From positions 1 to 55,283 of IMG/VR virus record IMGVR_UViG_3300027736_000059: DNA of 55,283 nt; one strand, written 5' to 3'. Source of the stretch: a virus. Both the position numbers and the translations under genes were made by a program. This document shows, in pieces, positions 1-55,283 of this stretch. The notes under the pieces are model-generated. The model was not told the origin of the DNA. It worked only from the letters and a program-made list of their open reading frames with translations, and did not search any database. How positions within the stretch are numbered: the stretch's first letter is position 1; every line of letters begins with the position of its first letter.

Positions 1-131
1 TTCTTATACTAGTAACTCTAGTATATGGAGCTACGCCTAAGCCTACTTGTAGTGCTTCTGACTTTGCTAATGTTGCATACTCTACGAATAACCCCAAAGA
101 AAGAAAAGAGATAACAGAAAAATGGTTGGAT
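1..131. repeat. Left copy of the terminal direct repeat (circular join)
   Basis: Bases 6-131 are identical to 55158-55283, and bases 1-6 match 55152-55157 apart from one A missing here. The repeat shows that the sequence closes into a circle of about 55.15 kb. It could be an assembly overlap of a circularly permuted genome or a short physical terminal redundancy. The missing A would frameshift the gene that crosses the join; the right-hand copy keeps the frame open, so the left copy probably holds an end-of-contig error. Confidence 0.9.
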
Positions 132-260
132 AAATATGGAAAGTTTTGTTCTAAAGATCAACTCACTGCAATATATAACGGATTAGCTCTGTCTTTAGGG
201 ACATCTGATAATATGAGTATTAGAACAAAGATTGAAATATTATATGAAAGGCTAAACTAA
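6..260 (+). CDS. Small exported protein of the lysis cassette (3' part)
   Basis: This is the rest of the gene that starts at 55134; the complete product is about 92 residues. The N-terminus (MRYIVVFLILVTLVYGA) looks like a signal peptide or membrane anchor, followed by a soluble, Lys-rich domain with two cysteines. The stop overlaps the next start by one base (TAATG). Position between two holin-like membrane proteins and upstream of the endolysin suggests a periplasmic helper in lysis. I do not recognise a spanin signature, so that role is inference. Confidence 0.7.
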   Translation: MLVTLVYGATPKPTCSASDFANVAYSTNNPKERKEITEKWLDKYGKFCSKDQLTAIYNGLALSLGTSDNMSIRTKIEILYERLN

Positions 261-481
261 TGAGTGACGAATCTTGGATTGCCAAAAATATACAACCAAT
301 AACTGTGCTATTCTTTTTGTTTAGTTATTTCTGCTTTGCTCTTCTCTCTGTCTTTGAACTTGAGACAAGGGGCGCATACGTTGATCTACTTGGGCAAGCA
401 ATGATTATTGTTATCACAGCAATCTTTGCAGGAAAGACTGCTGAGAAAATTGTAGACATTCGTACTAATAAATCTGCATAA
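260..481 (+). CDS. Small two-TM membrane protein, holin-like
   Basis: The 73-residue product has two hydrophobic helices (about residues 14-34 and 43-60) separated by a short acidic turn, and a charged C-terminus. Its start overlaps the previous stop, so it is probably translationally coupled. It lies directly before the three-TM holin candidate, so it may be a second holin or antiholin. No family motif was recognised. Confidence 0.7.
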   Translation: MSDESWIAKNIQPITVLFFLFSYFCFALLSVFELETRGAYVDLLGQAMIIVITAIFAGKTAEKIVDIRTNKSA

Positions 482-491
482 GGAACACAAA

Positions 492-983
492 ATGGATTGG
501 CTTAAATCTCTTGCTCCCACTATTGCCACTGCTCTAGGTGGCCCACTAGCTGGCATGGCTGTCAGCGCTGTGGCTAAGGCCATAGGCTGTGACCCTGAGG
601 AAGTACAGAACATAATCAGCAGCAACAAGCTCACAGCAGAGCAGGTTGCTTCTATTCAACTAGCTGAGCTAGAACTCAAGAAGCAAGCACAGTCTATGAA
701 TCTAGACTTCGCTAAGCTGGTAGCTGAAGATAAAAAGTCTGCTAGAGATATGCAGATTGCAACCAAGTCTTGGATTCCTCCTGTGTTAGCAATGAGTGTA
801 ACAATAGGATTCTTTGGTATCTTAGTTGGCCTTATGTATGGGCAGATTCAACACGCTCCCCAGATTGATATAATGCTGGGTGCTTTAGGAACTGCTTGGA
901 CAGGCATCATTAGTTTTTATTTTGGTTCCTCTGCCAGCAGCCAAGCTAAGAATGAGTTGCTTTATAAGTCTGCTCCAATATAA
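492..983 (+). CDS. Holin, GTA-type 3-TM family
   Basis: The 163-residue product starts with an amphipathic or hydrophobic helix (residues 4-30), has a charged helical middle with a run of Lys, Glu and Gln, and ends with two TM helices around residues 93-115 and 128-146. This order, with a SWIPPVLA-type entry into the first C-terminal helix, matches the GTA_holin_3TM family of phages and gene transfer agents. It would open the inner membrane to let the muramidase at 1400 through. An AAGGAA Shine-Dalgarno lies just upstream. Confidence 0.75.
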   Translation: MDWLKSLAPTIATALGGPLAGMAVSAVAKAIGCDPEEVQNIISSNKLTAEQVASIQLAELELKKQAQSMNLDFAKLVAEDKKSARDMQIATKSWIPPVLAMSVTIGFFGILVGLMYGQIQHAPQIDIMLGALGTAWTGIISFYFGSSASSQAKNELLYKSAPI

Positions 984-1001
984 ATATTTAAGGAAGTAAT
1001 A

Positions 1002-1403
1002 ATGTTAGTAAAGAAACCAGCATCACAACGCAGTGGGCCAAGCGATATTAGTCAACTCATTGCCACACTATTTCTTAGTAGAGAAGTAGCACATAGAGAA
1101 CATCTTCATACTGATAGTTTTTCTAAGCACATGGCATTAGCAGAATTTTACAATAACATTATTGAAAGAGCAGACAGTATTACTGAGGCTTATCAGGGAC
1201 GCTGCGGTATGATTGATAGCATCCCTATTCTTACAGAAGAAAGTAAAGGCGCTATTGAAGACACTCTACAGAAACAACTAGATATTGTGGAGTCAATTCG
1301 ATATACCGCAGTTGATAAAGAAGACACAGCTATCCAGAATTTAATTGATGAAGCAGTGGGTCAGTATCTAAGCACTCTGTATAAACTCAGAAGACTGAAA
1401 TGA
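1002..1403 (+). CDS. Hypothetical protein of the lysis region
   Basis: The 133-residue product is soluble and mostly helical, with the start chosen by an AAGGAAGTAATA leader. The stop overlaps the endolysin start (ATGA), so the two are coupled. Its N-terminal half contains HREHLHTDSFSKHMAL, and it has no TM segment. I do not recognise the family. Position suggests a lysis accessory role, but the sequence does not show one. Confidence 0.65.
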   Translation: MLVKKPASQRSGPSDISQLIATLFLSREVAHREHLHTDSFSKHMALAEFYNNIIERADSITEAYQGRCGMIDSIPILTEESKGAIEDTLQKQLDIVESIRYTAVDKEDTAIQNLIDEAVGQYLSTLYKLRRLK

Positions 1404-1927
1404 AATTAAACTTTGATAAGTCTTTTGATTTAGTAATTAAGTCTGAAGGTGGATATGTCAATGACCCCTTAGATAAAGGGGGAGAGACTAACCTTGGTGT
1501 TACTAAAGCAGCTTGGATGGCTTATCTAAAAGTTAAAGAGTTACCACCCAATGCTATGAAGGAATTAACAAAAGATAAAGTTAAGCCTTTCTATAAAGCA
1601 ATGTATTGGGATAAAGTGTATGGTGATGATCTGCCTTCTGGCATTGATTATCTTGCCTTTGACTTTGCTGTCAATGCTGGTGCTAGTCAGTCTACTAAGT
1701 TTATTCAACGGGCTATTGGCAGCAATGCTGATGGCGTTATAGGCCCAGCAACAATTGAGAAGGTTAGTAAAACTGCCTCAGTAGATTTACTGAACAGCTT
1801 TACTAAACAGAAAGAAAGCTTTTACAAAGACATCATAGCCAGAAGACCAGACCAAGTTAAGTTTTTAAAGGGCTGGCTCACTAGGGTGGCTCATACAGAC
1901 AAAGAAGCACGGACAATGCTAGTATAA
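1400..1927 (+). CDS. Endolysin, GH108 N-acetylmuramidase
   Basis: The 175-residue product is full length for the GH108 family. Its N-terminal motif SEGGYVNDPLDKGGETNLGV carries the family's catalytic Glu (Glu16), and the C-terminal part (about residues 95-175, with NADGVIGPATIEKV) matches the Pfam PG_binding_3 domain that usually follows. It cleaves the glycan strands of peptidoglycan and needs the holin to reach them, since no signal peptide is present. It is coupled to the upstream gene by an ATGA overlap. Confidence 0.92.
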   Translation: MKLNFDKSFDLVIKSEGGYVNDPLDKGGETNLGVTKAAWMAYLKVKELPPNAMKELTKDKVKPFYKAMYWDKVYGDDLPSGIDYLAFDFAVNAGASQSTKFIQRAIGSNADGVIGPATIEKVSKTASVDLLNSFTKQKESFYKDIIARRPDQVKFLKGWLTRVAHTDKEARTMLV

Positions 1928-1929
1928 TT

Positions 1930-2247
1930 ATGCAAGCGATTCCTGATAAAGTTAACATTTTTGGTAGGGAATATACTATAACTGTTAAAGAGCTGTTAGA
2001 TGGCTCCACAGACAAAGAAGAAACTTTAGGGCAGTGCTTGAATGACAAGCTTATTATAGAGATAAAGAAAGAGCAACATCCTTTATTAGAAGCAGATACC
2101 TTATTGCATGAGATAATCCATGCACTAGATGAGGTTATGCAAACAAGGATGTCAGAGAGACAAGTATGCTGTATAGCTACTGGTCTTATAGGAGTATTGA
2201 AAACTAATACAGAGTTCAATGAGTATTTATATAGGATGACTAGATAA
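1930..2247 (+). CDS. Small HExxH metallopeptidase-like protein
   Basis: The 105-residue product has a zinc-protease motif HEIIHALDE (His60, Glu61, His64), preceded by a short beta-rich N-terminal part with FGREYTI. This is the minimal ImmA/IrrE- or SprT-like zincin layout; the third ligand is not obvious. It is two bases after the endolysin and overlaps the next gene at TAATG. Possible jobs are processing of virion proteins or of a host regulator; neither is shown by the sequence. Confidence 0.7.
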   Translation: MQAIPDKVNIFGREYTITVKELLDGSTDKEETLGQCLNDKLIIEIKKEQHPLLEADTLLHEIIHALDEVMQTRMSERQVCCIATGLIGVLKTNTEFNEYLYRMTR

Positions 2248-4580
2248 TGAGAGAAACCTTCACAGAGCAGCAGCGAGAGATTGTAGCCCGTAAGATGGGC
2301 TATGATGGCCCTATGCAAATGTTTGATGAGTATCTGGCATCTACTCCTTCAGACGCTAATAGATACTCAGCTATTACTTCTAAGTATGCTGTCAAGATGG
2401 CAGAGGGTGGTGTTGTTAAAATGGCAACGGGTGGGGTTGCTGATGCAACAGGCTCTGATGCCATCCCCGTTGCACCAACAGCAACAACAGCAACTGCTGC
2501 TCAAACAGCTACACCCACTGCTGTAACTTTTACAAAAGGCGATACAATAAAAGATGTAACAGCAACGGCTATCAAAGAAGCGGATATAAAGAAAGCCGAT
2601 ATTCCCACTTCTATAACTGCTACATCTATAACACCCGATACATCACAAACTACTCTACAGACAGCACTTGACAAAGCTAAAGAAGCCGAAGGCAAGCTTA
2701 GTTCAGAATCTAAGACAACTGCTGCTGTTGGTACTTTATCAGCGGGGTCTGTTGCTGCAACACAAAAAGTAGATGAAAAATATAAGACCCCTGTAACCGC
2801 TCAAACACGAACCACGGGCGCTGGTGAACTTGTGGAGGCTCAAACCACTGCTCCTAAAGTGACAGCGGAAGCTGCACAAACGGCAGCGCCTACAAAAGTA
2901 GAAGCAGCCCAAGGGGTTGTACAGACTAACCAACTTGTACAAGCTGCACAGATCAAAGAAGCCGATATGGCACAGTCAAAAGCCCTTGCCGCTGAGGGAT
3001 TGGCTGCTGATGCTAGAGTTGTTGCTGCTAAGATGGCAGCATTCACTGTAGATGATGGGACACTAGCACAAGCAGCACAGGGTAATGTTAATGCGTTGTC
3101 TACAGTACAGGGACAACTATCCTCATTGATGAAGAGCTTTGACGATGGCTCTACTCCTGCGTGGGCTAGTGGTGCTATTAGAGCCGCTAACGCTGCAATG
3201 GCTTCTAGGGGTCTTGGTAATAGTTCTATGGCTAGTGTAGCTGTGTTTCAAGCAGCTATGGAAAGCGCCTTACCAATTGCTTCACAAGACGCTAAGGTGT
3301 TTGAGTCAATGAATATGCAGAACTTAAACAACCGACAACAGGTTGCTTTAACTAATGCTGCTGCTCAACAGGGTCTGTCTCTACAGAATTTATCTAACGA
3401 ACAACAAGCAAGACTTACTAACGCAGCTAACTCTTTTGCTTTGCAAAGTCAAAACATAAGTAATACTCAACAGACAATGTTGGCTAATACTCAAATTAGA
3501 GCAGCACTACAAGGTCAAAACTTAAGCAATAATCAGCAAGCTGCTGTGCTTAACGCTGCTCGTTATGCTGAGCAAGCCAATATTAATTTGAATAACGTGC
3601 AACAGGCTGCCCTACATAACAGCACAATGCAAGTACAAGTTGAGATGGCTAATACTTCTAACAGGCAACAGGCTGCTTTGGCTAATGCACAAATTGAAGC
3701 AGCTATGCAGGGTAAGATATTAGATAATAAACAGCAAGCTGCTGTGCTTAATTCTGCTCGTATTGCAGAAAATGCTAGCCTTACGTTCACTGCTGCTCAA
3801 AATACAGCACTGCACAATTCTGAAATAATGAAGAGTATTGGACTGGCTGAACTTAGCTCTTCACAGGCTACTACTATTGCTAATGCCGCCGCTTCTGCAT
3901 CTCTTGATTTAGCTAATCTAAATAATCTTCAACAAGCAAACGTATTAACTTCTAAATCTTTCTTAGAAATTGATATGAAGAATTTAGATAATAAGCAACA
4001 AATGTCTGTGTTAAAAACACAGTCTATTACACAGGCTATTCTTAGTGACACAGCAGCAGCGAATGCTGCTAAGGCTGTTAATGCTTCTAATGCTTTAGAA
4101 GCTGACAAGGTTAATGCTACTCTTGCTCTCCAAGCTTCTCAGTACAATGCCTCTGAACAGAATAGAATTACGCTAGCTAACAATGCTGCTGTTAATGACA
4201 TAGCTAAATTTAATGCTAACGAAACAAATAGAAGAGAAGATTTTAATTCTCAGCTTGGAGTACAGATTAACCTAGCCAATGCTAAAATATTAGCTGATGT
4301 TTCTACTGCCAACACAAGAGAATCTAATGCAATTAATGCAGTGAATGCAAAGAATGCTACAGACCTGTCTGCCTCTACATATTCTCAACAGTCTCAGACA
4401 TATAGAGACTTATTAGAGCTTTCATATAAAGCAGGAGAGAATGATAAGGATAGATTGACACAGCTAGCCACATCTACAATTGCGGCTAATGCTAGTAAGA
4501 CAGCGGCTGAAATTAAAGCAGATGCTGATGCTTCTGTTAGTTGGGGTCAACTGGCTTGGAAAATCTTTCAAACCTTCTGA
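2247..4580 (+). CDS. Ala/Gln-rich virion or ejection protein with 22-residue repeats
   Basis: The 777-residue protein has an N-terminal segment with the peptide motif KMAEGGVVKMATGGV (about residues 50-64), an Ala/Thr/Lys-rich low-complexity part to about residue 350, then ten tandem 22-residue repeats (about 358-577). The repeats follow the pattern N-L-x-N-x-Q-Q-A-x-L-x-N-A, for example QNLSNNQQAAVLNA. A period of 22 equals two hendecads, typical of long, slightly right-handed helices. The C-terminal part is again Asn/Ala-rich. Its place after lysis genes and before the large internal proteins suggests an ejection protein; this is inference. Confidence 0.75.
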   Translation: MRETFTEQQREIVARKMGYDGPMQMFDEYLASTPSDANRYSAITSKYAVKMAEGGVVKMATGGVADATGSDAIPVAPTATTATAAQTATPTAVTFTKGDTIKDVTATAIKEADIKKADIPTSITATSITPDTSQTTLQTALDKAKEAEGKLSSESKTTAAVGTLSAGSVAATQKVDEKYKTPVTAQTRTTGAGELVEAQTTAPKVTAEAAQTAAPTKVEAAQGVVQTNQLVQAAQIKEADMAQSKALAAEGLAADARVVAAKMAAFTVDDGTLAQAAQGNVNALSTVQGQLSSLMKSFDDGSTPAWASGAIRAANAAMASRGLGNSSMASVAVFQAAMESALPIASQDAKVFESMNMQNLNNRQQVALTNAAAQQGLSLQNLSNEQQARLTNAANSFALQSQNISNTQQTMLANTQIRAALQGQNLSNNQQAAVLNAARYAEQANINLNNVQQAALHNSTMQVQVEMANTSNRQQAALANAQIEAAMQGKILDNKQQAAVLNSARIAENASLTFTAAQNTALHNSEIMKSIGLAELSSSQATTIANAAASASLDLANLNNLQQANVLTSKSFLEIDMKNLDNKQQMSVLKTQSITQAILSDTAAANAAKAVNASNALEADKVNATLALQASQYNASEQNRITLANNAAVNDIAKFNANETNRREDFNSQLGVQINLANAKILADVSTANTRESNAINAVNAKNATDLSASTYSQQSQTYRDLLELSYKAGENDKDRLTQLATSTIAANASKTAAEIKADADASVSWGQLAWKIFQTF

Positions 4581-4592
4581 TTAAGAATTATT

Positions 4593-4808
4593 ATGCAACA
4601 CATTAAAAACTATTTCAATAAGATTGAGGACGTTCTAGCTAAGAGGAAGTCTTCCCCTTCTACTAAGGCTTCTAAATCAAAGGGGTTGCTAGCTGCTCCT
4701 CCTATGAAAGAGAAGTCTTCTAAAGAAGACCCATCACTAAAGATGATTGCTGACTATATCGAAGGCATTAGAGAAACAAGACAGGAGATTTTAGATGGCA
4801 ACAAATGA
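4593..4808 (+). CDS. Small basic hypothetical protein
   Basis: The 71-residue product is Lys/Ser-rich in its first half and helical at the end (IADYIEGIRETRQEIL). The stop lies 14 bases inside the next gene, so the pair is translationally coupled. It sits within the virion-protein operon. I do not recognise it. Confidence 0.6.
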   Translation: MQHIKNYFNKIEDVLAKRKSSPSTKASKSKGLLAAPPMKEKSSKEDPSLKMIADYIEGIRETRQEILDGNK

Positions 4809-5301
4809 ACTAACTTCCGGTCAGGCACTTCAGTCTGTACCAGCGGGTATATCATGGACAGCGCCGCCTAAGAGTAGAGCATGGCAGAATCCTCCTAAGT
4901 ATACGAAGCTATCAGACGTAGCAGATACTTATATTTCTAAGCTGTCTTCCAAAGAGATGGCTAATCCTGTGTTAGACGCACTAGAAACTAAAGCGCCTTT
5001 GGCTTCTTTAGCTGAAGTGATTATGCTTAGTGGAGTACAGAAAGGTATTCATACATTGGACACAGGTATTCTTGTTATGCCTGTCATCATTGAAATGCTT
5101 AAGACAGCGGCAATGCTACACGGTATTAAAACAGTTACTTATTCTGATGAGAATGATAGTATGCGTACCATCCCAACAAGAGCAGTTAAGATGGCTGTAA
5201 CTGATTTAATGAAAGCTCCTGTTGAGGAAGCTGAACCTGCTCTTGTTCCCAAGGAAATGAAGGCAGGACTAATGCAACGTAAAAGTAAAGTAGAGGTTTA
5301 A
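4795..5301 (+). CDS. Hypothetical virion-operon protein
   Basis: The 168-residue product is soluble. Its N-terminal part contains WTAPPKSRAWQNPPKY and its C-terminus is charged. It overlaps the previous gene by 14 bases and ends two bases before the next ATG. The context between ejection-type proteins suggests a structural or chaperone role, with no domain to confirm it. Confidence 0.65.
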   Translation: MATNELTSGQALQSVPAGISWTAPPKSRAWQNPPKYTKLSDVADTYISKLSSKEMANPVLDALETKAPLASLAEVIMLSGVQKGIHTLDTGILVMPVIIEMLKTAAMLHGIKTVTYSDENDSMRTIPTRAVKMAVTDLMKAPVEEAEPALVPKEMKAGLMQRKSKVEV

Positions 5302-5302
5302 T

Positions 5303-6841
5303 ATGGCTATGAATTGGACAGCTTTTGGCGGCGGCTTTGCTAAGGCGGCAGTAGAGGATTTTAATAAAGAAGAAGAGGATGCTAAGGCAAGAGCCGCCCT
5401 TCAAGTTAAAGGCTTGTATGAAAACTATACTAATGTTGTTAAAGAGAACCGAACTATATCTAACGATGTTAAAGAAAAGATTAATGTAATCAAAGGCTTT
5501 GCTCCTGACGCTACTCCTGACCAGCTTGTTTCCCTTGCACAAGATAGGGGAGTGTTGGACATGCTATACACTCGGATGAAGGACAAGGACTTTGATGCCA
5601 CTGGATTCAACATCAATAACTTTGTTAAAGCAACACAGTCTAATTCTCCTTTGTCTGCTGAAGATCGTATCAATAAATTGTTCACCATCCCCGATGCAGT
5701 GAACAAAGCTTCTGCTGCTTTTAAATCCATTGCTCCAGAACCCACTGAGGGAGAAGGCTTCCTATCAGGAATGATGAAGAGGTCTGGATTGCGTGGCGCT
5801 CAGTCAGGCATAGCACAAGCTACTGCCGCTTATGGTGTGTCTCTAGAACAGCTACAAGCTGCTAAAGAATACACCAGAACTATTACTCCTTCTGGCGCAC
5901 AATACGACCTGACTATTCTTAAGAATAAGAAGACTTTCTCTGAGGCTAAAGATGCTGCTCAACTTGATATTGTTGATGCCAAAGCTGCTTACGAGAAAGA
6001 CCCGTCTAATCCAGATGCATTCAAGAAGCTAGCAAAGGCTACATCTAATGTAGCCACCTTTGTTGCTATTGAAGGTATGGGTAAGGCACAAGTTAAGAGG
6101 ACTGAGGAAGATATCAGGACTGAGCTTGTTAATAAAATCCAAGACCCTAAGACTTCTCCAGAAGACAAGAAGAGAGCAGAGGACGAGCTTAACCAACGAC
6201 AAAAGCTGTTGAGTAAAGACAGTGCTGAGGCAGCAATCCAAACTGATCTTATCAACAAGATTCAAGACCCTAACACTACTCCGCAGGAAGCCGAAACTCT
6301 TAAGGTTAAGCTCAATGAACGCAGAGATTTGTTGGCTAAGAATGCTCCAGAATCCAGAGTGACACAGACCAACTACATTGCCATTGCTAGCAGGGCTGTT
6401 GCTTCTGCTGTAACAGAGGCATTGCCACCGGGTTCTTTGACCACCACTGTTAATCCTGATGGCACTGTGCAGATGATGCCTTCTGACTTGGTTAAAGGGC
6501 CGCGCTTCACTGCTGCTATCAATGCAGCTAAGTCTGGGGTGGCTAGACAGTTCACTGACAAGGATGGAAATCCTCTGTCTGAATTCCATAAGAATGCTCT
6601 TATCTCTGTGAACATCATGCCAAACGATCAGGGCAAATTTGTTGCTAGTTCAGCGCCAGTGGAGGCAGGTACACCAACAGCACCTGCCGCAGCACCTGCT
6701 GCTCCTTTCAGGCCAGCAGGGGTTACATTCACCCCCGATCAGGAAGCCATAGTTGCCAAAGCTGAAGCAGCTATTGCTAAGGGAGCCAGTGTAGCAGCCG
6801 TTAGAGCGCGATTGAAAGAACAGAAAATACCGGGATTCTAA
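5303..6841 (+). CDS. Internal virion protein candidate, helical
   Basis: The 512-residue product is helix-rich with two similar charged segments (NKIQDPKTSPEDKKRAEDEL and NKIQDPNTTPQEAETLKVKL, about residues 272-330) that look like an internal duplication of about 45 residues. An Ala/Pro-rich linker (about 450-475) leads to a C-terminal helix. It lies between two large ejection-type proteins and ends three bases before the 1912-residue gene. Role by context: particle-internal or ejected protein. Confidence 0.68.
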   Translation: MAMNWTAFGGGFAKAAVEDFNKEEEDAKARAALQVKGLYENYTNVVKENRTISNDVKEKINVIKGFAPDATPDQLVSLAQDRGVLDMLYTRMKDKDFDATGFNINNFVKATQSNSPLSAEDRINKLFTIPDAVNKASAAFKSIAPEPTEGEGFLSGMMKRSGLRGAQSGIAQATAAYGVSLEQLQAAKEYTRTITPSGAQYDLTILKNKKTFSEAKDAAQLDIVDAKAAYEKDPSNPDAFKKLAKATSNVATFVAIEGMGKAQVKRTEEDIRTELVNKIQDPKTSPEDKKRAEDELNQRQKLLSKDSAEAAIQTDLINKIQDPNTTPQEAETLKVKLNERRDLLAKNAPESRVTQTNYIAIASRAVASAVTEALPPGSLTTTVNPDGTVQMMPSDLVKGPRFTAAINAAKSGVARQFTDKDGNPLSEFHKNALISVNIMPNDQGKFVASSAPVEAGTPTAPAAAPAAPFRPAGVTFTPDQEAIVAKAEAAIAKGASVAAVRARLKEQKIPGF

Positions 6842-6844
6842 TTT

Positions 6845-9800
6845 ATGGCTTATGACATTTCCTTTGATGATTTGATTCCTAGCAACCAGAAGACAAAAGA
6901 TGTTTCCTTTGATGATTTAATCCCAAAGAAATCTACTTCGCTGGTTACTAGACCAGACCAACAGACAAAAGATAAAGAGGCTCTTTCTATTCTTCAAAAA
7001 GAAAAAGAAAAAGCTTCTGTTGCTCTTGCTGAAGCCCAGCGTCTCAAGGATAAAGCCAGAGAAGATAGGGCTGCTGCTGATGTTCTATCATTAGATAGGG
7101 AGATAGCCGCTACATCTAAGAGGGCTAGTGTAGCCACTGCTGAGCCTGTAGCTGTAGAGCCTACACTGCCAGCGAGAGACAAGCAAGTCCGTACACCTTC
7201 TCTCTATGATATTAAAGCTGCCCCTGTAGAGACTAAGGCAGCGGAAGTAGCACCTGCTGCTCCTGCTCCTACGCCTACAACTGATGAGTCTAAAGTATCG
7301 GCTGCGTTTAGTTATAAATCTAAACTTGCTGAGGGGTTCAAGCCTAGAGCAGAAGCCATGAAGGAGAAGGTAGAACAGACAAGACTAGCAGAAGAGAATA
7401 AGATTCCTTTTGATGCCTTGACACAATCTCCTGCGCTTAAGAAAACTATTGATGATTATGTACTAGCTCGTTTTGGCAAGAGTGAATTGCAAAAGCCTAA
7501 CGAATCTGTAGAAGACTATGTTAATCGCTTTGCTCAGCAGATGCGTTTCCTTAAGACAGGTAATACATATTCACTAGGTTCTGAGATACAATTCTTAAAT
7601 AGTGCTAAACAAGAAGATAAGTTAAAGATGGATGCTGCTTATACCTTATGGGATAATATAGCAGACCCATCTATGATGACAGCAGGAGGAAAAGGACAGA
7701 AAGGAATTAGACCAGTAACAGATTCGTTACTGTCTATGTTCTCAGACCCGCTTACCTTTGTATCATTGGGAGCAGGGAAGATGCTTGCTACTCCCATTCA
7801 AAAAGCTGTAGCTGAACAGGGAATCAAGAAAGCTTTAGTTAGTAACATAGGCAAAGTAGCGGCTATACCTGCCATAGAAACAGCGCAGGGTGTAGCATCC
7901 GATACAGGACAGCAAAAGATAGAGTTAACAATCGCTGCCGCTCAGCTTAAAAATGCTGAAGATAGATTCCCTTCTCTTAGTCCTGAAGAACAGGATAAGC
8001 TTAAACCAACTTTAGATTTACTTAGAAAGAAAGTAGAAGAAGGCATTAATATCAAGCAAGCAGTTATCTCTGGAGTTGTCAGCGGCGTATTGGGTTCGGT
8101 AGAAGCTGCTGGTGTTCTTAAAGCCGGTAAGAAACTAGGCGGTGGACAAAGCAGCTTGGACGAAATCTTAGCTAGAAAGAAAGCAGGGCTTCCTGAAGCA
8201 CCTGCCCCTAAGCTGGAGGTTAAGGCATCTACAGGTACACAGAAGCAATTAGAAGATGACTACGATATCTTCGAAGGGCGTAACCTACTCGACAAACAAC
8301 TGATCAATCTTGATGGATTGTCAGGGATGGAGTATGAGAAAGCCTTCGCAAAGAATGAATCTGCTGTAGCACAGATGCAGGTTAGAAAAGAAATTAATAG
8401 AAAAGCTACACAGCTTGCACAGGAAGTATGGACTAGCCTACCTGAGTTTGCTCCCAAGCAGGGAGAGAAGATATCTGATGCAGTTAAGAATGTGTTTCTT
8501 AACATAGACAGTGTTGATGATGTGGCTTTGAAAGATGCGTTTGCAAAGGCAAACATCACTCCTGAAGAGTTTGCTCGTATGAACAGAACTACAGTGAGTG
8601 ATGCAGCCAGCACAATGCAAAGCTATTCTGTTCTAGCAAGGATACAAAATAAGCTAAAGAGCATTGACCCTGCTGCCGCTAAAGAAGTAGACCTGATGTA
8701 TGGTAATAGGAATGCCATTACTGATTCGTTTGGTTTTATCAAAGACATTAGCATGAGGGCAGACAGAGAACTAAAAGCCTTGATGGTTTCTCAGATAGCC
8801 ACGACTGTTCGTAATGCTTACTCAGGTTTAACTGTTGTTACTTTTGGAGTAGCTTCCGAAGCTGTTGAGTCTGCTCTTTACAGAATTGGTAAAACATCTG
8901 CTGAGATATACACAGGAAAGCCTGTCACTGGCTCGTTCACTAACGGTATCAAGGGCGTGTGGAATGATGCATTCAGAACAGCTTCTTATCTGTCTGATGC
9001 TGGCCTATCTGCTGACGTAGCAGAAAGATTGCTGGCAGGTTCGCCAACACTAAGCAGCCTTATTCTTAAGACTGCTGGTGAAGCTGGTGATCAGGGCTTG
9101 TCCAGAGTGGGACAGATTGCCAATACCTTTAACGTGGCACAGGATGCTTTCTTTAGAAGAGCCATCTTTGCTGCTAACGTAGAGAAGCAGCTAAGTCGTG
9201 TCGGAATAGACATGTTTGATGTGTTGGCACAAAATAAGAACATTCCCTTGGATGTTCTCAAGAATGCTACAAATGAAGCATTACTCGCTACATTTAGTAA
9301 GATGCCTACCAAAGGGCCGGTTTACCATGCAGTTAAGTTTATCGAAGAGCTTGGCCCTGTAGGGTCAACGCTGATACCTTTCCCCCGCTTCATGGCTAAT
9401 GCTATGGAATGGACAGCAACACACAGCCCAATAGGTCTTGTGTCAGGTGCTGTCGATGTTGCTAGCACAGACCTCAATAAAAGAATAGCTGGGCTAGAGA
9501 AGCTGTCTAAAGGAATTGTAGGAACTGGTGCAATCTATGCCGCTTACAAATACAGAAAAGATAACCAAGACACTGAGTGGTACGATGCTAAGAACACTGA
9601 TGGCAGCTTGGTTGATACTAGGGCATTCTTTCCTGTTGCTCCTTTCCTAGCGCTGGGTGACTACTTGGTTAAGCTGGAGAATGGAACTACAAGTGAATTC
9701 AAAGCTAAAGAATTATTTGAGGCAGTGACTGGATTCAAGATGCCAGCAGGTACGAATAGCTGGCTGGGTGACCAGTTTGCTACAGCAGCTTCCAACTGGC

Positions 9801-12583
9801 AAGCCTCAGCAACTGGCGAAGATGTGGCACAAAAGAAAGTAAGTACATTCTTTGGTGAGTGGGCTGGTCAATACTTCGGTAGAGCGCTCATCCCTCTTCA
9901 GCAATTGAGTGACATCATTGGTGCTGTTGATAGAAACGAAACTCTTCCCCGTTCTGTTTATGAAATCAAGCAAGGAGAAGAAGGCTTTATTCCCTCTGCA
10001 AAGAATGTGCTGATGTCAAAAGTTCCTGTGTTGAAGCAGGAACTACCAGTAGCACAGCCGGTCACAAAGACTGAAGCTTCCTTCAATGATGCTGGCTTAC
10101 TGAAGATGTTTGCTGGTATATCAATTAAGGTTAACCCAACTGACTTCGAGAAAGAGATAACTCGCCTCAATGTTCCTTACAACAAACTATTCACCACCAC
10201 AGGTGATAAGGTTGTTGACAGACAGGCTAAGGAAATTCTTGCTCCACAATTGGTAGCTTCTTATGAGGCTTTAACAAGCACTGACTTCTATAAGAACACC
10301 AACAAAGACCTACAGAAGATATCGCTGGAGAACACACTTGCTGGTGTGCAGAAAGAAGCTAAGGCTGTTGCCGTAGATATGGCTAGAGCAAAAGCCATAG
10401 AAGGTGGCTTAGGGGCTGCTCGTGTTATAGAGAATAGATATGCAGCCAAACCCGCTGAAGTGAAGCGTCAGGCCGCTGCTCTGTACAAACAAAATACAGG
10501 CAAAGACCTTACTGAGACTGGGGATTATGAGGCCGGGTTAGCTTATGCTACGGCGGTACAGAACATCCTTAAGCCAACAACAGGTAAGGCTAATGGCGGT
10601 GTAGTGGGTTATGCTGGTGGCGGTCTTCTAGCTAAGAAGGTAGCTGGAGAAACTATAGAGCGTGGACTAACCAAGATTGGTGGTGACCTGTTACAGCAGA
10701 TGGATAACATGCTAGGCAAGAAAGTTGGCACGGAAATTGAAGAGACTGCTGCTGCCCTCAAGGCAACAAAAGAAACTTCTTTGGGTAAGAGTATGGTAGA
10801 ACCCGTCGAATCTATTACATCTACTAAGCGTCCTGTCTTTCGGCCTACATCTACTTCAAAGGTTGTTAAAGACGAAGGGCCATACTTAGGTGATGTTGAG
10901 AGAGAGGGACGTTTTGTAGACGCTCCTGAGCCCAATTTTACTAAACAAGAAGAGCAGGTTATTTCTGCCTCTCAAACATCCTTTTTAGAAGATTTAAAAA
11001 ATAAACTTAATAGTAAAGATACTTCTTATGGTAAGCAGAAGATGCTGCAAAGCATAATTAAAGTCGGCACTGAAGAAGAGAAAAAATGGGCTGCTTCTGA
11101 ACTTGCTGATTTGGCTGATAAACAATTTGATTTGTGGACAAAATATAAAGACGAAGGATATGATGTAGGGGAGTTTATTCCTGAGAAACCTTTCTATTGG
11201 GGTAACCCTGAGAAACAGGAGTATGATAAGAATCCTTTTTCATTTGCCCCAAAGCCGGTGAAAGATAAAGAAGGAAGAGCCATACCGGATTCTTTAATTA
11301 CCACTCTCCCTGAATCTAAAGTTGCTCAAGGAGACTTGGACGCTACATCTTTTGCAAGACAAGGCCCAAGCGTTAGAAAGCAAGTGCTTGCTACTATACG
11401 CCAAGCTAGGACAGATTCCTTTGATGCAATAACTAATCTGCCTAAGGTTAAGGAACTGCCGGATGCTGAGGATGTTATCGCGGTGGTGCAGGGTGATTTC
11501 CGTATCAAAGAAGGAAGAGAAATAAATCCGTCTAAAGCTGAAGACATTAGCATTGTCCAAGACATGGCTACTAAAGCACAGAAGAAACTGGATGCACTGA
11601 GAGAAGAATACAAAGATACTCCACCAGTAAAACTCTATCACGGCAAAGCTGCATATGCGGCTGAGCCTACTACTAGATATAAGACAGGCTTCTTAGACCC
11701 ACAACAGATAGATAAATATCACAGTGAAATGGAAGTGGGTGGTACATCGTTCACTAGGGATTTGAATTTAAACTTTGAGTCTCCTGTTTTTGGTGGGCCT
11801 AATGCAGATAAGATTGTCTACACAGAAATGCCATACGCTGACTACATGTTTAAGAGAATTAACATGGCTCCCACAGCGTATGATAATAAAAACTTAAATG
11901 TTATTGCTCAGTCTATCAACGGGTCTGATAGAGTTGTACGTCCCGTCAGTCTTCCGAGGTCTTCTAACTTTAAGGAAACAGAAGACATGATTACAGAGAC
12001 GGACAAGCTTCGTCCTGAAGGCAAGGGTACAGGTAATCAATTGGAAGTTAGATCAGCAGCTAACGATGTTACTCTTGCTGCTGCCAATCCTGAGAAAGTA
12101 TCTTTGCTTGGTAAAGGTGGAGATAAGAAGGGATTCATTAATCGTGTAAGAGAAGAAACAAATATCAAGGATAGGATTATCAACTTGAGTTCTGACCTCC
12201 ATACAGAGAAGAGTGGTGTTGCTGCCAATAAGATATATAAAGAGATAAGGAATCTCTTTAATAATTATATGGAGAAAGCTGATATCACTTCAACTAAAGC
12301 TGGCATGGGTCAGAGATATCACAGTGAACTATCTAATAACCTAAATATACTTAAAGGAACAGACAGTTCTATTCTCACCAAAAACCTACTGAGTACAACA
12401 AGCGATATCTTGGAGAAGCAGGGTTCTAAAGAGAAGGCTATGTTGCTACGTTCTTTGAGTAAAGAGTTAAAAGTATTAGGGGAAAACTGGGCTAGTGACG
12501 CTGCTGGTCAAGTTAAGAATGTCAACAATATCAGAGAGCTAACCCAGAAGCTAGCCAAGGGTGGACTAGTAGAAAGAAGATAA
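6845..12583 (+). CDS. Giant internal virion/ejection protein (1912 aa)
   Basis: This is the largest gene of the phage and the last of the rightward operon. The N-terminus carries a tandem peptide (ISFDDLIP and VSFDDLIP, residues 5-12 and 21-28). Helical low-complexity sequence follows, then a central region (about 630-1000) with hydrophobic stretches and PFPRFMANAMEW. An NGGVVGYAGGG segment lies near residue 1255, and the protein ends in KLAKGGLVERR. Residues about 1594-1700 (KLYHGKAAYAAEP, then GGTSFTRD, then YTEMPYADYM) have an order reminiscent of ADP-ribosyltransferase folds, which I rate as possible only. Size and position resemble podoviral gp16-type ejection proteins. Confidence 0.75.
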   Translation: MAYDISFDDLIPSNQKTKDVSFDDLIPKKSTSLVTRPDQQTKDKEALSILQKEKEKASVALAEAQRLKDKAREDRAAADVLSLDREIAATSKRASVATAEPVAVEPTLPARDKQVRTPSLYDIKAAPVETKAAEVAPAAPAPTPTTDESKVSAAFSYKSKLAEGFKPRAEAMKEKVEQTRLAEENKIPFDALTQSPALKKTIDDYVLARFGKSELQKPNESVEDYVNRFAQQMRFLKTGNTYSLGSEIQFLNSAKQEDKLKMDAAYTLWDNIADPSMMTAGGKGQKGIRPVTDSLLSMFSDPLTFVSLGAGKMLATPIQKAVAEQGIKKALVSNIGKVAAIPAIETAQGVASDTGQQKIELTIAAAQLKNAEDRFPSLSPEEQDKLKPTLDLLRKKVEEGINIKQAVISGVVSGVLGSVEAAGVLKAGKKLGGGQSSLDEILARKKAGLPEAPAPKLEVKASTGTQKQLEDDYDIFEGRNLLDKQLINLDGLSGMEYEKAFAKNESAVAQMQVRKEINRKATQLAQEVWTSLPEFAPKQGEKISDAVKNVFLNIDSVDDVALKDAFAKANITPEEFARMNRTTVSDAASTMQSYSVLARIQNKLKSIDPAAAKEVDLMYGNRNAITDSFGFIKDISMRADRELKALMVSQIATTVRNAYSGLTVVTFGVASEAVESALYRIGKTSAEIYTGKPVTGSFTNGIKGVWNDAFRTASYLSDAGLSADVAERLLAGSPTLSSLILKTAGEAGDQGLSRVGQIANTFNVAQDAFFRRAIFAANVEKQLSRVGIDMFDVLAQNKNIPLDVLKNATNEALLATFSKMPTKGPVYHAVKFIEELGPVGSTLIPFPRFMANAMEWTATHSPIGLVSGAVDVASTDLNKRIAGLEKLSKGIVGTGAIYAAYKYRKDNQDTEWYDAKNTDGSLVDTRAFFPVAPFLALGDYLVKLENGTTSEFKAKELFEAVTGFKMPAGTNSWLGDQFATAASNWQASATGEDVAQKKVSTFFGEWAGQYFGRALIPLQQLSDIIGAVDRNETLPRSVYEIKQGEEGFIPSAKNVLMSKVPVLKQELPVAQPVTKTEASFNDAGLLKMFAGISIKVNPTDFEKEITRLNVPYNKLFTTTGDKVVDRQAKEILAPQLVASYEALTSTDFYKNTNKDLQKISLENTLAGVQKEAKAVAVDMARAKAIEGGLGAARVIENRYAAKPAEVKRQAAALYKQNTGKDLTETGDYEAGLAYATAVQNILKPTTGKANGGVVGYAGGGLLAKKVAGETIERGLTKIGGDLLQQMDNMLGKKVGTEIEETAAALKATKETSLGKSMVEPVESITSTKRPVFRPTSTSKVVKDEGPYLGDVEREGRFVDAPEPNFTKQEEQVISASQTSFLEDLKNKLNSKDTSYGKQKMLQSIIKVGTEEEKKWAASELADLADKQFDLWTKYKDEGYDVGEFIPEKPFYWGNPEKQEYDKNPFSFAPKPVKDKEGRAIPDSLITTLPESKVAQGDLDATSFARQGPSVRKQVLATIRQARTDSFDAITNLPKVKELPDAEDVIAVVQGDFRIKEGREINPSKAEDISIVQDMATKAQKKLDALREEYKDTPPVKLYHGKAAYAAEPTTRYKTGFLDPQQIDKYHSEMEVGGTSFTRDLNLNFESPVFGGPNADKIVYTEMPYADYMFKRINMAPTAYDNKNLNVIAQSINGSDRVVRPVSLPRSSNFKETEDMITETDKLRPEGKGTGNQLEVRSAANDVTLAAANPEKVSLLGKGGDKKGFINRVREETNIKDRIINLSSDLHTEKSGVAANKIYKEIRNLFNNYMEKADITSTKAGMGQRYHSELSNNLNILKGTDSSILTKNLLSTTSDILEKQGSKEKAMLLRSLSKELKVLGENWASDAAGQVKNVNNIRELTQKLAKGGLVERR

Positions 12584-12586
12584 GGA

Positions 12587-12613
12587 AAGGGGCATTAGCC
12601 CCCTTCTTTATTT
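12587..12613 (+). terminator. Rho-independent terminator of the rightward operon
   Basis: A GGGGC-ATTA-GCCCC hairpin starts five bases after the stop of the 1912-residue gene and is followed by a T-rich tract (CTTCTTTATTTCTTT). It marks the point where rightward and leftward transcription converge; the last leftward gene ends at 12608. Confidence 0.8.
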
Positions 12614-12787
12614 CTTTGATCGTTTGATAGGTAGCACCAGCGCTAAGGCAACCACTGCTGTGAAGAGTCCCACTGTTACTATTGTAGGTAGTAATACCAG
12701 CCACCAATCCCAATCAATAACATTGAATAGTTTGGCTGCTACAAATATCAATGTAAGCAGATTAAAGAAGTTTAGATTAAGAGTCAT
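12608..12787 (-). CDS. Small two-TM membrane protein
   Basis: The 59-residue protein (MTLNLNFFNLLTLIFVAAKL at the N-terminus) has two TM helices around residues 8-24 and 30-52, joined by IDWDWW, and a basic tail (IKRSKK). A GGGA Shine-Dalgarno lies seven bases before the ATG. It is the last gene of the leftward transcription unit, directly downstream of the tRNA. I do not know its function; an inner-membrane protein is what the sequence shows. Confidence 0.65.
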   Translation of the reverse strand: MTLNLNFFNLLTLIFVAAKLFNVIDWDWWLVLLPTIVTVGLFTAVVALALVLPIKRSKK

Positions 12788-12803
12788 GTTGTTCCCTTGT
12801 TAA

Positions 12804-12880
12804 TGGTTTGTCCTATTGGAATTGAACCAATGACCTACAGCTTAGAAGGCTGTTGCTCTATCCAACTGAGCTAAGGACAA
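12804..12880 (-). tRNA. tRNA-Arg (UCU) with encoded CCA
   Basis: Read on the minus strand, a seven-base acceptor stem (TTGTCCT with AGGACAA), a D arm GCTCAGTTGGATAGAGC, an anticodon stem ACAGC/GCTGT around loop CTTCTAA, and a T arm ATTGG/CCAAT with TTCAATT all form. The discriminator A is followed by CCA. The anticodon UCU reads AGA and AGG. AGA is a common Arg codon in the phage genes here, so the tRNA probably supplements a host poor in it. Confidence 0.95.
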
Positions 12881-12885
12881 ATGCT

Positions 12886-13068
12886 TTAAGCCTTTTGCTT
12901 CAGTGCAAAGATGTTCTCAAAGTAGCCTCTGTCAAAGCCTCTCTGCCACTCCTTACCCTGTACAGTGCTAGGCTCGTATTGGTTAGCAAGCCAGCCCTTG
13001 TAAAAGGCATTCCTACCCTGATCAAATTGAATCCGTAGAGGGGCAGTTCTTTCTGATTTCTCAGTCAT
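12886..13068 (-). CDS. RMF/CrpP-like small basic protein
   Basis: The 60-residue protein has the spaced pattern G-R-x-A-x-x-x-G-W, Y-E-P and W-x-x-G-F-x-x-G, which resembles ribosome modulation factor and the related CrpP proteins. RMF dimerises ribosomes in resting bacteria. A phage version could bind ribosomes or RNA, but this is inferred from a short pattern only. It starts within the last bases of the upstream nuclease gene and lies next to the tRNA gene. Confidence 0.55.
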   Translation of the reverse strand: MTEKSERTAPLRIQFDQGRNAFYKGWLANQYEPSTVQGKEWQRGFDRGYFENIFALKQKA

Positions 13069-13541
13069 GGTTTATCCTTTAGTTGGTCAATCTTAATGTT
13101 GTAGCAATCGCTCTTAACTGTATACCCATTAGATGGGTCTATAGTTCCCTTCTGCATGAACACAGCATCCTTCATGTATTGATCTTTATTATACACACCT
13201 AGATACCAGCCTATAGAGAAATCATTCTTCACACGAACAAAAGCGTAGTAGTCACAGTCTTGTTTGGTATTCAGCGCAGCAATAGAGCAGTCGTAAGAAG
13301 GCAGGGGGACATAGCCCGTCTGCTTAGTCTTTACATCTATCTTAGTTCCGTTATCCAAAACTAAGTCATAGTCGTAGGTGTTACACAGTTTTCCACCTAG
13401 CACTTGCTGGGCAATAGCCTCGCCAATGAAGCCAGCAATATTGCCAGCCCCTCTGATGATGCTATTGCGAAGCTGTCCCATCTCAGCAGCCTTGTCTCTG
13501 GCCTCAACCAGCATGGCTGGAGATATGACAATCTCTATCAT
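13065..13541 (-). CDS. PD-(D/E)XK nuclease-like protein
   Basis: The 158-residue product shows Glu41 in GFIGEAIAQQVLG, then Asp59 in YDYDLVLDNG and Asp69-Val-Lys71 in TKIDVKTK. This E...D...DxK order is the active-site core of PD-(D/E)XK nucleases. It overlaps nrdJ by four bases (ATGA-type) and is co-transcribed with it. It may resolve replication junctions or act on host DNA; the sequence does not tell which. Confidence 0.7.
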   Translation of the reverse strand: MIEIVISPAMLVEARDKAAEMGQLRNSIIRGAGNIAGFIGEAIAQQVLGGKLCNTYDYDLVLDNGTKIDVKTKQTGYVPLPSYDCSIAALNTKQDCDYYAFVRVKNDFSIGWYLGVYNKDQYMKDAVFMQKGTIDPSNGYTVKSDCYNIKIDQLKDKP

Positions 13542-15451
13542 CTAACTGGACACGCGCCAGTAGCACAATCGTCATCTAATCCAATGGTGGCTTCACCCAC
13601 CTGTGTGATTAACCTAGTGGATGCTACCAACTCATCGTATTGCTCTTTGGTAATTTCCTCTAGCGGTGCTTGCTTAAAGCCATGCTCACTGTGCAGCAAG
13701 AAAGACAAGCTCTTGTGTGAGCCTTTGTAAAACTTCTTCAGATACTTCTTAATATCTGGAAGCTCTTCCTTCTTGTAGTACACAGTACAGCTAACACTGT
13801 TGTCACTCCAGTTCTCCTGCAACCAGCGAACAGTATCAAGCTGCGCCAGTGCATCCACTTGACTAGCCAATGTAGCCACCTCAGAATGACGGAAGGGGAA
13901 CGATACAACCACTGTGCTGTGATCAGTAGAGCCATCAAAGTTCTGCTGATACTCAACAGGATATCCATGATCACGACAGGTCTGCACCAGCGAATGGTTA
14001 GCGCTGATACGGATACGTCTAATCATGTATCGCGCATAAGCAGGATGACATCCCGGTGTAACACCCGGCAGTAGGGACAGAGTTCCGCTAGGTTTAATCG
14101 TGGTTAGCTTGATGGATTTATTAAAGCCATTCTTAGCGCTGTATTGCTCGTCATAATCCCTGAGGTAGGTGTAGGTATCCTTGAGCCAGCTAAGCTGCTC
14201 CTGAGTGCTTTCCAGTACCCCTGTGATGCCAATGCCCATACGCATGTTCTTGTTCACGACGGCTTCTGTCGATTCAAGGTGGCAAGGAAGTGACAAGCTA
14301 TGCTTGTTGATTCGATATAGCAATGTTGCTACATCCATCAACTCTTCCTGAGAGGTAATGTTAGGCAGGAAGATTTCTGCTAGGCAGCAGGTTTCCTTAT
14401 CAGCCAAGCTCTGCTCTGCACATGGGTTATATCCTTGCACATCAGGGTCAGGGTATTGAGTCTCTCCCAAGCGACCAATCTTACGCGACAAACGCAAATT
14501 AATCAAACCATAGGGTTCTCCCTTACCTTCGTAGCCATCCCAAAAGAATTCATGTAGGTCTTCAATGTCATTACAGACAACGCTGTTATTGGACATCGCT
14601 CTCCACGAAGGAATGTTACCCATGTCCCAGCGCTTAGCCAGTAAAAATTCTACATCGTCAGGGTCACCAATAGCAATCTGAGCAGAGCGGCGTACATTAC
14701 CAGCCACCACAACAGCACCAATGATATTCATGATGTCCAAGCAATCAATGGGCCGAAGCTTGCGACCAGCACGGCGGGACAGGATATCACTAACCTTGCC
14801 TATGCCCCACACCAAGTCCTCAGGGCCGCTGGCAGTACCGCCAAAGCCCTTGATGGGTGCGCCCTTACTGCGGATAAGCTGTGTGCTGTAGGTGAAGGTT
14901 TGATTACCACTGCGGTGGGCTAAGAATGCCGCCTTCAGTGTCTTACCTAACAGAGCTACCCAACCCTCACGGCTATCAGGAACAATGAAATTGGCATCAG
15001 AGCTATCAAGACGGGTAGGAGCTTTGAAGTTTTCATTGACAAGGGGAAGCTTATCCACATTGCGCTTTTGAATGTTGTAACCAACACCACTGCCTAGCAT
15101 CAACAAGTCCATAGCCCAAGTGAACGGCTCCACTGGTTTGTCTACTACAGTGAAGGCACAGTTTTGAAGACTGGCTAGGCCAAGCTTATCCACTGTGTTA
15201 GTTCCAAGCTGCCATAAGAAGCGACCAGCAACACTGCCCTTAAGCTCAAGGAAGTGTTTCGTCAATCGCTCTTGTTCTTCTGCTGTGAAGTTGCAGCCTA
15301 GTTGGTCATTGGTGGCATCCACTACACGCTTGATGGTGTCAGTGAATTCTTCTGTTGGACTGTTGATGTCAGCCTCATTAAGGCGGCGAGAGTACGTTCT
15401 CTTATAGGTTAAGTAGCCAACAGATGACCAAGGAGTTTTAATATCGTTCAT
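13538..15451 (-). CDS. nrdJ: B12-dependent ribonucleoside-triphosphate reductase (class II)
   Basis: The 637-residue enzyme is of the monomeric Lactobacillus leichmannii RTPR type. All key residues are in place: Cys98 in LQNCAF (partner of Cys119 there), Cys344 and Glu346 in NPCAEQ (Cys408/Glu410), Cys355 (Cys419), and a C-terminal pair Cys629/Cys634 in CATGAC (Cys731/Cys736), with the same spacings. It makes dNTPs with adenosylcobalamin and so works without oxygen dependence. It is shorter than the 739-residue reference. A terminator directly upstream suggests partial isolation from the replication genes. Confidence 0.93.
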   Translation of the reverse strand: MNDIKTPWSSVGYLTYKRTYSRRLNEADINSPTEEFTDTIKRVVDATNDQLGCNFTAEEQERLTKHFLELKGSVAGRFLWQLGTNTVDKLGLASLQNCAFTVVDKPVEPFTWAMDLLMLGSGVGYNIQKRNVDKLPLVNENFKAPTRLDSSDANFIVPDSREGWVALLGKTLKAAFLAHRSGNQTFTYSTQLIRSKGAPIKGFGGTASGPEDLVWGIGKVSDILSRRAGRKLRPIDCLDIMNIIGAVVVAGNVRRSAQIAIGDPDDVEFLLAKRWDMGNIPSWRAMSNNSVVCNDIEDLHEFFWDGYEGKGEPYGLINLRLSRKIGRLGETQYPDPDVQGYNPCAEQSLADKETCCLAEIFLPNITSQEELMDVATLLYRINKHSLSLPCHLESTEAVVNKNMRMGIGITGVLESTQEQLSWLKDTYTYLRDYDEQYSAKNGFNKSIKLTTIKPSGTLSLLPGVTPGCHPAYARYMIRRIRISANHSLVQTCRDHGYPVEYQQNFDGSTDHSTVVVSFPFRHSEVATLASQVDALAQLDTVRWLQENWSDNSVSCTVYYKKEELPDIKKYLKKFYKGSHKSLSFLLHSEHGFKQAPLEEITKEQYDELVASTRLITQVGEATIGLDDDCATGACPVR

Positions 15452-15471
15452 AGTTTTCCTGTTCTAAAGAT

Positions 15472-15494
15472 AAAAAAAGGGAGCCAATGCTCCC
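15472..15494 (-). terminator. Terminator upstream of nrdJ
   Basis: On the minus strand GGGAGC-ATTG-GCTCCC is followed by TTTTTTT. It sits about 20 bases before the nrdJ start, downstream of the 129-residue gene and the thyX remnant. It should reduce leftward read-through from the replication operon, so nrdJ may need anti-termination or a promoter very close to its start; I see no clear promoter. Confidence 0.82.
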
Positions 15495-15519
15495 GTAGGG
15501 ATGATGGTTATACTAGAAT

Positions 15520-15654
15520 TTATCTGTTGTCACCACTTCCTTTTATCTGTGAGCGACTCTTCCTGTCTTGATTCTCTGAATTGAAAACCCTTGCCATATA
15601 AACGACAAGGGTTTCCGCATCAGGAGTAGACCAAATTAGTTTTACTCCGCTCAT
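15520..15654 (-). pseudogene. thyX: Remnant of flavin-dependent thymidylate synthase (thyX)
   Basis: A 44-codon frame starts MSGVKLIWSTPDAETLVVYM and continues ARVFNSENQD before running into unrelated sequence and a stop. The order KLIW-TPDAE-L--YMARV-N--NQ is the start of phage-type ThyX proteins. The canonical ARVSNPENQ has become ARVFNSENQ and everything after about residue 28 is gone, including the RHR flavin motif. It lies seven bases after the upstream gene and beside nrdJ, the usual company of thyX. A 9-bp inverted repeat (15585-15593 with 15606-15614) lies inside it. It is most likely a deletion remnant. Confidence 0.7.
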
Positions 15655-15660
15655 TCAATG

Positions 15661-16050
15661 TTACCAAGGACTTACGCTGTTGAAATATTCAGCAGCTTCT
15701 TCCTCGCCCATATAATGAACAAGAAGGCTAACAGTAGAATCTATGATATCTTCTGAATCATCATTACCCATGTGATATTCATAGCAGGTTTGTAGTTCTG
15801 CAATGAAATCAGAATAGTCAGGGGCTTCGTCATACTCTTCCCCTTCCTCATCTCCTTCATAGTCTTCTTCAAAATCAAACCAAAGTGTTTCTTTATCCTC
15901 AGCCGCTACCCGTTGCTGCTCAACATATTTCTCAAGCAGAGCAACAAATCCAATATTGATTAACTCAACTTTAGATTGCTCATCCATTTCCAATTGAACG
16001 ATAGCGCCGCCATCATCTAGTTCTTCAAGTGTTGTACAAGTAATATTCAT
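15661..16050 (-). CDS. Very acidic hypothetical protein
   Basis: The 129-residue product has a strongly acidic middle (about residues 55-80, with EEDYEGDEEGEEYDEAPDY) and a preceding helical segment. Its start overlaps the HNH gene stop. Highly acidic small phage proteins can be DNA mimics, but no such family was recognised here, so this is only a possibility. Confidence 0.65.
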   Translation of the reverse strand: MNITCTTLEELDDGGAIVQLEMDEQSKVELINIGFVALLEKYVEQQRVAAEDKETLWFDFEEDYEGDEEGEEYDEAPDYSDFIAELQTCYEYHMGNDDSEDIIDSTVSLLVHYMGEEEAAEYFNSVSPW

Positions 16051-16442
16051 TTCGCTTTCCTTTCGAGTTTCTCTTTAAGAGTTTTTTCCTTATGGCAACT
16101 CAGACATAATATCTGAAAGCCTTCTTCCTCACAGTACATATTCTCAATGTACTTATCCCAACTAACAAAACCAACCTTCGGGTCTACCACAGGATAGATA
16201 TGATCTACCTGCACATCGACAGCTACAAACTCTTCAGAGCAAACAGCGCATCTGTAGTGCTGTGCTAACTTACCTGTCTTCTTATTTTCTTTTCTTCCTA
16301 TCAGAGCAGCCTTTAGTGCTGAATACTTAGGAGGCCACCTACGGGAAGCTGACCTCAAGGCTGATGTTACGAAGCTCCTATACCTAGCCTCTGTCCACTC
16401 GCCACCATTACGGGGTTTGATGACTTGCTTCTTAGAGGCCAT
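16047..16442 (-). CDS. HNH endonuclease
   Basis: The 131-residue protein has an HNH fold with zinc cysteines (Cys65/Cys68 in CAVC, Cys113/Cys116 in CLSC), the catalytic Asp80-His81 in QVDHIYP, and His117 late in the domain. The N-terminus is basic. It is a free-standing gene in the replication operon, so it may be a homing-type nuclease or a repair or packaging nuclease. No intron or intein boundary is visible beside it. Confidence 0.85.
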   Translation of the reverse strand: MASKKQVIKPRNGGEWTEARYRSFVTSALRSASRRWPPKYSALKAALIGRKENKKTGKLAQHYRCAVCSEEFVAVDVQVDHIYPVVDPKVGFVSWDKYIENMYCEEEGFQILCLSCHKEKTLKEKLERKAK

Positions 16443-16448
16443 AGATAT

Positions 16449-16718
16449 TCACATGCCAAGCTTATCAAGCTTGTGAACAATAAGCATAGCATAGCCAGCA
16501 ATATCTTGCCAGCTATCTTTGTAGTAGGGGTCACCATTAACTATACGGGCAAGCTTGTTTGCAATCATGTCCATGCTTTCACGCATGTCATCACCGGCAG
16601 CCTCTATGTTAGAGCCGCTAACTATTGCCTCTTTTATTGTCCTACTGGTAGTGGCAACATTAGTATATTCCCCATACCTCTCACCTCTTTGGTCTAGTAT
16701 TTCTTCTGTAGAAATCAT
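16449..16718 (-). CDS. Phage protein, DUF6378-like
   Basis: The 89-residue product has the pattern EEILDQRGERYGEYTNVA followed by a central helix (MDMIANKLARIVNG) and WQDIAGYAML. This resembles the DUF6378 family common in phages near replication genes; its biochemical role is unknown. It overlaps the upstream gene by four bases. Confidence 0.7.
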   Translation of the reverse strand: MISTEEILDQRGERYGEYTNVATTSRTIKEAIVSGSNIEAAGDDMRESMDMIANKLARIVNGDPYYKDSWQDIAGYAMLIVHKLDKLGM

Positions 16719-17077
16719 TGCATTCCACCTACAGTTGGGGAGTTAATATCAAACACTGAGTCTTCTTCAATGTTAGAAAAGCTATTATGGTTAGCGTTGT
16801 ATTCAATACCTGCGGCGTTATGTGCGTAGAATTTATTGCAGTGATCCATAATTTCTTTTGCTACTTCCTCATTGCTCTCCATCAAGGGAACAACAGAAGC
16901 CAACAGCACAGCCATCCCAATCATATCGTCCATCGCTTCTTTAGAAATACTGACAGGGCCAAAGCCACTAACAATAACTTCAAACGTGTTATCCCACTGC
17001 TTATCTTCTCCAAGATTAGGACGCAAGATAACCGCAATATCATTGGGCTGTAGATCATTCTTGTTTTTCCTTGCCAT
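16715..17077 (-). CDS. Hypothetical protein
   Basis: I place the start at 17077 (MARKNKNDLQ, 120 residues), two bases after the exonuclease stop and behind AAGGAATAAAC, rather than at the upstream ATG at 17104 that would overlap the exonuclease. The product has a beta-type N-terminal half (NTFEVIVSGFG) and helices with Met-rich segments after it. No family was recognised. Confidence 0.65.
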   Translation of the reverse strand: MARKNKNDLQPNDIAVILRPNLGEDKQWDNTFEVIVSGFGPVSISKEAMDDMIGMAVLLASVVPLMESNEEVAKEIMDHCNKFYAHNAAGIEYNANHNSFSNIEEDSVFDINSPTVGGMQ

Positions 17078-17079
17078 GT

Positions 17080-17793
17080 TTATTCCTTTGAAGGTGGTTG
17101 CCATAATTCATTCTCGTATCTTCTTAGCCAAAGCAATCTAGCATTCTCAATAACTCTATCTTCGTTACCGTCATATTGCTCTAGACAAATAGAATACATT
17201 TCATGTTCATCTTCTGCTTCCGCAAGAAGTTTGTCAGCTTTGACAGGGCCAATACCATTTATGCCCATGATATTATCAGCAGCATCCCCTGTTAATATCT
17301 GTTTATAGAATCTAAACATACCCTCTTCAGGAGTTATGTTATACCCTATTTTCTTTACAAAGTTGTAATGCCAGCCAGCAATTTGATCTAAATCTTTGTC
17401 AACTGAGGCGACAATGTAATTGTCCTGTAACTTTGTGGCTTCTATAGCTATTGCATCGTCAGCTTCTTGACCGTCAATAACAACAGCGCCCCATTCCTCC
17501 ACAAGATGTGTGCGTAAAGCAGACAAATGTGCAGGTTTAGGGGCTGTTCTATTTCCTTTATACACAGCAGTGGTTGCTATGTCTAGTCGAAAGTTATTCT
17601 TTCCCGTTAGGTAGAGTATCCATTCGTCAGCATAACAACCACTGTATGTATTATCAATGCCGCTTATAAGTATGTCAGTGAGATAGCTGTTAAGAGAGTT
17701 CTTAGCAGATTTCCCGTTCTCATTCTTGCAAGCAAAAGCTATCCGATAAGCAATAATGTCAGAGTCAACTAACGCTATTACTTTATTGGTCAC
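17080..17793 (-). CDS. 5'-3' exonuclease, FEN/T7 gp6-like
   Basis: The 237-residue protein has the PIN/FEN nuclease acid cluster: Asp10 and Asp12 in ALVDSDIIAYR, GQEADDAIAI, VDKDLDQI and GDAADNIMGI. A helix-hairpin-helix GINGIGPVKADKLL follows. It would remove RNA primers and degrade host DNA for nucleotide supply, beside the polymerase and primase-helicase. The start is GTG with a weak Shine-Dalgarno, four bases after the previous stop, so low or coupled translation is likely. Confidence 0.9.
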   Translation of the reverse strand: MTNKVIALVDSDIIAYRIAFACKNENGKSAKNSLNSYLTDILISGIDNTYSGCYADEWILYLTGKNNFRLDIATTAVYKGNRTAPKPAHLSALRTHLVEEWGAVVIDGQEADDAIAIEATKLQDNYIVASVDKDLDQIAGWHYNFVKKIGYNITPEEGMFRFYKQILTGDAADNIMGINGIGPVKADKLLAEAEDEHEMYSICLEQYDGNEDRVIENARLLWLRRYENELWQPPSKE

Positions 17794-17796
17794 AGC

Positions 17797-17979
17797 TTAA
17801 TCCGTGGTAGCAGGAAGTTCCATCTGTGCATTGGCTTCAGCTTGGGCTTTCTCTACTTGAGGGGCAGCTTGTTGCTGAATAACTTGAACGTGCTGAGCAG
17901 CAAATTCAAATGGCAGTTTACCTAAGCCTGTCAGGGCTGCGTTAACTGTATCAATGTGGAGGTCTAGTTTAATTTGCAT
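17797..17979 (-). CDS. Small acidic hypothetical protein
   Basis: The 60-residue product is beta-like at the start (MQIKLDLHIDTV) and then helical, with Gln/Ala-rich sequence. AAGGAAAACTCAA lies before its ATG. It is placed between the SSB-like gene and the exonuclease and may be a replication accessory protein; nothing in it tells more. Confidence 0.6.
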   Translation of the reverse strand: MQIKLDLHIDTVNAALTGLGKLPFEFAAQHVQVIQQQAAPQVEKAQAEANAQMELPATTD

Positions 17980-17990
17980 TTGAGTTTTCC

Positions 17991-18410
17991 TTAAAGAACA
18001 TCACTATCATCACCACCAAGCTCTGAATCAGCTCCATACTCGACAAGCTCGGTGATGACAAGCTTACCTAGCGAAGGACTAACGCCCTTCTTATTTTTAT
18101 ATGTCCACTCATAGGAACCAACCAAAGCCTTAGCCTTGCTTCCATTACCAATAGCCTCAGTAATCTCATCGCCATCAGCGTCATGCACACGAATAGGGGA
18201 TTGGCTCTTGCAAGTGATGTATCGGCCCATGTCAGCCTTCTTATCTTCACCTACTTGAACACTGATACCCATAGACTCCAGAGCATCCGCAGCGGCATCG
18301 CTTAGGTTACACAGGTTAAGCTGATACTTCCCAGACATATCATTAACCTTAGTGTGCTGACACCAAAACACATCAGCTTTAATCTTTATCTTCTTAGTTT
18401 GTGTACTCAT
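17991..18410 (-). CDS. Putative ssDNA-binding protein (T7 gp2.5-like role)
   Basis: I place the start at 18410 (MSTQTKKIKI, 139 residues), behind AAAGGAAATAGT; the frame is open further upstream but that start would overlap the polymerase gene. The protein has a basic N-terminus, a beta-rich OB-like body with aromatic residues, and a strongly acidic tail (ELGGDDSDVL), as ssDNA-binding proteins have. Position between polymerase and exonuclease matches T7-like replication modules. Family assignment is by architecture and context. Confidence 0.68.
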   Translation of the reverse strand: MSTQTKKIKIKADVFWCQHTKVNDMSGKYQLNLCNLSDAAADALESMGISVQVGEDKKADMGRYITCKSQSPIRVHDADGDEITEAIGNGSKAKALVGSYEWTYKNKKGVSPSLGKLVITELVEYGADSELGGDDSDVL

Positions 18411-18448
18411 ACTATTTCCTTTATGAAAAATAAAATCCACTTGTAACG

Positions 18449-20281
18449 TCAGTGGCAATCACGCCAGTTGTTGCCTATCTTTCCTTCGGCATCAACCGGA
18501 CATCTAAATTGTAGCATAACACCCGCTTGTGTTGCAGCATCTTCAATAATTTTCATCGCTCTTTCTGCGTCCTCCTTAGCAACTTCCCATTGAGTTTCAT
18601 CGTGGACAAAGGCAATAAGCTTTGCATTAATTGCATGAAACTTCAGTGAGTTATCACACTCCACCAGCCACTGCTTAGCAATGATAGCTCCTGCTGATTG
18701 CAAGAGAGTATTCAATGCAGCGTGAGAAGTTCTTACCCACACTTTCCTGCCATCTAAGGCAGGGAGTTTGCCATTGGCTGATACTCTGACAACCTTCTCC
18801 TTCAGCTTCTTCAGCGAAGGAGTATTATCTAGAAAGTTATCAATAAGTTTCTTTCCTTTCGAAGCAGAAACCCCAGCAGTTAATCCAATCTTCCCTGCTC
18901 CTGCCCCGTAGAGCATGGCGTATGTCATCGTCTTCGTTATGTTACGGAACTTCTTATGCTCTGGATTGCTATCATCCTTCACTGTACCCTTTGGCACTAG
19001 TCCAAAGGCTTGGCAGTTCATCCAATGCACATCACCCTTCAATAGTTCTTCCTGCCACACAGCGTCCTGCATATAGTGGGCTAGGCAGCGTAGCTCAATG
19101 CCACTAAGGTCTACCCCTACCTGCACATTACCTTCCTCCACTGTCCACATTTCCCTGCACTCAGCGCCATAGGGTGTATCTGGATTGACTGCTGGCACTT
19201 GTCCCATGTTGGGACTACTGTGTGTACATCTACCCGTCACTGCCCCGTTGGTAATGATGCGTCCATGCACCCTGCCATCGTCCTCAACAAACCCCATCCA
19301 ACTACTGATCTGTGCTGTTCGTTTCTGTAGCATTAGATACTCAGCCACAAGCTTAGCTTCAGGCAGGTCTATGCCTTGTAGCACTGTCTCATCTACAATG
19401 ACATTACCTTTCTCTGTGTGCTTATCAAACTTCACACCAAGTATGGTTAGTCTCTCAGCAATCTGCTGCCTACTACCAGCATTGAACAGGTGTTCTCTAA
19501 CCTTCATCGGCCCAGCCATAGCTTCGTTTATCAGTGAAGCTTTATATCCTGCCTCTTTAAGTAGCTGACGAAGCTCTGTCTTAGTTTCTGCCTTGTACTC
19601 TTTCCAATCAGGTGTTACCACTTCCCAATACTCAGGGGTCTTTAGTTCCTCGTAGGTGGGCTTGAATACTAGCTGCATCTGCGCTTCAATGTCTGACATC
19701 CGTCCAACCAAATGAGCATGCAAAGACATAGCCTTAAACATGTCCAGCTTGAAGCCGTTGTCTTCCATCCCCTTACATATCACTGCAACCTTATGTTCAA
19801 GCTCTATGCTTTGCTGGCTGAATGCATCCTTCTTTAGCAGGGATAGTAAATGGTGGTGTAGCTTCTCAAGTAGTATGACATCTTGCTCACAATACTCAGC
19901 CATCTCTTCAGACCACCCAGCATCATAGTCAGTGAAGCTTATCTTGTGGCACTTCAGTCGTATGCCCCAAGCTTCTAGACTATGAGGGGCTGGTACTTTC
20001 TGTCCTTCAATGAAAGCAATATCTACATCAGGATTGTGCAGCCGTGAGAGGATAAGGGTATCGACTAGACTGGCACGGGGTATGGTGACACCCCACACCC
20101 TTTCCAATACAGGAGCATCAAAACCAATAATATTATGCCCACATACTTCACTATCTTTGAGGTATTGTTGTAGTCCATCTTTATTTCTCCAGTGTTTTAT
20201 CTCGTCATCTTTCTTGGTGACACATAACCATATTTGTTTGTGTGCTGTATCTGTTTCGATATCTAAGTAAATCATATACAT
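18449..20281 (-). CDS. polA: DNA polymerase, family A with 3'-5' exonuclease
   Basis: The 610-residue protein is T7-type. The exonuclease domain begins with YLDIETD and has HNIIGFDAP. Polymerase motif A is VDLSGIELR (Asp391), motif B is KTMTYAMLYGAG (Lys450, Tyr454, Tyr458) and motif C is VHDE (Asp561). Tyr454 aligns with Tyr526 of T7 polymerase, the residue that lets an enzyme accept dideoxynucleotides. It lies four bases downstream of the primase-helicase, in the same operon. The start has little Shine-Dalgarno, and ATGTATATG offers two Met codons. Confidence 0.95.
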   Translation of the reverse strand: MYMIYLDIETDTAHKQIWLCVTKKDDEIKHWRNKDGLQQYLKDSEVCGHNIIGFDAPVLERVWGVTIPRASLVDTLILSRLHNPDVDIAFIEGQKVPAPHSLEAWGIRLKCHKISFTDYDAGWSEEMAEYCEQDVILLEKLHHHLLSLLKKDAFSQQSIELEHKVAVICKGMEDNGFKLDMFKAMSLHAHLVGRMSDIEAQMQLVFKPTYEELKTPEYWEVVTPDWKEYKAETKTELRQLLKEAGYKASLINEAMAGPMKVREHLFNAGSRQQIAERLTILGVKFDKHTEKGNVIVDETVLQGIDLPEAKLVAEYLMLQKRTAQISSWMGFVEDDGRVHGRIITNGAVTGRCTHSSPNMGQVPAVNPDTPYGAECREMWTVEEGNVQVGVDLSGIELRCLAHYMQDAVWQEELLKGDVHWMNCQAFGLVPKGTVKDDSNPEHKKFRNITKTMTYAMLYGAGAGKIGLTAGVSASKGKKLIDNFLDNTPSLKKLKEKVVRVSANGKLPALDGRKVWVRTSHAALNTLLQSAGAIIAKQWLVECDNSLKFHAINAKLIAFVHDETQWEVAKEDAERAMKIIEDAATQAGVMLQFRCPVDAEGKIGNNWRDCH

Positions 20282-20284
20282 CTC

Positions 20285-21895
20285 TCATAACAGTGGTGTC
20301 TCTTCTTCGGCATCAACTTCAAACATGCGCCCTGTCTCTTTGTTATAAAGAAGGTTGCATGCGGGGCCAGTGATTCCACTGAAGCGGTTCTTCAACACCC
20401 TAACCTTCGTGGTGTTTCTTTCAATCAAGTCTTCAGCCTGACCATTACGCTCCAGTCCAATCACCATATCGCTTAACTGTGCTATTGAACCGCTTCCGCG
20501 AAGCTGTGCTAGTGATGTGGCTGCTCCTTCTTCGTGACCAGTGTTAGGTGGGCGCTTGAGGTGGCTGACAATTATAAGGGCTATGTCTGTTTCTTGTACA
20601 AGCATACGCAGCTTAGTCATAATTTCATCCAATGCCTTACGCTCGTCACCGCTCTCCTGCGCTGAGACAATGATGGACAAGTGATCTAAGAATATATACC
20701 TGCATGACATACCCTTAGCCAAGTAGCGCACACGATTGACAATGTTCTCTACTGCTGTACTTCCGAAGTGATCGAACAGAAACAATCGTCCAGTGCCTAG
20801 CGTCTTATCAAAGGCATCACGCCTTTGTTCATGAGACACTACAGTATCGGGCAAGTGTAGTGGTGTGTTAGCTGCTAAGGACATAACAGATAGGCCAGTC
20901 TTCTTAACACTTTCCTCAAGGAACATCAGGCCAATGTTGTCCTTTGTCTTTTGAAGCAAATGCCATACTAGTTCACGAAGCACTTGGCTCTTACCCAAAC
21001 CACTACCGGCTGTCACTGTAACCAGTTCACCAAAGCGTAGGCCATAGGTAATGTCGTTAAGACCAGCCCAAGGGTAGGTGCAGTCTGCTGGTGGCATAGG
21101 CTTTGATACCAAGTCCCACATACTAGAGCCACTGACAATGCCATCGGGTACATACGCCTCAGCCCTCCACCACCGCTCAACAAACTTAGCCTCTGCGTTA
21201 TCTGCTAACCAATCACAGGCATCCTTATACTCAGGGACAGGCTTGAATATCTTGCACTTGCTTCCAAATAATTCAGCAACTTCCCTTGCTGCCTTCTGTC
21301 CTACGGCATCACCATCCAAGCACACCACAATGTTTTCAAAGCTAGAGATATATTCGTAATGAGCCTTGCAATCTTTCAATGCTGAGCCAGCACCATTGCG
21401 GATAGATACCACAGGATACTTAGAGCCTGTCATTTGGAAAGCAGCGAGAGCGTCAAACTCTCCCTCGACTATGGTGAGATATTTACCACCAGAGGGGAAT
21501 AGATTCTGTCCAAATAATATTCCTTTAACCCAGCTACCAATAGCACTAAACTTCTTATCACTGACAGCCCTAACCTTAGCTGCCACAAGCTGGCTGTTGC
21601 CATCGTAGTAGGGGAAGTAGTAGTTGTCCTTCTCTCTGACAACCCCGTACTTCTCCATTGTACTTTTACTTATCCGTCTTTCGGATACGCTGATGGATGA
21701 TGCTTCCTTAAAAACTTTTAAGGTAGTGCTGTTGGTTTCAACTTCTTCTTCAATCACTATGTATCCATCCTGTTGGTTAATTAGAGAGGGTGTAAAGGTA
21801 TCGCATACAAAACATTTTGTACTAGCATCCTCGTTCATGGATAGCCCATCGCTGCTTCCACAGCTTTTGCAGGGCAGATGTGTTTTTATAAACAT
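20285..21895 (-). CDS. Primase-helicase, T7 gp4-like
   Basis: The 536-residue protein has an N-terminal zinc ribbon (Cys9, Cys12, Cys28, Cys31), a TOPRIM primase core (Glu144 in VEGEFDAL, Asp194/Asp196 in CLDGDAVG) and a DnaB/RecA-type helicase with Walker A GSGLGKS (297-303) and a Walker B stretch IFLDHLSII. It unwinds and primes at the fork and should partner the polymerase encoded just downstream. It overlaps the previous gene by ten bases. Confidence 0.95.
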   Translation of the reverse strand: MFIKTHLPCKSCGSSDGLSMNEDASTKCFVCDTFTPSLINQQDGYIVIEEEVETNSTTLKVFKEASSISVSERRISKSTMEKYGVVREKDNYYFPYYDGNSQLVAAKVRAVSDKKFSAIGSWVKGILFGQNLFPSGGKYLTIVEGEFDALAAFQMTGSKYPVVSIRNGAGSALKDCKAHYEYISSFENIVVCLDGDAVGQKAAREVAELFGSKCKIFKPVPEYKDACDWLADNAEAKFVERWWRAEAYVPDGIVSGSSMWDLVSKPMPPADCTYPWAGLNDITYGLRFGELVTVTAGSGLGKSQVLRELVWHLLQKTKDNIGLMFLEESVKKTGLSVMSLAANTPLHLPDTVVSHEQRRDAFDKTLGTGRLFLFDHFGSTAVENIVNRVRYLAKGMSCRYIFLDHLSIIVSAQESGDERKALDEIMTKLRMLVQETDIALIIVSHLKRPPNTGHEEGAATSLAQLRGSGSIAQLSDMVIGLERNGQAEDLIERNTTKVRVLKNRFSGITGPACNLLYNKETGRMFEVDAEEETPLL

Positions 21896-22227
21896 GTCTT
21901 TGTTTTAAAATAGTTATCAATAGTTCTCGCTGCTCTTTCTCCGCAGACTAGTGGAACATCCCAAGCCCCACTAAGACCAAAGTCTTTTCTGTATTTATTT
22001 ATTAGCAGAAGTAAAGCCTTGTGTGCCTCTATAATTATCTGTTCTTCAGACAGCACTTCAGTGACTGGTGCTTGAGGCTTCCGTATCTTAAGCTGCTTTA
22101 TAAAAATAGCAAAGCTATCCTTGGTGTCGTTACCGAATGAGGCAATCTCGCACAGGCGAAGAGCAGCGTGGTCTAGCGCCTCATCCCATCCATTAGTGTA
22201 CTCATCTATCTGTTTTAAATCAATCAT
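21886..22227 (-). CDS. Hypothetical replication-operon protein
   Basis: The start at 22227 (MIDLKQIDEY, 113 residues) follows AAAGGATAGTG; an ATG 18 bases upstream would overlap the previous gene further and has no Shine-Dalgarno. The product is a helical soluble protein with Cys residues. It overlaps both neighbours by about eight to ten bases. I do not recognise it; helicase-loading or regulatory roles cannot be judged from sequence. Confidence 0.65.
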   Translation of the reverse strand: MIDLKQIDEYTNGWDEALDHAALRLCEIASFGNDTKDSFAIFIKQLKIRKPQAPVTEVLSEEQIIIEAHKALLLLINKYRKDFGLSGAWDVPLVCGERAARTIDNYFKTKTCL

Positions 22228-22513
22228 CACTATCCTTTGCTTCAACTAATTCAAACTTAAGGCGGCTATGAAAGCTATCTTCTCCATCATCACCAGACAC
22301 AAGCCAGTCAATTCGCTGTACATAAATGTGTGCCTCACGCAATAGTTTCAAAGCATGCTCAAACTCAGCAATGGTTTCTTCTGAATAGAACGCACCCTTG
22401 GTTTGGCCCCACTCATCAGTTTCCTTTGATGTGTTAGTAAGTATTAACTGTTCTACTTCGTCAGCAATACGTCCAATTTCATATTGCTTGTATTCAAAAT
22501 GTCCACCGCTCAT
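22220..22513 (-). CDS. Phage protein of the MSGGHFEYKQY family
   Basis: The start at 22513 gives MSGGHFEYKQYEIGRIADEV (97 residues) behind GAAGGAAGAAAACAA. This opening is typical of a widespread small phage protein family of unknown function. The protein is helical, with a Trp/Gly-rich segment (WLVSGDDGEDSF) near the end. The ATG overlaps the stop of the 55-residue gene upstream (ATGA). Confidence 0.75.
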   Translation of the reverse strand: MSGGHFEYKQYEIGRIADEVEQLILTNTSKETDEWGQTKGAFYSEETIAEFEHALKLLREAHIYVQRIDWLVSGDDGEDSFHSRLKFELVEAKDSDD

Positions 22514-22677
22514 TTGTTTTCTTCCTTCAACAAATGAACATAGTAGCAAAGTCTTTTAAACACCTGCGGCTCTAACGCCACCACCTTGTTTTCATGGTGA
22601 TTTACGGCAAGCCATATATGGTAGCCATCAAAGCTGGCGTATACGCCATCACCTAAATAAGTCTCATGTTCATCCAT
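22510..22677 (-). CDS. Small phage protein with YLGDGVYASFDGYHIWL motif
   Basis: The 55-residue product opens MDEHETYLGDGVYASFDGY and ends in a Lys/Glu-rich helix. TAAAGGAG stands nine bases before the ATG, and stop and next start overlap as ATGA, so it is a real coupled gene despite its size. The motif recurs in many phage and prophage proteins of unknown role. Confidence 0.75.
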   Translation of the reverse strand: MDEHETYLGDGVYASFDGYHIWLAVNHHENKVVALEPQVFKRLCYYVHLLKEENK

Positions 22678-22915
22678 TATTTTTCTCCTTTAATTTATCC
22701 ACCACAGCTTGAGCAATAATTAAGAAGTCAGCAAAATCAATCTCTGCTTCCGTACTGTCTGCTATTGGCGACACACGCCACCATTCAAGCCATTCGGCAC
22801 TCGTTGGCTCCACCAGTTGACGCTGCTTCTTACCATCATAGTACCCGCTTTGATATGTGATAGTCAGTGCATCGCCGTGGTCTTTGTACACCTGTGTGTC
22901 GTCATCTTCATCCAT
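22670..22915 (-). CDS. Hypothetical acidic protein
   Basis: The start at 22915 (MDEDDDTQVYKDHGDALTI, 81 residues) lies behind GGAGCAGAACA. The middle contains SAEWLEWWRVSPIADSTEAE and the end is a charged helix. It overlaps both neighbours by eight bases. No family was recognised. Confidence 0.6.
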   Translation of the reverse strand: MDEDDDTQVYKDHGDALTITYQSGYYDGKKQRQLVEPTSAEWLEWWRVSPIADSTEAEIDFADFLIIAQAVVDKLKEKNNG

Positions 22916-23330
22916 TGTTCTGCTCCTTTGCGGCAGCTTCGCCAAGCCTAAAAAACCGCAGTTCGCTTTCTGTCATAGCGTGGTATTCGTCTAAATAATC
23001 CGCAATCTGCTCATCCGTCAGCCCTACCCATGTGCGCTGTGGTGGGGTGGTGTAGAGAGTTTCCCAGCGACCAATTTCTGGTTTTTCTTTTTGAAAAATT
23101 GGATTTCCACCAATAGATAAATATCCAAACGGCTCCTGCGCTGGCTGTGCTGAGGGTGATGTGGTGTAAAGGGGAACAGCATCAAACATATTTGCATTTC
23201 CATCAGGTGAATGTTGTTCGTGCCAATGCAAAGACCTGCTTCCTCCACGTTTGTCGTAAACAGCCCACGCCACAGGCTCCTGCGTCAGCTTGTCCCGCGC
23301 CATAGCTTTTTTTGATTCGTAGCCTGTCAT
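22908..23330 (-). CDS. Phage protein with two PLYTT-type repeats
   Basis: The start at 23330 (MTGYESKKAMARDK, 140 residues) overlaps the previous stop as TGATG and follows GGGGGAAG. Two units of the form QEPVAWAVYD...VPLYTT and QEPFGYLS...ETLYTTPP are followed by a helix with LTDEQIADY. This motif is frequent in proteins of phages of aquatic Betaproteobacteria and Enterobacteria; the function is unknown. Confidence 0.65.
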   Translation of the reverse strand: MTGYESKKAMARDKLTQEPVAWAVYDKRGGSRSLHWHEQHSPDGNANMFDAVPLYTTSPSAQPAQEPFGYLSIGGNPIFQKEKPEIGRWETLYTTPPQRTWVGLTDEQIADYLDEYHAMTESELRFFRLGEAAAKEQNNG

Positions 23331-23551
23331 CACTTCCCCCAAATAAAGTAAGCAATCAACGTCATTGCTGCGGTCACAACTATCACAGCAAGCAGCGCCT
23401 TGACAGTGCTGAGTGTGTCGGTATAGGGGTCAGTGTCAACAACCATGCCCCGTTCGGCGTATGCTTTGTTTGTGGCCTCCATGCGCTGTTTCCTGATTGG
23501 GCAATCGCGGCCTTGGTTGCAGTTTCCATTAGCATCACAACAATTAGTCAT
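23330..23551 (-). CDS. Cys-rich single-TM protein
   Basis: The start at 23551 (MTNCCDANGNCNQGRDCPIR, 73 residues) lies behind AAAGGTAAAGT inside the end of the upstream gene. Six cysteines in the first 20 residues are followed by a charged stretch and a C-terminal TM helix (about residues 49-70). The layout suggests a tail-anchored membrane protein with a cytoplasmic metal or disulfide knot. It is a common phage type of unknown function. Confidence 0.7.
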   Translation of the reverse strand: MTNCCDANGNCNQGRDCPIRKQRMEATNKAYAERGMVVDTDPYTDTLSTVKALLAVIVVTAAMTLIAYFIWGK

Positions 23552-23750
23552 ATACTTTACCTTTTTCAAATAAGTCATGGAAGCATGGGCCGCAGCATAT
23601 AAAGCTTAGGTACTCATGCTCAGAGCAATCAATGCCCAGTACATCAGTGGTTAGCTTACACACTTGGCACACATCTATTGCGGCATCAACAGTAATAGAA
23701 CGTCCATGTGCATGTTCTTCTGACTCATAAACAACTTTCCACTTAGTCAT
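23544..23750 (-). CDS. Small Cys-rich protein
   Basis: The start at 23750 (MTKWKVVYESEEHAHGRSI, 68 residues) follows AAGGATGCCAA and overlaps the previous stop (ATGA). CQVC near residue 29 and CC..C near residue 53 suggest a small zinc-binding fold. It overlaps the next gene by eight bases. Function is unknown. Confidence 0.6.
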   Translation of the reverse strand: MTKWKVVYESEEHAHGRSITVDAAIDVCQVCKLTTDVLGIDCSEHEYLSFICCGPCFHDLFEKGKVYD

Positions 23751-23914
23751 TTGGCATCCTTCCATGTCCAGCCAAGCAAGCGCTCGGTGTTGGCAATCTG
23801 TTCGTCAGTGGGCTTGTGGTACATGGAAAACATATTATGCGGTGATGCTTCGGCATACAGCACCCAATACCCAACTGGGGGCGGCGGCGGTTTGGAAGTT
23901 GTGTATTCAATCAT
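23747..23914 (-). CDS. Small proline-rich protein
   Basis: The 55-residue product has SKPPPPPVGYWVLY near its start and DEQIANTERLLGWTWKD at its end. AAGGAGAGAAACAA precedes the ATG, and both ends overlap neighbours (eight and four bases), which supports a real gene. The end pattern resembles degenerate LTDEQI-type units seen in other genes of this cluster. Function is unknown. Confidence 0.65.
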   Translation of the reverse strand: MIEYTTSKPPPPPVGYWVLYAEASPHNMFSMYHKPTDEQIANTERLLGWTWKDAK

Positions 23915-24155
23915 TTGTTTCTCTCCTTAATTTATTTTCAAATAAACGCAATACCATTTCCCGAAACAGTAACCCGTCTTGGCTGTGCTTGTAGGCGTTA
24001 AACAAGTGCTTATCTTCCATGTCCTTGATAGCAATCTCTCGCTTGTCTTTTGTTGTCCAAACTTCTGTTCGGAAATTGGCCCGTGCTTCTTGGTCGTCCC
24101 AATACCTTTCAGCAAGCGCCCTATTGACACAATATTCATCGTAAGAATCGCTCAT
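23907..24155 (-). CDS. Hypothetical protein
   Basis: The start at 24155 (MSDSYDEYCVNRALAERYW, 82 residues) lies behind AAGGAGCGTGTCAA; the upstream in-frame ATG lacks a Shine-Dalgarno. The product is charged and helical with KDKREIAIKDMEDKHL in the middle. It overlaps the next gene by eight bases and is part of the coupled chain. No family was recognised. Confidence 0.6.
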   Translation of the reverse strand: MSDSYDEYCVNRALAERYWDDQEARANFRTEVWTTKDKREIAIKDMEDKHLFNAYKHSQDGLLFREMVLRLFENKLRRETND

Positions 24156-24511
24156 TTGACACGCTCCTTGAGCATGGCATCTGCCATTTCGTAGGAAGCT
24201 TTGGCTATTTTCTCTAACCACTCTGCGGCATGGTCTGACTCTTCGTGGATTGCCTCGTCTATTAAAGTTCCTTGCATAGCCAGCCCCGCAAACTCATCCC
24301 GCAAAGTTTTATCCCTCGCAAAGCCGCCGGTCTTGACCATCCAGTCGGTGTAGTCTGCCGCAATTTCAATGTTGTCTTTCATATTAATTTCCTTGTAATG
24401 TTTACGAACAATTTCTCTGGCATCTAGTCGTGTAGAAAACCATTTACCCAGTTCTGAGTTTATATCTTGGCTTAAGTGCTCTGTATCCCATACATTATTA
24501 GTTTCCTTCAT
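24152..24511 (-). CDS. Hypothetical helical protein, start uncertain
   Basis: The 119-residue frame begins inside the last 14 bases of the previous gene, with no clear Shine-Dalgarno. A second start at 24382 (MKDNIEIAADYTDWMVKTGG, 76 residues) follows AAGGAAATTAAT and may be the main one. The product is soluble and helical and rich in Glu and Ala toward the C-terminus. No family was recognised. Confidence 0.55.
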   Translation of the reverse strand: MKETNNVWDTEHLSQDINSELGKWFSTRLDAREIVRKHYKEINMKDNIEIAADYTDWMVKTGGFARDKTLRDEFAGLAMQGTLIDEAIHEESDHAAEWLEKIAKASYEMADAMLKERVK

Positions 24512-24665
24512 CAGTTAACAAATCAAATTTAATTACTTCAAACACACCAAGCACTGCTGCAACAGATATCTTGCCACGATATTCATCAAGGACATCTAAG
24601 ATATCATCTTGCAATTTGTGTGTGAGGGTGATTGAATTATTAAAGTTTCCTTCAATTACTTCCAC
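24498..24665 (-). CDS. Small protein with GTG start
   Basis: The 55-codon frame begins GTG (VEVIEGNFNNSITLTHKLQD) six bases after GAAAGGAATATT and ends in the overlap with the next gene. It has one long helix (LQDDILDVLDEYRGKISVAAVLGVFEVIK). The Shine-Dalgarno, the placement just after the integrase-like gene and the lack of a better frame support it. Function is unknown. Confidence 0.55.
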   Translation of the reverse strand: MEVIEGNFNNSITLTHKLQDDILDVLDEYRGKISVAAVLGVFEVIKFDLLTDEGN

Positions 24666-24682
24666 AATATTCCTTTCAGTTG

Positions 24683-25783
24683 TTAAACAAATCCACGCAT
24701 TCTTGCTGCCACTGTAGCCCCCTTAAGTGTGTGCTTCATGTACGGAGCAACACTCTGCGGTGTAGCATGGCCTGTCATAGCCATGATGTTAGGCAGAGGC
24801 ACTTCAGCCTCAATCATTTCTGTCACCGCTGTCCTTCGCAAGTCCATCAAGAAGACATCCTTAGGTACACCAGCTACATCCATTATTGCACCACCTATTC
24901 GTGCCAGTTGGGCGGGGTTGTATGGTATCAGTCCTCCCTTACCATCACGGATGGTGCTGGGTGCTATGTACTGCTGCCATCCGAAGTCTTTGTGCTGCTG
25001 CTCCAACATGTTACGCAAGTTCTCTGACGTTGGCAAGGACACATCAACCCCTCGCTTGCTCTGCTCAAGGGACAGCGTACCTGTGCCACTGTCGTAGTTG
25101 CTCCACTGAAGCAGACGTATATCACCTAGCCTCTGTCCCCACTCATAGGCCATCTGCACAATTAAACCAATGTTGCGCCACTTAAATTTGCTATACGCTA
25201 CATCCAAGAACGCAGCCACATGCTCCCTCTCCCACACTATCTTGCGTTGCTTGTCAGCCCTTCTAAGTATGTGTGTGAATGGATTGTGTGTGGTGAAACC
25301 ATTGCGTATAGCATGATTGAATAGCAACCTATACACAGCTAAGCTGTGGTTAGCGAGACTAACACTTGTTGCAGCGTGGTTGTCGTATACACGCTGACAC
25401 ATTGGTGTAAGTATATCCCGTAGCTTAGCCTTGCTCAATGGCACACCACCTACCCTATCAGTTAACCAGCGTGATAGATAGTAGTCGTAGTCTGCTTTTG
25501 TTTTAGGCTCAAGCTTTTCATAAGCTAAACTATTCTTATAGTTTATTAGAAGGTCTGTCACTGTGGATGTGCTGGATAAATTCTTTAGTCTGTCGCGCTC
25601 TTCACGCCATTCATCTAAGATTTTATTCTGCTCATCAGCATACTTGAAAGCTATCTTCCAGTTGTTACCTAACGACTTACTCTCCACCACCCCAGCCTTG
25701 ACAGCGAGAGGCGGTGGATTGTATCTATAGATAATACCAGTGGGTTTAGTCTCTCGCATTAGATAGCGAGGGAGTGTACTCAT
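24683..25783 (-). CDS. int: Tyrosine recombinase (integrase)
   Basis: The 366-residue protein has a SAM-like N-terminal DNA-binding domain (about 73-165) and a C-terminal catalytic domain. Arg218 is in GQRLGDIRLLQW, Lys243 in LEQSKRG, Arg316 in MDLRRT, His339 in TGH and the nucleophile Tyr348 in APYMKH. The first box II residue, usually His, is Met313. It would integrate the phage or resolve concatemers. No attP core could be identified beside it, and no repressor gene is recognisable, so a temperate lifestyle is open. It overlaps the next gene by four bases. Confidence 0.9.
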   Translation of the reverse strand: MSTLPRYLMRETKPTGIIYRYNPPPLAVKAGVVESKSLGNNWKIAFKYADEQNKILDEWREERDRLKNLSSTSTVTDLLINYKNSLAYEKLEPKTKADYDYYLSRWLTDRVGGVPLSKAKLRDILTPMCQRVYDNHAATSVSLANHSLAVYRLLFNHAIRNGFTTHNPFTHILRRADKQRKIVWEREHVAAFLDVAYSKFKWRNIGLIVQMAYEWGQRLGDIRLLQWSNYDSGTGTLSLEQSKRGVDVSLPTSENLRNMLEQQHKDFGWQQYIAPSTIRDGKGGLIPYNPAQLARIGGAIMDVAGVPKDVFLMDLRRTAVTEMIEAEVPLPNIMAMTGHATPQSVAPYMKHTLKGATVAARMRGFV

Positions 25784-26658
25784 ACTTCTAGTTCCTCTGC
25801 CATAAGTTCAGGTAACTTTACAATGCCCATGTCGTAGAGCTTCTCAGCCATAGCCAGCAGTTCGTCGTGCTTAACCAGTGCCTTGAGCCATCGCTTAGGT
25901 ATGCTGCTGTAGCCATACATTGCACCAGCCATCATGCCTGTCACTGCACCTACAGTGTCTGCATCGTGGCCCTTGTTAACTGCATGTACTACAGCATCCT
26001 CAAAGCATGTGTTCATGTAGCAGGATTGTGAAGCCTGAACATAAGCATGCATGATGGAGCCATGTGTTTCTCTGCCACTGCTACGGATATTGAAACTACG
26101 GAATTTGTTGTAGTTAGCAAACATCTTTGCTGACATACACTCAGCAATGAAAGCAGCGGTGTATTGCACAACCTCAGGGCTACCATGTGTCATCAACGAC
26201 ACAGCCACACCCTCAGCCACAGCTAGTGCAACACTATCGTGATTGGCTAGCATGATGGGAGCTAGTCGCATGATGGAGCCGTTGCCGCTGGCTTGCAAGT
26301 CTGCGCTGCCAGCATAGGGAAACTCAGATGTCATCTTGTCGATAGCACCGGAGCAGGTACGGCCTATGTCAAAGACATAAGTCCTTGTACCAAAGTGTCC
26401 ACTCTTACGCCATGTCTTGAAGTTGGTGGCAATATCAGCGGGGCTGAATCGTCCAGTGCTGATGTAAGCATCGGCAATAGCCACAGCCATAGCACCATCG
26501 TCTGTCCACTCTCCCTTGTCTGTGCTGTGTACACCACCACCTGTCATTTCGCTATGCACTCCCTCAATCTCATAGGGACGGAGAAATTCCAGCGGTGCGC
26601 CTAATGCATCACCAACAAACAAACCCATGAACATACCGATTGCTTTATCTTTAATCAT
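25780..26658 (-). CDS. ADP-ribosylglycohydrolase (DraG family)
   Basis: The start at 26658 gives MIKDKAIGMFMGLFVGDALG (292 residues); this ATG overlaps the previous stop by eight bases. Metal-binding motifs are WTDDGAM (Thr52, Asp53, Asp54) and GHDADTVGAVTG (Asp232, Asp234, Thr235), with GDALGAPLEF near the start. The family removes ADP-ribose from proteins or nucleic acids using two magnesium ions. In a phage it could undo an ADP-ribosylating host defence or reset the phage's own modification; which one is inference. Confidence 0.92.
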   Translation of the reverse strand: MIKDKAIGMFMGLFVGDALGAPLEFLRPYEIEGVHSEMTGGGVHSTDKGEWTDDGAMAVAIADAYISTGRFSPADIATNFKTWRKSGHFGTRTYVFDIGRTCSGAIDKMTSEFPYAGSADLQASGNGSIMRLAPIMLANHDSVALAVAEGVAVSLMTHGSPEVVQYTAAFIAECMSAKMFANYNKFRSFNIRSSGRETHGSIMHAYVQASQSCYMNTCFEDAVVHAVNKGHDADTVGAVTGMMAGAMYGYSSIPKRWLKALVKHDELLAMAEKLYDMGIVKLPELMAEELEV

Positions 26659-26905
26659 AATTATTTTTCCAAAAGTCTTTTGCCTGTGCTTGTAGTCGAG
26701 CCTGAAACACAGCGTACTCAGCCCTCGCTGCTTGCTCATCCCCATACCACAACCACCAGCCGCCCTCGCCTCTGACATTGTGATGCCCATCGCATCCACT
26801 CAGTATCTGCCAGCCCCTATCAAGGAAGGCATGCAGTTGCTCACCAGTTCCGACACTTAAAAGTACCCTTTTCTCATACACTTGTGAACCTAAAGGTTGA
26901 ATCAT
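26651..26905 (-). CDS. Hypothetical Trp/Gly-rich protein
   Basis: The 84-residue product has a central GEGGWWLWYGDEQAARAEY segment and a C-terminal helix. It overlaps the ADP-ribosylglycohydrolase by eight bases and the upstream gene by four, so it belongs to the same translation chain. It may work with that enzyme, but the sequence alone shows no family. Confidence 0.6.
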   Translation of the reverse strand: MIQPLGSQVYEKRVLLSVGTGEQLHAFLDRGWQILSGCDGHHNVRGEGGWWLWYGDEQAARAEYAVFQARLQAQAKDFWKNNYD

Positions 26906-27126
26906 TTGGTTTGTCCTACATCGTAGTTCTTATACATATCAAGGCGAGAGTTAAGCCGTGTAATGCGGGTCTTGTTATAATCAACAACAGACTGAGCATA
27001 CTCAACACCTGTTTCAGCGGTGAGCAATTCCAAGTGTGCATCTGCTAGCTCTTGTGCTATCAATTGCAGGGGTGTGGGCTTCCTGAACGGCTGCTCCAGC
27101 AATTCCATAAGTTTAATCTTACGCAT
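26902..27126 (-). CDS. Small helical phage protein (LMELLEQPFRKPTPLQ type)
   Basis: The start at 27126 (MRKIKLMELLEQPFRKPTPL, 74 residues) lies behind AAAGGAATTGAC. The pattern FRKPTPLQLIAQELADAHLE, then EYAQSVVDYNKTRITRL, is a long helical hairpin seen in many phage proteins of unknown role. Its 5' leader contains the first copy of the repeated structured element (27149-27226). Confidence 0.7.
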   Translation of the reverse strand: MRKIKLMELLEQPFRKPTPLQLIAQELADAHLELLTAETGVEYAQSVVDYNKTRITRLNSRLDMYKNYDVGQTK

Positions 27127-27148
27127 GTCAATTCCTTTGGTGATGATG

Positions 27149-27226
27149 AATAGGTGGGGGTACTCGCTGCACTGATTGACCGCCGTTCCGCAGTCCCCTG
27201 TATCAGCATCCGCTTTCCCCCGAAAA
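27149..27226 (-). ncRNA. Repeated intercistronic element, copy A
   Basis: On the minus strand the element begins right after a stop codon with TTTTCGGGGGAAAGC and ends with GAGTACCCCCACCTATT, 23 bases before the next ATG. The same frame recurs at 32105-32186. GGGGG can pair with CCCCC to close it, and GACTGC-GGAACG-GCGGTC can form an inner hairpin with one G-U pair. The two copies are alike at both ends and differ in the middle, as a structured leader or processing element would. RNA function is inferred. Confidence 0.5.
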
Positions 27227-28102
27227 TTAAGCTGTTTCCAGTGCCTCTTGGCAGATAGTATCTGCAATGTCCCACAACTCGCTGTTGATACGGATACCTT
27301 CGGAGACGCTGTTAACTGGACGGGCTTTCCGCATGATGCCTTCGTTGTTCTTCTCAGTGAGACTCTTCACGAAAGCATTGCCTCGCACCACCGCTTCTTG
27401 AATGCGATTGAACACAGTGAATGCATCCATGTAATCGTCTTCATTACGCTGCACCTTCAGTGCATCACGGACAGTGGCTTCTGTAGCATACACACCATTG
27501 GGCTGCTTGACCAGTGCCTCAGTGTTGAGCATGTTCCAACGGGTTTGAACACCAGCCCTTGCCATTGCTTGTGCTTGGGAGTAGAGCAGTTTAGTCTGAC
27601 GCAGCTTCTCAATACGCTCCATCAATGTGGGCAATGCATCCACTGTGTTACGCAGCATATCTTCAAAGCCAGTGATGGCACGGACATTGTGGTGGATACG
27701 GGATTGGAATCCGTCACCGGCAACGATGCCATTCGAGCAGATAAACCGGAAACATCCAGCAAACAAACGCACACTGCTGCTGCCATCGTGGCTGTTGTAC
27801 AGAATAATCTCAGGCCGCAAAGCACCGACTACTTCCTCAGTGTGGTAGGTTTTAGCGAAGCTCAGCATGTGTGATGAGTGCTGTGTCTCACCCTTGCGGT
27901 TCTTCTTTTGTGCAGCTTGCATTGGGAAGTAGCCATAGTCTGCCATGATGGGCAGCAATTCGCTGGTATTGAGAGAGGCATAACGATTTGTTAAGCGCTC
28001 TGCTTTGGTGTTGCTAAACACAGCAGGGGCTAGCTGCTGGATACGCTCAGTGGAGAGAGCAGTATTGTTTACATTACGGGAGAAGATGAGATGCTTTTGC
28101 AT
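27227..28102 (-). CDS. DUF932-family protein
   Basis: The 291-residue product has the family features SSVRLFAGCFRFICSNGIV and a long helical second half (KLLYSQAQAMARAGVQTRWNM). DUF932 proteins are frequent in phages and plasmids and their activity is not established. It is preceded by AAGGAACTCTTGT and ends exactly where the copy A element begins. A hairpin (28161-28191) lies in its leader. Confidence 0.85.
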   Translation of the reverse strand: MQKHLIFSRNVNNTALSTERIQQLAPAVFSNTKAERLTNRYASLNTSELLPIMADYGYFPMQAAQKKNRKGETQHSSHMLSFAKTYHTEEVVGALRPEIILYNSHDGSSSVRLFAGCFRFICSNGIVAGDGFQSRIHHNVRAITGFEDMLRNTVDALPTLMERIEKLRQTKLLYSQAQAMARAGVQTRWNMLNTEALVKQPNGVYATEATVRDALKVQRNEDDYMDAFTVFNRIQEAVVRGNAFVKSLTEKNNEGIMRKARPVNSVSEGIRINSELWDIADTICQEALETA

Positions 28103-28160
28103 ACAAGAGTTCCTTAAAGGAGGGTTGAGAAAACGAAATAAAGAGGCATTAATTTACCAC

Positions 28161-28191
28161 TTTCCACAGGGATGTCGAGTCCCTGTAGAAA
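28161..28191 (-). promoter_or_regulatory. Hairpin between early genes
   Basis: TTTCCACAGGGA and TCCCTGTAGAAA form twelve pairs with one mismatch around a seven-base loop. It lies just downstream of the stop at 28197 and 60 bases before the start at 28102. No T run follows on the minus strand, so it is more likely an mRNA-stabilising or processing hairpin than a strong terminator. Confidence 0.55.
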
Positions 28192-28196
28192 ATGTC

Positions 28197-28424
28197 CTAC
28201 TGTTTAGCAGGGTCTTTCTTCACCAACGGATGAACCATAGCGAAGGCAGATATGTGGGCTATGTCACCGAACATGTCACGGCAGAAGCTGTATGCCCCGT
28301 CTATGTGGTCAAAGAAGAATACATGCTCACTGATGGGTAGTTGTATGTAGCTTTTGTTTGGTACTTTGTACAGGCTTTCGACAGGCATCCTATCGAAGTC
28401 TGCGATATCTATTTCGCTAATCAT
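28197..28424 (-). CDS. Phage protein with HIDGAYSFC motif
   Basis: The 75-residue product contains ESLYKVPNKSYIQLP and FFDHIDGAYSFCRDMFGDIAH, patterns of a small protein family widespread in podoviruses and unrelated phages, of unknown function. GAAGGAAAAATA lies before the ATG, and the start overlaps the previous stop by one base. Confidence 0.72.
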   Translation of the reverse strand: MISEIDIADFDRMPVESLYKVPNKSYIQLPISEHVFFFDHIDGAYSFCRDMFGDIAHISAFAMVHPLVKKDPAKQ

Positions 28425-28594
28425 TATTTTTCCTTCACGTTAAGTTGGTTGTGATGGGCTATATCAAGTTTCAGTTCCTGCTGACCAGCGGCATAGCCCA
28501 TGTCGAAGTCAGCCTGTGCTATCCCGTGTTCACCGAAGCATACCTTAGGCCCATTCCTGAAGCCACACATAAATCCATAGGTGTAGAAAGACAT
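28424..28594 (-). CDS. Small early protein
   Basis: The 56-residue product opens MSFYTYGFMCGFRNGP and ends VKEK. It is placed between two coupled genes, with TAGGAAAGCGT as Shine-Dalgarno and a TAATG overlap downstream. The middle (GIAQADFDMGYAAGQQEL) resembles small phage proteins that share DMGYxAG. Function is unknown. Confidence 0.65.
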   Translation of the reverse strand: MSFYTYGFMCGFRNGPKVCFGEHGIAQADFDMGYAAGQQELKLDIAHHNQLNVKEK

Positions 28595-28602
28595 ACGCTT
28601 TC

Positions 28603-29037
28603 CTATTCTGCAAACGTAAACGAAGCAATGACACGCATCCCTGCCTTGCTAGAAAACATATCCACTGTGTTGCCATTAACCACAGCAAGAGCATGCCCCC
28701 TAACAATGACAACATGCCTACCCTTTGGGTTGTCAGCAAGGAATGTCTTTAGTGTCATGCCTTTGTCGCGGTATGTCACTGCATGTTCCATAGACATCTT
28801 CGCCATCCGCTTGCCATAGTAGGTGACATTGAAAGCACCAGCTTCCTTGTACACCTTGTCCAGTGCATGCCACGGAGTTCCTTTGTTGTCCCTACGTCCT
28901 GCCCTGTTTAGCAAGGACAGAGCTAAGGGATAGGAGTAAACACCTACATTAGCAATTGCCCTCACTGCACAATCACGCTTTTGTTTTAGGCCGAAGTCAT
29001 TAGCGACATAGCCTACGTCTTTGGGTTTGATATACAT
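28603..29037 (-). CDS. Papain-fold cysteine protease-like protein
   Basis: The 144-residue protein has Cys23 in KRDCAVRAIANV, followed by a helical part, and His115 in VIVRGHALAVVNGNTVDMF with Asp126 after it. This Cys/His/Asp order in a 140-residue protein matches papain-like peptidases, transglutaminases or C39-like domains. It is expressed with early genes and could modify host proteins or act as a deamidase. The motif TTCCTGAAAGGAAA carries its Shine-Dalgarno. Confidence 0.62.
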   Translation of the reverse strand: MYIKPKDVGYVANDFGLKQKRDCAVRAIANVGVYSYPLALSLLNRAGRRDNKGTPWHALDKVYKEAGAFNVTYYGKRMAKMSMEHAVTYRDKGMTLKTFLADNPKGRHVVIVRGHALAVVNGNTVDMFSSKAGMRVIASFTFAE

Positions 29038-29061
29038 ACGTTTCCTTTCAGGAATGGTTAG

Positions 29062-29331
29062 TTAAACTGTAGCTTGATACCCTTGGTATGATCTGATTTT
29101 GCTTTTCCCGCTGGAGTTTTTCTCCACAAATTTGATACGAACATCACGCTCATTCAATGCTTGGCACAATATAGGCAGGTCACAGTCTTCTTCCAAGTAC
29201 ACATTGTCCCGTAGCTGGTAGCTGTAATTGCTGATAACCTGTGCCAAACCTAAGTTCTCCAGCACCTGTCGCTTCACCTTACCCCATGCATGCCCTGCAT
29301 CGGAGTACACAATAATTGTGAATGTTTTCAT
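29062..29331 (-). CDS. Small early phage protein
   Basis: The 89-residue product contains DAGHAWGKVKRQVLENLGL, then NYSYQLRDNVYLEEDCDLP and a basic tail. This order is found in small proteins of many phages with no known function. The start overlaps the upstream stop by four bases. The Shine-Dalgarno differs from the array motif (ACCTGTACAAGGAAGC). Confidence 0.7.
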   Translation of the reverse strand: MKTFTIIVYSDAGHAWGKVKRQVLENLGLAQVISNYSYQLRDNVYLEEDCDLPILCQALNERDVRIKFVEKNSSGKSKIRSYQGYQATV

Positions 29332-29549
29332 ACGCTTCCTTGTACAGGTCGGAATTTGATTTTAGCGTTGATGAGTGGATTCGGTGTCGGCTCACACACT
29401 ACTTCGTAGCCCAACAAACTGATGTTCTTCATTGCCTCAATCGTCAGGGTCTTAGTGCCACACATCGAAGCAAATATCTTTGCCTTTGCACACACTGGGT
29501 AGGCCACAACACAGCCATACACTTCCTTCAGGTTAATATGTATTTGCAT
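29328..29549 (-). CDS. Small early phage protein
   Basis: The 73-residue product has VVAYPVCAKAKIFASMCGTKTLT in the middle, a pattern shared by small phage proteins of unknown role. AAAAGGAGAGCGTT precedes the ATG. It overlaps the next gene by four bases. Confidence 0.65.
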   Translation of the reverse strand: MQIHINLKEVYGCVVAYPVCAKAKIFASMCGTKTLTIEAMKNISLLGYEVVCEPTPNPLINAKIKFRPVQGSV

Positions 29550-29572
29550 AACGCTCTCCTTTTAGTTTGGTG

Positions 29573-29956
29573 TTACCACCATGAATAATAAAACACAGCA
29601 TAGTCAGCGACTAATGCATCGGTTGCCAATTCGATAAACCTTTCGGTGTTATCAATATCATATTGATCTATCTCAGCGTTACCAAAAAAGAAACCAGCCT
29701 CATGGGTAAGCTTGTTACTTCGTAAGTCATTCGCCATGTTCTCTATGTCCTGTGCATCAAGCCGAAGGTAAATGCAATTGAATTGCCCTGTGCCGCCCTT
29801 CTTCTCATAGAGCTTACGCATCCAACCATGAAGATGATTAAACTTACGCCAGTAAGCCACCTTCAAAGGCTTCACACCAGCAGTGAATCCCTCCATGATC
29901 TGAGTATCACCAACGTCTTTAGACGGGGTAACAAATGCATACATATCTAGTCCCAT
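29573..29956 (-). CDS. Phage protein of the MGLDMYA family
   Basis: The 127-residue product begins MGLDMYAFVTPSKDVG and has YWRKFNHLHGWMRKLYEKKG and HEAGFFFGNAE. These are hallmarks of a common phage family of unknown function that is often misannotated in databases. It lies one base after the upstream gene's stop. Confidence 0.8.
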   Translation of the reverse strand: MGLDMYAFVTPSKDVGDTQIMEGFTAGVKPLKVAYWRKFNHLHGWMRKLYEKKGGTGQFNCIYLRLDAQDIENMANDLRSNKLTHEAGFFFGNAEIDQYDIDNTERFIELATDALVADYAVFYYSWW

Positions 29957-29957
29957 A

Positions 29958-30209
29958 TCAATGTCCTTTCATGTAGGTTTGTGAATAAACGATATCATCG
30001 TTGATGTTTTCGGGAATAATATAATCACCAGTGTGGTTGTTAGCCTTGACATATTCCTCAATGTCACTCTCCAACATGTGTCGCCGTTCATGGATGGCAT
30101 GAATGATGTACATAGGATGTGCAAACCCTTCGCCAACATAGAAATTACCTAGTTCAAACTCACCAAACCACACCATCACAGGTACTAGTTTATCGCTTAC
30201 GATTTTCAT
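29958..30209 (-). CDS. Small early protein
   Basis: The 83-residue product is acidic, with WFGEFELGNFYVGEGFAH and a helical middle (IHAIHERRHMLESDIEEYV). The array motif at 30214 supplies its Shine-Dalgarno. No family was recognised. Confidence 0.62.
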   Translation of the reverse strand: MKIVSDKLVPVMVWFGEFELGNFYVGEGFAHPMYIIHAIHERRHMLESDIEEYVKANNHTGDYIIPENINDDIVYSQTYMKGH

Positions 30210-30220
30210 ATTGTTTCCTT

Positions 30221-30466
30221 TCAGGAAGTGTAATCGTTGTAAACTTGGACAGTGGCAAAGTCTACATGCCAGTTAAAGCTAGCCCAGCGCAGTGATGTGA
30301 TGCCAGTGCTTGCTATGCTTACAAGCTTGACGGAACGCACAACTGGGCATTTGTCAGTCTCTATGTTATGTACTGATATGCCATCACAAGGGAAGCATTG
30401 GTCATAACGTAGCATGTCATGGGGAAACTTACCCTTGCCCATCACTGTGAATGTAATTATTTTCAT
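30221..30466 (-). CDS. Small early phage protein (FPHDMLRYDQCFP)
   Basis: The 81-residue product opens MKIITFTVMGKGKFPHDMLR and is beta-rich. The FP.DMLRYD..FP signature recurs in small phage proteins of unknown function. Its final Ser codon and stop lie inside the junction motif at 30214, and another copy at 30471 precedes its ATG. Confidence 0.72.
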   Translation of the reverse strand: MKIITFTVMGKGKFPHDMLRYDQCFPCDGISVHNIETDKCPVVRSVKLVSIASTGITSLRWASFNWHVDFATVQVYNDYTS

Positions 30467-30498
30467 TTTATTTCCTTTCAGGAATATCCCTATCGGGG

Positions 30499-30575
30499 AA
30501 TCGTTTCACAAATTGCTAAACTGTTAATGAAATCAACAGCTTAGCTTCAAAATATCGTTTCACCAATCGTTTCAC
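30499..30575. repeat. Three copies of ATCGTTTCAC
   Basis: The decamer occurs at 30500-30509, 30554-30563 and 30566-30575, in the gap before the junction motif and ending inside the stop region of the next gene. The last two copies are 12 bases apart, about one helical turn. They could be a binding site for a phage regulator or simply duplicated gap sequence. Confidence 0.45.
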
Positions 30576-30952
30576 AGCGAAGCGCTGATGAAGCCCTTGC
30601 CACCCTCTGCCAACAATGCAGCCCACTTGGCACTATGCACCGGCTGCTCTGTGCTTCGCTGCACAAAGCTGGTGTACTTGTAGGGGTTGTAGGTGATGGC
30701 TGTACCCATCATCATGTACCGACTGTGTACATCATGAGCACCACTGTCTGCCATGTGTCCAGCGACACCGGCATGGACATTCTTGCGCTTCTCTGCCAGC
30801 ACCCTGCTTCGCCCAGCTTGTGACACCTTGAACGTCACATCTGAGAGCAACACACTATTAGTGTGACCAATTACCAGCCCCTTGAACTGGCCCTCAAGAG
30901 CCTTAATGCTAAAGCATTTCTTGTGTAGGTTGAAATATACGAAGACTTTCAT
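30572..30952 (-). CDS. Hypothetical basic early protein
   Basis: The start at 30952 (MKVFVYFNLHKKCFSIKALE, 126 residues) is set by the junction motif at 30957. The first half is beta-like, the second is rich in Arg, Lys, His and Ala, with KVSQAGRSRVLAEKRKNVHAG. This family is common in early regions of phages; function unknown. Confidence 0.68.
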   Translation of the reverse strand: MKVFVYFNLHKKCFSIKALEGQFKGLVIGHTNSVLLSDVTFKVSQAGRSRVLAEKRKNVHAGVAGHMADSGAHDVHSRYMMMGTAITYNPYKYTSFVQRSTEQPVHSAKWAALLAEGGKGFISASL

Positions 30953-30980
30953 TTTGTTTCCTTTCAGGAAGTGAGTTGAT

Positions 30981-31178
30981 TTATTTGTTGGTTGGGCTGT
31001 TGAAGTAGTCACCTACGGGGCGACCATAACGCTCTGGACAGCGCCCCATTTGCATTCCTAATGCAAAGATGGCATCGTCACGATTCTTGGCAGTAAACCC
31101 TTGGCCCAATTGACCAAGCATATCTTTATAAACTGCATGCCACATCTTAATGTTCCGGTGGTATGTAACTGTAATCAT
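30981..31178 (-). CDS. Small basic early protein
   Basis: The 65-residue product begins MITVTYHRNIKMWHAVYKDM and has a helix FTAKNRDDAIFALGMQMG. The shortened junction motif at 31183 supplies the Shine-Dalgarno. No family was recognised. Confidence 0.62.
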   Translation of the reverse strand: MITVTYHRNIKMWHAVYKDMLGQLGQGFTAKNRDDAIFALGMQMGRCPERYGRPVGDYFNSPTNK

Positions 31179-31198
31179 TTTATTTCCTTTAGGAAGAG

Positions 31199-31483
31199 TT
31201 ACTTTGTTGGGCCGAATGACATACTGCCATCCATCATATCAAACACTAGGGCTTTCGCCCTGTTCAAATACATTCTAGCACTGTCGCTGTCGCCGTGTGC
31301 CATCATCTCTTGGGCATCTGACATCAGCCCTGCCACCACCATTGCACCACCGGAGAAGCGGTAGGTGATGGATTGTTTGACACTTTCTTTGAAAGTTTCA
31401 ATGTTGCAGCCATACATTTGCATGTCATTCGTTACCGAATATTTAACCAAATTGCTGTATTCAGCGGGGTTTGTGAATATCAT
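31199..31483 (-). CDS. Hypothetical helical early protein
   Basis: The 94-residue product has a Met-rich helical body (VVAGLMSDAQEMMAHGDSDS) and ends SFGPTK. The junction motif at 31490 stands just before its ATG. It resembles other small phage proteins with ITYRFSGGAMVVAGLMSDAQE but has no known role. Confidence 0.65.
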   Translation of the reverse strand: MIFTNPAEYSNLVKYSVTNDMQMYGCNIETFKESVKQSITYRFSGGAMVVAGLMSDAQEMMAHGDSDSARMYLNRAKALVFDMMDGSMSFGPTK

Positions 31484-31496
31484 GATGTGTTTCCTT

Positions 31497-31676
31497 TCAG
31501 GAATGTTTCAGGGATTTTCGATAGGCCACAAAGGTATTCCCTTTGTAGACAGCAGCACCACAATCGTAGCAAGCTGCCCAGCTTAGCGCCTCTTTGAAGG
31601 TGAAGGTGTGATGCATTGCATCAAATTGAGGACACCACACAGTGTAACCAAATAGCTCCGCTAGTGTTTGTTTCAT
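31497..31676 (-). CDS. Small early protein, stop inside the junction motif
   Basis: The 59-residue product opens MKQTLAELFGYTVWCPQFDA and has WAACYDCG, possibly a small metal-binding element. Its last codons (CAT TCC TGA) are the start of the motif at 31490. The ATG overlaps the upstream stop (ATGA), so it is coupled to that gene. Confidence 0.65.
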   Translation of the reverse strand: MKQTLAELFGYTVWCPQFDAMHHTFTFKEALSWAACYDCGAAVYKGNTFVAYRKSLKHS

Positions 31677-31843
31677 TCTGCCACCTCTTCGAGTTGCATC
31701 ATAAAGTCAATGGCGTTGTCCAGTGCCTCACCTATGGTTTCATCACTGCCCTCGCTCTTGGGCTGCTCTTTATCTGTCCTAGACAGAGTGTCCCGAATGT
31801 CATAAAGATCAAACAGGACGATTTGGATTTGCTCTAAGTTCAT
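31673..31843 (-). CDS. Small acidic early protein
   Basis: The 56-residue product (MNLEQIQIVLFDLYDIRDTL) is a helical, acidic protein that may dimerise through leucine-rich faces. The junction motif at 31849 lies before its ATG and is also the end of the previous gene. Function is unknown. Confidence 0.65.
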   Translation of the reverse strand: MNLEQIQIVLFDLYDIRDTLSRTDKEQPKSEGSDETIGEALDNAIDFMMQLEEVAE

Positions 31844-31855
31844 GATTGTTTCCTT

Positions 31856-32083
31856 TCAGGAAGTGATTTCAGAATTGTAGGCTTCAGCCAGTGCATTTTC
31901 GCTGTCAATCGTCAACTGGTCAAACACCTGTTGCTTCGTGCCTTTGTAGCCCATACCCTTAAGAATTGCATAGCAAGTCTTACCTTTAGAGGTGAGTCGC
32001 ATACCTCGCATCTCCAGTTTAAGTCCTTGCCTTAGTGAACGGAGACGGAAGGCTTCGATTTGATCGGGGGTTGTTAACATCAT
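31856..32083 (-). CDS. Small phage protein (MLTTPDQIEAFRLRSLRQGL)
   Basis: The 75-residue product starts MMLTTPDQIEAFRLRSLRQG and has KLEMRGMRLTSKGKTCYAIL and GYKGTKQQV, a family found in many phages with no assigned activity. The last Ser codon and stop lie in the junction motif at 31849. The leader holds the motif at 32089 and copy B of the structured element. Confidence 0.75.
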   Translation of the reverse strand: MMLTTPDQIEAFRLRSLRQGLKLEMRGMRLTSKGKTCYAILKGMGYKGTKQQVFDQLTIDSENALAEAYNSEITS

Positions 32084-32104
32084 GATTGTTTCCTTTCAGG
32101 AATT

Positions 32105-32186
32105 AATAGGTGGGGGTACTCACTTCACTGCATCTACTACGAATCCACGATTTACGCAGTCACAGCATCTGCTTTCCCCCCGAAAA
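32105..32186 (-). ncRNA. Repeated intercistronic element, copy B
   Basis: It begins two bases after the stop of the upstream gene with TTTTCGGGGGGAAAGC and ends GTGAGTACCCCCACCTATT, directly before a junction motif. The outer G and C runs can pair, ACTGC can pair with GCAGT, and AATC-GTG-GATT can form an inner hairpin. The middle is longer than, and differs from, copy A at 27149-27226, while both ends are nearly identical, including the position after a stop and before a Shine-Dalgarno. Confidence 0.5.
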
Positions 32187-32188
32187 GA

Positions 32189-32455
32189 TTAACGAAGCGA
32201 AGCAGCTTCGCCGCTCAGTGCCACAGATACAATTGTATCCCTGTTGATGCAGCGATAACCTGCATTCTGCATGTCATACACCACAAGGTATTTGCTGTGG
32301 TCAACAGTGGACAAACCACCTTTCAGGTGTTTCTTCACACCTAATCGGCAATTCATTTTGCGAAGCTGTCCGTCTTTCTTTTTAAAGACTACAGTTACGA
32401 ATTTGCCTTTGCTTTCAGCAATGAGAGCGGAAAAAGCAGCAGATATAATGGACAT
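32189..32455 (-). CDS. Small SH3-like phage protein
   Basis: The start at 32455 (MSIISAAFSALIAESKGKFV, 88 residues) lies behind CAAAGGAAAATT. The body FVTVVFKKKDGQLRKMNCRL, then GVKKHLKGGLSTVDHS and YLVVYDMQNAGYRCIN, is the SH3-beta-barrel type found in many phages. It may bind nucleic acid or protein; that is inference. Confidence 0.75.
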   Translation of the reverse strand: MSIISAAFSALIAESKGKFVTVVFKKKDGQLRKMNCRLGVKKHLKGGLSTVDHSKYLVVYDMQNAGYRCINRDTIVSVALSGEAASLR

Positions 32456-32787
32456 AATTTTCCTTTGTTGGATAGTTGCTTGATAGATACTCTGTAGCCC
32501 AGTGCCACAAAGCATCTTAAAGCGTCCACTGTATAACACCGACCCCGATGCCACTGTAGACACATCCTGCACATATTATCACCATGATATGTCAGCATAG
32601 ATAGCGGAATTCCCTCGCCGCTACTCAAGCCCAGCCAATTTCAGCTTCGCTGTCACCGAAGCATACTGATACCGGAATTAAATTTTTAAAGAACAATCGG
32701 GAGAAGCTTCGCTTCACAGCGGGGCTTAACCCTATAGAGAAAGTACGATAACCCTCTGCAAAGCCCTTAGGGCTTTACGCAGTGCTA
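32456..32787. other. 332-bp gap in the early region
   Basis: No gene here is well supported. A leftward frame (32395-32598, starting MLTYHGDNMCRMCLQWHRGR) has no good Shine-Dalgarno and overlaps the next gene out of frame, so it stays a weak candidate. The gap holds palindromic words: GAAGC-TTCGCTTC near 32703, and AAAGCCCTTAGGGCTTT at 32760-32776, a perfect hairpin without a T run on either strand. It lies where a gene could have been lost, downstream of the read-through junction motif at 32815. Confidence 0.5.
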
Positions 32788-33558
32788 TCAGGCTGCTAAT
32801 GCAATCGGTATGAATTTCCTTTCAGGAATACTCTTACGATCAAACACAAAGCCACTGTAATCAAGCTTCGCTTTGCCTTTTGCATACAGTGCCACAACGA
32901 CACCCTTTTCCTCTAAGTGACGAATGTCACTGTTATCACCACCGATTACAGCCATTCCCCTATGCATCTTCGGAATCGAAGCAACGTCACGGAATACTGT
33001 CGCAATTCGCATCCCAAGGGCCACTGCTTTTTCAACAAAGGGCTGAAAGCCCTGCACACCGCTATCACTGAAGGTCAGGTCATAATTTGCTGGAATAAAT
33101 CTACGATTTACATCCTTGGTGTAGTCGTAGAATTGAACGTCAGGGAAAGCAGCAAATATGTTTACATATTCAGTGCCATCGGCATCGACAAAAGCTACGC
33201 TTTCCCAACGAATATCACTAGTGCCGTTCAATCGAATCAGCGCTGTCTTATTTTGCTTTGTTGCTTTAGCAACTAGCTGACGAATATTCATTGCCAATTG
33301 CACCATGAAAGAGCTACGCTCTTCGAAGAACCATATTGTTTTGTTGATTCGACCTTGTGCCACTGTTGACATAGCACCCCGTCCAGCGGTGAATAGGCAT
33401 CCTTCGCTGCACTTGGCAATGCCAGCCATGCTGCAAGTATTCCACTTTGTGGAAGTGTATGGTGCTAGATAGAGGATGCCGGTTAAGAAACCAAAGGTTT
33501 CACCCTTTACAGTTTTGGCATCTGCACCGATAGAAAGCAAAGCTTTAGACTTGAACAT
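32788..33558 (-). CDS. Phage protein of the Gp88/DUF7227 type
   Basis: The 256-residue product begins MFKSKALLSIGADAKTVKGE, has a Cys-containing stretch NTCSMAGIAKCSEGCLFTAG, then ALIRLNGTSDIRWE and GFQPFVEKAVALGMRIATVF. This order is a common phage family of unknown activity. The gene ends with SIPERKFIPIALAA, where IPERK is encoded by the junction motif at 32815, which is here read in frame instead of serving as stop and Shine-Dalgarno. A copy at 33565 precedes its ATG. Confidence 0.75.
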   Translation of the reverse strand: MFKSKALLSIGADAKTVKGETFGFLTGILYLAPYTSTKWNTCSMAGIAKCSEGCLFTAGRGAMSTVAQGRINKTIWFFEERSSFMVQLAMNIRQLVAKATKQNKTALIRLNGTSDIRWESVAFVDADGTEYVNIFAAFPDVQFYDYTKDVNRRFIPANYDLTFSDSGVQGFQPFVEKAVALGMRIATVFRDVASIPKMHRGMAVIGGDNSDIRHLEEKGVVVALYAKGKAKLDYSGFVFDRKSIPERKFIPIALAA

Positions 33559-33647
33559 AACGTGTTTCCTTTCAGGAAGGTTGTGGCAATATTGCCGAAG
33601 AAACGCTACTGTATCACACCGATAATAACCATGTCAACACTAGGGGC

Positions 33648-33830
33648 TTACCCTGCTTTTCCTTCTACGAAGGCCATGAGCGGTGTCAACACTAGTGCCA
33701 TGAAACCGGCAGTTATCATGGTGTAACCACCATCACTACCCAACGCAACCACACTGATTGTGCCACCTACAAGGAACAATGCCGCCTTGAAGGCCATGAA
33801 AATCGTAAAACTGTAATCGGCTTTTCTCAT
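33648..33830 (-). CDS. Small two-TM membrane protein, first early gene
   Basis: The start at 33830 (MRKADYSFTIFMAFKAALFL, 60 residues) is behind GAAAGACAAAAA. Two TM helices (about residues 8-25 and 34-53) are followed by a short charged tail. Its Shine-Dalgarno region is the foot of the large inverted repeat at 33833, so the hairpin could mask it in the transcript. As first gene of the leftward unit it may be made very early. Confidence 0.65.
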   Translation of the reverse strand: MRKADYSFTIFMAFKAALFLVGGTISVVALGSDGGYTMITAGFMALVLTPLMAFVEGKAG

Positions 33831-33832
33831 TT

Positions 33833-33919
33833 TTTGTCTTTCAATTTTTTTAAAGAAGAAAGTATTTCCCCTTTTCATACTGATAAAGGGGATACTTTCT
33901 TCAAAAATTGAAAGACAAA
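33833..33919. repeat. Large inverted repeat 1 (origin/switch region)
   Basis: The outer arms are perfect: 33833-33849 with 33903-33919 (17 pairs), then 33855-33865 with 33892-33902 (11 pairs), then CCCCTTT with AAAGGGG (33868-33874 with 33885-33891), around a ten-base loop. In total 35 base pairs lie in 87 bases. It ends three bases before the first leftward ATG. It may be a cruciform for an initiator, a bidirectional transcription barrier, or an mRNA leader hairpin. Confidence 0.9.
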
Positions 33920-33943
33920 GATTCGCGGGTGATGCGCCCAGAC

Positions 33944-34017
33944 CTTCTTAAACTAATACAATTCTAGATGCCATCACTGTGTTCTGGCATAAGAATTGTT
34001 TTTATTAGTTTAAGAAG
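33944..34017. repeat. Large inverted repeat 2 (origin/switch region)
   Basis: CTTCTTAAACTAAT pairs with ATTAGTTTAAGAAG (14 pairs), ACAATTCT with AGAATTGT (8 pairs), and TGCCA with TGGCA (5 pairs) around an eleven-base loop. It lies 24 bases from inverted repeat 1 and differs from it in sequence. Two such long palindromes side by side are rare in compact phage genomes and suggest a site of protein-guided strand opening or termination. Confidence 0.9.
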
Positions 34018-34046
34018 ACCGCGCGAGGCTTTACCAGCTTTTCCAA

Positions 34047-34160
34047 TTGTCCACAGGTTTTCCACAATGGCCGTTTTGTGAGGTGAATAAGCTGTGGATA
34101 ACTCTGTGGTGTGGTAGATAAACGACAGACTTTTTAGGGGCTGGAAAGCACTGTGGATTT
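34047..34160. promoter_or_regulatory. DnaA-box-like cluster, candidate replication origin
   Basis: A perfect DnaA box TTATCCACA lies on the minus strand at 34093-34101. One-mismatch boxes stand at 34047-34055 (TTGTCCACA) and 34058-34066 (TTTTCCACA), and a weaker one at 34152-34160. Further TGTGG words lie between. Four boxes in 115 bases next to two palindromes and an AT-rich stretch is the make-up of bacterial-type origins. The phage's own primase-helicase could then take over; use of host DnaA is inferred. Confidence 0.6.
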
Positions 34161-34285
34161 GAACAGCTTTTATACTGGTCAGTCTATATTCCGACTCATC
34201 AGTATGCCGGGTGTACTCTCCAGTCTATTTTATTACTGACGGGTTTTCGGAAAAAGCTGTTTTCGAATCAGTATTCATTCTTATG

Positions 34286-34341
34286 TAAGTCATTGAATTC
34301 ATTGAAGATTTTGAATTCAGGGTGATTCTTTGAATGACTTA
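34286..34341. repeat. Inverted repeat 3
   Basis: TAAGTCATT (34286-34294) and AATGACTTA (34333-34341) are perfect inverted copies, with GAATTC once inside each flank. It is the third palindromic pair within 510 bases and lies just before the GC-rich tandem repeat. Confidence 0.6.
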
Positions 34342-34350
34342 AAACAACAC

Positions 34351-34450
34351 CTGCCTCCGCGCAGCCCCAGTCGCAGACTCTCGCCGCCGTGTGCCGCTGT
34401 GCGCCGCCGTGCCGCCGCTGACGGGGGTGGGCGTGGGCCACCGGGGGGTA
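34351..34450. repeat. GC-rich island with 20-bp tandem units
   Basis: About 100 bases have a GC content near 75-80 percent inside a genome near 43 percent. CGCCGCCGTG occurs at 34382-34391 and 34402-34411 as the start of two 20-bp units. An ACGGGGGTGGGCGTGGGCCACCGGGGGG-like G-rich run follows. Possible roles are a protein-binding array or a replication pause site. A frame across it (34268-34477, minus) looks like low-complexity translation and is not credible. Confidence 0.6.
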
Positions 34451-35131
34451 TGGCGCTATTTGTGTATGGCCTCGCACACGGAAGGGATTTTTAACTTTCC
34501 CTCCTTACGATAGCGTATGTATATACTTATATATGTATACAAAACCATACATCTTATACAGTTTTATGTATATATCTAACACAAAGCATGTTAGAAGCCG
34601 TAGAACCCGTTAGAATCTAACAGACACTATTCAAGCCACTAACCCCTTGGCTATTGGATAAAAGGTCTGTAAAGACCCATTAAGGCGGCTTGCTGAGGAT
34701 GTTGCAATGGAAAGCAATCTCGACTGTGCAATCAACAACTTCATGTCAATACCTTTCATCAAATGCAAGTATCATTCATGAATACAGCAAGCTGAAAGAG
34801 GGGGTGGTGTACACACAGATGTGTTATGCTATCATTGAGTCTGAAAGAAAAAGAAGAAAAGAGTTGACAGATGCCATCATTGTGTGTAACACTCAAAGCT
34901 GTGGGGGGTAGGGGGGCTATGAAGTCTTCATAGTTAATTAGAGCCTCTTAGAGTTCTATAGCGTTAAAGAAACTGTTTTAATATACAATGGTAGCTATAG
35001 TATTTAAAGTAGTTAGACTATTCTTTTATTCTTATTTCTCTTTGTTTTCTAAATTAGAGTTCTAATTATCTACTTAAGCAATTACAATGCCAACTATGCT
35101 ACTTAAAAGCTAAAAGCTACAATTCCACATT
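34451..35131. promoter_or_regulatory. AT-rich control region between divergent operons
   Basis: No credible gene is seen. After the GC island comes an AT-rich stretch (34505-34580) with GTATGTATATACTTATATAT-type words. Small dyads follow: GTTAGAATCTAAC (34609-34621), CTATGAAGTCTTCATAG (34917-34933), TAGAGTTCTA (34950-34959) and ATTAGAGTTCTAAT (35053-35066). Three of them share TTAGA or TAGA arms and look like operators for one regulator. A TTGACA at 34864 has no convincing -10 partner. Promoters for both operons are expected here but I could not fix one. Confidence 0.55.
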
Positions 35132-35422
35132 ATGAAACAAACTGAGAGTACAGCATCTACACTACTAAGAACTAAGAAAGAATTAGATGCTGATGGATTG
35201 TTATACTCTCCACCCTATTCTGTTATGGCACAGGTCTATATAGCTATGCATAACGACAGAATGGAAACAGTTCATATTCCTCACAGTGATGTTTACTTTG
35301 TTAGGACAGCGTTAGAAAAGCGCACAGGTTATTGGTTCCCTCTTGATGCTGTTGAATATGCAATGAAGCAAGAGGGATGGAATGATAGGAAAGGAGCTAG
35401 TAGGTTTTCTATTAGCGAATAA
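35132..35422 (+). CDS. Hypothetical protein, first rightward gene
   Basis: The 96-residue product starts MKQTESTASTLLRTKKELDA and contains VRTALEKRTGYWFPLDAVEYAMKQEGW, a compact helix-turn arrangement. No clear Shine-Dalgarno is seen before the ATG, so its expression may be leaderless or weak. As first gene right of the control region it could be a regulator, but no known DNA-binding motif is visible. Confidence 0.6.
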   Translation: MKQTESTASTLLRTKKELDADGLLYSPPYSVMAQVYIAMHNDRMETVHIPHSDVYFVRTALEKRTGYWFPLDAVEYAMKQEGWNDRKGASRFSISE

Positions 35423-35425
35423 CAA

Positions 35426-35698
35426 ATGGAAATTAAAAGAGGAACAGAAGTCTTCAGCGGGTACAATAAGCCTAAGGCTACCCCGCAGCATCCGACTAAG
35501 AGCCATGTTGTGTTAGCCAAAGAAGGCGATAAGGTTAAGCTTATTCGTTTTGGACAGCAGGGTGTTAAAGGCGCAGGAGCGCATCCAACAACAGAAAAAG
35601 AGAAGGCTAGGCAGAAGAGCTTCAAAGCTAGACATGCCAAGGATATAGCAATTGGAAAGATGTCAGCGGGTTATTGGGCTGATAAGGTTAAATGGTGA
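35426..35698 (+). CDS. Small basic phage protein
   Basis: The 90-residue product is rich in Lys and ends with KSFKARHAKDIAIGKMSAGYWADKVKW. The SFKARH...YWADKVKW pattern is common in phage proteins of unknown function that cluster with the next genes and with terminase. It starts three bases after the previous stop. Confidence 0.72.
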   Translation: MEIKRGTEVFSGYNKPKATPQHPTKSHVVLAKEGDKVKLIRFGQQGVKGAGAHPTTEKEKARQKSFKARHAKDIAIGKMSAGYWADKVKW

Positions 35699-35773
35699 TA
35701 TAACTAGTTTAGTGGCTATACTATCAACCAATCGTTGGTAATATAGCTAGTTTAATATTAACAAGGAACAGCA

Positions 35774-36061
35774 ATGGCAACAGCAGCAGAAAAAGTAGCG
35801 ATGTATAGAGAGAAGGCTAAAGACACTACCCTTCCTCAAGATGTACGCAATGCCTATTTGGATAAGGCTACAGAGCTTGAATACAAAGCATACGAAGAAA
35901 CGAAGGCTGGAACCACCAAGTCTTCTACTCCCCCACAACCAGCTAAGATGGCTGTAGGTGGAGCAGTGAAACCTCGTTGGTTAAAACCAATGAAGATGGC
36001 TACAGGTGGTTATGTTAATTGTGGAGCTTCGGTTCCTCCTGCTCAGAAAGGCAAAAAATAA
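35774..36061 (+). CDS. Small basic protein with GG-V peptide motifs
   Basis: The 95-residue product has a helical N-terminus (AEKVAMYREKAKDTTLPQDV), a Thr/Ser/Pro linker, and then KMAVGGAVK and KMATGGYVN near the C-terminus. These peptides match those in several other proteins of this phage. An ACCAA-TCG-TTGGT hairpin (35727-35739) and AACAAGGAACAGCA stand before the ATG. It probably belongs to the virion, by motif and context. Confidence 0.65.
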   Translation: MATAAEKVAMYREKAKDTTLPQDVRNAYLDKATELEYKAYEETKAGTTKSSTPPQPAKMAVGGAVKPRWLKPMKMATGGYVNCGASVPPAQKGKK

Positions 36062-36062
36062 A

Positions 36063-36305
36063 ATGGCTACTAAGAAAATTGTTCAAGGTAAAGAGACGTA
36101 TGCTTCCAAGGCTGCGATGATGAAGCATGAGAAAAGCGAGCCTCTAAAGAAACAAATGAAAGAAGACATGGCTATGATGGCTAAGGGTGGTGCTGTCAAG
36201 AAGAGTGCTAAGACTCCTGCTGTTGCCATTGTAATCGGCATGGGCAAGCCTAAGGGCAAGATGATGATGAACAAAGGTGGTATGGCTAAAGGAAAGAAAT
36301 GCTAA
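36063..36305 (+). CDS. Small Lys/Met-rich protein with GG-V motifs
   Basis: The ATG at 36063, one base after the previous stop, gives MATKKIVQGKETYASKAAMM (80 residues). MMAKGGAVKKS and MMNKGGMAKG appear in the second half. Very basic and Met-rich, it could bind DNA or other virion parts. It shares the motif with its neighbour, suggesting duplication. Confidence 0.62.
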   Translation: MATKKIVQGKETYASKAAMMKHEKSEPLKKQMKEDMAMMAKGGAVKKSAKTPAVAIVIGMGKPKGKMMMNKGGMAKGKKC

Positions 36306-36306
36306 C

Positions 36307-36471
36307 ATGGCTACGAAACTTTCTAAAAAGCAAACTGCCAAAGTGGGCAAAGTGATGCATGAGTTTAAGGGCAAGTCTTTGCATAGTGGCAAAGGTGGCC
36401 CTGTGGTTAAGAATCCAAAGCAAGCAATCGCTATTGCCTTGTCTGAAGCTTCCAAGCTAAAGAAGAAGTAA
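36307..36471 (+). CDS. Small DUF6496-like basic protein
   Basis: The ATG at 36307 gives a 54-residue protein MATKLSKKQTAKVGKVMHEF with GKGGPVVKNPKQAIAIALSE. KVMHEFKGKSLHSGKGG and KQAIAIALSEA are the DUF6496 signature, common in phages before terminase; its function is unknown. It starts one base after the previous stop. Confidence 0.75.
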   Translation: MATKLSKKQTAKVGKVMHEFKGKSLHSGKGGPVVKNPKQAIAIALSEASKLKKK

Positions 36472-36474
36472 GCC

Positions 36475-36843
36475 ATGCCATTTGAGGCATCAAGTAAGTT
36501 TAAAACAGAGGGTGCTCGTATTACGGCTACGGCTCCCGATGCTAGCGCTCAGCTTGTCTATCAATGTCCTCCTAACTTCTCAGCTATTATTAGGCTTCTA
36601 AACATTGCTTCTGGGTCATCAGCTAATAAAACCATTGCTGTACAATTTTATCATGTAGAAGACTCTACCTATCATTACTTATTGAATGACTATGTAATGA
36701 CTAGTAATAGTTCATTTAATGTTTTAAATGCTGGTATCATGTCTTTGCATCAGAACGATAAAATTGTAGCTCACACTAATTCTGCTAGCAATTTTGACAT
36801 TGTTATATCTGTAGAAGAATACTTTGACCCTGTTAGGAGATAA
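36475..36843 (+). CDS. Beta-rich structural-type protein
   Basis: The 122-residue product is beta-rich (SAIIRLLNIASGSSANKTIA, then VQFYHVEDSTYHYLL) and has no charged low-complexity sequence, unlike its neighbours. Its fold type resembles small head decoration or fibre-tip proteins. It is three bases after the previous stop. The role is inferred from composition and context. Confidence 0.6.
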   Translation: MPFEASSKFKTEGARITATAPDASAQLVYQCPPNFSAIIRLLNIASGSSANKTIAVQFYHVEDSTYHYLLNDYVMTSNSSFNVLNAGIMSLHQNDKIVAHTNSASNFDIVISVEEYFDPVRR

Positions 36844-36846
36844 CAC

Positions 36847-37029
36847 ATGGCTACTACAAGCAAAAGCTCTGTTGCTAATCCATACACTAAGCCTACACTG
36901 AGAAAGAAGATATTGTCTCAGGTTAAGTCTGCTGCTGTTCAAGGCACAGCCGCTGGTGAATGGTCAGCTAGAAAAGCACAGCTTGTGGCTAAGAAATACA
37001 AAGCTGCTGGTGGTGGGTATAAGACATGA
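36847..37029 (+). CDS. Small DUF5872-type basic protein
   Basis: The 60-residue product has TKPTLRKKILSQVKSAAVQG and GEWSARKAQLVAKKYKAAGG. The GEWSARKAQL pattern is typical of a family near phage terminase genes. It overlaps the next gene by four bases (ATGA) and is preceded by the structural-type protein. Confidence 0.72.
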   Translation: MATTSKSSVANPYTKPTLRKKILSQVKSAAVQGTAAGEWSARKAQLVAKKYKAAGGGYKT

Positions 37030-37259
37030 AAGCCTCTCAGAAATCTCTGAAGGATTGGACAGATCAGAAGTGGACAACTAAGTCTGGTAAGCCTTCATCT
37101 AAAACTGGAGAGCGCTATCTGCCAGAAGCAGCAATAAAGGCTTTAACTCCTGCTGAGTATGCTGCCACAACAAAAGCAAAACGAGCAGGTACAGCTAAGG
37201 GTAAACAATTTGTAGCACAGCCTAAGTCTGTTGCTTCTAAAACAGCGAGATATAGATAA
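37026..37259 (+). CDS. Small basic phage protein (SLKDWTDQKWTTKSGKPS)
   Basis: The 77-residue product carries SLKDWTDQKWTTKSGKPS and then KTGERYLPEAAIKALTPAEY, another signature that goes with the previous protein in many phages; function unknown. Its stop overlaps the next start by one base (TAATG). Confidence 0.75.
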   Translation: MKASQKSLKDWTDQKWTTKSGKPSSKTGERYLPEAAIKALTPAEYAATTKAKRAGTAKGKQFVAQPKSVASKTARYR

Positions 37260-37630
37260 TGGCAAAAGAACTAGACGAAAGACAAAAGAAATTCCTAGAG
37301 ATACTGTTTGAAGAGGCAGCAGGTAATCCTCTTGTTGCAAAGAGATTGGCTGGCTACTCTGATGGCTATTCCACCAAAGAACTAATTAACTCTTTGAAGG
37401 AAGAAATCTCTGAAGCCACCACGCTGTTCATTGCTATGAATGCTCCCCGTGCTGCTTGTGCTATAATCAGCGGCATTGATAGTCCTACACAATTAGGACT
37501 TAAAGAGAAGTTGAGTGCAGCTAAGGATATGCTTGATAGGGCTGGTCATGTTAAGACAGACAAGGTTCAAGTTGAAGCCATGAACGGTATTATGATTTTA
37601 CCTGCTAAGGATAAATCCGAGGAAGACTAA
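37259..37630 (+). CDS. terS: Probable terminase small subunit
   Basis: The 123-residue product opens MAKELDERQKKFLEILFEEA with the helical N-terminal pattern of DNA-binding terminase subunits (LDERQKKFLE, then AKRLAGYSDGYSTKE) and a helical C-terminal part. It precedes the terminase large subunit with one gene between. Assignment rests on position and this helix-turn-helix-like opening; it overlaps the next gene by one base. Confidence 0.6.
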   Translation: MAKELDERQKKFLEILFEEAAGNPLVAKRLAGYSDGYSTKELINSLKEEISEATTLFIAMNAPRAACAIISGIDSPTQLGLKEKLSAAKDMLDRAGHVKTDKVQVEAMNGIMILPAKDKSEED

Positions 37631-38076
37631 TGACTGAACGCACTGCTGGTAAGTGGATACTGCCACAGCCAGAAGAAGGTAAGGAATATGTTTCAGTACC
37701 TCAGCTATCCAGAACAATACCGTTTGGCTACAAGAAAGACGAAGAGAATGAAGGGTGGCTCCTTCCTATTCCGTTAGAACTAGATGCTCTTGAGGAAGCC
37801 AAGAAATATCTTAAGCAATATTCATACAGGCAAGTTGCTGCTTGGATTACAACAGCAACAGGAAGACAACTTTCTCATGCAGGACTCAAGAACAGAATAG
37901 AACATGAACAGTCGAACAGGAGAAAATCTTCAACTTACCGCCTCCTTGCCCAGCGGTACGAAGAAGCGCTTAGGAAGGCCGAAGAATACGAAAAAAGAAT
38001 CGGAACCGAAGGAAGCTTCTTTGAGTCCGATCATTTTAGAGACATCTCTTCCACCTTCAGAACCAGCGATATCTAA
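37630..38076 (+). CDS. HTH/coiled-coil protein overlapping terL
   Basis: The 148-residue protein has a helix-turn-helix-like middle (SYRQVAAWITTATGRQLSHAGLKNRI is split by a turn at about residues 80-92) and a long charged helix (QRYEEALRKAEEYEKRIG). The last 173 bases are also read in another frame as the start of the large terminase. A DNA-binding packaging adaptor is a fair guess. The overlap makes it translationally linked to terL. Confidence 0.68.
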   Translation: MTERTAGKWILPQPEEGKEYVSVPQLSRTIPFGYKKDEENEGWLLPIPLELDALEEAKKYLKQYSYRQVAAWITTATGRQLSHAGLKNRIEHEQSNRRKSSTYRLLAQRYEEALRKAEEYEKRIGTEGSFFESDHFRDISSTFRTSDI

Positions 38077-39493
38077 TATCGTTGTTCCCACTTCCACACA
38101 GAATGTAATCTTCAAGCCCAATGATGGGCCTCAGACATTCTTCCTATCTGCTTCTGAAAGAGAAGTGCTATATGGTGGAGCCGCTGGCGGTGGCAAGAGT
38201 TATGCCATGTTGGCAGACCCTCTTCGCTACTTAGCCCATCCACAATTCTCTGGATTGCTGCTACGCCACACAACAGAAGAGCTTCGTGAGCTTATCTGGA
38301 AAAGCCAAGAAATATATCCCAAGATTTATCCCAACATCAAGTGGAGTGAGAGGAAGATGCAGTGGGTAGCACCGTCTGGGGCTAGGCTTTGGATGTCCTA
38401 CCTAGACAGAGACGAGGATGTGCTGAGATATCAGGGATTAGCCTTTAGCTGGATAGGCTTTGATGAGCTTACGCAGTGGCATACCCCCTTTGCTTGGAAT
38501 TATATGCGCTCACGGCTGCGTACTCCAGCAGCAGACCTCCCAATTTACATGAGAGCCACCACAAATCCGGGTGGCCCCGGTCATGCTTGGGTTAAAAAGA
38601 TGTTTATTGACCCAGCACCAGCAGGAAAACCCTTCTGGGCTACAGATATTGAGACTGCAACTGTATTAAGCTACCCAAAAGGACACACTAAAGAGGGTCA
38701 ACCCCTGTTTAAACGCCGTTTTGTACCTGCTATGCTGTCTGATAACCCATATTTGGCTGAGACAGGCGACTACGAGACGATGTTGTTGTCCCTTCCTGAG
38801 CATCAACGCAAGCAATTGCTAGAAGGAAACTGGGATATTGCAGAGGGAGCAGCCTTTTCTGAGTTTAATAGGGCCATACATGTGGTAGAACCCTTTGACA
38901 TCCCAAGTAATTGGGTAAAGTTTAGGTCATGCGACTATGGATATGGTAGTCATAGTGCTGTTGTTTGGTTTGCTGTTACTCCAAGTGAGCAAATTATCAT
39001 CTATCGTGAGTTATATGTATCAAAGGTGTTGGCAAAAGACTTGGCTCACATGGTATTGAAGGCAGAACAGAACGATGGCACTATAAGATACGGAGTATTG
39101 GATAGCAGTTGCTGGCATAAGCGTGGAGATACTGGCCCTTCCCTAGCAGAACAGATGATTATGGAGGGATGCCGCTGGCGACCTTCGGATAGAAGTGCTG
39201 GTAGTAGGGTTGCAGGTAAGAATGAGATGCATAGAAGGTTGCAGGTTGACCCATTTACAGAAATGCCAAGAATGGTTATAACTAGTAACTGCGTAAATAC
39301 AATAGCTCAGCTTCCTATTATTCCTTTGGATAAAAAGAATCCTGAGGATATAGATACAAAGACGGAAGATCACTTATATGATGCAATTCGCTATGGCATT
39401 ATGAGCCGTCCTAGAAGTAGTTTGTTTGATTATAATCCAGCAAACAGTAAACAGTATGGGATGAAAGTAGCTGACCCAGTTTTTGGTTATTGA
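37904..39493 (+). CDS. terL: Terminase large subunit
   Basis: The 529-residue protein has an N-terminal tail with KRLGRPKNTKK (AT-hook-like), then the ATPase with Walker A GGAAGGGKS (residues 91-99), Walker B WIGFDELTQW and a coupling motif ATTNPGG. The nuclease part has CDYGYGSHSAVVWF, YGVLDSS and HLYDAIRYG with the metal-binding aspartates. It cuts concatemers and powers packaging. Its first 173 bases are shared with the previous gene in another frame. No Shine-Dalgarno is obvious at this start, so a later start cannot be excluded. Confidence 0.93.
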   Translation: MNSRTGENLQLTASLPSGTKKRLGRPKNTKKESEPKEASLSPIILETSLPPSEPAISNIVVPTSTQNVIFKPNDGPQTFFLSASEREVLYGGAAGGGKSYAMLADPLRYLAHPQFSGLLLRHTTEELRELIWKSQEIYPKIYPNIKWSERKMQWVAPSGARLWMSYLDRDEDVLRYQGLAFSWIGFDELTQWHTPFAWNYMRSRLRTPAADLPIYMRATTNPGGPGHAWVKKMFIDPAPAGKPFWATDIETATVLSYPKGHTKEGQPLFKRRFVPAMLSDNPYLAETGDYETMLLSLPEHQRKQLLEGNWDIAEGAAFSEFNRAIHVVEPFDIPSNWVKFRSCDYGYGSHSAVVWFAVTPSEQIIIYRELYVSKVLAKDLAHMVLKAEQNDGTIRYGVLDSSCWHKRGDTGPSLAEQMIMEGCRWRPSDRSAGSRVAGKNEMHRRLQVDPFTEMPRMVITSNCVNTIAQLPIIPLDKKNPEDIDTKTEDHLYDAIRYGIMSRPRSSLFDYNPANSKQYGMKVADPVFGY

Positions 39494-39507
39494 TATTAAG
39501 GAATAAT

Positions 39508-41607
39508 ATGGTAGAGAAGCAAAAAGCGCTGGGAGATAAAACCTTAGCCCTAGATGATATTAAATCTGTAGAAGATTCAGAAGCTACTGGTGGCGGTATT
39601 ATTGCTTATGTGCAAGAACGCTTTACTAGGTCTGAGACAAGTAGAAAGCAAGACGAGACAAGATGGCTCCGCGCCTATCGCAATTATCGTGGTATCTATG
39701 GAACTGATGTACAGTTTACAGAACATGAGAAGTCTCGTGTATTCATTAAAGTAACCAAGACAAAAACTCTAGCTGCCTACGGTCAAATCATTGAGGTATT
39801 ATTTTCCAACAACAAGTTTCCTCTTAGCGTAGACCCTACTGTTCTTCCTGATGGTGTGGTTGAGAGTGTACACTTTGACCCTAACGACAAGACCCCACCT
39901 GTTCCAAAGAAGAAAACAGAGATTCCTTTTGGTGATAGTGGTAGTGAGGCTATTCCTAGTGGGTTCTCATTAGATGATCTAGAAGAAATGCTAGGCTCTA
40001 TGAAGGATGAACTCAAAGACATCCCCAATCTAAAAGAAGGGCCGGGGGTTACTCCTTCATCCGTCACCTTTAGTCCTGCTATGGTGGCAGCTAAGAAGAT
40101 GGAGAAGAAAATCCATGACCAGTTAGATGAGACAGGAGCTTCTAAGCATCTACGTTCTACTGCTTTTGAAATGGCTCTGTTTGGAACGGGCGTTATGAAA
40201 GGCCCATTTGCTGTCAACAAAGAATATGCTAGCTGGGATGGGGATGGTAAATATAAACCAACAATTAAAACTGTACCAGAAGCATCACATGTTTCTATCT
40301 GGAACTTCTATTGGGATGCAGACGCTAACAACACAGAAGATTGCCAGTATGTTATTGAGCGGCACAAGATGTCGCGTACTCAGCTTAGAGCGCTAAAGAA
40401 ACGTCCGCATTTTAGAGCCAATGTAATTGACCAAATCATTGAAGAAGGTGAAGGCTACGTTAAGAGATATTGGGAAGACGATCTAAAAGATTATGCTCCC
40501 ACCTTTGGCGTTGAGCGCTTTGAAGTTTTGGAATATTGGGGTAATGTAGATATTGATTTGTTGGAGGAGAATGACGTAGTTATTCCTGAAGACATGAAAG
40601 AAGCTGGTGAACTACAAGCTAATATCTGGTATTGCAACGGTAAGATTCTTCGTCTTGTTTTGAATCCTTTCAAGCCAGCGCGTATTCCTTACTACGCTGT
40701 TCCTTATGAACTCAATCCCTACTCCTTAGCTGGCGTTGGTATTGGTGAGAACATGGATGATACGCAGACACTGATGAATGGCTTCATGCGTATGGCTGTT
40801 GATAATGCTGTGCTGTCTGGTAATCTCATCTTTGAAATTGATGAAACTAATCTTGTCCCCGGTCAAGACCTATCTGTGTACCCCGGCAAAGTGTTCCGCA
40901 GACAAGGGGGCGCTCCGGGTCAGTCGCTGTTTGGAACTAAGTTTCCAAATGTTTCCAATGAGAACCTACAACTATTTGATAAAGCTAGACAACTAGCAGA
41001 TGAGTCCACAGGACTTCCATCATTCTCTCATGGTCAGACAGGCGTATCTGGAGTAGGAAGAACTGCCAGCGGTATCAGCATGTTGATGAATGCTGCTAGC
41101 GGCAATATCAAAACAGTCATTAAGAATGTGGATGATTATTTGCTTGCTCCTTTGGGTGAGGCTTTCTTTAACTTCAATATGCAGTTTGACTATGATCCTG
41201 AGATTAAGGGAGACTTGGAAGTAACGGCTAAGGGAACAGAAAGCTTGATGGCTAATGAAGTTAGAAGCCAGCGATTGATGCAGTTCTTGCAGATTGCTAG
41301 CCAGCCTTCACTTGCTCCGTTTGCTAAATTCCCTTACATCATCCGTGAAATTGCAAAGAGCATGGACTTAGACCCCGACAGAGTTACCAACAACATGGAC
41401 GAGGCTATGAAGCAAGCGTTCTTAGCTCAGCAGAATGCACCTCCTGCACCTCCTGCTGCACCAGCCGGTGCTGCTCCACAGGGCGCTCCCCCGCAAGGCG
41501 TAGCTGGCCCTCCTAGCGTGGCAGACATGAGTGGTGGTGGCGGTGGCAACATTGGTGTTGGCGCTGCTCCTGCGCCCGGAGAACAAGGATTTAGCGGCAA
41601 TGTCTGA
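39508..41607 (+). CDS. Portal protein, P22-like
   Basis: The start at 39508 (MVEKQKALGDKTLALDDIKS, 699 residues) lies behind AAGGAATA; an upstream ATG at 39490 overlaps terL. The protein has FTRSETSRKQDETRWLRAYR near the start and the long wing and stem region GRTASGISMLMNAASGNIK, typical of large podoviral portals. A Pro/Ala-Gly tail ends GFSGNV. It forms the 12-mer DNA gate in the capsid and overlaps the next gene by eight bases. Confidence 0.92.
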   Translation: MVEKQKALGDKTLALDDIKSVEDSEATGGGIIAYVQERFTRSETSRKQDETRWLRAYRNYRGIYGTDVQFTEHEKSRVFIKVTKTKTLAAYGQIIEVLFSNNKFPLSVDPTVLPDGVVESVHFDPNDKTPPVPKKKTEIPFGDSGSEAIPSGFSLDDLEEMLGSMKDELKDIPNLKEGPGVTPSSVTFSPAMVAAKKMEKKIHDQLDETGASKHLRSTAFEMALFGTGVMKGPFAVNKEYASWDGDGKYKPTIKTVPEASHVSIWNFYWDADANNTEDCQYVIERHKMSRTQLRALKKRPHFRANVIDQIIEEGEGYVKRYWEDDLKDYAPTFGVERFEVLEYWGNVDIDLLEENDVVIPEDMKEAGELQANIWYCNGKILRLVLNPFKPARIPYYAVPYELNPYSLAGVGIGENMDDTQTLMNGFMRMAVDNAVLSGNLIFEIDETNLVPGQDLSVYPGKVFRRQGGAPGQSLFGTKFPNVSNENLQLFDKARQLADESTGLPSFSHGQTGVSGVGRTASGISMLMNAASGNIKTVIKNVDDYLLAPLGEAFFNFNMQFDYDPEIKGDLEVTAKGTESLMANEVRSQRLMQFLQIASQPSLAPFAKFPYIIREIAKSMDLDPDRVTNNMDEAMKQAFLAQQNAPPAPPAAPAGAAPQGAPPQGVAGPPSVADMSGGGGGNIGVGAAPAPGEQGFSGNV

Positions 41608-41815
41608 TAAGTCTTATCTACCCAAGTTAAAAGGACTGGTTGCAAACAACAATCAATGGGAGGGCTTTTGTGAAATGCTTCAATTTAATATTGAACAGCA
41701 ACAACGAAAGCTTGAACAAGCAACTGAACTCCGAGAAATACATCAAGCTCAGGGAGCTATAACTATGCTGCGTCAAATGAAATATCTCAAGGAAGAAATA
41801 AATGCCCACAAATAA
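41600..41815 (+). CDS. Small helical portal-linked protein
   Basis: The ATG at 41600 lies in the last codons of the portal gene; the product (71 residues) starts MSDKSYLPKLKGLVANNNQW and is a long helix with Gln-rich sequence (QQQRKLEQATELREIHQAQG). It overlaps the next gene by 14 bases. It could be a coiled-coil assembly partner of portal or scaffold; only context supports this. Confidence 0.65.
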   Translation: MSDKSYLPKLKGLVANNNQWEGFCEMLQFNIEQQQRKLEQATELREIHQAQGAITMLRQMKYLKEEINAHK

Positions 41816-44036
41816 TCTGTTAGCTACTGGTGGAATGAAACAACAAGGTGGAACAGTAGACCCTGTTAGCGGTAACGCTGTTCCTGTAGGTTCTCTACAA
41901 AATGAAGTTAGAGACGATGTAGATTCAAAGCTTAGTAATGGTGAGTTTGTTTTCCCTGCTGATGTTACACGCTACATTGGTCTAGATAAGCTTATGCAAA
42001 TCCGTGAAGCAGCCAAGCAAGGACTACAGAAAATGGATAGCATGGGACAGATGGGAAATTCTGAGGAAGTTGTTGGAGACGGAAATAGCGAAGATCAATT
42101 CTCTTCTCACATTGATGACATTATTGCCACTGTTGATGGGAAAGAAGGAGTAAAGAAATTTGCTGGTGGTGGTGGAGTAAATACAACTTCATATAGTGGA
42201 GCGCCTTTGCAGGGATTTTCAATGGAGCTATACGAAGACCCCAAAACAAAAGTAACAAGATACATTCCTTTCCTTAATGGTAAAGCCTTGCTTCCTGTTC
42301 CCTCTGGGTATATAAAGAAAGATGTTTCTGCTCCAGCAACAGACACTACAACGACTACCACTACTCCAGCAACAGCCGTAGATACCACAGGGAAAACAGG
42401 CGGTGGTGGTGGAACAAGTAGGGATGGTACTGATACTACTGGTGGAATAGGTGGCACAGGTGGAGGAACTACTCCTGAAGGATTTGGTGGAATACAAAGC
42501 GGAACAAGTTCAACTATTGGAAAATTTACAGGTCTTCTTCCCGGCCCTCTTGGACTCTTAGCCGCCGCCGCTGTTAAAGTTTATACTAAAATAAATAATG
42601 AACAAGCAGCAGCGGCAAATGCTAAAGCAGTAGACGCTTCTGCTTTATCCTCCATGGGATTTAGTGCCGCGTCTGTAAAAGCTGCACAAGAAGCAGCAGC
42701 TAAGGCAACTCTTGAGGGTAAGTCTGCTAAAGATATTGCAGTTGCAGCAGCTAATGCAGCCTCTGTAGGTGTAGCTACTGGAGCACCAAAAGATTCGTTA
42801 GATGCTTTGATGGGAATTACCAATGCATTTAATACAATGACGAATACACAAGCTCAAGAAAATGCTACAGAGACTTCTGTAAACACTAGTCTTGCTGCTG
42901 CCGGTCTTGAGGGGCAAGTGCCAGCAGGTATGTGGGGCGTAGTTGTTAGCGGAATTCAAGATGGGCTTACTGCACAACAAGCTGTAGATAAGGCTATTCA
43001 AGTTGCTGATACAGCAGTTAATAAAGACGCAGCATTAGCGAATATAGCAGAAGCAACTAAAGAAGCCGTAACTGCTCAAGATACAGCAGATAACAAAGAC
43101 GCAGCAGCAGCTAATATGGCAGCAGCAATTCAAGCAGCCATCAACGCTCAAAATGCTCAGGATACAGCACCTTTATCCTTATCTCAAGTATCAGTAACTT
43201 CGGATGCTTCCATAAGTGATGGTGGTACTGATGGAATTGGTGGCGGCGTTGGCTCTGGTGGTTATAGTGGCCCAGCTTCTGGCGCAACATCCGCAGGTTC
43301 TGCCCCCGGCCCAAGCGCAGGTTCGGCTGCTGGCCCTGCTAGTGGTGGAGAAGGTGGCGATGGCGGTGGCTCTGCTGCTGGTAGCGCAGCCCGTGGAGGT
43401 ATAGGCTTTGGTGGAACTGGTAGCGGTGTAGGTGGTGATGGTGGTGACGGCGGTGGGGGCGGCAATACAGGCCGTGGTGGCGGCGAAGGCGGCGGTGGTG
43501 CTGGCGCTGGTGCTGGGGGCGGTGGTGATGGAGGTGGTGCTGGGGGCGGTGGTGATGGAGGTGGAGGAAACGGCCCAACATGCTTTGTTAAAGGCTCCTT
43601 AGTAACACTTGCTGATGGAAGAAGAATAGCTATTGAAGATGTTGCTGTCGGAGACTTTGTTCTTGGACAGGGCGGCTCTAATGAAGTTGTAGCCTATGAT
43701 CGTCCGCAGTTGATTATCCCAGATGTCCGTAATGGCACTCTTTATGGCATTAACGGCTCTAAGAAATTCATTACTTCAGAACATCCCGTGATGACTAAGG
43801 ATGGCTGGAAAGCTATTGACCAAGAGAACGCTAAGAAGTTTGAGCCTCATCTGAGTAAGATTTTAGTTGGTAGTCTGATAGTTGGTGATCTCCTTGTCAA
43901 AGAAGGTGGAGAACTTATGCTAGTTACTAGCATAGATAAATACACTGATCAGCCTCAACAGCAACTATATAACTTGATGCTCAACGGTGATCATACATAT
44001 TATGTAAATGAAATGCTTGTTCACAATAAAGACTAA
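41802..44036 (+). CDS. Gly-rich protein with a C-terminal Hint (intein-like) domain
   Basis: The 744-residue protein opens with a GGMKQQGGTVDPVSGNAVPV segment and LSNGEFVFPADVTRYIG, seen in head-module proteins of aquatic phages. A central Ala-rich helical part (about 250-460) is followed by a Gly/Ser-rich tract (about 470-592). The last 151 residues are a Hint domain: Cys594 in CFVKGSLV, VGDFVLGQGG, TSEH (Thr658, His661) and a final HN (741-742) followed only by Lys-Asp. Block order is intein-like but the downstream nucleophile is missing, so it could cleave or self-release rather than splice. Function in the particle is unknown. Confidence 0.8.
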   Translation: MPTNNLLATGGMKQQGGTVDPVSGNAVPVGSLQNEVRDDVDSKLSNGEFVFPADVTRYIGLDKLMQIREAAKQGLQKMDSMGQMGNSEEVVGDGNSEDQFSSHIDDIIATVDGKEGVKKFAGGGGVNTTSYSGAPLQGFSMELYEDPKTKVTRYIPFLNGKALLPVPSGYIKKDVSAPATDTTTTTTTPATAVDTTGKTGGGGGTSRDGTDTTGGIGGTGGGTTPEGFGGIQSGTSSTIGKFTGLLPGPLGLLAAAAVKVYTKINNEQAAAANAKAVDASALSSMGFSAASVKAAQEAAAKATLEGKSAKDIAVAAANAASVGVATGAPKDSLDALMGITNAFNTMTNTQAQENATETSVNTSLAAAGLEGQVPAGMWGVVVSGIQDGLTAQQAVDKAIQVADTAVNKDAALANIAEATKEAVTAQDTADNKDAAAANMAAAIQAAINAQNAQDTAPLSLSQVSVTSDASISDGGTDGIGGGVGSGGYSGPASGATSAGSAPGPSAGSAAGPASGGEGGDGGGSAAGSAARGGIGFGGTGSGVGGDGGDGGGGGNTGRGGGEGGGGAGAGAGGGGDGGGAGGGGDGGGGNGPTCFVKGSLVTLADGRRIAIEDVAVGDFVLGQGGSNEVVAYDRPQLIIPDVRNGTLYGINGSKKFITSEHPVMTKDGWKAIDQENAKKFEPHLSKILVGSLIVGDLLVKEGGELMLVTSIDKYTDQPQQQLYNLMLNGDHTYYVNEMLVHNKD

Positions 44037-44170
44037 AGTAAACTGATATATAATACAAATATCTAAACCAGTGGTGAGCTGGAAGATACTTAATAACAAC
44101 CCACCATTATTGGCTAACCTGACTCCCCGATTTATCGGCTACAGACCAGCCCCAACTTAAGGATATATTT

Positions 44171-45028
44171 ATGACAGAAGCAGTGATGGAAAAACAAGAA
44201 CAGAAGACAGCATTTGCTAGCCGCAATGCTAATGACGAAAGAATTAAAAAAGAAGAAGACGAACTAAAAGATTTAATTAATCTAAACACAGAAGGAAAAC
44301 CGGCCTCAGTTAACCCAGAAGACGATAGCAACTTAAATGCAGAGGAAAAAACATTTAAGAAACGCTATGGCGATTTAAGAAGTCATTCCCAAAAGCAGCA
44401 AATTCAACTTCAGAAAGAGATTGATGAGCTTCGGGAACAGCTACAGAAGAGTACCAGCAATCAGATTAAACTCCCTACCAGCGATGAAGACCTAGCTGCT
44501 TGGGCTAATGAGTATCCTGATGTTGCCCGTATTGTAGAAACAATTGCAATCAAAAAAGCCAAAGAACAATCAGCAGAACTAGACCAGCGCTTTAAAGCTC
44601 TGGACGATAGGGAGCAGGAGACTGCCAGAGAAAAGGCAGAGGCTGAGTTGCTTCGTATGCATCCCGACTTTGAGAATATCAAAGACAGTGATGAGTTTCA
44701 CAATTGGGTGGAAGAGCAGCCTAAGTGGGTACAGAACGCTTTGTATGAGAATGACACAGACGCTAAAGCAGCATCCCGTGCCATTGATTTGTACAAGGCA
44801 GATAAGGGAATTGGTAAACCAAAGAAGGCAGATAATCGAAGTGCAGCCGAAAGTGTCTCCACTAGAAGCAGCCGTTCTGCTCCTTCTGGTCAGGACATGG
44901 ACGGGGTTATTTATGAATCCCAAGTTAATTCCATGACATCCCATCAGTATGAAGCTAACCAAGAAGCCATCTCAAAGGCTATTAAATCTGGTAAGTTTGT
45001 ATACGATCTAAGTGGCAACGCACGTTAA
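44171..45028 (+). CDS. Scaffold protein candidate
   Basis: The 285-residue product is charged and helical with coiled-coil stretches (LQKEIDELREQLQKSTSNQI, then AELDQRFKALDDREQETA). A C-terminal basic tail (SAIKSGKFVYDLSGNAR region) is where scaffolds bind coat. Its place between portal and major capsid protein, its length and its composition fit a capsid scaffold. AAGGATATATTT precedes the ATG; a 134-base gap lies upstream. Confidence 0.78.
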   Translation: MTEAVMEKQEQKTAFASRNANDERIKKEEDELKDLINLNTEGKPASVNPEDDSNLNAEEKTFKKRYGDLRSHSQKQQIQLQKEIDELREQLQKSTSNQIKLPTSDEDLAAWANEYPDVARIVETIAIKKAKEQSAELDQRFKALDDREQETAREKAEAELLRMHPDFENIKDSDEFHNWVEEQPKWVQNALYENDTDAKAASRAIDLYKADKGIGKPKKADNRSAAESVSTRSSRSAPSGQDMDGVIYESQVNSMTSHQYEANQEAISKAIKSGKFVYDLSGNAR

Positions 45029-45031
45029 GTG

Positions 45032-45059
45032 TTGACACCTTTTGAAAATGTGATATAAC
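45032..45059 (+). promoter_or_regulatory. Sigma-70-type promoter of the capsid gene
   Basis: TTGACA at 45032-45037 and TATAAC at 45054-45059 are separated by 16 bases. It starts three bases after the scaffold stop and lies about 230 bases before the capsid ATG. The expected transcript start, near 45066, falls at the foot of a ten-pair hairpin. Confidence 0.75.
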
Positions 45060-45063
45060 CTTA

Positions 45064-45089
45064 AGCAAGGCCATTGATTTGGTCTTGCT
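45064..45089 (+). promoter_or_regulatory. 5' stem-loop and long leader of the capsid mRNA
   Basis: AGCAAGGCCA and TGGTCTTGCT pair fully (one G-U) around TTGATT at the predicted mRNA start. The rest of the 262-base gap to the capsid ATG contains no gene but another pair of arms, ACCTAG/CTAGGT (about 45217-45247), and TATAGGAGAAATATC before the ATG. A 5' hairpin of this kind protects messages from decay; a stable capsid mRNA would make sense. A weak terminator is the alternative. Confidence 0.55.
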
Positions 45090-45291
45090 CTTGGGTCTTC
45101 GCCGTTATCCGTAACCACCGAAAGCCCTAGAATGTTTAACGCAAACTGTCAGTAAGCAGATTACCCAAATAATCTAGCCAATAAATAAAAGTCCTCTAGA
45201 AGATTTTTATATATTCACCTAGCATGATTGGCCCTGTGGAACTAGGTCAGCGTATATAAGTATATGCCCATCTATCTATAGGAGAAATATC

Positions 45292-46362
45292 ATGGCATTT
45301 CCCAAGGCAACGGGTTACGGCAATTTACCTAATGGTAATTTTAGTCCAGTAATCTATTCCAAGCAAGTACAACTTGCATTCCGTAAGGCTTCCACTGTTG
45401 AAGCCGTGACCAACAACGACTATTTTGGCGAGATTGCCAACATGGGCGATTCGGTTAAGATCATCAAAGAGCCTGAAGTTAGCGTTCAGTCGTATGCTCG
45501 TGGTACACAAATCACTGCACAAGACCTGAATGATGAGGACTTCACACTTGTTGTCGATCAGGCTAACTACTATGCCTTCAAGATTGATGACATTGAAGCC
45601 GCTCACTCCCATGTAAATTTCATGCAAATGGCTTCTGATCGCGCTGCTTATCGCATCCGTGACCAGTATGACCAAGACGTTTTGGGTTACATGTCTGGCT
45701 ATCAGCAATCCGCTAAGCATGCTCAAGCAGGTACAGCCCGTACTACCTACCCCGGTACTAAGGCATTGACTGAAGCTGGCTCCAACGAATTGCTGTCCAC
45801 CATGCAATTGAAGAAGAGTGACTTTGGTAACATTACTACCGCCTCCGCTGGTGACCATTCCATTCCTTTGGCTGCTCGTCTGCCGGGTGCTACCGCACTG
45901 CCCACGGCTACGGCTTCTCCTCTGATGGTGATTTCCCGTATGAGCCGTTTGCTAGACCAACAGTTCGTTGACACTAGCGGACGCTGGTTGGTGATTGACC
46001 CCATCTTCATGGAACTGTTGAAAGACGAAGACAGCCGCTTGCTTAACAGCTTGTTCGGTGGTTCTGGTCTGCAAAACGGTTTGGTAGTGGACAACCTGCA
46101 CGGCTTCAAAGTGTATGTGTCTAACAACCTGCCTAAGGTTGGTACAGGCGCTGGCACTACAGGTACGGCTAACCAGAACACCAACTTCGGTGTTATCGTT
46201 GCCGGTCACCAGTCTGCTATTGCTACCGCTCAGCAGATCACCAAGACAGAAACCTATCGTGACCCAGATAGCTTTGCTGACATCGTGCGTGGTATGCATC
46301 TCTATGGTCGCAAAATCTTGCGTCCTGAGGGCATCGTCACTGCTAAGTATAACGCTGCTTAA
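45292..46362 (+). CDS. Major capsid protein
   Basis: The 356-residue protein starts MAFPKATGYGNLPNGNFSPV and has an HK97-type order: a helical N-arm (SKQVQLAFRKASTVEAVTN), an extended loop (SVQSYARGTQITAQDLNDED) and a conserved ending (MHLYGRKILRPEGIVTAKYN). It has its own promoter, an AGGAGAAATATC ribosome site and a codon use richer in C-ending codons than the neighbours, as expected for the most abundant product. Confidence 0.9.
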   Translation: MAFPKATGYGNLPNGNFSPVIYSKQVQLAFRKASTVEAVTNNDYFGEIANMGDSVKIIKEPEVSVQSYARGTQITAQDLNDEDFTLVVDQANYYAFKIDDIEAAHSHVNFMQMASDRAAYRIRDQYDQDVLGYMSGYQQSAKHAQAGTARTTYPGTKALTEAGSNELLSTMQLKKSDFGNITTASAGDHSIPLAARLPGATALPTATASPLMVISRMSRLLDQQFVDTSGRWLVIDPIFMELLKDEDSRLLNSLFGGSGLQNGLVVDNLHGFKVYVSNNLPKVGTGAGTTGTANQNTNFGVIVAGHQSAIATAQQITKTETYRDPDSFADIVRGMHLYGRKILRPEGIVTAKYNAA

Positions 46363-46373
46363 GGAGAACATAA

Positions 46374-46868
46374 ATGGCAACTATTACCACTCTCTCTAAT
46401 GCTGTCGGTGCAGGTACACAACCTGTCCGTTCTGTCCGCAACTCCCCCTATATGGTTGAGAATACCATTAGTTGGTCTGCTGCTGCAACGGCAAAAGGTA
46501 GTGTCCTCGCCGCCGCTGATGTAATCGAAGCTCTGCAAATCCCTGCACAATCCATTGTGTTGGCTGCTGGCTTCGAAGTTATTACCGCCGCTACAGGTAG
46601 CTGCACGGTGAGCTTGGGTGTTACCGGCGTGACTGCTGCTGCTTATGTGTCGGCTTTCGCTGTCACTAGCTCGGCTACCGCTGGCACTTATGCAACCCCT
46701 GCAACTGCTGGCTATCCGATTGTTTCGCAGTCTGCTGATACGCTGGACTTGTTGCTTGTCACTGAGACTACAACTCTCAGCGCTGGCTCTATCCGTGTGT
46801 TTGCTTTGATTGTTGACGCACAAGATCGTGTTGGCCCCACCTCGGTAGACCGTGAACAGTTGGCTTAA
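46374..46868 (+). CDS. Capsid decoration or small structural protein
   Basis: The 164-residue product follows the capsid gene by 11 bases with AAGGAGAACATAA before it. It is beta-rich and Ala/Thr/Ser-rich (VLAAGFEVITAATGSCTVSL), with few charged residues. Position and composition suggest a head decoration protein. A strong terminator follows. Confidence 0.68.
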   Translation: MATITTLSNAVGAGTQPVRSVRNSPYMVENTISWSAAATAKGSVLAAADVIEALQIPAQSIVLAAGFEVITAATGSCTVSLGVTGVTAAAYVSAFAVTSSATAGTYATPATAGYPIVSQSADTLDLLLVTETTTLSAGSIRVFALIVDAQDRVGPTSVDREQLA

Positions 46869-46886
46869 GCGCTAACTACCTGATCA

Positions 46887-46923
46887 GGGGCAGCTTCCAC
46901 AAGAGGTTGCCCCTTTTCTTTTT
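46887..46923 (+). terminator. Rho-independent terminator after the capsid genes
   Basis: GGGGCA (46887-46892) pairs with TGCCCC (46908-46913) around GCTTCCACAAGAGGT, followed by TTTTCTTTTT. With the promoter at 45032 it defines a two-gene capsid transcript. The next gene (46938) may need read-through. Confidence 0.88.
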
Positions 46924-46937
46924 GTTAAAGGATTAAT

Positions 46938-47381
46938 ATGGCTATCACTTCCGCAGTTTGTACAAGCTTTAAGAAGGAGCTTCTAGAGCGCAAGCACGAC
47001 TTTAATTCAACGTCTGCTCATACATTTAAGATTGCTCTCTTCACTTCTGCTGCTACTCTCGGTGCTTCCACCACAGCCTACACCACTACTAACGAAGTTG
47101 TTGGTACAGGCTATACAGCCGGTGGAACTACACTAACTAATATTGACCCCACCTCCAGTGGGACTACAGCATTCGTTGACTTCAATGATGCTACATGGTC
47201 TAGTGCAACTATCACTGCTGCTGGTGCTTTGATTTATAACACTACCACGGATGGTGGCACAGGAACAACTAATGCTGTTGCTGTCATTTCTTTTGGTGGG
47301 GATAAGACCTCAACCAACGGTGATTTTGTTGTGCAGTTCCCAACAGCAGACGCTACCAACGCTATCGTTAGAATTGCTTAA
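46938..47381 (+). CDS. Small beta-rich virion protein
   Basis: The 147-residue product opens MAITSAVCTSFKKELLERKH and is mostly beta strands rich in Thr, Ser and Gly (YTAGGTTLTNIDPTSSG), ending VVQFPTADATNAIVRIA. The type is common in the tail or fibre region of phages. AAAGGATTAAT is its ribosome site. Probably a minor structural protein. Confidence 0.66.
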   Translation: MAITSAVCTSFKKELLERKHDFNSTSAHTFKIALFTSAATLGASTTAYTTTNEVVGTGYTAGGTTLTNIDPTSSGTTAFVDFNDATWSSATITAAGALIYNTTTDGGTGTTNAVAVISFGGDKTSTNGDFVVQFPTADATNAIVRIA

Positions 47382-47392
47382 GGAGTAGTCCT

Positions 47393-48361
47393 GTGGCTAC
47401 TACAACCCGCTCTGGGGCCATATACGGTATAGGTAGGTATGGCGCTGTAAGGTACGGCTCAACTAGTGTTGCCTACGTTCCTGATGGTTTAGAAGCCACA
47501 GGTTCAGTAGGCAGCATCACTATAGTTGGTAAAGCCAGTGTCTTAATTAGCGGAGTAGAAGCCACAAGCTCTGTGGGTTCTGTAATAGTAGTGGCTAAGG
47601 CTACTGCTGTTGTATCTGGAGTTAGCGCAAGTAGCGCAGTTGGCACTGTTAGTATATTAGCTGGAGCTGTTGTAGCACCTACTGGTGTACAAGCATCAGC
47701 TAGTGTAGGTTCTATAACAGTAGTAGCAAAGGCTGTCACTAGTGTCAGCGGCGTAGAGGCGACAGGTTCTGTAGGTGATGTAGTTGTAGTGGCTAAGGCT
47801 ACTACTGTTGTATCTGGAGTTAGTGTCACAGCATCCGTAGGGGATGTGCTGGTTCGTTCTATCAACAGGATTCCTGTAGACGGAATAGGAACAGTTGCTA
47901 GTATAGGTGACGTAGTTGTAGTGGCTAAGGCAGTCACTGGAATTACTGGGGTTAGTGCTTCTTCTAGTATTGGAGAAGTTGCAGTAACGGCGGCTAGTAT
48001 AACTACCATTACTGGTTTAAGTACTACAGCCAGTATAGGAAGTGTCAATATTGCTGTGGGTATTGTTATACCCATAGTGGGTATATCTGGTATAACCCAG
48101 CTTGGTAGTGTTACAATAACTACTTCGTCTTTTGATTATGCTGCTGTAGCTAGTTTATATGACAGAAAGCGTACAGTATATGTTGAGAGACATAGCCTCA
48201 GTAAAGATAGAACAGTGCTTGTACAGCAAGAAATTAGAAAAGTATATGTTGAAGCTAAAGGTACATCATCGACACGAGTAGCCAATGTGTCGGTGTTGCC
48301 TAGAAGAGCGTACATGTATAGAAAGACAACTTCTTCAGATAGAAGTGTTTTAGTAGCTTAA
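47393..48361 (+). CDS. Protein with ten tandem ~22-residue beta repeats
   Basis: The GTG start follows AAGGAGTAGTC. The 322-residue product has ten repeats of the form SGVEATSSVGSVIVVAKATA-like units (about residues 25-240), each with a hydrophobic V-x-V-V strand and an S-V-G turn. Repeat units have little charge and would make a beta-solenoid shaft. A basic C-terminal part (RKTVYVERHSLSKD region) follows. Tail fibre or spike role is inferred from architecture. Confidence 0.65.
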   Translation: MATTTRSGAIYGIGRYGAVRYGSTSVAYVPDGLEATGSVGSITIVGKASVLISGVEATSSVGSVIVVAKATAVVSGVSASSAVGTVSILAGAVVAPTGVQASASVGSITVVAKAVTSVSGVEATGSVGDVVVVAKATTVVSGVSVTASVGDVLVRSINRIPVDGIGTVASIGDVVVVAKAVTGITGVSASSSIGEVAVTAASITTITGLSTTASIGSVNIAVGIVIPIVGISGITQLGSVTITTSSFDYAAVASLYDRKRTVYVERHSLSKDRTVLVQQEIRKVYVEAKGTSSTRVANVSVLPRRAYMYRKTTSSDRSVLVA

Positions 48362-48370
48362 GGAAAAACA

Positions 48371-48688
48371 ATGTCGTTTAGATGGCCTAATAAAGACCCA
48401 GATGAAATACTTGATTACAGTGTAGACTGGTCTAGATGGATAGGTACTGCCACGATTAGTTCTGTTACTTGGTATGTAGATAATTCTTCTGGAGTTAAGA
48501 CAGCCCTTCCTGCTAGCACCACTGTGAATGGAATACAGAATGTATCTCAAACAATTAGTGGCGCTGTTGCTACAATTAATCTAGGTTTAGGAACTAATAA
48601 TACGGAGTATAAATTTACTTGCAGTATTACAGATAGTACAGGGAATGTTGTAGAGCGTGTTATTAGACTTAGAGTTAAGGAGCAATGA
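48371..48688 (+). CDS. Small Ig-like phage structural protein
   Basis: The 105-residue product has the alternating strand pattern of an immunoglobulin-like domain (TATISSVTWYVDNSSG, then YKFTCSITDSTGNVVERVIR). AAGGAAAAACA lies before the ATG. Such domains decorate heads and tails of phages. It ends one base before the next ATG, so the pair is probably co-translated. Confidence 0.66.
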   Translation: MSFRWPNKDPDEILDYSVDWSRWIGTATISSVTWYVDNSSGVKTALPASTTVNGIQNVSQTISGAVATINLGLGTNNTEYKFTCSITDSTGNVVERVIRLRVKEQ

Positions 48689-48689
48689 C

Positions 48690-49418
48690 ATGGCCTACAA
48701 TTTTTTAGATTTAGTTAATGAAGTTAATAGAGCGCTCAACGAAGTCGAATTAACTTCAACTACTTTTCCAAACGCCGTTGGTTTCTATGCTAAGGTTAAA
48801 GACTCAGTTAACACAGCAATCAGAGATATCAACCATACTCACTATGAGTGGCCCTTTAACCATGTATTAGCAGAAGAAACATTAACTGCGGGTACTATTA
48901 GATATGCTTATCCAACAGATGCAAATACTTTAGATTTTGATTCATTCCGTATTAGAGAAGACGCTACACTAGGAAACAGAACAGTAAAGCTGTCTTCTAT
49001 TTCCTATGAAGATTATCTAGATAGATTTATTGATCACGAGTATACAACCGAAACAAATAAACGAACTCTACCTACTTATGTATTTCAATCTCCTAGCTTA
49101 GAGTTTGGTGTTGTTCCTGCCCCTGATCAGGCTTATGAAGTGCTGTATGAGTATTATAGAATTCCTGTAGACTTAGCAAGCTATAGCGATGTTCCTGATA
49201 TTCCAGAAAGATTTAGACATGTCATTGTAGATGGGGCCATGTTCTACGCTTATATGTTCAGAGGTAATGAGCAGTCTGCTGGTATATCAAAACAGAAATA
49301 TGATGAAGGTGTTAAGAGAATGCGTAGTATGCTTGTTAACCGTTATGGATATGTACGTTCTGGAATGATTACTCCTGCCAGTGGTTCAGTAAGATCGTTT
49401 GGTGACAGGGTTAAATAA
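48690..49418 (+). CDS. Head-tail connector, T7 gp11/P22 gp4-like
   Basis: The ATG at 48690 (MAYNFLDLVNEVNRALNEVE, 242 residues) follows AAGGAGCAATGAC. A helical bundle start with WPFNHVLAEETLTAG, a beta core and IPERFRHVIVDGAMFYAYM are typical of tail adaptor proteins of podoviruses. It lies directly before the large stabilisation protein, as in T7-like and P22-like genomes. An alternative frame start at 48657 overlaps the previous gene and lacks a Shine-Dalgarno. Confidence 0.8.
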   Translation: MAYNFLDLVNEVNRALNEVELTSTTFPNAVGFYAKVKDSVNTAIRDINHTHYEWPFNHVLAEETLTAGTIRYAYPTDANTLDFDSFRIREDATLGNRTVKLSSISYEDYLDRFIDHEYTTETNKRTLPTYVFQSPSLEFGVVPAPDQAYEVLYEYYRIPVDLASYSDVPDIPERFRHVIVDGAMFYAYMFRGNEQSAGISKQKYDEGVKRMRSMLVNRYGYVRSGMITPASGSVRSFGDRVK

Positions 49419-49419
49419 T

Positions 49420-51396
49420 ATGGCAGACGCTTGGAAGACTTATGCCTTTGAGTTTGGTGGTGGACTTATATCAAATTTCTCACCACTACAGCACGGTGTC
49501 AAAGCTCCGGGAAGTGCGCGTATTCTTAAGAATTTTGAGCCTTCTATTAACGGTGGCTACAAAAGAATTGAGGGATTTACCAAATTCTCTAGCAGTTTTA
49601 TTCCTGCTTATGGTGAACCAAAGGTGCATGGTAGTGGTCAGACAGGGACATCACTAACACTGGCTAACATCTATACCGCTCCTTTAGAAGGGTCTACCTT
49701 CACTATAGCTGGTGTTACAGGGACATACACAGTAGCCACTGGTGGTGTCTCCTTTGATAGTTCTTACAAAAGAGTTACATTAACTCTAACTACTTCCTTA
49801 GCCAGCAGCCCTGCTGATAAAGCGGCTATAACTTTTACGTCCCATTCTGGTACAGTGTTAGGTATAGCCTACTGGAGTACCAGAGCTATTGCCTCTAGAA
49901 ATTCTAGTGTCTATTCCTCCACTGGAGCTTCTTGGACAAAGATTAGTAAGCCTTCCTATGGAACAGTGCTGGTTAATGGTGCTAGTCAAACAGGTTCTTC
50001 CTTGGCTATAGATGGATTAACCGCCGCCCCAAGGATTGGTGATACCTTCAGTATTGCTGGTGTAGAGAAAGTATATACTGTAACGGCTAACGCTACAGTT
50101 ACTAGTGGCGGTGCTACGATCTCTATTAATCCTGCTCTTGCTTCTAGTCCTGCTGACAATGCTTCAGTTTCTTGGCTATCATTGGATAGAAGTGGCGCAT
50201 TAAAGATGCGTACTTCTAAGTATAGAATTGCATCTACAGAAAAGATTGTTGGTGTGGACGGTTATAATTTTCCATTTACATTTAATGGTACAACCTTTAC
50301 TGAATTAAACAGCACATCAGATTTAGAGGGAGCAGAGTTTGTTGTCTTCCATAAGAATCAATTGTTCTTTGCTGTTGGTAGTAATTTAATATTCACCGCA
50401 CCTTATAGCGATTCAGACTTCACTGCTGTCAATGGCTCAGGTATTATTTCCATTGGTGCTAAGATTACTGGCCTCATTGTATTCAGGGATGTTTTAGTTA
50501 TCTTTACAGAAAGAACTATAAACCAACTTGTTGGTAATACAATATCAGATTTTAACTTACAGCCTATCACTAGGAATGTGGGCTGTGTATCCTCAGATAC
50601 TATACAAGAAATGGGTGGGGATGTTATATTCTTAGGTTCAGATGGGTTGCGCTTACTTGGCCTTACTGATAGGGTAGGAGACTTCAATCTTGGGTTAGTA
50701 TCTAAGCCAATACAAACAGAAATGACAGACCTCATTTCTTCTTGTAGCAGTTTTTCTAGTGTTGTTATTAAACAAAAGTCTCAGTATAGATTATTGGGAT
50801 TTAATGAGAATACTAAAGCGGCTAGTTCTAAAGGAATTTTAGGTACTCAGATGGCTAGTGATAATACCAGTAATATAGCTTGGGCAGAACTTTCTGGTAT
50901 AAGGGCTTATGTTGCTGATTCTTATTATGCTGATAAAGTAGAAACTATTGTATTTGCAAATACAGATGGGTATGCTTATCAGATGGAGAGTGGTAATACT
51001 TTTGATGGGGCAAGTATTCCTGCTTCTTTTGCTACTCCGTATGTGTTTATGGATGACCCCAGAATTAGGAAGACAATGTATAAGCTCTTCCTTTATACAG
51101 ACCCACAGGGCAGTATATCCATAGATAGTAGTTTGAAGTTTGATTTTGATACTATCGGCAGTGTACAGCCTTCAGCGATAGGGCTTAGCAATACGACATC
51201 TGCTGTGGGATTTTATGGTACAAGTGTAGCAAAATATGGTACAACTACATACGGAACTAAACTTAAGAAACTATTTGAGACACAGCTAATTGGGTCAGGA
51301 TTCTTTGTATCTTTACAGTTTACTTCTGAAAGTACAAACCCACCATTTTCTTTGGATGCTGCTACGTTAGAGTATTCAACACATGATAGACGTTAA
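49420..51396 (+). CDS. Large tail (stabilisation/nozzle) protein
   Basis: The ATG at 49420 gives MADAWKTYAFEFGGGLISNF (658 residues). Two similar beta domains (about 75-140 and 185-255, each with T-F-S/T-I-A-G-V and ASSPAD) lie near the N-terminus, then a beta-propeller-like body. Its position after the gp11-type adaptor and before the fibre, and its size near 650, fit the gp12/gp10-type tail protein of podoviruses. Shared opening (FGGGLISNFSPLQHG) is frequent in this type. Confidence 0.8.
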   Translation: MADAWKTYAFEFGGGLISNFSPLQHGVKAPGSARILKNFEPSINGGYKRIEGFTKFSSSFIPAYGEPKVHGSGQTGTSLTLANIYTAPLEGSTFTIAGVTGTYTVATGGVSFDSSYKRVTLTLTTSLASSPADKAAITFTSHSGTVLGIAYWSTRAIASRNSSVYSSTGASWTKISKPSYGTVLVNGASQTGSSLAIDGLTAAPRIGDTFSIAGVEKVYTVTANATVTSGGATISINPALASSPADNASVSWLSLDRSGALKMRTSKYRIASTEKIVGVDGYNFPFTFNGTTFTELNSTSDLEGAEFVVFHKNQLFFAVGSNLIFTAPYSDSDFTAVNGSGIISIGAKITGLIVFRDVLVIFTERTINQLVGNTISDFNLQPITRNVGCVSSDTIQEMGGDVIFLGSDGLRLLGLTDRVGDFNLGLVSKPIQTEMTDLISSCSSFSSVVIKQKSQYRLLGFNENTKAASSKGILGTQMASDNTSNIAWAELSGIRAYVADSYYADKVETIVFANTDGYAYQMESGNTFDGASIPASFATPYVFMDDPRIRKTMYKLFLYTDPQGSISIDSSLKFDFDTIGSVQPSAIGLSNTTSAVGFYGTSVAKYGTTTYGTKLKKLFETQLIGSGFFVSLQFTSESTNPPFSLDAATLEYSTHDRR

Positions 51397-51405
51397 GGAA
51401 AAACT

Positions 51406-54400
51406 ATGACAGGTTACACTAGAGCAGACTCAGTTAACAATATTGCTGATGGTAATATTATTAATGCGTCAGATTTGGATGGGGAATTTGATGCAGTGCA
51501 AGCTGCTTTTAATAGTTCCACTGGACATGTCCATGATGGCACTGCCGCTAATGGCGCTCCTATTACAAAGATTGGGCCTACACAAGATGTAGTGGCTTCA
51601 GCTACAGCTCTCACACCAAAGACAACAGCCACTGTTGATGTTGGTAGTAGCGCTCTGAAGTTTAAGGATTTCTTCTACAGCGGTGCTGGTAGTGTTACAG
51701 GAACAATTACTGCTGGTGGATTTGCTGGCCCTATCAACGGCACAGTAGGTGCTACGACTCCTGCGGCTGGCGTTTTTACTTCGCTAACAGCTACCACCGC
51801 GATCACACTCAACACCACGACGAACAACCAATCGTACACAACCACTGGTGCTGGCACTATTACTATCTCGTCTGGCACTGCTGGCACTATCAACAACATG
51901 AGCATTGGGGCTACCACTGCTGGTACTGGCAAGTTCACCGCTATTACAAATAGCGCGTTGACATCAGGCCGAATTATATATGCGACCACTGGTGGCCTTG
52001 AGACTGACTCTGCCAACCTTTTGTACAGCGGTACTGACCTGACTGTGTATGGCATCACCGTGGGCCGTGGTGCGGGTGCTGTGGCTACCAATACTGCTGT
52101 TGGTAATGGCGCTTTGTTTTCAAATACATCAGGCGCTTTAAACAGTGCATTTGGCGCTAATGCTTTGCAATCGAATACTACGGGAAACTACAACACTGCC
52201 GCTGGAGCAAGTGATAATTCTTTTGGTAGCGCGTTGTACTCTAATACTTCGGGCGGCAACAACATTGCTTTTGGTAATGGCGCATTAGCAAGAAACACCA
52301 CGGGCAACTATAACGTCGCTGTCGGTATGCAGGCGCTTTCAGCCAACACCACAGCATCTAGCAACACTGCTGTTGGTTACCAAGCCGCTTACACAAACAT
52401 CACAGGTATTCAATACACTGCCGTTGGCGCAAATGCCGCCCGTCTTGCCACGGGAAGCCAAGTTACGGCTGTTGGTGCAAGCGCTTTAACCGCTTTAACT
52501 ACTGGCGTTGAAAACGTGTCCGTAGGCGTGTACTCTGGTGGCGCAATGACAACTGGTGGCTATAACACTGCTGTGGGTGATGACTCTCTGCGCTTTACTA
52601 CTACTGGCTCCAATAATGTAGGCATAGGCTACGCTGCCCTTAACGCCAACACCACAGCCTCATACAACACTGCCGTAGGGCACACGGCAGGGTATAGCAC
52701 CACTACTGGTCAATTTAATACCGCTGTTGGTCAAGAAGCGTTTTATTACAACACTACGGGTTCAAACAATACGGCTATTGGTCGTGATGCCCTTGCCTCT
52801 AGCACCACAGCATCCAACAACACTGCTGTTGGTTATCAGGCGGGGTATAGCAATACCACGGGGACAATTAACCTATATGTCGGTAATGCCGCAGGGTATA
52901 AAACCACCACAGGCGCAGGAAACTCATTTGTTGGCAGTTACGCTACTGGGTACAACAATACCACAGGCGGTCAAAACACAGCACTTGGTCAAGAGGCACT
53001 TGCGCAAAACACCACAGCATCCAACAACACTGCTGTAGGTTTTCAGGCTGGGTACGCAAATACTACAGGCGCTTATTCTGTGTCTGTGGGGGGTCGGGCA
53101 CTGTACACAAATACCACTGGTCAAGAAAACACTGCTGTTGGATATGGCTCTTTGGAATCAAACACCACGGGTCAATACAATGTGGCGCAAGGTTTGTACG
53201 CTTTGCGCTTCAACACCACAGCATCAAACAATACTGCTGTAGGTTATCAGGCTTCGTACTCTCAAACAACAAATGGTTCAAACACAAGTGTAGGATACCA
53301 AGCTCTATACGCAAATACCAACGTAAATAACGTAGCAGTTGGGTACAGAGCAGGATACTCAAACACAACTGGCGATATTGTGGTTGTTGGCAAAGAAGCA
53401 GGTCTTACAAATACGACTGGAAGCTATTTGGTTGCCGTTGGTCGCCAAGCGTTTACTGCAAACACAACAGGCGACCATAACGTGGGCGTGGGTCTTGGCG
53501 CTGGTGGTGCAAATACCACGGGGGCAAACAACACGGCCCTTGGTTCGCAAGCCCTCACATCCAACACCACAGCATCAAACAATACTGCTGTAGGTTATCA
53601 GGCTGGGTATAGCAATACGACGGGTGCAGCAAATGTAGCAATGGGCGCACAGGCGCTGAACACAAACTCAACTGGGCGAGATAATTCAGCATTTGGAGAA
53701 ACGGCACTTGGGCTAAACACCACTGGTTCGTTTAATGCCGCATTTGGCGGGAGAAATACAGGCGGTACTTTATCGGCTCTTGGCTCCAACACCACAGGCT
53801 CATACAACACAGCAACAGGCATAGCCGCATTAGGTTCAAACACCACAGCATCTAACAACACTGCTGTGGGTTATCAGGCTGGGTATAGTAATACTACTGG
53901 TGTATATAACGTATTTGTAGGTCAAGGTGCGGGTCAAAATAGCACTGGCGGTAATAACTGTTTTATTGGGGCAAATGCTGGATCAGGTGTTACAACCGGA
54001 ACCGGAAACACGTTTATTGGTTCTGGGGCAATAAGTGTATTCCCGTCTGGGTTTTACATTACAACCGGCTCCAAAAATTCCATCCTTGGCAACTACAACG
54101 GCAACCAAGGTGGCCTAGACATTCGCACAGCAAGCAACTACATCGTGCTGTCTGATGGGGATGGGAATCCACGGGGTATTTTTGATGATAGCGGTAACTT
54201 TTTGGTGGGAGATACAACTGCTTCTGTGGGACGCGTGCAAATTTCAAACCTTGTTAATGCAGGAATAGAACAAGCGTTAAGAACTAGACTTGGTGCTGGA
54301 TGTAATAACACAACCTCATATCACCTTGTTGCGTCAACAGGCGGATCAGATAAGATATATATCTATGGAAATGGAAACGTAGTTAATGTAAATAACAGCT

Positions 54401-54729
54401 ATGGCGCTCTTTCAGATATAAAGTTAAAAGAAAACATTGTTGATTCAACGCCAAAGTTGGCGCAACTGAACCAAGTTCGTGTTGTCAACTACAACATAGT
54501 TGGTGATAAGCAGAAACAGATTGGTGTTATTGCTCAAGAACTTGAACAAGTTTTTCCGGGGATGGTTGATGAGTCACCCGACCTTGACAAAGAAGGCAAC
54601 GACCTTGGCACGACAACCAAGTCAGTAAAGTACAGTGTGTTTGTTCCCATGCTAATTAAAGCCATCCAAGAACAACAAGCACTTATCACTTCCCTAACCG
54701 CCCGTATCACGGCACTTGAATCAACCTAA
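51406..54729 (+). CDS. Tail fibre with YadA-like head repeats and S74 domain
   Basis: The 1107-residue protein begins with a virion-attachment part (MTGYTRADSVNNIADGNIIN), then many repeats of NTAVGYQAGYSNTTG and NTTASNNTAVGYQ (about residues 230-870), as in trimeric adhesin heads. The C-terminus (from about Ser1003, LSDIKLKENI) is a peptidase S74 chaperone domain with GVIAQELEQVF, which trims itself off after folding. Near-identical DNA repeats could recombine and vary length. It should bind the host receptor. Confidence 0.92.
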   Translation: MTGYTRADSVNNIADGNIINASDLDGEFDAVQAAFNSSTGHVHDGTAANGAPITKIGPTQDVVASATALTPKTTATVDVGSSALKFKDFFYSGAGSVTGTITAGGFAGPINGTVGATTPAAGVFTSLTATTAITLNTTTNNQSYTTTGAGTITISSGTAGTINNMSIGATTAGTGKFTAITNSALTSGRIIYATTGGLETDSANLLYSGTDLTVYGITVGRGAGAVATNTAVGNGALFSNTSGALNSAFGANALQSNTTGNYNTAAGASDNSFGSALYSNTSGGNNIAFGNGALARNTTGNYNVAVGMQALSANTTASSNTAVGYQAAYTNITGIQYTAVGANAARLATGSQVTAVGASALTALTTGVENVSVGVYSGGAMTTGGYNTAVGDDSLRFTTTGSNNVGIGYAALNANTTASYNTAVGHTAGYSTTTGQFNTAVGQEAFYYNTTGSNNTAIGRDALASSTTASNNTAVGYQAGYSNTTGTINLYVGNAAGYKTTTGAGNSFVGSYATGYNNTTGGQNTALGQEALAQNTTASNNTAVGFQAGYANTTGAYSVSVGGRALYTNTTGQENTAVGYGSLESNTTGQYNVAQGLYALRFNTTASNNTAVGYQASYSQTTNGSNTSVGYQALYANTNVNNVAVGYRAGYSNTTGDIVVVGKEAGLTNTTGSYLVAVGRQAFTANTTGDHNVGVGLGAGGANTTGANNTALGSQALTSNTTASNNTAVGYQAGYSNTTGAANVAMGAQALNTNSTGRDNSAFGETALGLNTTGSFNAAFGGRNTGGTLSALGSNTTGSYNTATGIAALGSNTTASNNTAVGYQAGYSNTTGVYNVFVGQGAGQNSTGGNNCFIGANAGSGVTTGTGNTFIGSGAISVFPSGFYITTGSKNSILGNYNGNQGGLDIRTASNYIVLSDGDGNPRGIFDDSGNFLVGDTTASVGRVQISNLVNAGIEQALRTRLGAGCNNTTSYHLVASTGGSDKIYIYGNGNVVNVNNSYGALSDIKLKENIVDSTPKLAQLNQVRVVNYNIVGDKQKQIGVIAQELEQVFPGMVDESPDLDKEGNDLGTTTKSVKYSVFVPMLIKAIQEQQALITSLTARITALEST

Positions 54730-54741
54730 AGGAGCTTAAAA

Positions 54742-54954
54742 ATGGAAATCGAAATTACAGCAGAACAAATTGCCAAGCACTACAGTGCAGCAATGGACAG
54801 CGTAGCCCTCATCAACGGCGGCAAGCCTGAGATGATGTCCGATGAGGAATGGGCTGATTGCCTGTCCAGAAATAAAGAGCATCTGAAGATTATGATCGCA
54901 AAGGACTTCTGGACTACCGAAGACCTGTCGCCTTTGCAAGCAGCATCAGCATAA
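54742..54954 (+). CDS. Small phage protein after the fibre
   Basis: The 70-residue product MEIEITAEQIAKHYSAAMDS has a helical body and HLKIMIAKDFWTTEDLSPLQ. This end pattern is common in short phage proteins near fibres and lysis genes. AAGGAGCTTAAAA stands before the ATG. Function is unknown; fibre assembly help is possible. Confidence 0.7.
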   Translation: MEIEITAEQIAKHYSAAMDSVALINGGKPEMMSDEEWADCLSRNKEHLKIMIAKDFWTTEDLSPLQAASA

Positions 54955-54966
54955 CGGGAAGCCGTA

Positions 54967-55137
54967 ATGAACGAGACTGAAGCACGATTAAATTCACACG
55001 AAGCTGTTTGTGCTGAGAGGTATGAACAGATTAATGTCAGACTAAAAAGATTAGAAGGCATTATGGTGAAAGCCTGTGGTACTTTGTTAGCGGGTATGGC
55101 TGCTATTATATGGTCTTTTCTAACACATGTTAGATGA
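54967..55137 (+). CDS. Small single-TM protein at the start of the lysis cassette
   Basis: The 56-residue product (MNETEARLNSHEAVCAERYE) has an amphipathic charged N-terminal half and one TM helix (about residues 35-53), then a short basic end. Such short tail-anchored proteins are often holins or antiholins. CGGGAAGCCGTA precedes the ATG, and its stop overlaps the next start by four bases. Confidence 0.65.
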   Translation: MNETEARLNSHEAVCAERYEQINVRLKRLEGIMVKACGTLLAGMAAIIWSFLTHVR

Positions 55138-55283
55138 GATATATAGTAGTATTCTTAATACTAGTAACTCTAGTATATGGAGCTACGCCTAAGCCTACTT
55201 GTAGTGCTTCTGACTTTGCTAATGTTGCATACTCTACGAATAACCCCAAAGAAAGAAAAGAGATAACAGAAAAATGGTTGGAT
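55134..55283 (+). CDS. Small exported lysis-cassette protein (5' part)
   Basis: It is the start of the gene that continues at position 6. The ATG overlaps the previous stop (ATGA). The first 17 residues (MRYIVVFLILVTLVYGA) form a signal peptide or anchor. The frame is intact here, while the left-end copy has lost one A. Confidence 0.75.
   Translation, partial: MRYIVVFLILVTLVYGATPKPTCSASDFANVAYSTNNPKERKEITEKWLD
55152..55283. repeat. Right copy of the terminal direct repeat
   Basis: It matches 1-131 with one extra A. The frame of the gene across the join is intact in this copy, so it is likely the correct one. Confidence 0.9.

Follow-up and report, generated by a model that had tools for sequence, protein, structure and literature searches.

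A covarying hairpin repeated at early-gene starts of a phage and its probable role as a structured ribosome-binding site

The early gene array of this phage raises the question of why one short sequence should be repeated, letter for letter, ahead of one unrelated gene after another. Within the window (the whole 55,283-nt stretch of DNA that was analysed), we found nine exact copies of TTCCTGAAAGGAAA, all on the minus strand, spanning positions 29041-33578 and all within the early minus-strand gene array, where 0.01 copies would be expected by chance and nine were never reached in dinucleotide shuffles; a shortened copy, TTCCTAAAGGAAA, lay on the same strand (Table 1). These counts agreed with an earlier sequence-only reading of the locus, and its observations that eight copies directly precede an ATG and that in three genes the TGA of the motif is also the stop codon of the upstream gene were confirmed as well; the ninth (copy 2) lies inside the GP88-family ORF. 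The 13-nt core of the motif, TTCCT-GAA-AGGAA, forms a perfect inverted repeat, a 5-bp stem closed by a triloop, in which the loop and 3′ arm make up the Shine-Dalgarno (SD) sequence. No Rfam match at the gathering score was found for it, a tRNA being the sole Rfam match in the window. On inspection there was no T-run after the stem, and an intrinsic terminator was rejected.

Table 1. Hairpin copies and genes of the early array (positions in the window).
Feature	Position	Strand	Remark
Hairpin copy 1	33565..33578	-	exact match to TTCCTGAAAGGAAA; start site of GP88-family gene
Hairpin copy 2	32815..32828	-	exact match; ectopic, in GP88 coding sequence
Hairpin copy 3	32089..32102	-	exact match; precedes gene 31856-32083
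Hairpin copy 4	31849..31862	-	exact match
Hairpin copy 5	31490..31503	-	exact match
Shortened hairpin, TTCCT-AA-AGGAA(A)	31183..31195	-	variant common among relatives
Hairpin copy 6	30957..30970	-	exact match
Hairpin copy 7	30471..30484	-	exact match
Hairpin copy 8	30214..30227	-	exact match
Hairpin copy 9	29041..29054	-	exact match; precedes gene 28603-29037
GP88-family gene (PF17338), 256 aa	32788..33558	-	Pfam 2.5e-36; first gene of array
WYL_2/Sm-like gene, 88 aa	32189..32455	-	PF10902 1.4e-7; start without hairpin
75-aa gene	31856..32083	-	ORF; TGA stop within copy 4
56-aa gene	31673..31843	-	ORF
59-aa gene	31497..31676	-	ORF; TGA stop within copy 5
94-aa gene	31199..31483	-	ORF
65-aa gene	30981..31178	-	ORF; absent from L129
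Phage_L5_gp82-family gene (PF25735), 126 aa	30572..30952	-	Pfam 1e-41
81-aa gene	30221..30466	-	ORF; TGA stop within copy 8
83-aa gene	29958..30209	-	ORF; follows copy 8
144-aa gene, phrog_3754	28603..29037	-	phrog match; last with hairpin at start

The same hairpin recurred at starts in related viruses. Across 52 related viral loci we counted 283 start-site copies, all in the direction of transcription, leading genes of 59 families, with about 5 hairpin-led starts per locus and up to 10. Nearly all instances were associated with starts (292/297), and the spacing to the start codon was 5 nt in 203 of 283. Every motif-bearing GP88 locus carried the hairpin in the sense orientation (171 vs. 0), and no opposite-strand copies were present in the 52 motif loci. 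Four stem types were common, 24 of the 52 loci mixed stem types, and the loop was AA, GAA or TTAA; the GAA loop and a trailing AAC were mostly retained while stems differed. Megablast found no close relatives in the phage collection, and the motif was absent from the fetched GP88 surroundings of the named phages most similar at the protein level, Limnohabitans phage DC31, Manatee Spring podovirus MW202701 and HMO-2011. Cellular genomes yielded 36 scattered single matches and no array.

The 5′ arm was more conserved than pairing of the SD demands. In variants with a single substitution, T2, C3, C4 and T5 were changed 2, 2, 0 and 0 times, respectively, compared with 33 times for T1, so that T2-T5 varied as little as the SD side; the sequence-only reading had likewise pointed to a conserved TTCC that the SD does not require. 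Where starts of these families had retained the context on the SD side, the 5′ arm almost always still had its inner TCC and pairs 2 to 4 were standard in at least 96%, and we did not encounter the pattern that would speak against a role for this arm, namely the same genes with GAAAGGA alone retained. Where the stem varied, matched arms were seen (TTACC/GGTAA, TTTCC/GGAAA and TTACT/AGTAA): of the 44 starts with the 3′ arm GGTAA, 28 had TTACC as the 5′ arm and none had TTCCT, and 3′ arms other than AGGAA matched their own 5′ flank 43 times compared with 6.5 in shuffles. At the GP88 start, both sides were changed in two of five pairs, and the covariation of 0.270, against 0.113 ± 0.021, was reached in 0 of 500 shuffles. 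One compensatory swap occurred between identical flanks, with ATTTCCGAAGGAAAACATC in L156 and L263 and ATTACCGAAGGTAAACATC in L267. Since the arms covary, including in this swap, the fold itself appears to be selected and not the SD alone, and the mixing of stem types within loci favours a structure over a single fixed binding sequence. Comparison of the loci thus shows that paired changes have preserved the predicted stem, which strongly supports the TTCC/GGAA hairpin that had been proposed earlier, except that the stem is really the 5-bp TTCCT/AGGAA. Real single-step wobbles were rare (C3>T, two cases); MAFFT misplaces AA-loop rows when loop lengths are mixed, so per-pair U-G counts, which partly reflect register, were not used as evidence of wobble. 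The predicted energy of the hairpin was weak, at about -2.4 kcal/mol, with a predicted pairing probability in context of about 0.8.

The position of the hairpin ties it to translation starts and shows that it often holds the stop codon of the upstream gene. Upstream ORFs entering the hairpin ended on its TGA/TAA in 86 cases, against 20 and 12 for the two alternative frames (p = 2e-18; p-values uncorrected for relatedness). We consider it reasonably probable (about 0.6), judging from sequence comparison, that the repeat acts as a structured ribosome-binding site, by which translation of the early gene cassettes is set and in many cases coupled. The SD, formed by the short purine loop and the 3′ arm of the 5-bp stem and typically placed 5 nt ahead of the start codon, would be held back by a weak mRNA hairpin; a ribosome ending the upstream gene on the hairpin's TGA/TAA would open it and let the next gene start, and the genes of the array would thereby be translated in step. 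An upstream stop was missing within 120 nt for 43 of 283 hairpins, and with so many lacking one nearby, translational coupling cannot be general; where no gene ends at the hairpin, it may merely lower initiation to a common level. Against the structured-site reading counts the weakness of the stem, which could melt easily. With the same unit on every gene, a gene arriving with its own hairpin would be functional at once, and such self-sufficiency would suit our observation that single genes have been gained, lost and swapped.

Relatives differ by genes that have been gained, lost or replaced with borders exactly at hairpin copies, as the sequence-only reading had expected from a comparison of gene order. 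The closest relative, L129, lacks the 65-aa gene precisely from one hairpin to the next; its orthologue of the 94-aa gene, moreover, begins at the hairpin and is short of the first ~45 nt seen in the window. At copy 4, L199 shares the upstream flank and has a different downstream gene; at copy 8, L138 shares the end of the upstream gene, followed instead by a gp82-family gene. It is conceivable, if unlikely, that the repeat is a recombination junction, kept as short homology for single-gene exchange, with any effect on translation secondary. The same upstream flank was followed by a different downstream gene at 135 of 198 hairpins compared with 91 of 186 other starts (p = 1.8e-4), and the same downstream sequence had a different upstream flank at 174 of 217 compared with 127 of 190 (p = 3e-3; both uncorrected for kinship), so that, by odds ratio, a switch at the junction was about twofold likelier for hairpins than for ordinary starts. 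Ends of BLAST homology at hairpins likewise exceeded the uniform expectation (left, 1708 vs. 256; right, 700 vs. 256) and the ends at control starts (623 vs. 233 and 459 vs. 233). Precise hairpin-to-hairpin absences numbered 22; such clean single-cassette deletions were, however, no commoner than at ordinary starts (22/168 vs. 15/135, p = 0.72). Moreover, homologous exchange needs identical sequence, not paired arm changes or a mixture of stem types, and the hairpins sit at starts, spaced as an SD would be. Of the earlier proposal of cassettes interchanged by recombination at the repeats, the exact exchange of single genes therefore stands, while the case for the repeats themselves as its drivers is weak. 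Lambdoid boundary sequences are short conserved stretches at gene borders showing mosaic exchange, and in this respect are similar, but they are not described as one repeated covarying hairpin, and at the phage hairpins exchange exceeds that at ordinary starts by a modest margin only.

We regard as no less doubtful that the hairpin is the site of a phage- or host-coded RNA-binding protein, a shared operator switching the early set in the manner of MS2 coat protein or T4 RegA. One element before unrelated early genes of so many families would fit such a switch, as would the retained GAA loop and AAC, and the few common stem types leave room for a hairpin-reading protein, but stem sequences differ inside one genome in the 24 mixed loci. 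A gp82-family gene, itself hairpin-led, was present in 39 of 40 longer motif loci and 2 of 15 others, a co-occurrence confounded with phylogeny; its protein gave a good model (pLDDT 92) that matched no known fold, RNA-binding or other, and was rejected as an RNA-binding fold. The WYL_2/Sm-like protein, found in just 13 of 52 motif loci, was rejected as an obligatory binder. A DNA operator for a dimeric repressor, like the stoperators of Cluster A mycobacteriophages, is very improbable: the 13-bp palindrome has perfect arms around a 3-bp centre, and the phage encodes an integrase, making lysogeny possible, but the hairpins are always sense-oriented a few bases ahead of start codons, the half-sites of mixed loci differ, and the change in centre length among AA, GAA and TTAA would move the half-sites. 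Least credible of all is a DNA hairpin promoter of the N4 type, in which a short stem with a purine triloop is recognised by the virion RNA polymerase. A 5-bp stem closed by a GNA-type triloop is similar to such a promoter, yet a purine loop on the coding strand would point away from the gene given the orientation in N4, AA and TTAA loops are in use too, and no polymerase family was recognised in the two large unassigned ORFs, although a 1912-aa ORF gave no match of any kind.

Hairpins also occurred inside coding sequence, in GP88 of the window, L129 and L340 and in a phrog_7971-type gene of L152 and L340. Copy 2 encodes ..IPERK.. 8 codons ahead of the GP88 stop, amounts to a net in-frame gain of 18 nt over most homologues and is absent in nearly all relatives. 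These copies are not ribosome sites, which again counts against the structured-site reading. They would be strays of spread if the hairpin were a self-contained, copyable start module moving between genes and phages and marking interchangeable early cassettes, a possibility to which we attach little weight; one small RNA fold would then both set translation and give shuffled genes standard borders, in loose analogy to the attC sites of integron cassettes, but here with no dedicated recombinase.

Among known repeats the hairpin comes closest to the Start-Associated Sequence (SAS) of Cluster K mycobacteriophages, a 13-bp repeat with consensus GGGATAGGAGCCC that its authors termed non-palindromic (PMC3203893) and that was since surveyed again (PMC12699233). 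Both are 13-bp repeats at the ribosome-binding sites of many unrelated non-structural genes, in one orientation, mostly before ATG, conserved beyond the SD-pairing requirement, sometimes with the upstream stop codon inside and with few copies within ORFs. About half of Cluster K SAS carry an upstream 17-bp inverted repeat, the ESAS, with little support for RNA pairing according to the authors (PMC3203893). In contrast, our repeat search found no ESAS-like partner, similarity being confined to the motif and ATG region; the hairpin core is a perfect, covarying 5-bp inverted repeat that is not GGGATAGGAGCCC, and host and phage lineage are other. The hairpin is therefore an SAS in kind (start-proximal in unrelated, non-structural genes, in one orientation, with extra conservation) and not a Cluster K SAS proper, which is defined by that consensus and a linked 17-bp ESAS, while its compensatory arm changes are those of an RNA stem-loop under selection. 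Microbacterium Cluster EF phages have ten copies of a 13-bp SAS-like motif, GGGAAAGGACCCC, also at ribosome-binding sites, but its sequence differs and a weak ESAS is associated with it upstream; there the SD would sit between outer GGG/CCC, whereas it lies in a stem arm here, and the passages considered report no covariation, whereas the arms of the phage hairpin covary (PMC7302621). Translational coupling via RNA unfolding, in which the ribosome of the upstream gene opens a structure over the downstream ribosome site, is known for individual gene pairs (PMC12548453); at many hairpins, though not all, an upstream stop lies at or near the downstream ribosome site, and the identical unit is reused over all 59 families.

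No function has been assigned to SAS repeats since 2011, and this phage lineage provides an independent case in which comparison supports a stem-loop. Arms that change in pairs, with the SD inside the fold, make a precise and cheap test possible. The data suggest that some phages may use a standard structured start unit, keeping swapped-in early genes under common translational control. The phage is of freshwater origin, and the same hairpin is found in dozens of its relatives.

Nine exact copies of the motif TTCCTGAAAGGAAA were found in the 55,283-base window, compared with 0.01 expected by chance from sequence shuffles. Every one lies on the minus strand, within 29041-33578, and a shortened copy, TTCCTAAAGGAAA, was found at 31183-31195. 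This bore out the tally of the sequence-only reading, along with its claims that eight copies precede an ATG and that the motif TGA doubles as the previous gene's stop codon in three genes. The ninth copy (32815-32828) lies within the GP88-family gene (32788-33558), the first of the array, 8 codons before its stop. At its core the motif forms a perfect inverted repeat, TTCCT-GAA-AGGAA; AAC comes next, and usually 5 nt in all, AAC included, separate the core from the start codon. Folded in isolation, the RNA hairpin is predicted at -2.4 kcal/mol, and in its sequence context its predicted pairing probability is ~0.8. GAAAGGA is an extended Shine-Dalgarno (SD) sequence, which would pair with a 16S tail of betaproteobacterial type. 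The window comes from a virus record; its integrase, primase/helicase and DNA polymerase genes share the strand of the array, and relatives of the window's proteins include HMO-2011 and Roseobacter CRP podoviruses.

Arrays of the exact 14-mer were also present in other IMG/VR contigs. Searching with the GP88 protein yielded 80 loci, and in all motif-bearing loci the motif lay on the GP88 strand (171 versus 0 opposite); among these 80 it was absent from a sister group at ~59% GP88 identity. The relatives were mostly metagenomic fragments, and the search turned up no isolate carrying the motif. With near-duplicates removed, 52 loci remained for hairpin counts, and a simple procedure was used to call ORFs for the comparison; these loci held 283 hairpin starts (median 5 per locus), leading 59 gene families.

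At equivalent sites, relatives carried the alternative stems TTACC/GGTAA, TTTCC/GGAAA and TTACT/AGTAA, with loops of GAA, AA, AAA, GTA or TTAA, and stem and loop types alternated repeatedly along the GP88 tree. When starts were picked by the 3′ arm alone and the 5′ arm then read, GGTAA was matched by its complement TTACC in 28/44 starts and by TTCCT in 0/44; overall, non-AGGAA 3′ arms were paired with their own complement 43 times (shuffle mean 6.5, maximum 14). An alignment of GP88 start regions showed both-sided changes in 2/5 stem pairs and a covariation score of 0.270 versus 0.113+/-0.021 in shuffles, and between loci L156/L263 and L267 the paired bases alone differed, with identical flanks. 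Among one-step variants, T1 of the 5′ arm was free to vary and the non-SD positions T2-T5 were as rigid as the SD side. Because the arms change in pairs and T2-T5 are this rigid, selection acts on the stem, beyond the SD alone; the hairpin proposed from sequence alone is thus conserved as a stem-loop, as the arm covariation across relatives shows. A single sequence-specific DNA-binding protein would be an alternative reason for the repeats, but 24/52 loci mix stem types, which argues against it.

The sequence-only reading had also proposed interchangeable gene cassettes, and single genes were indeed lost or switched between copies: related locus L129 exactly lacks window gene 30981-31178 together with one hairpin, and an upstream flank is kept beside a switched downstream gene at 31849-31862 (in L199) and 30214-30227 (in L138). 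Such flank retention was found at 135/198 hairpin versus 91/186 ordinary starts, those without the hairpin (p=1.8e-4), and the mirror case, downstream kept and upstream different, at 174/217 versus 127/190 (p=3e-3), kinship being ignored in both. Loss special to the repeats did not stand, with empty alleles at 22/168 neighbouring hairpin pairs versus 15/135 ordinary pairs (p=0.72; kinship ignored). Because ordinary pairs have empty alleles too, single-gene exchange is general across the array region, with the repeats favoured modestly at best. The first ~45 nt of window gene 31199-31483 (MIFTNPAEY..) are missing in the L129 orthologue and resemble the start of the 31856-32083 gene family (MMLTTPDQI..), which suggests that the window gene's 5′ end is chimeric, with the joint at the hairpin.

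Hairpins within coding sequence were found in two unrelated genes, always 8 codons before the stop, and cannot serve as ribosome sites. The copy in GP88 is absent from most homologues and is a net 18-nt in-frame insertion in the window and L129 alike; in L340, whose GP88 C-terminus resembles that of L161, the hairpin sits at that same codon and the bases beside it differ. The other gene carries a TTACC-type hairpin in L152 (12467) and L340 (11435).

Among 228 TTCC-type starts, the upstream ORF stopped exactly at the hairpin TGA/TAA in 86, compared with 20 and 12 ORFs ending in the other two frames (p=2e-18). This placement fits coupling, whether through unfolding or through re-initiation; both mechanisms are covered in the review PMC12548453. 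Coupling does not account for every hairpin, since many sites have no nearby upstream stop. The evidence throughout is comparative, and from it we infer a regulatory step at the hairpin.

In its behaviour the element is similar to the Start-Associated Sequences (SAS) of Cluster K mycobacteriophages (PMC3203893) and of Microbacterium Cluster EF (PMC7302621). It has a different sequence, no ESAS partner (the upstream inverted repeat linked to SAS) and a stem that covaries. SAS-like start elements are an already known kind, from which these three features set the window's apart; membership in the Cluster K family is ruled out by sequence. The motif-free sister clade has TATC-AAGGATC-GATA or AATC-AAGGATC-GATT at the GP88 start (L183, L187, L189, L192, L193, L194, L198; two copies in L192 and L198), where a 4-bp stem closes a 7-nt loop containing the SD and the outer stem pair varies on both sides, a layout resembling Cluster K SAS (GGG-ATAGGAG-CCC). 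In L177 (three copies), L207 (one) and L144 (one), ATGs are preceded by another related start hairpin, GTTCT-[AA/AC/AT/TA]-AGGAC, whose stem includes a U-G pair.

Other features of the window
Feature	Coordinates	Strand	Details
Two strong inverted repeats, immediately upstream of the array	33833-33919 and 33944-34017		perfect over 17 bp; 94% over 18 bp
1912-aa ORF	6845-12583	plus	no Pfam or PHROG match
ADP-ribosylglycohydrolase-like gene	25780-26799		
Ribonucleotide reductase	13538-15451		B12-dependent (class II) insertion domain

The tabulated inverted repeats are possibly part of the array leader. The noncoding stretch after GP88 (32456-32787) contains small hairpins that keep their outer parts among relatives while their tips are entirely different.
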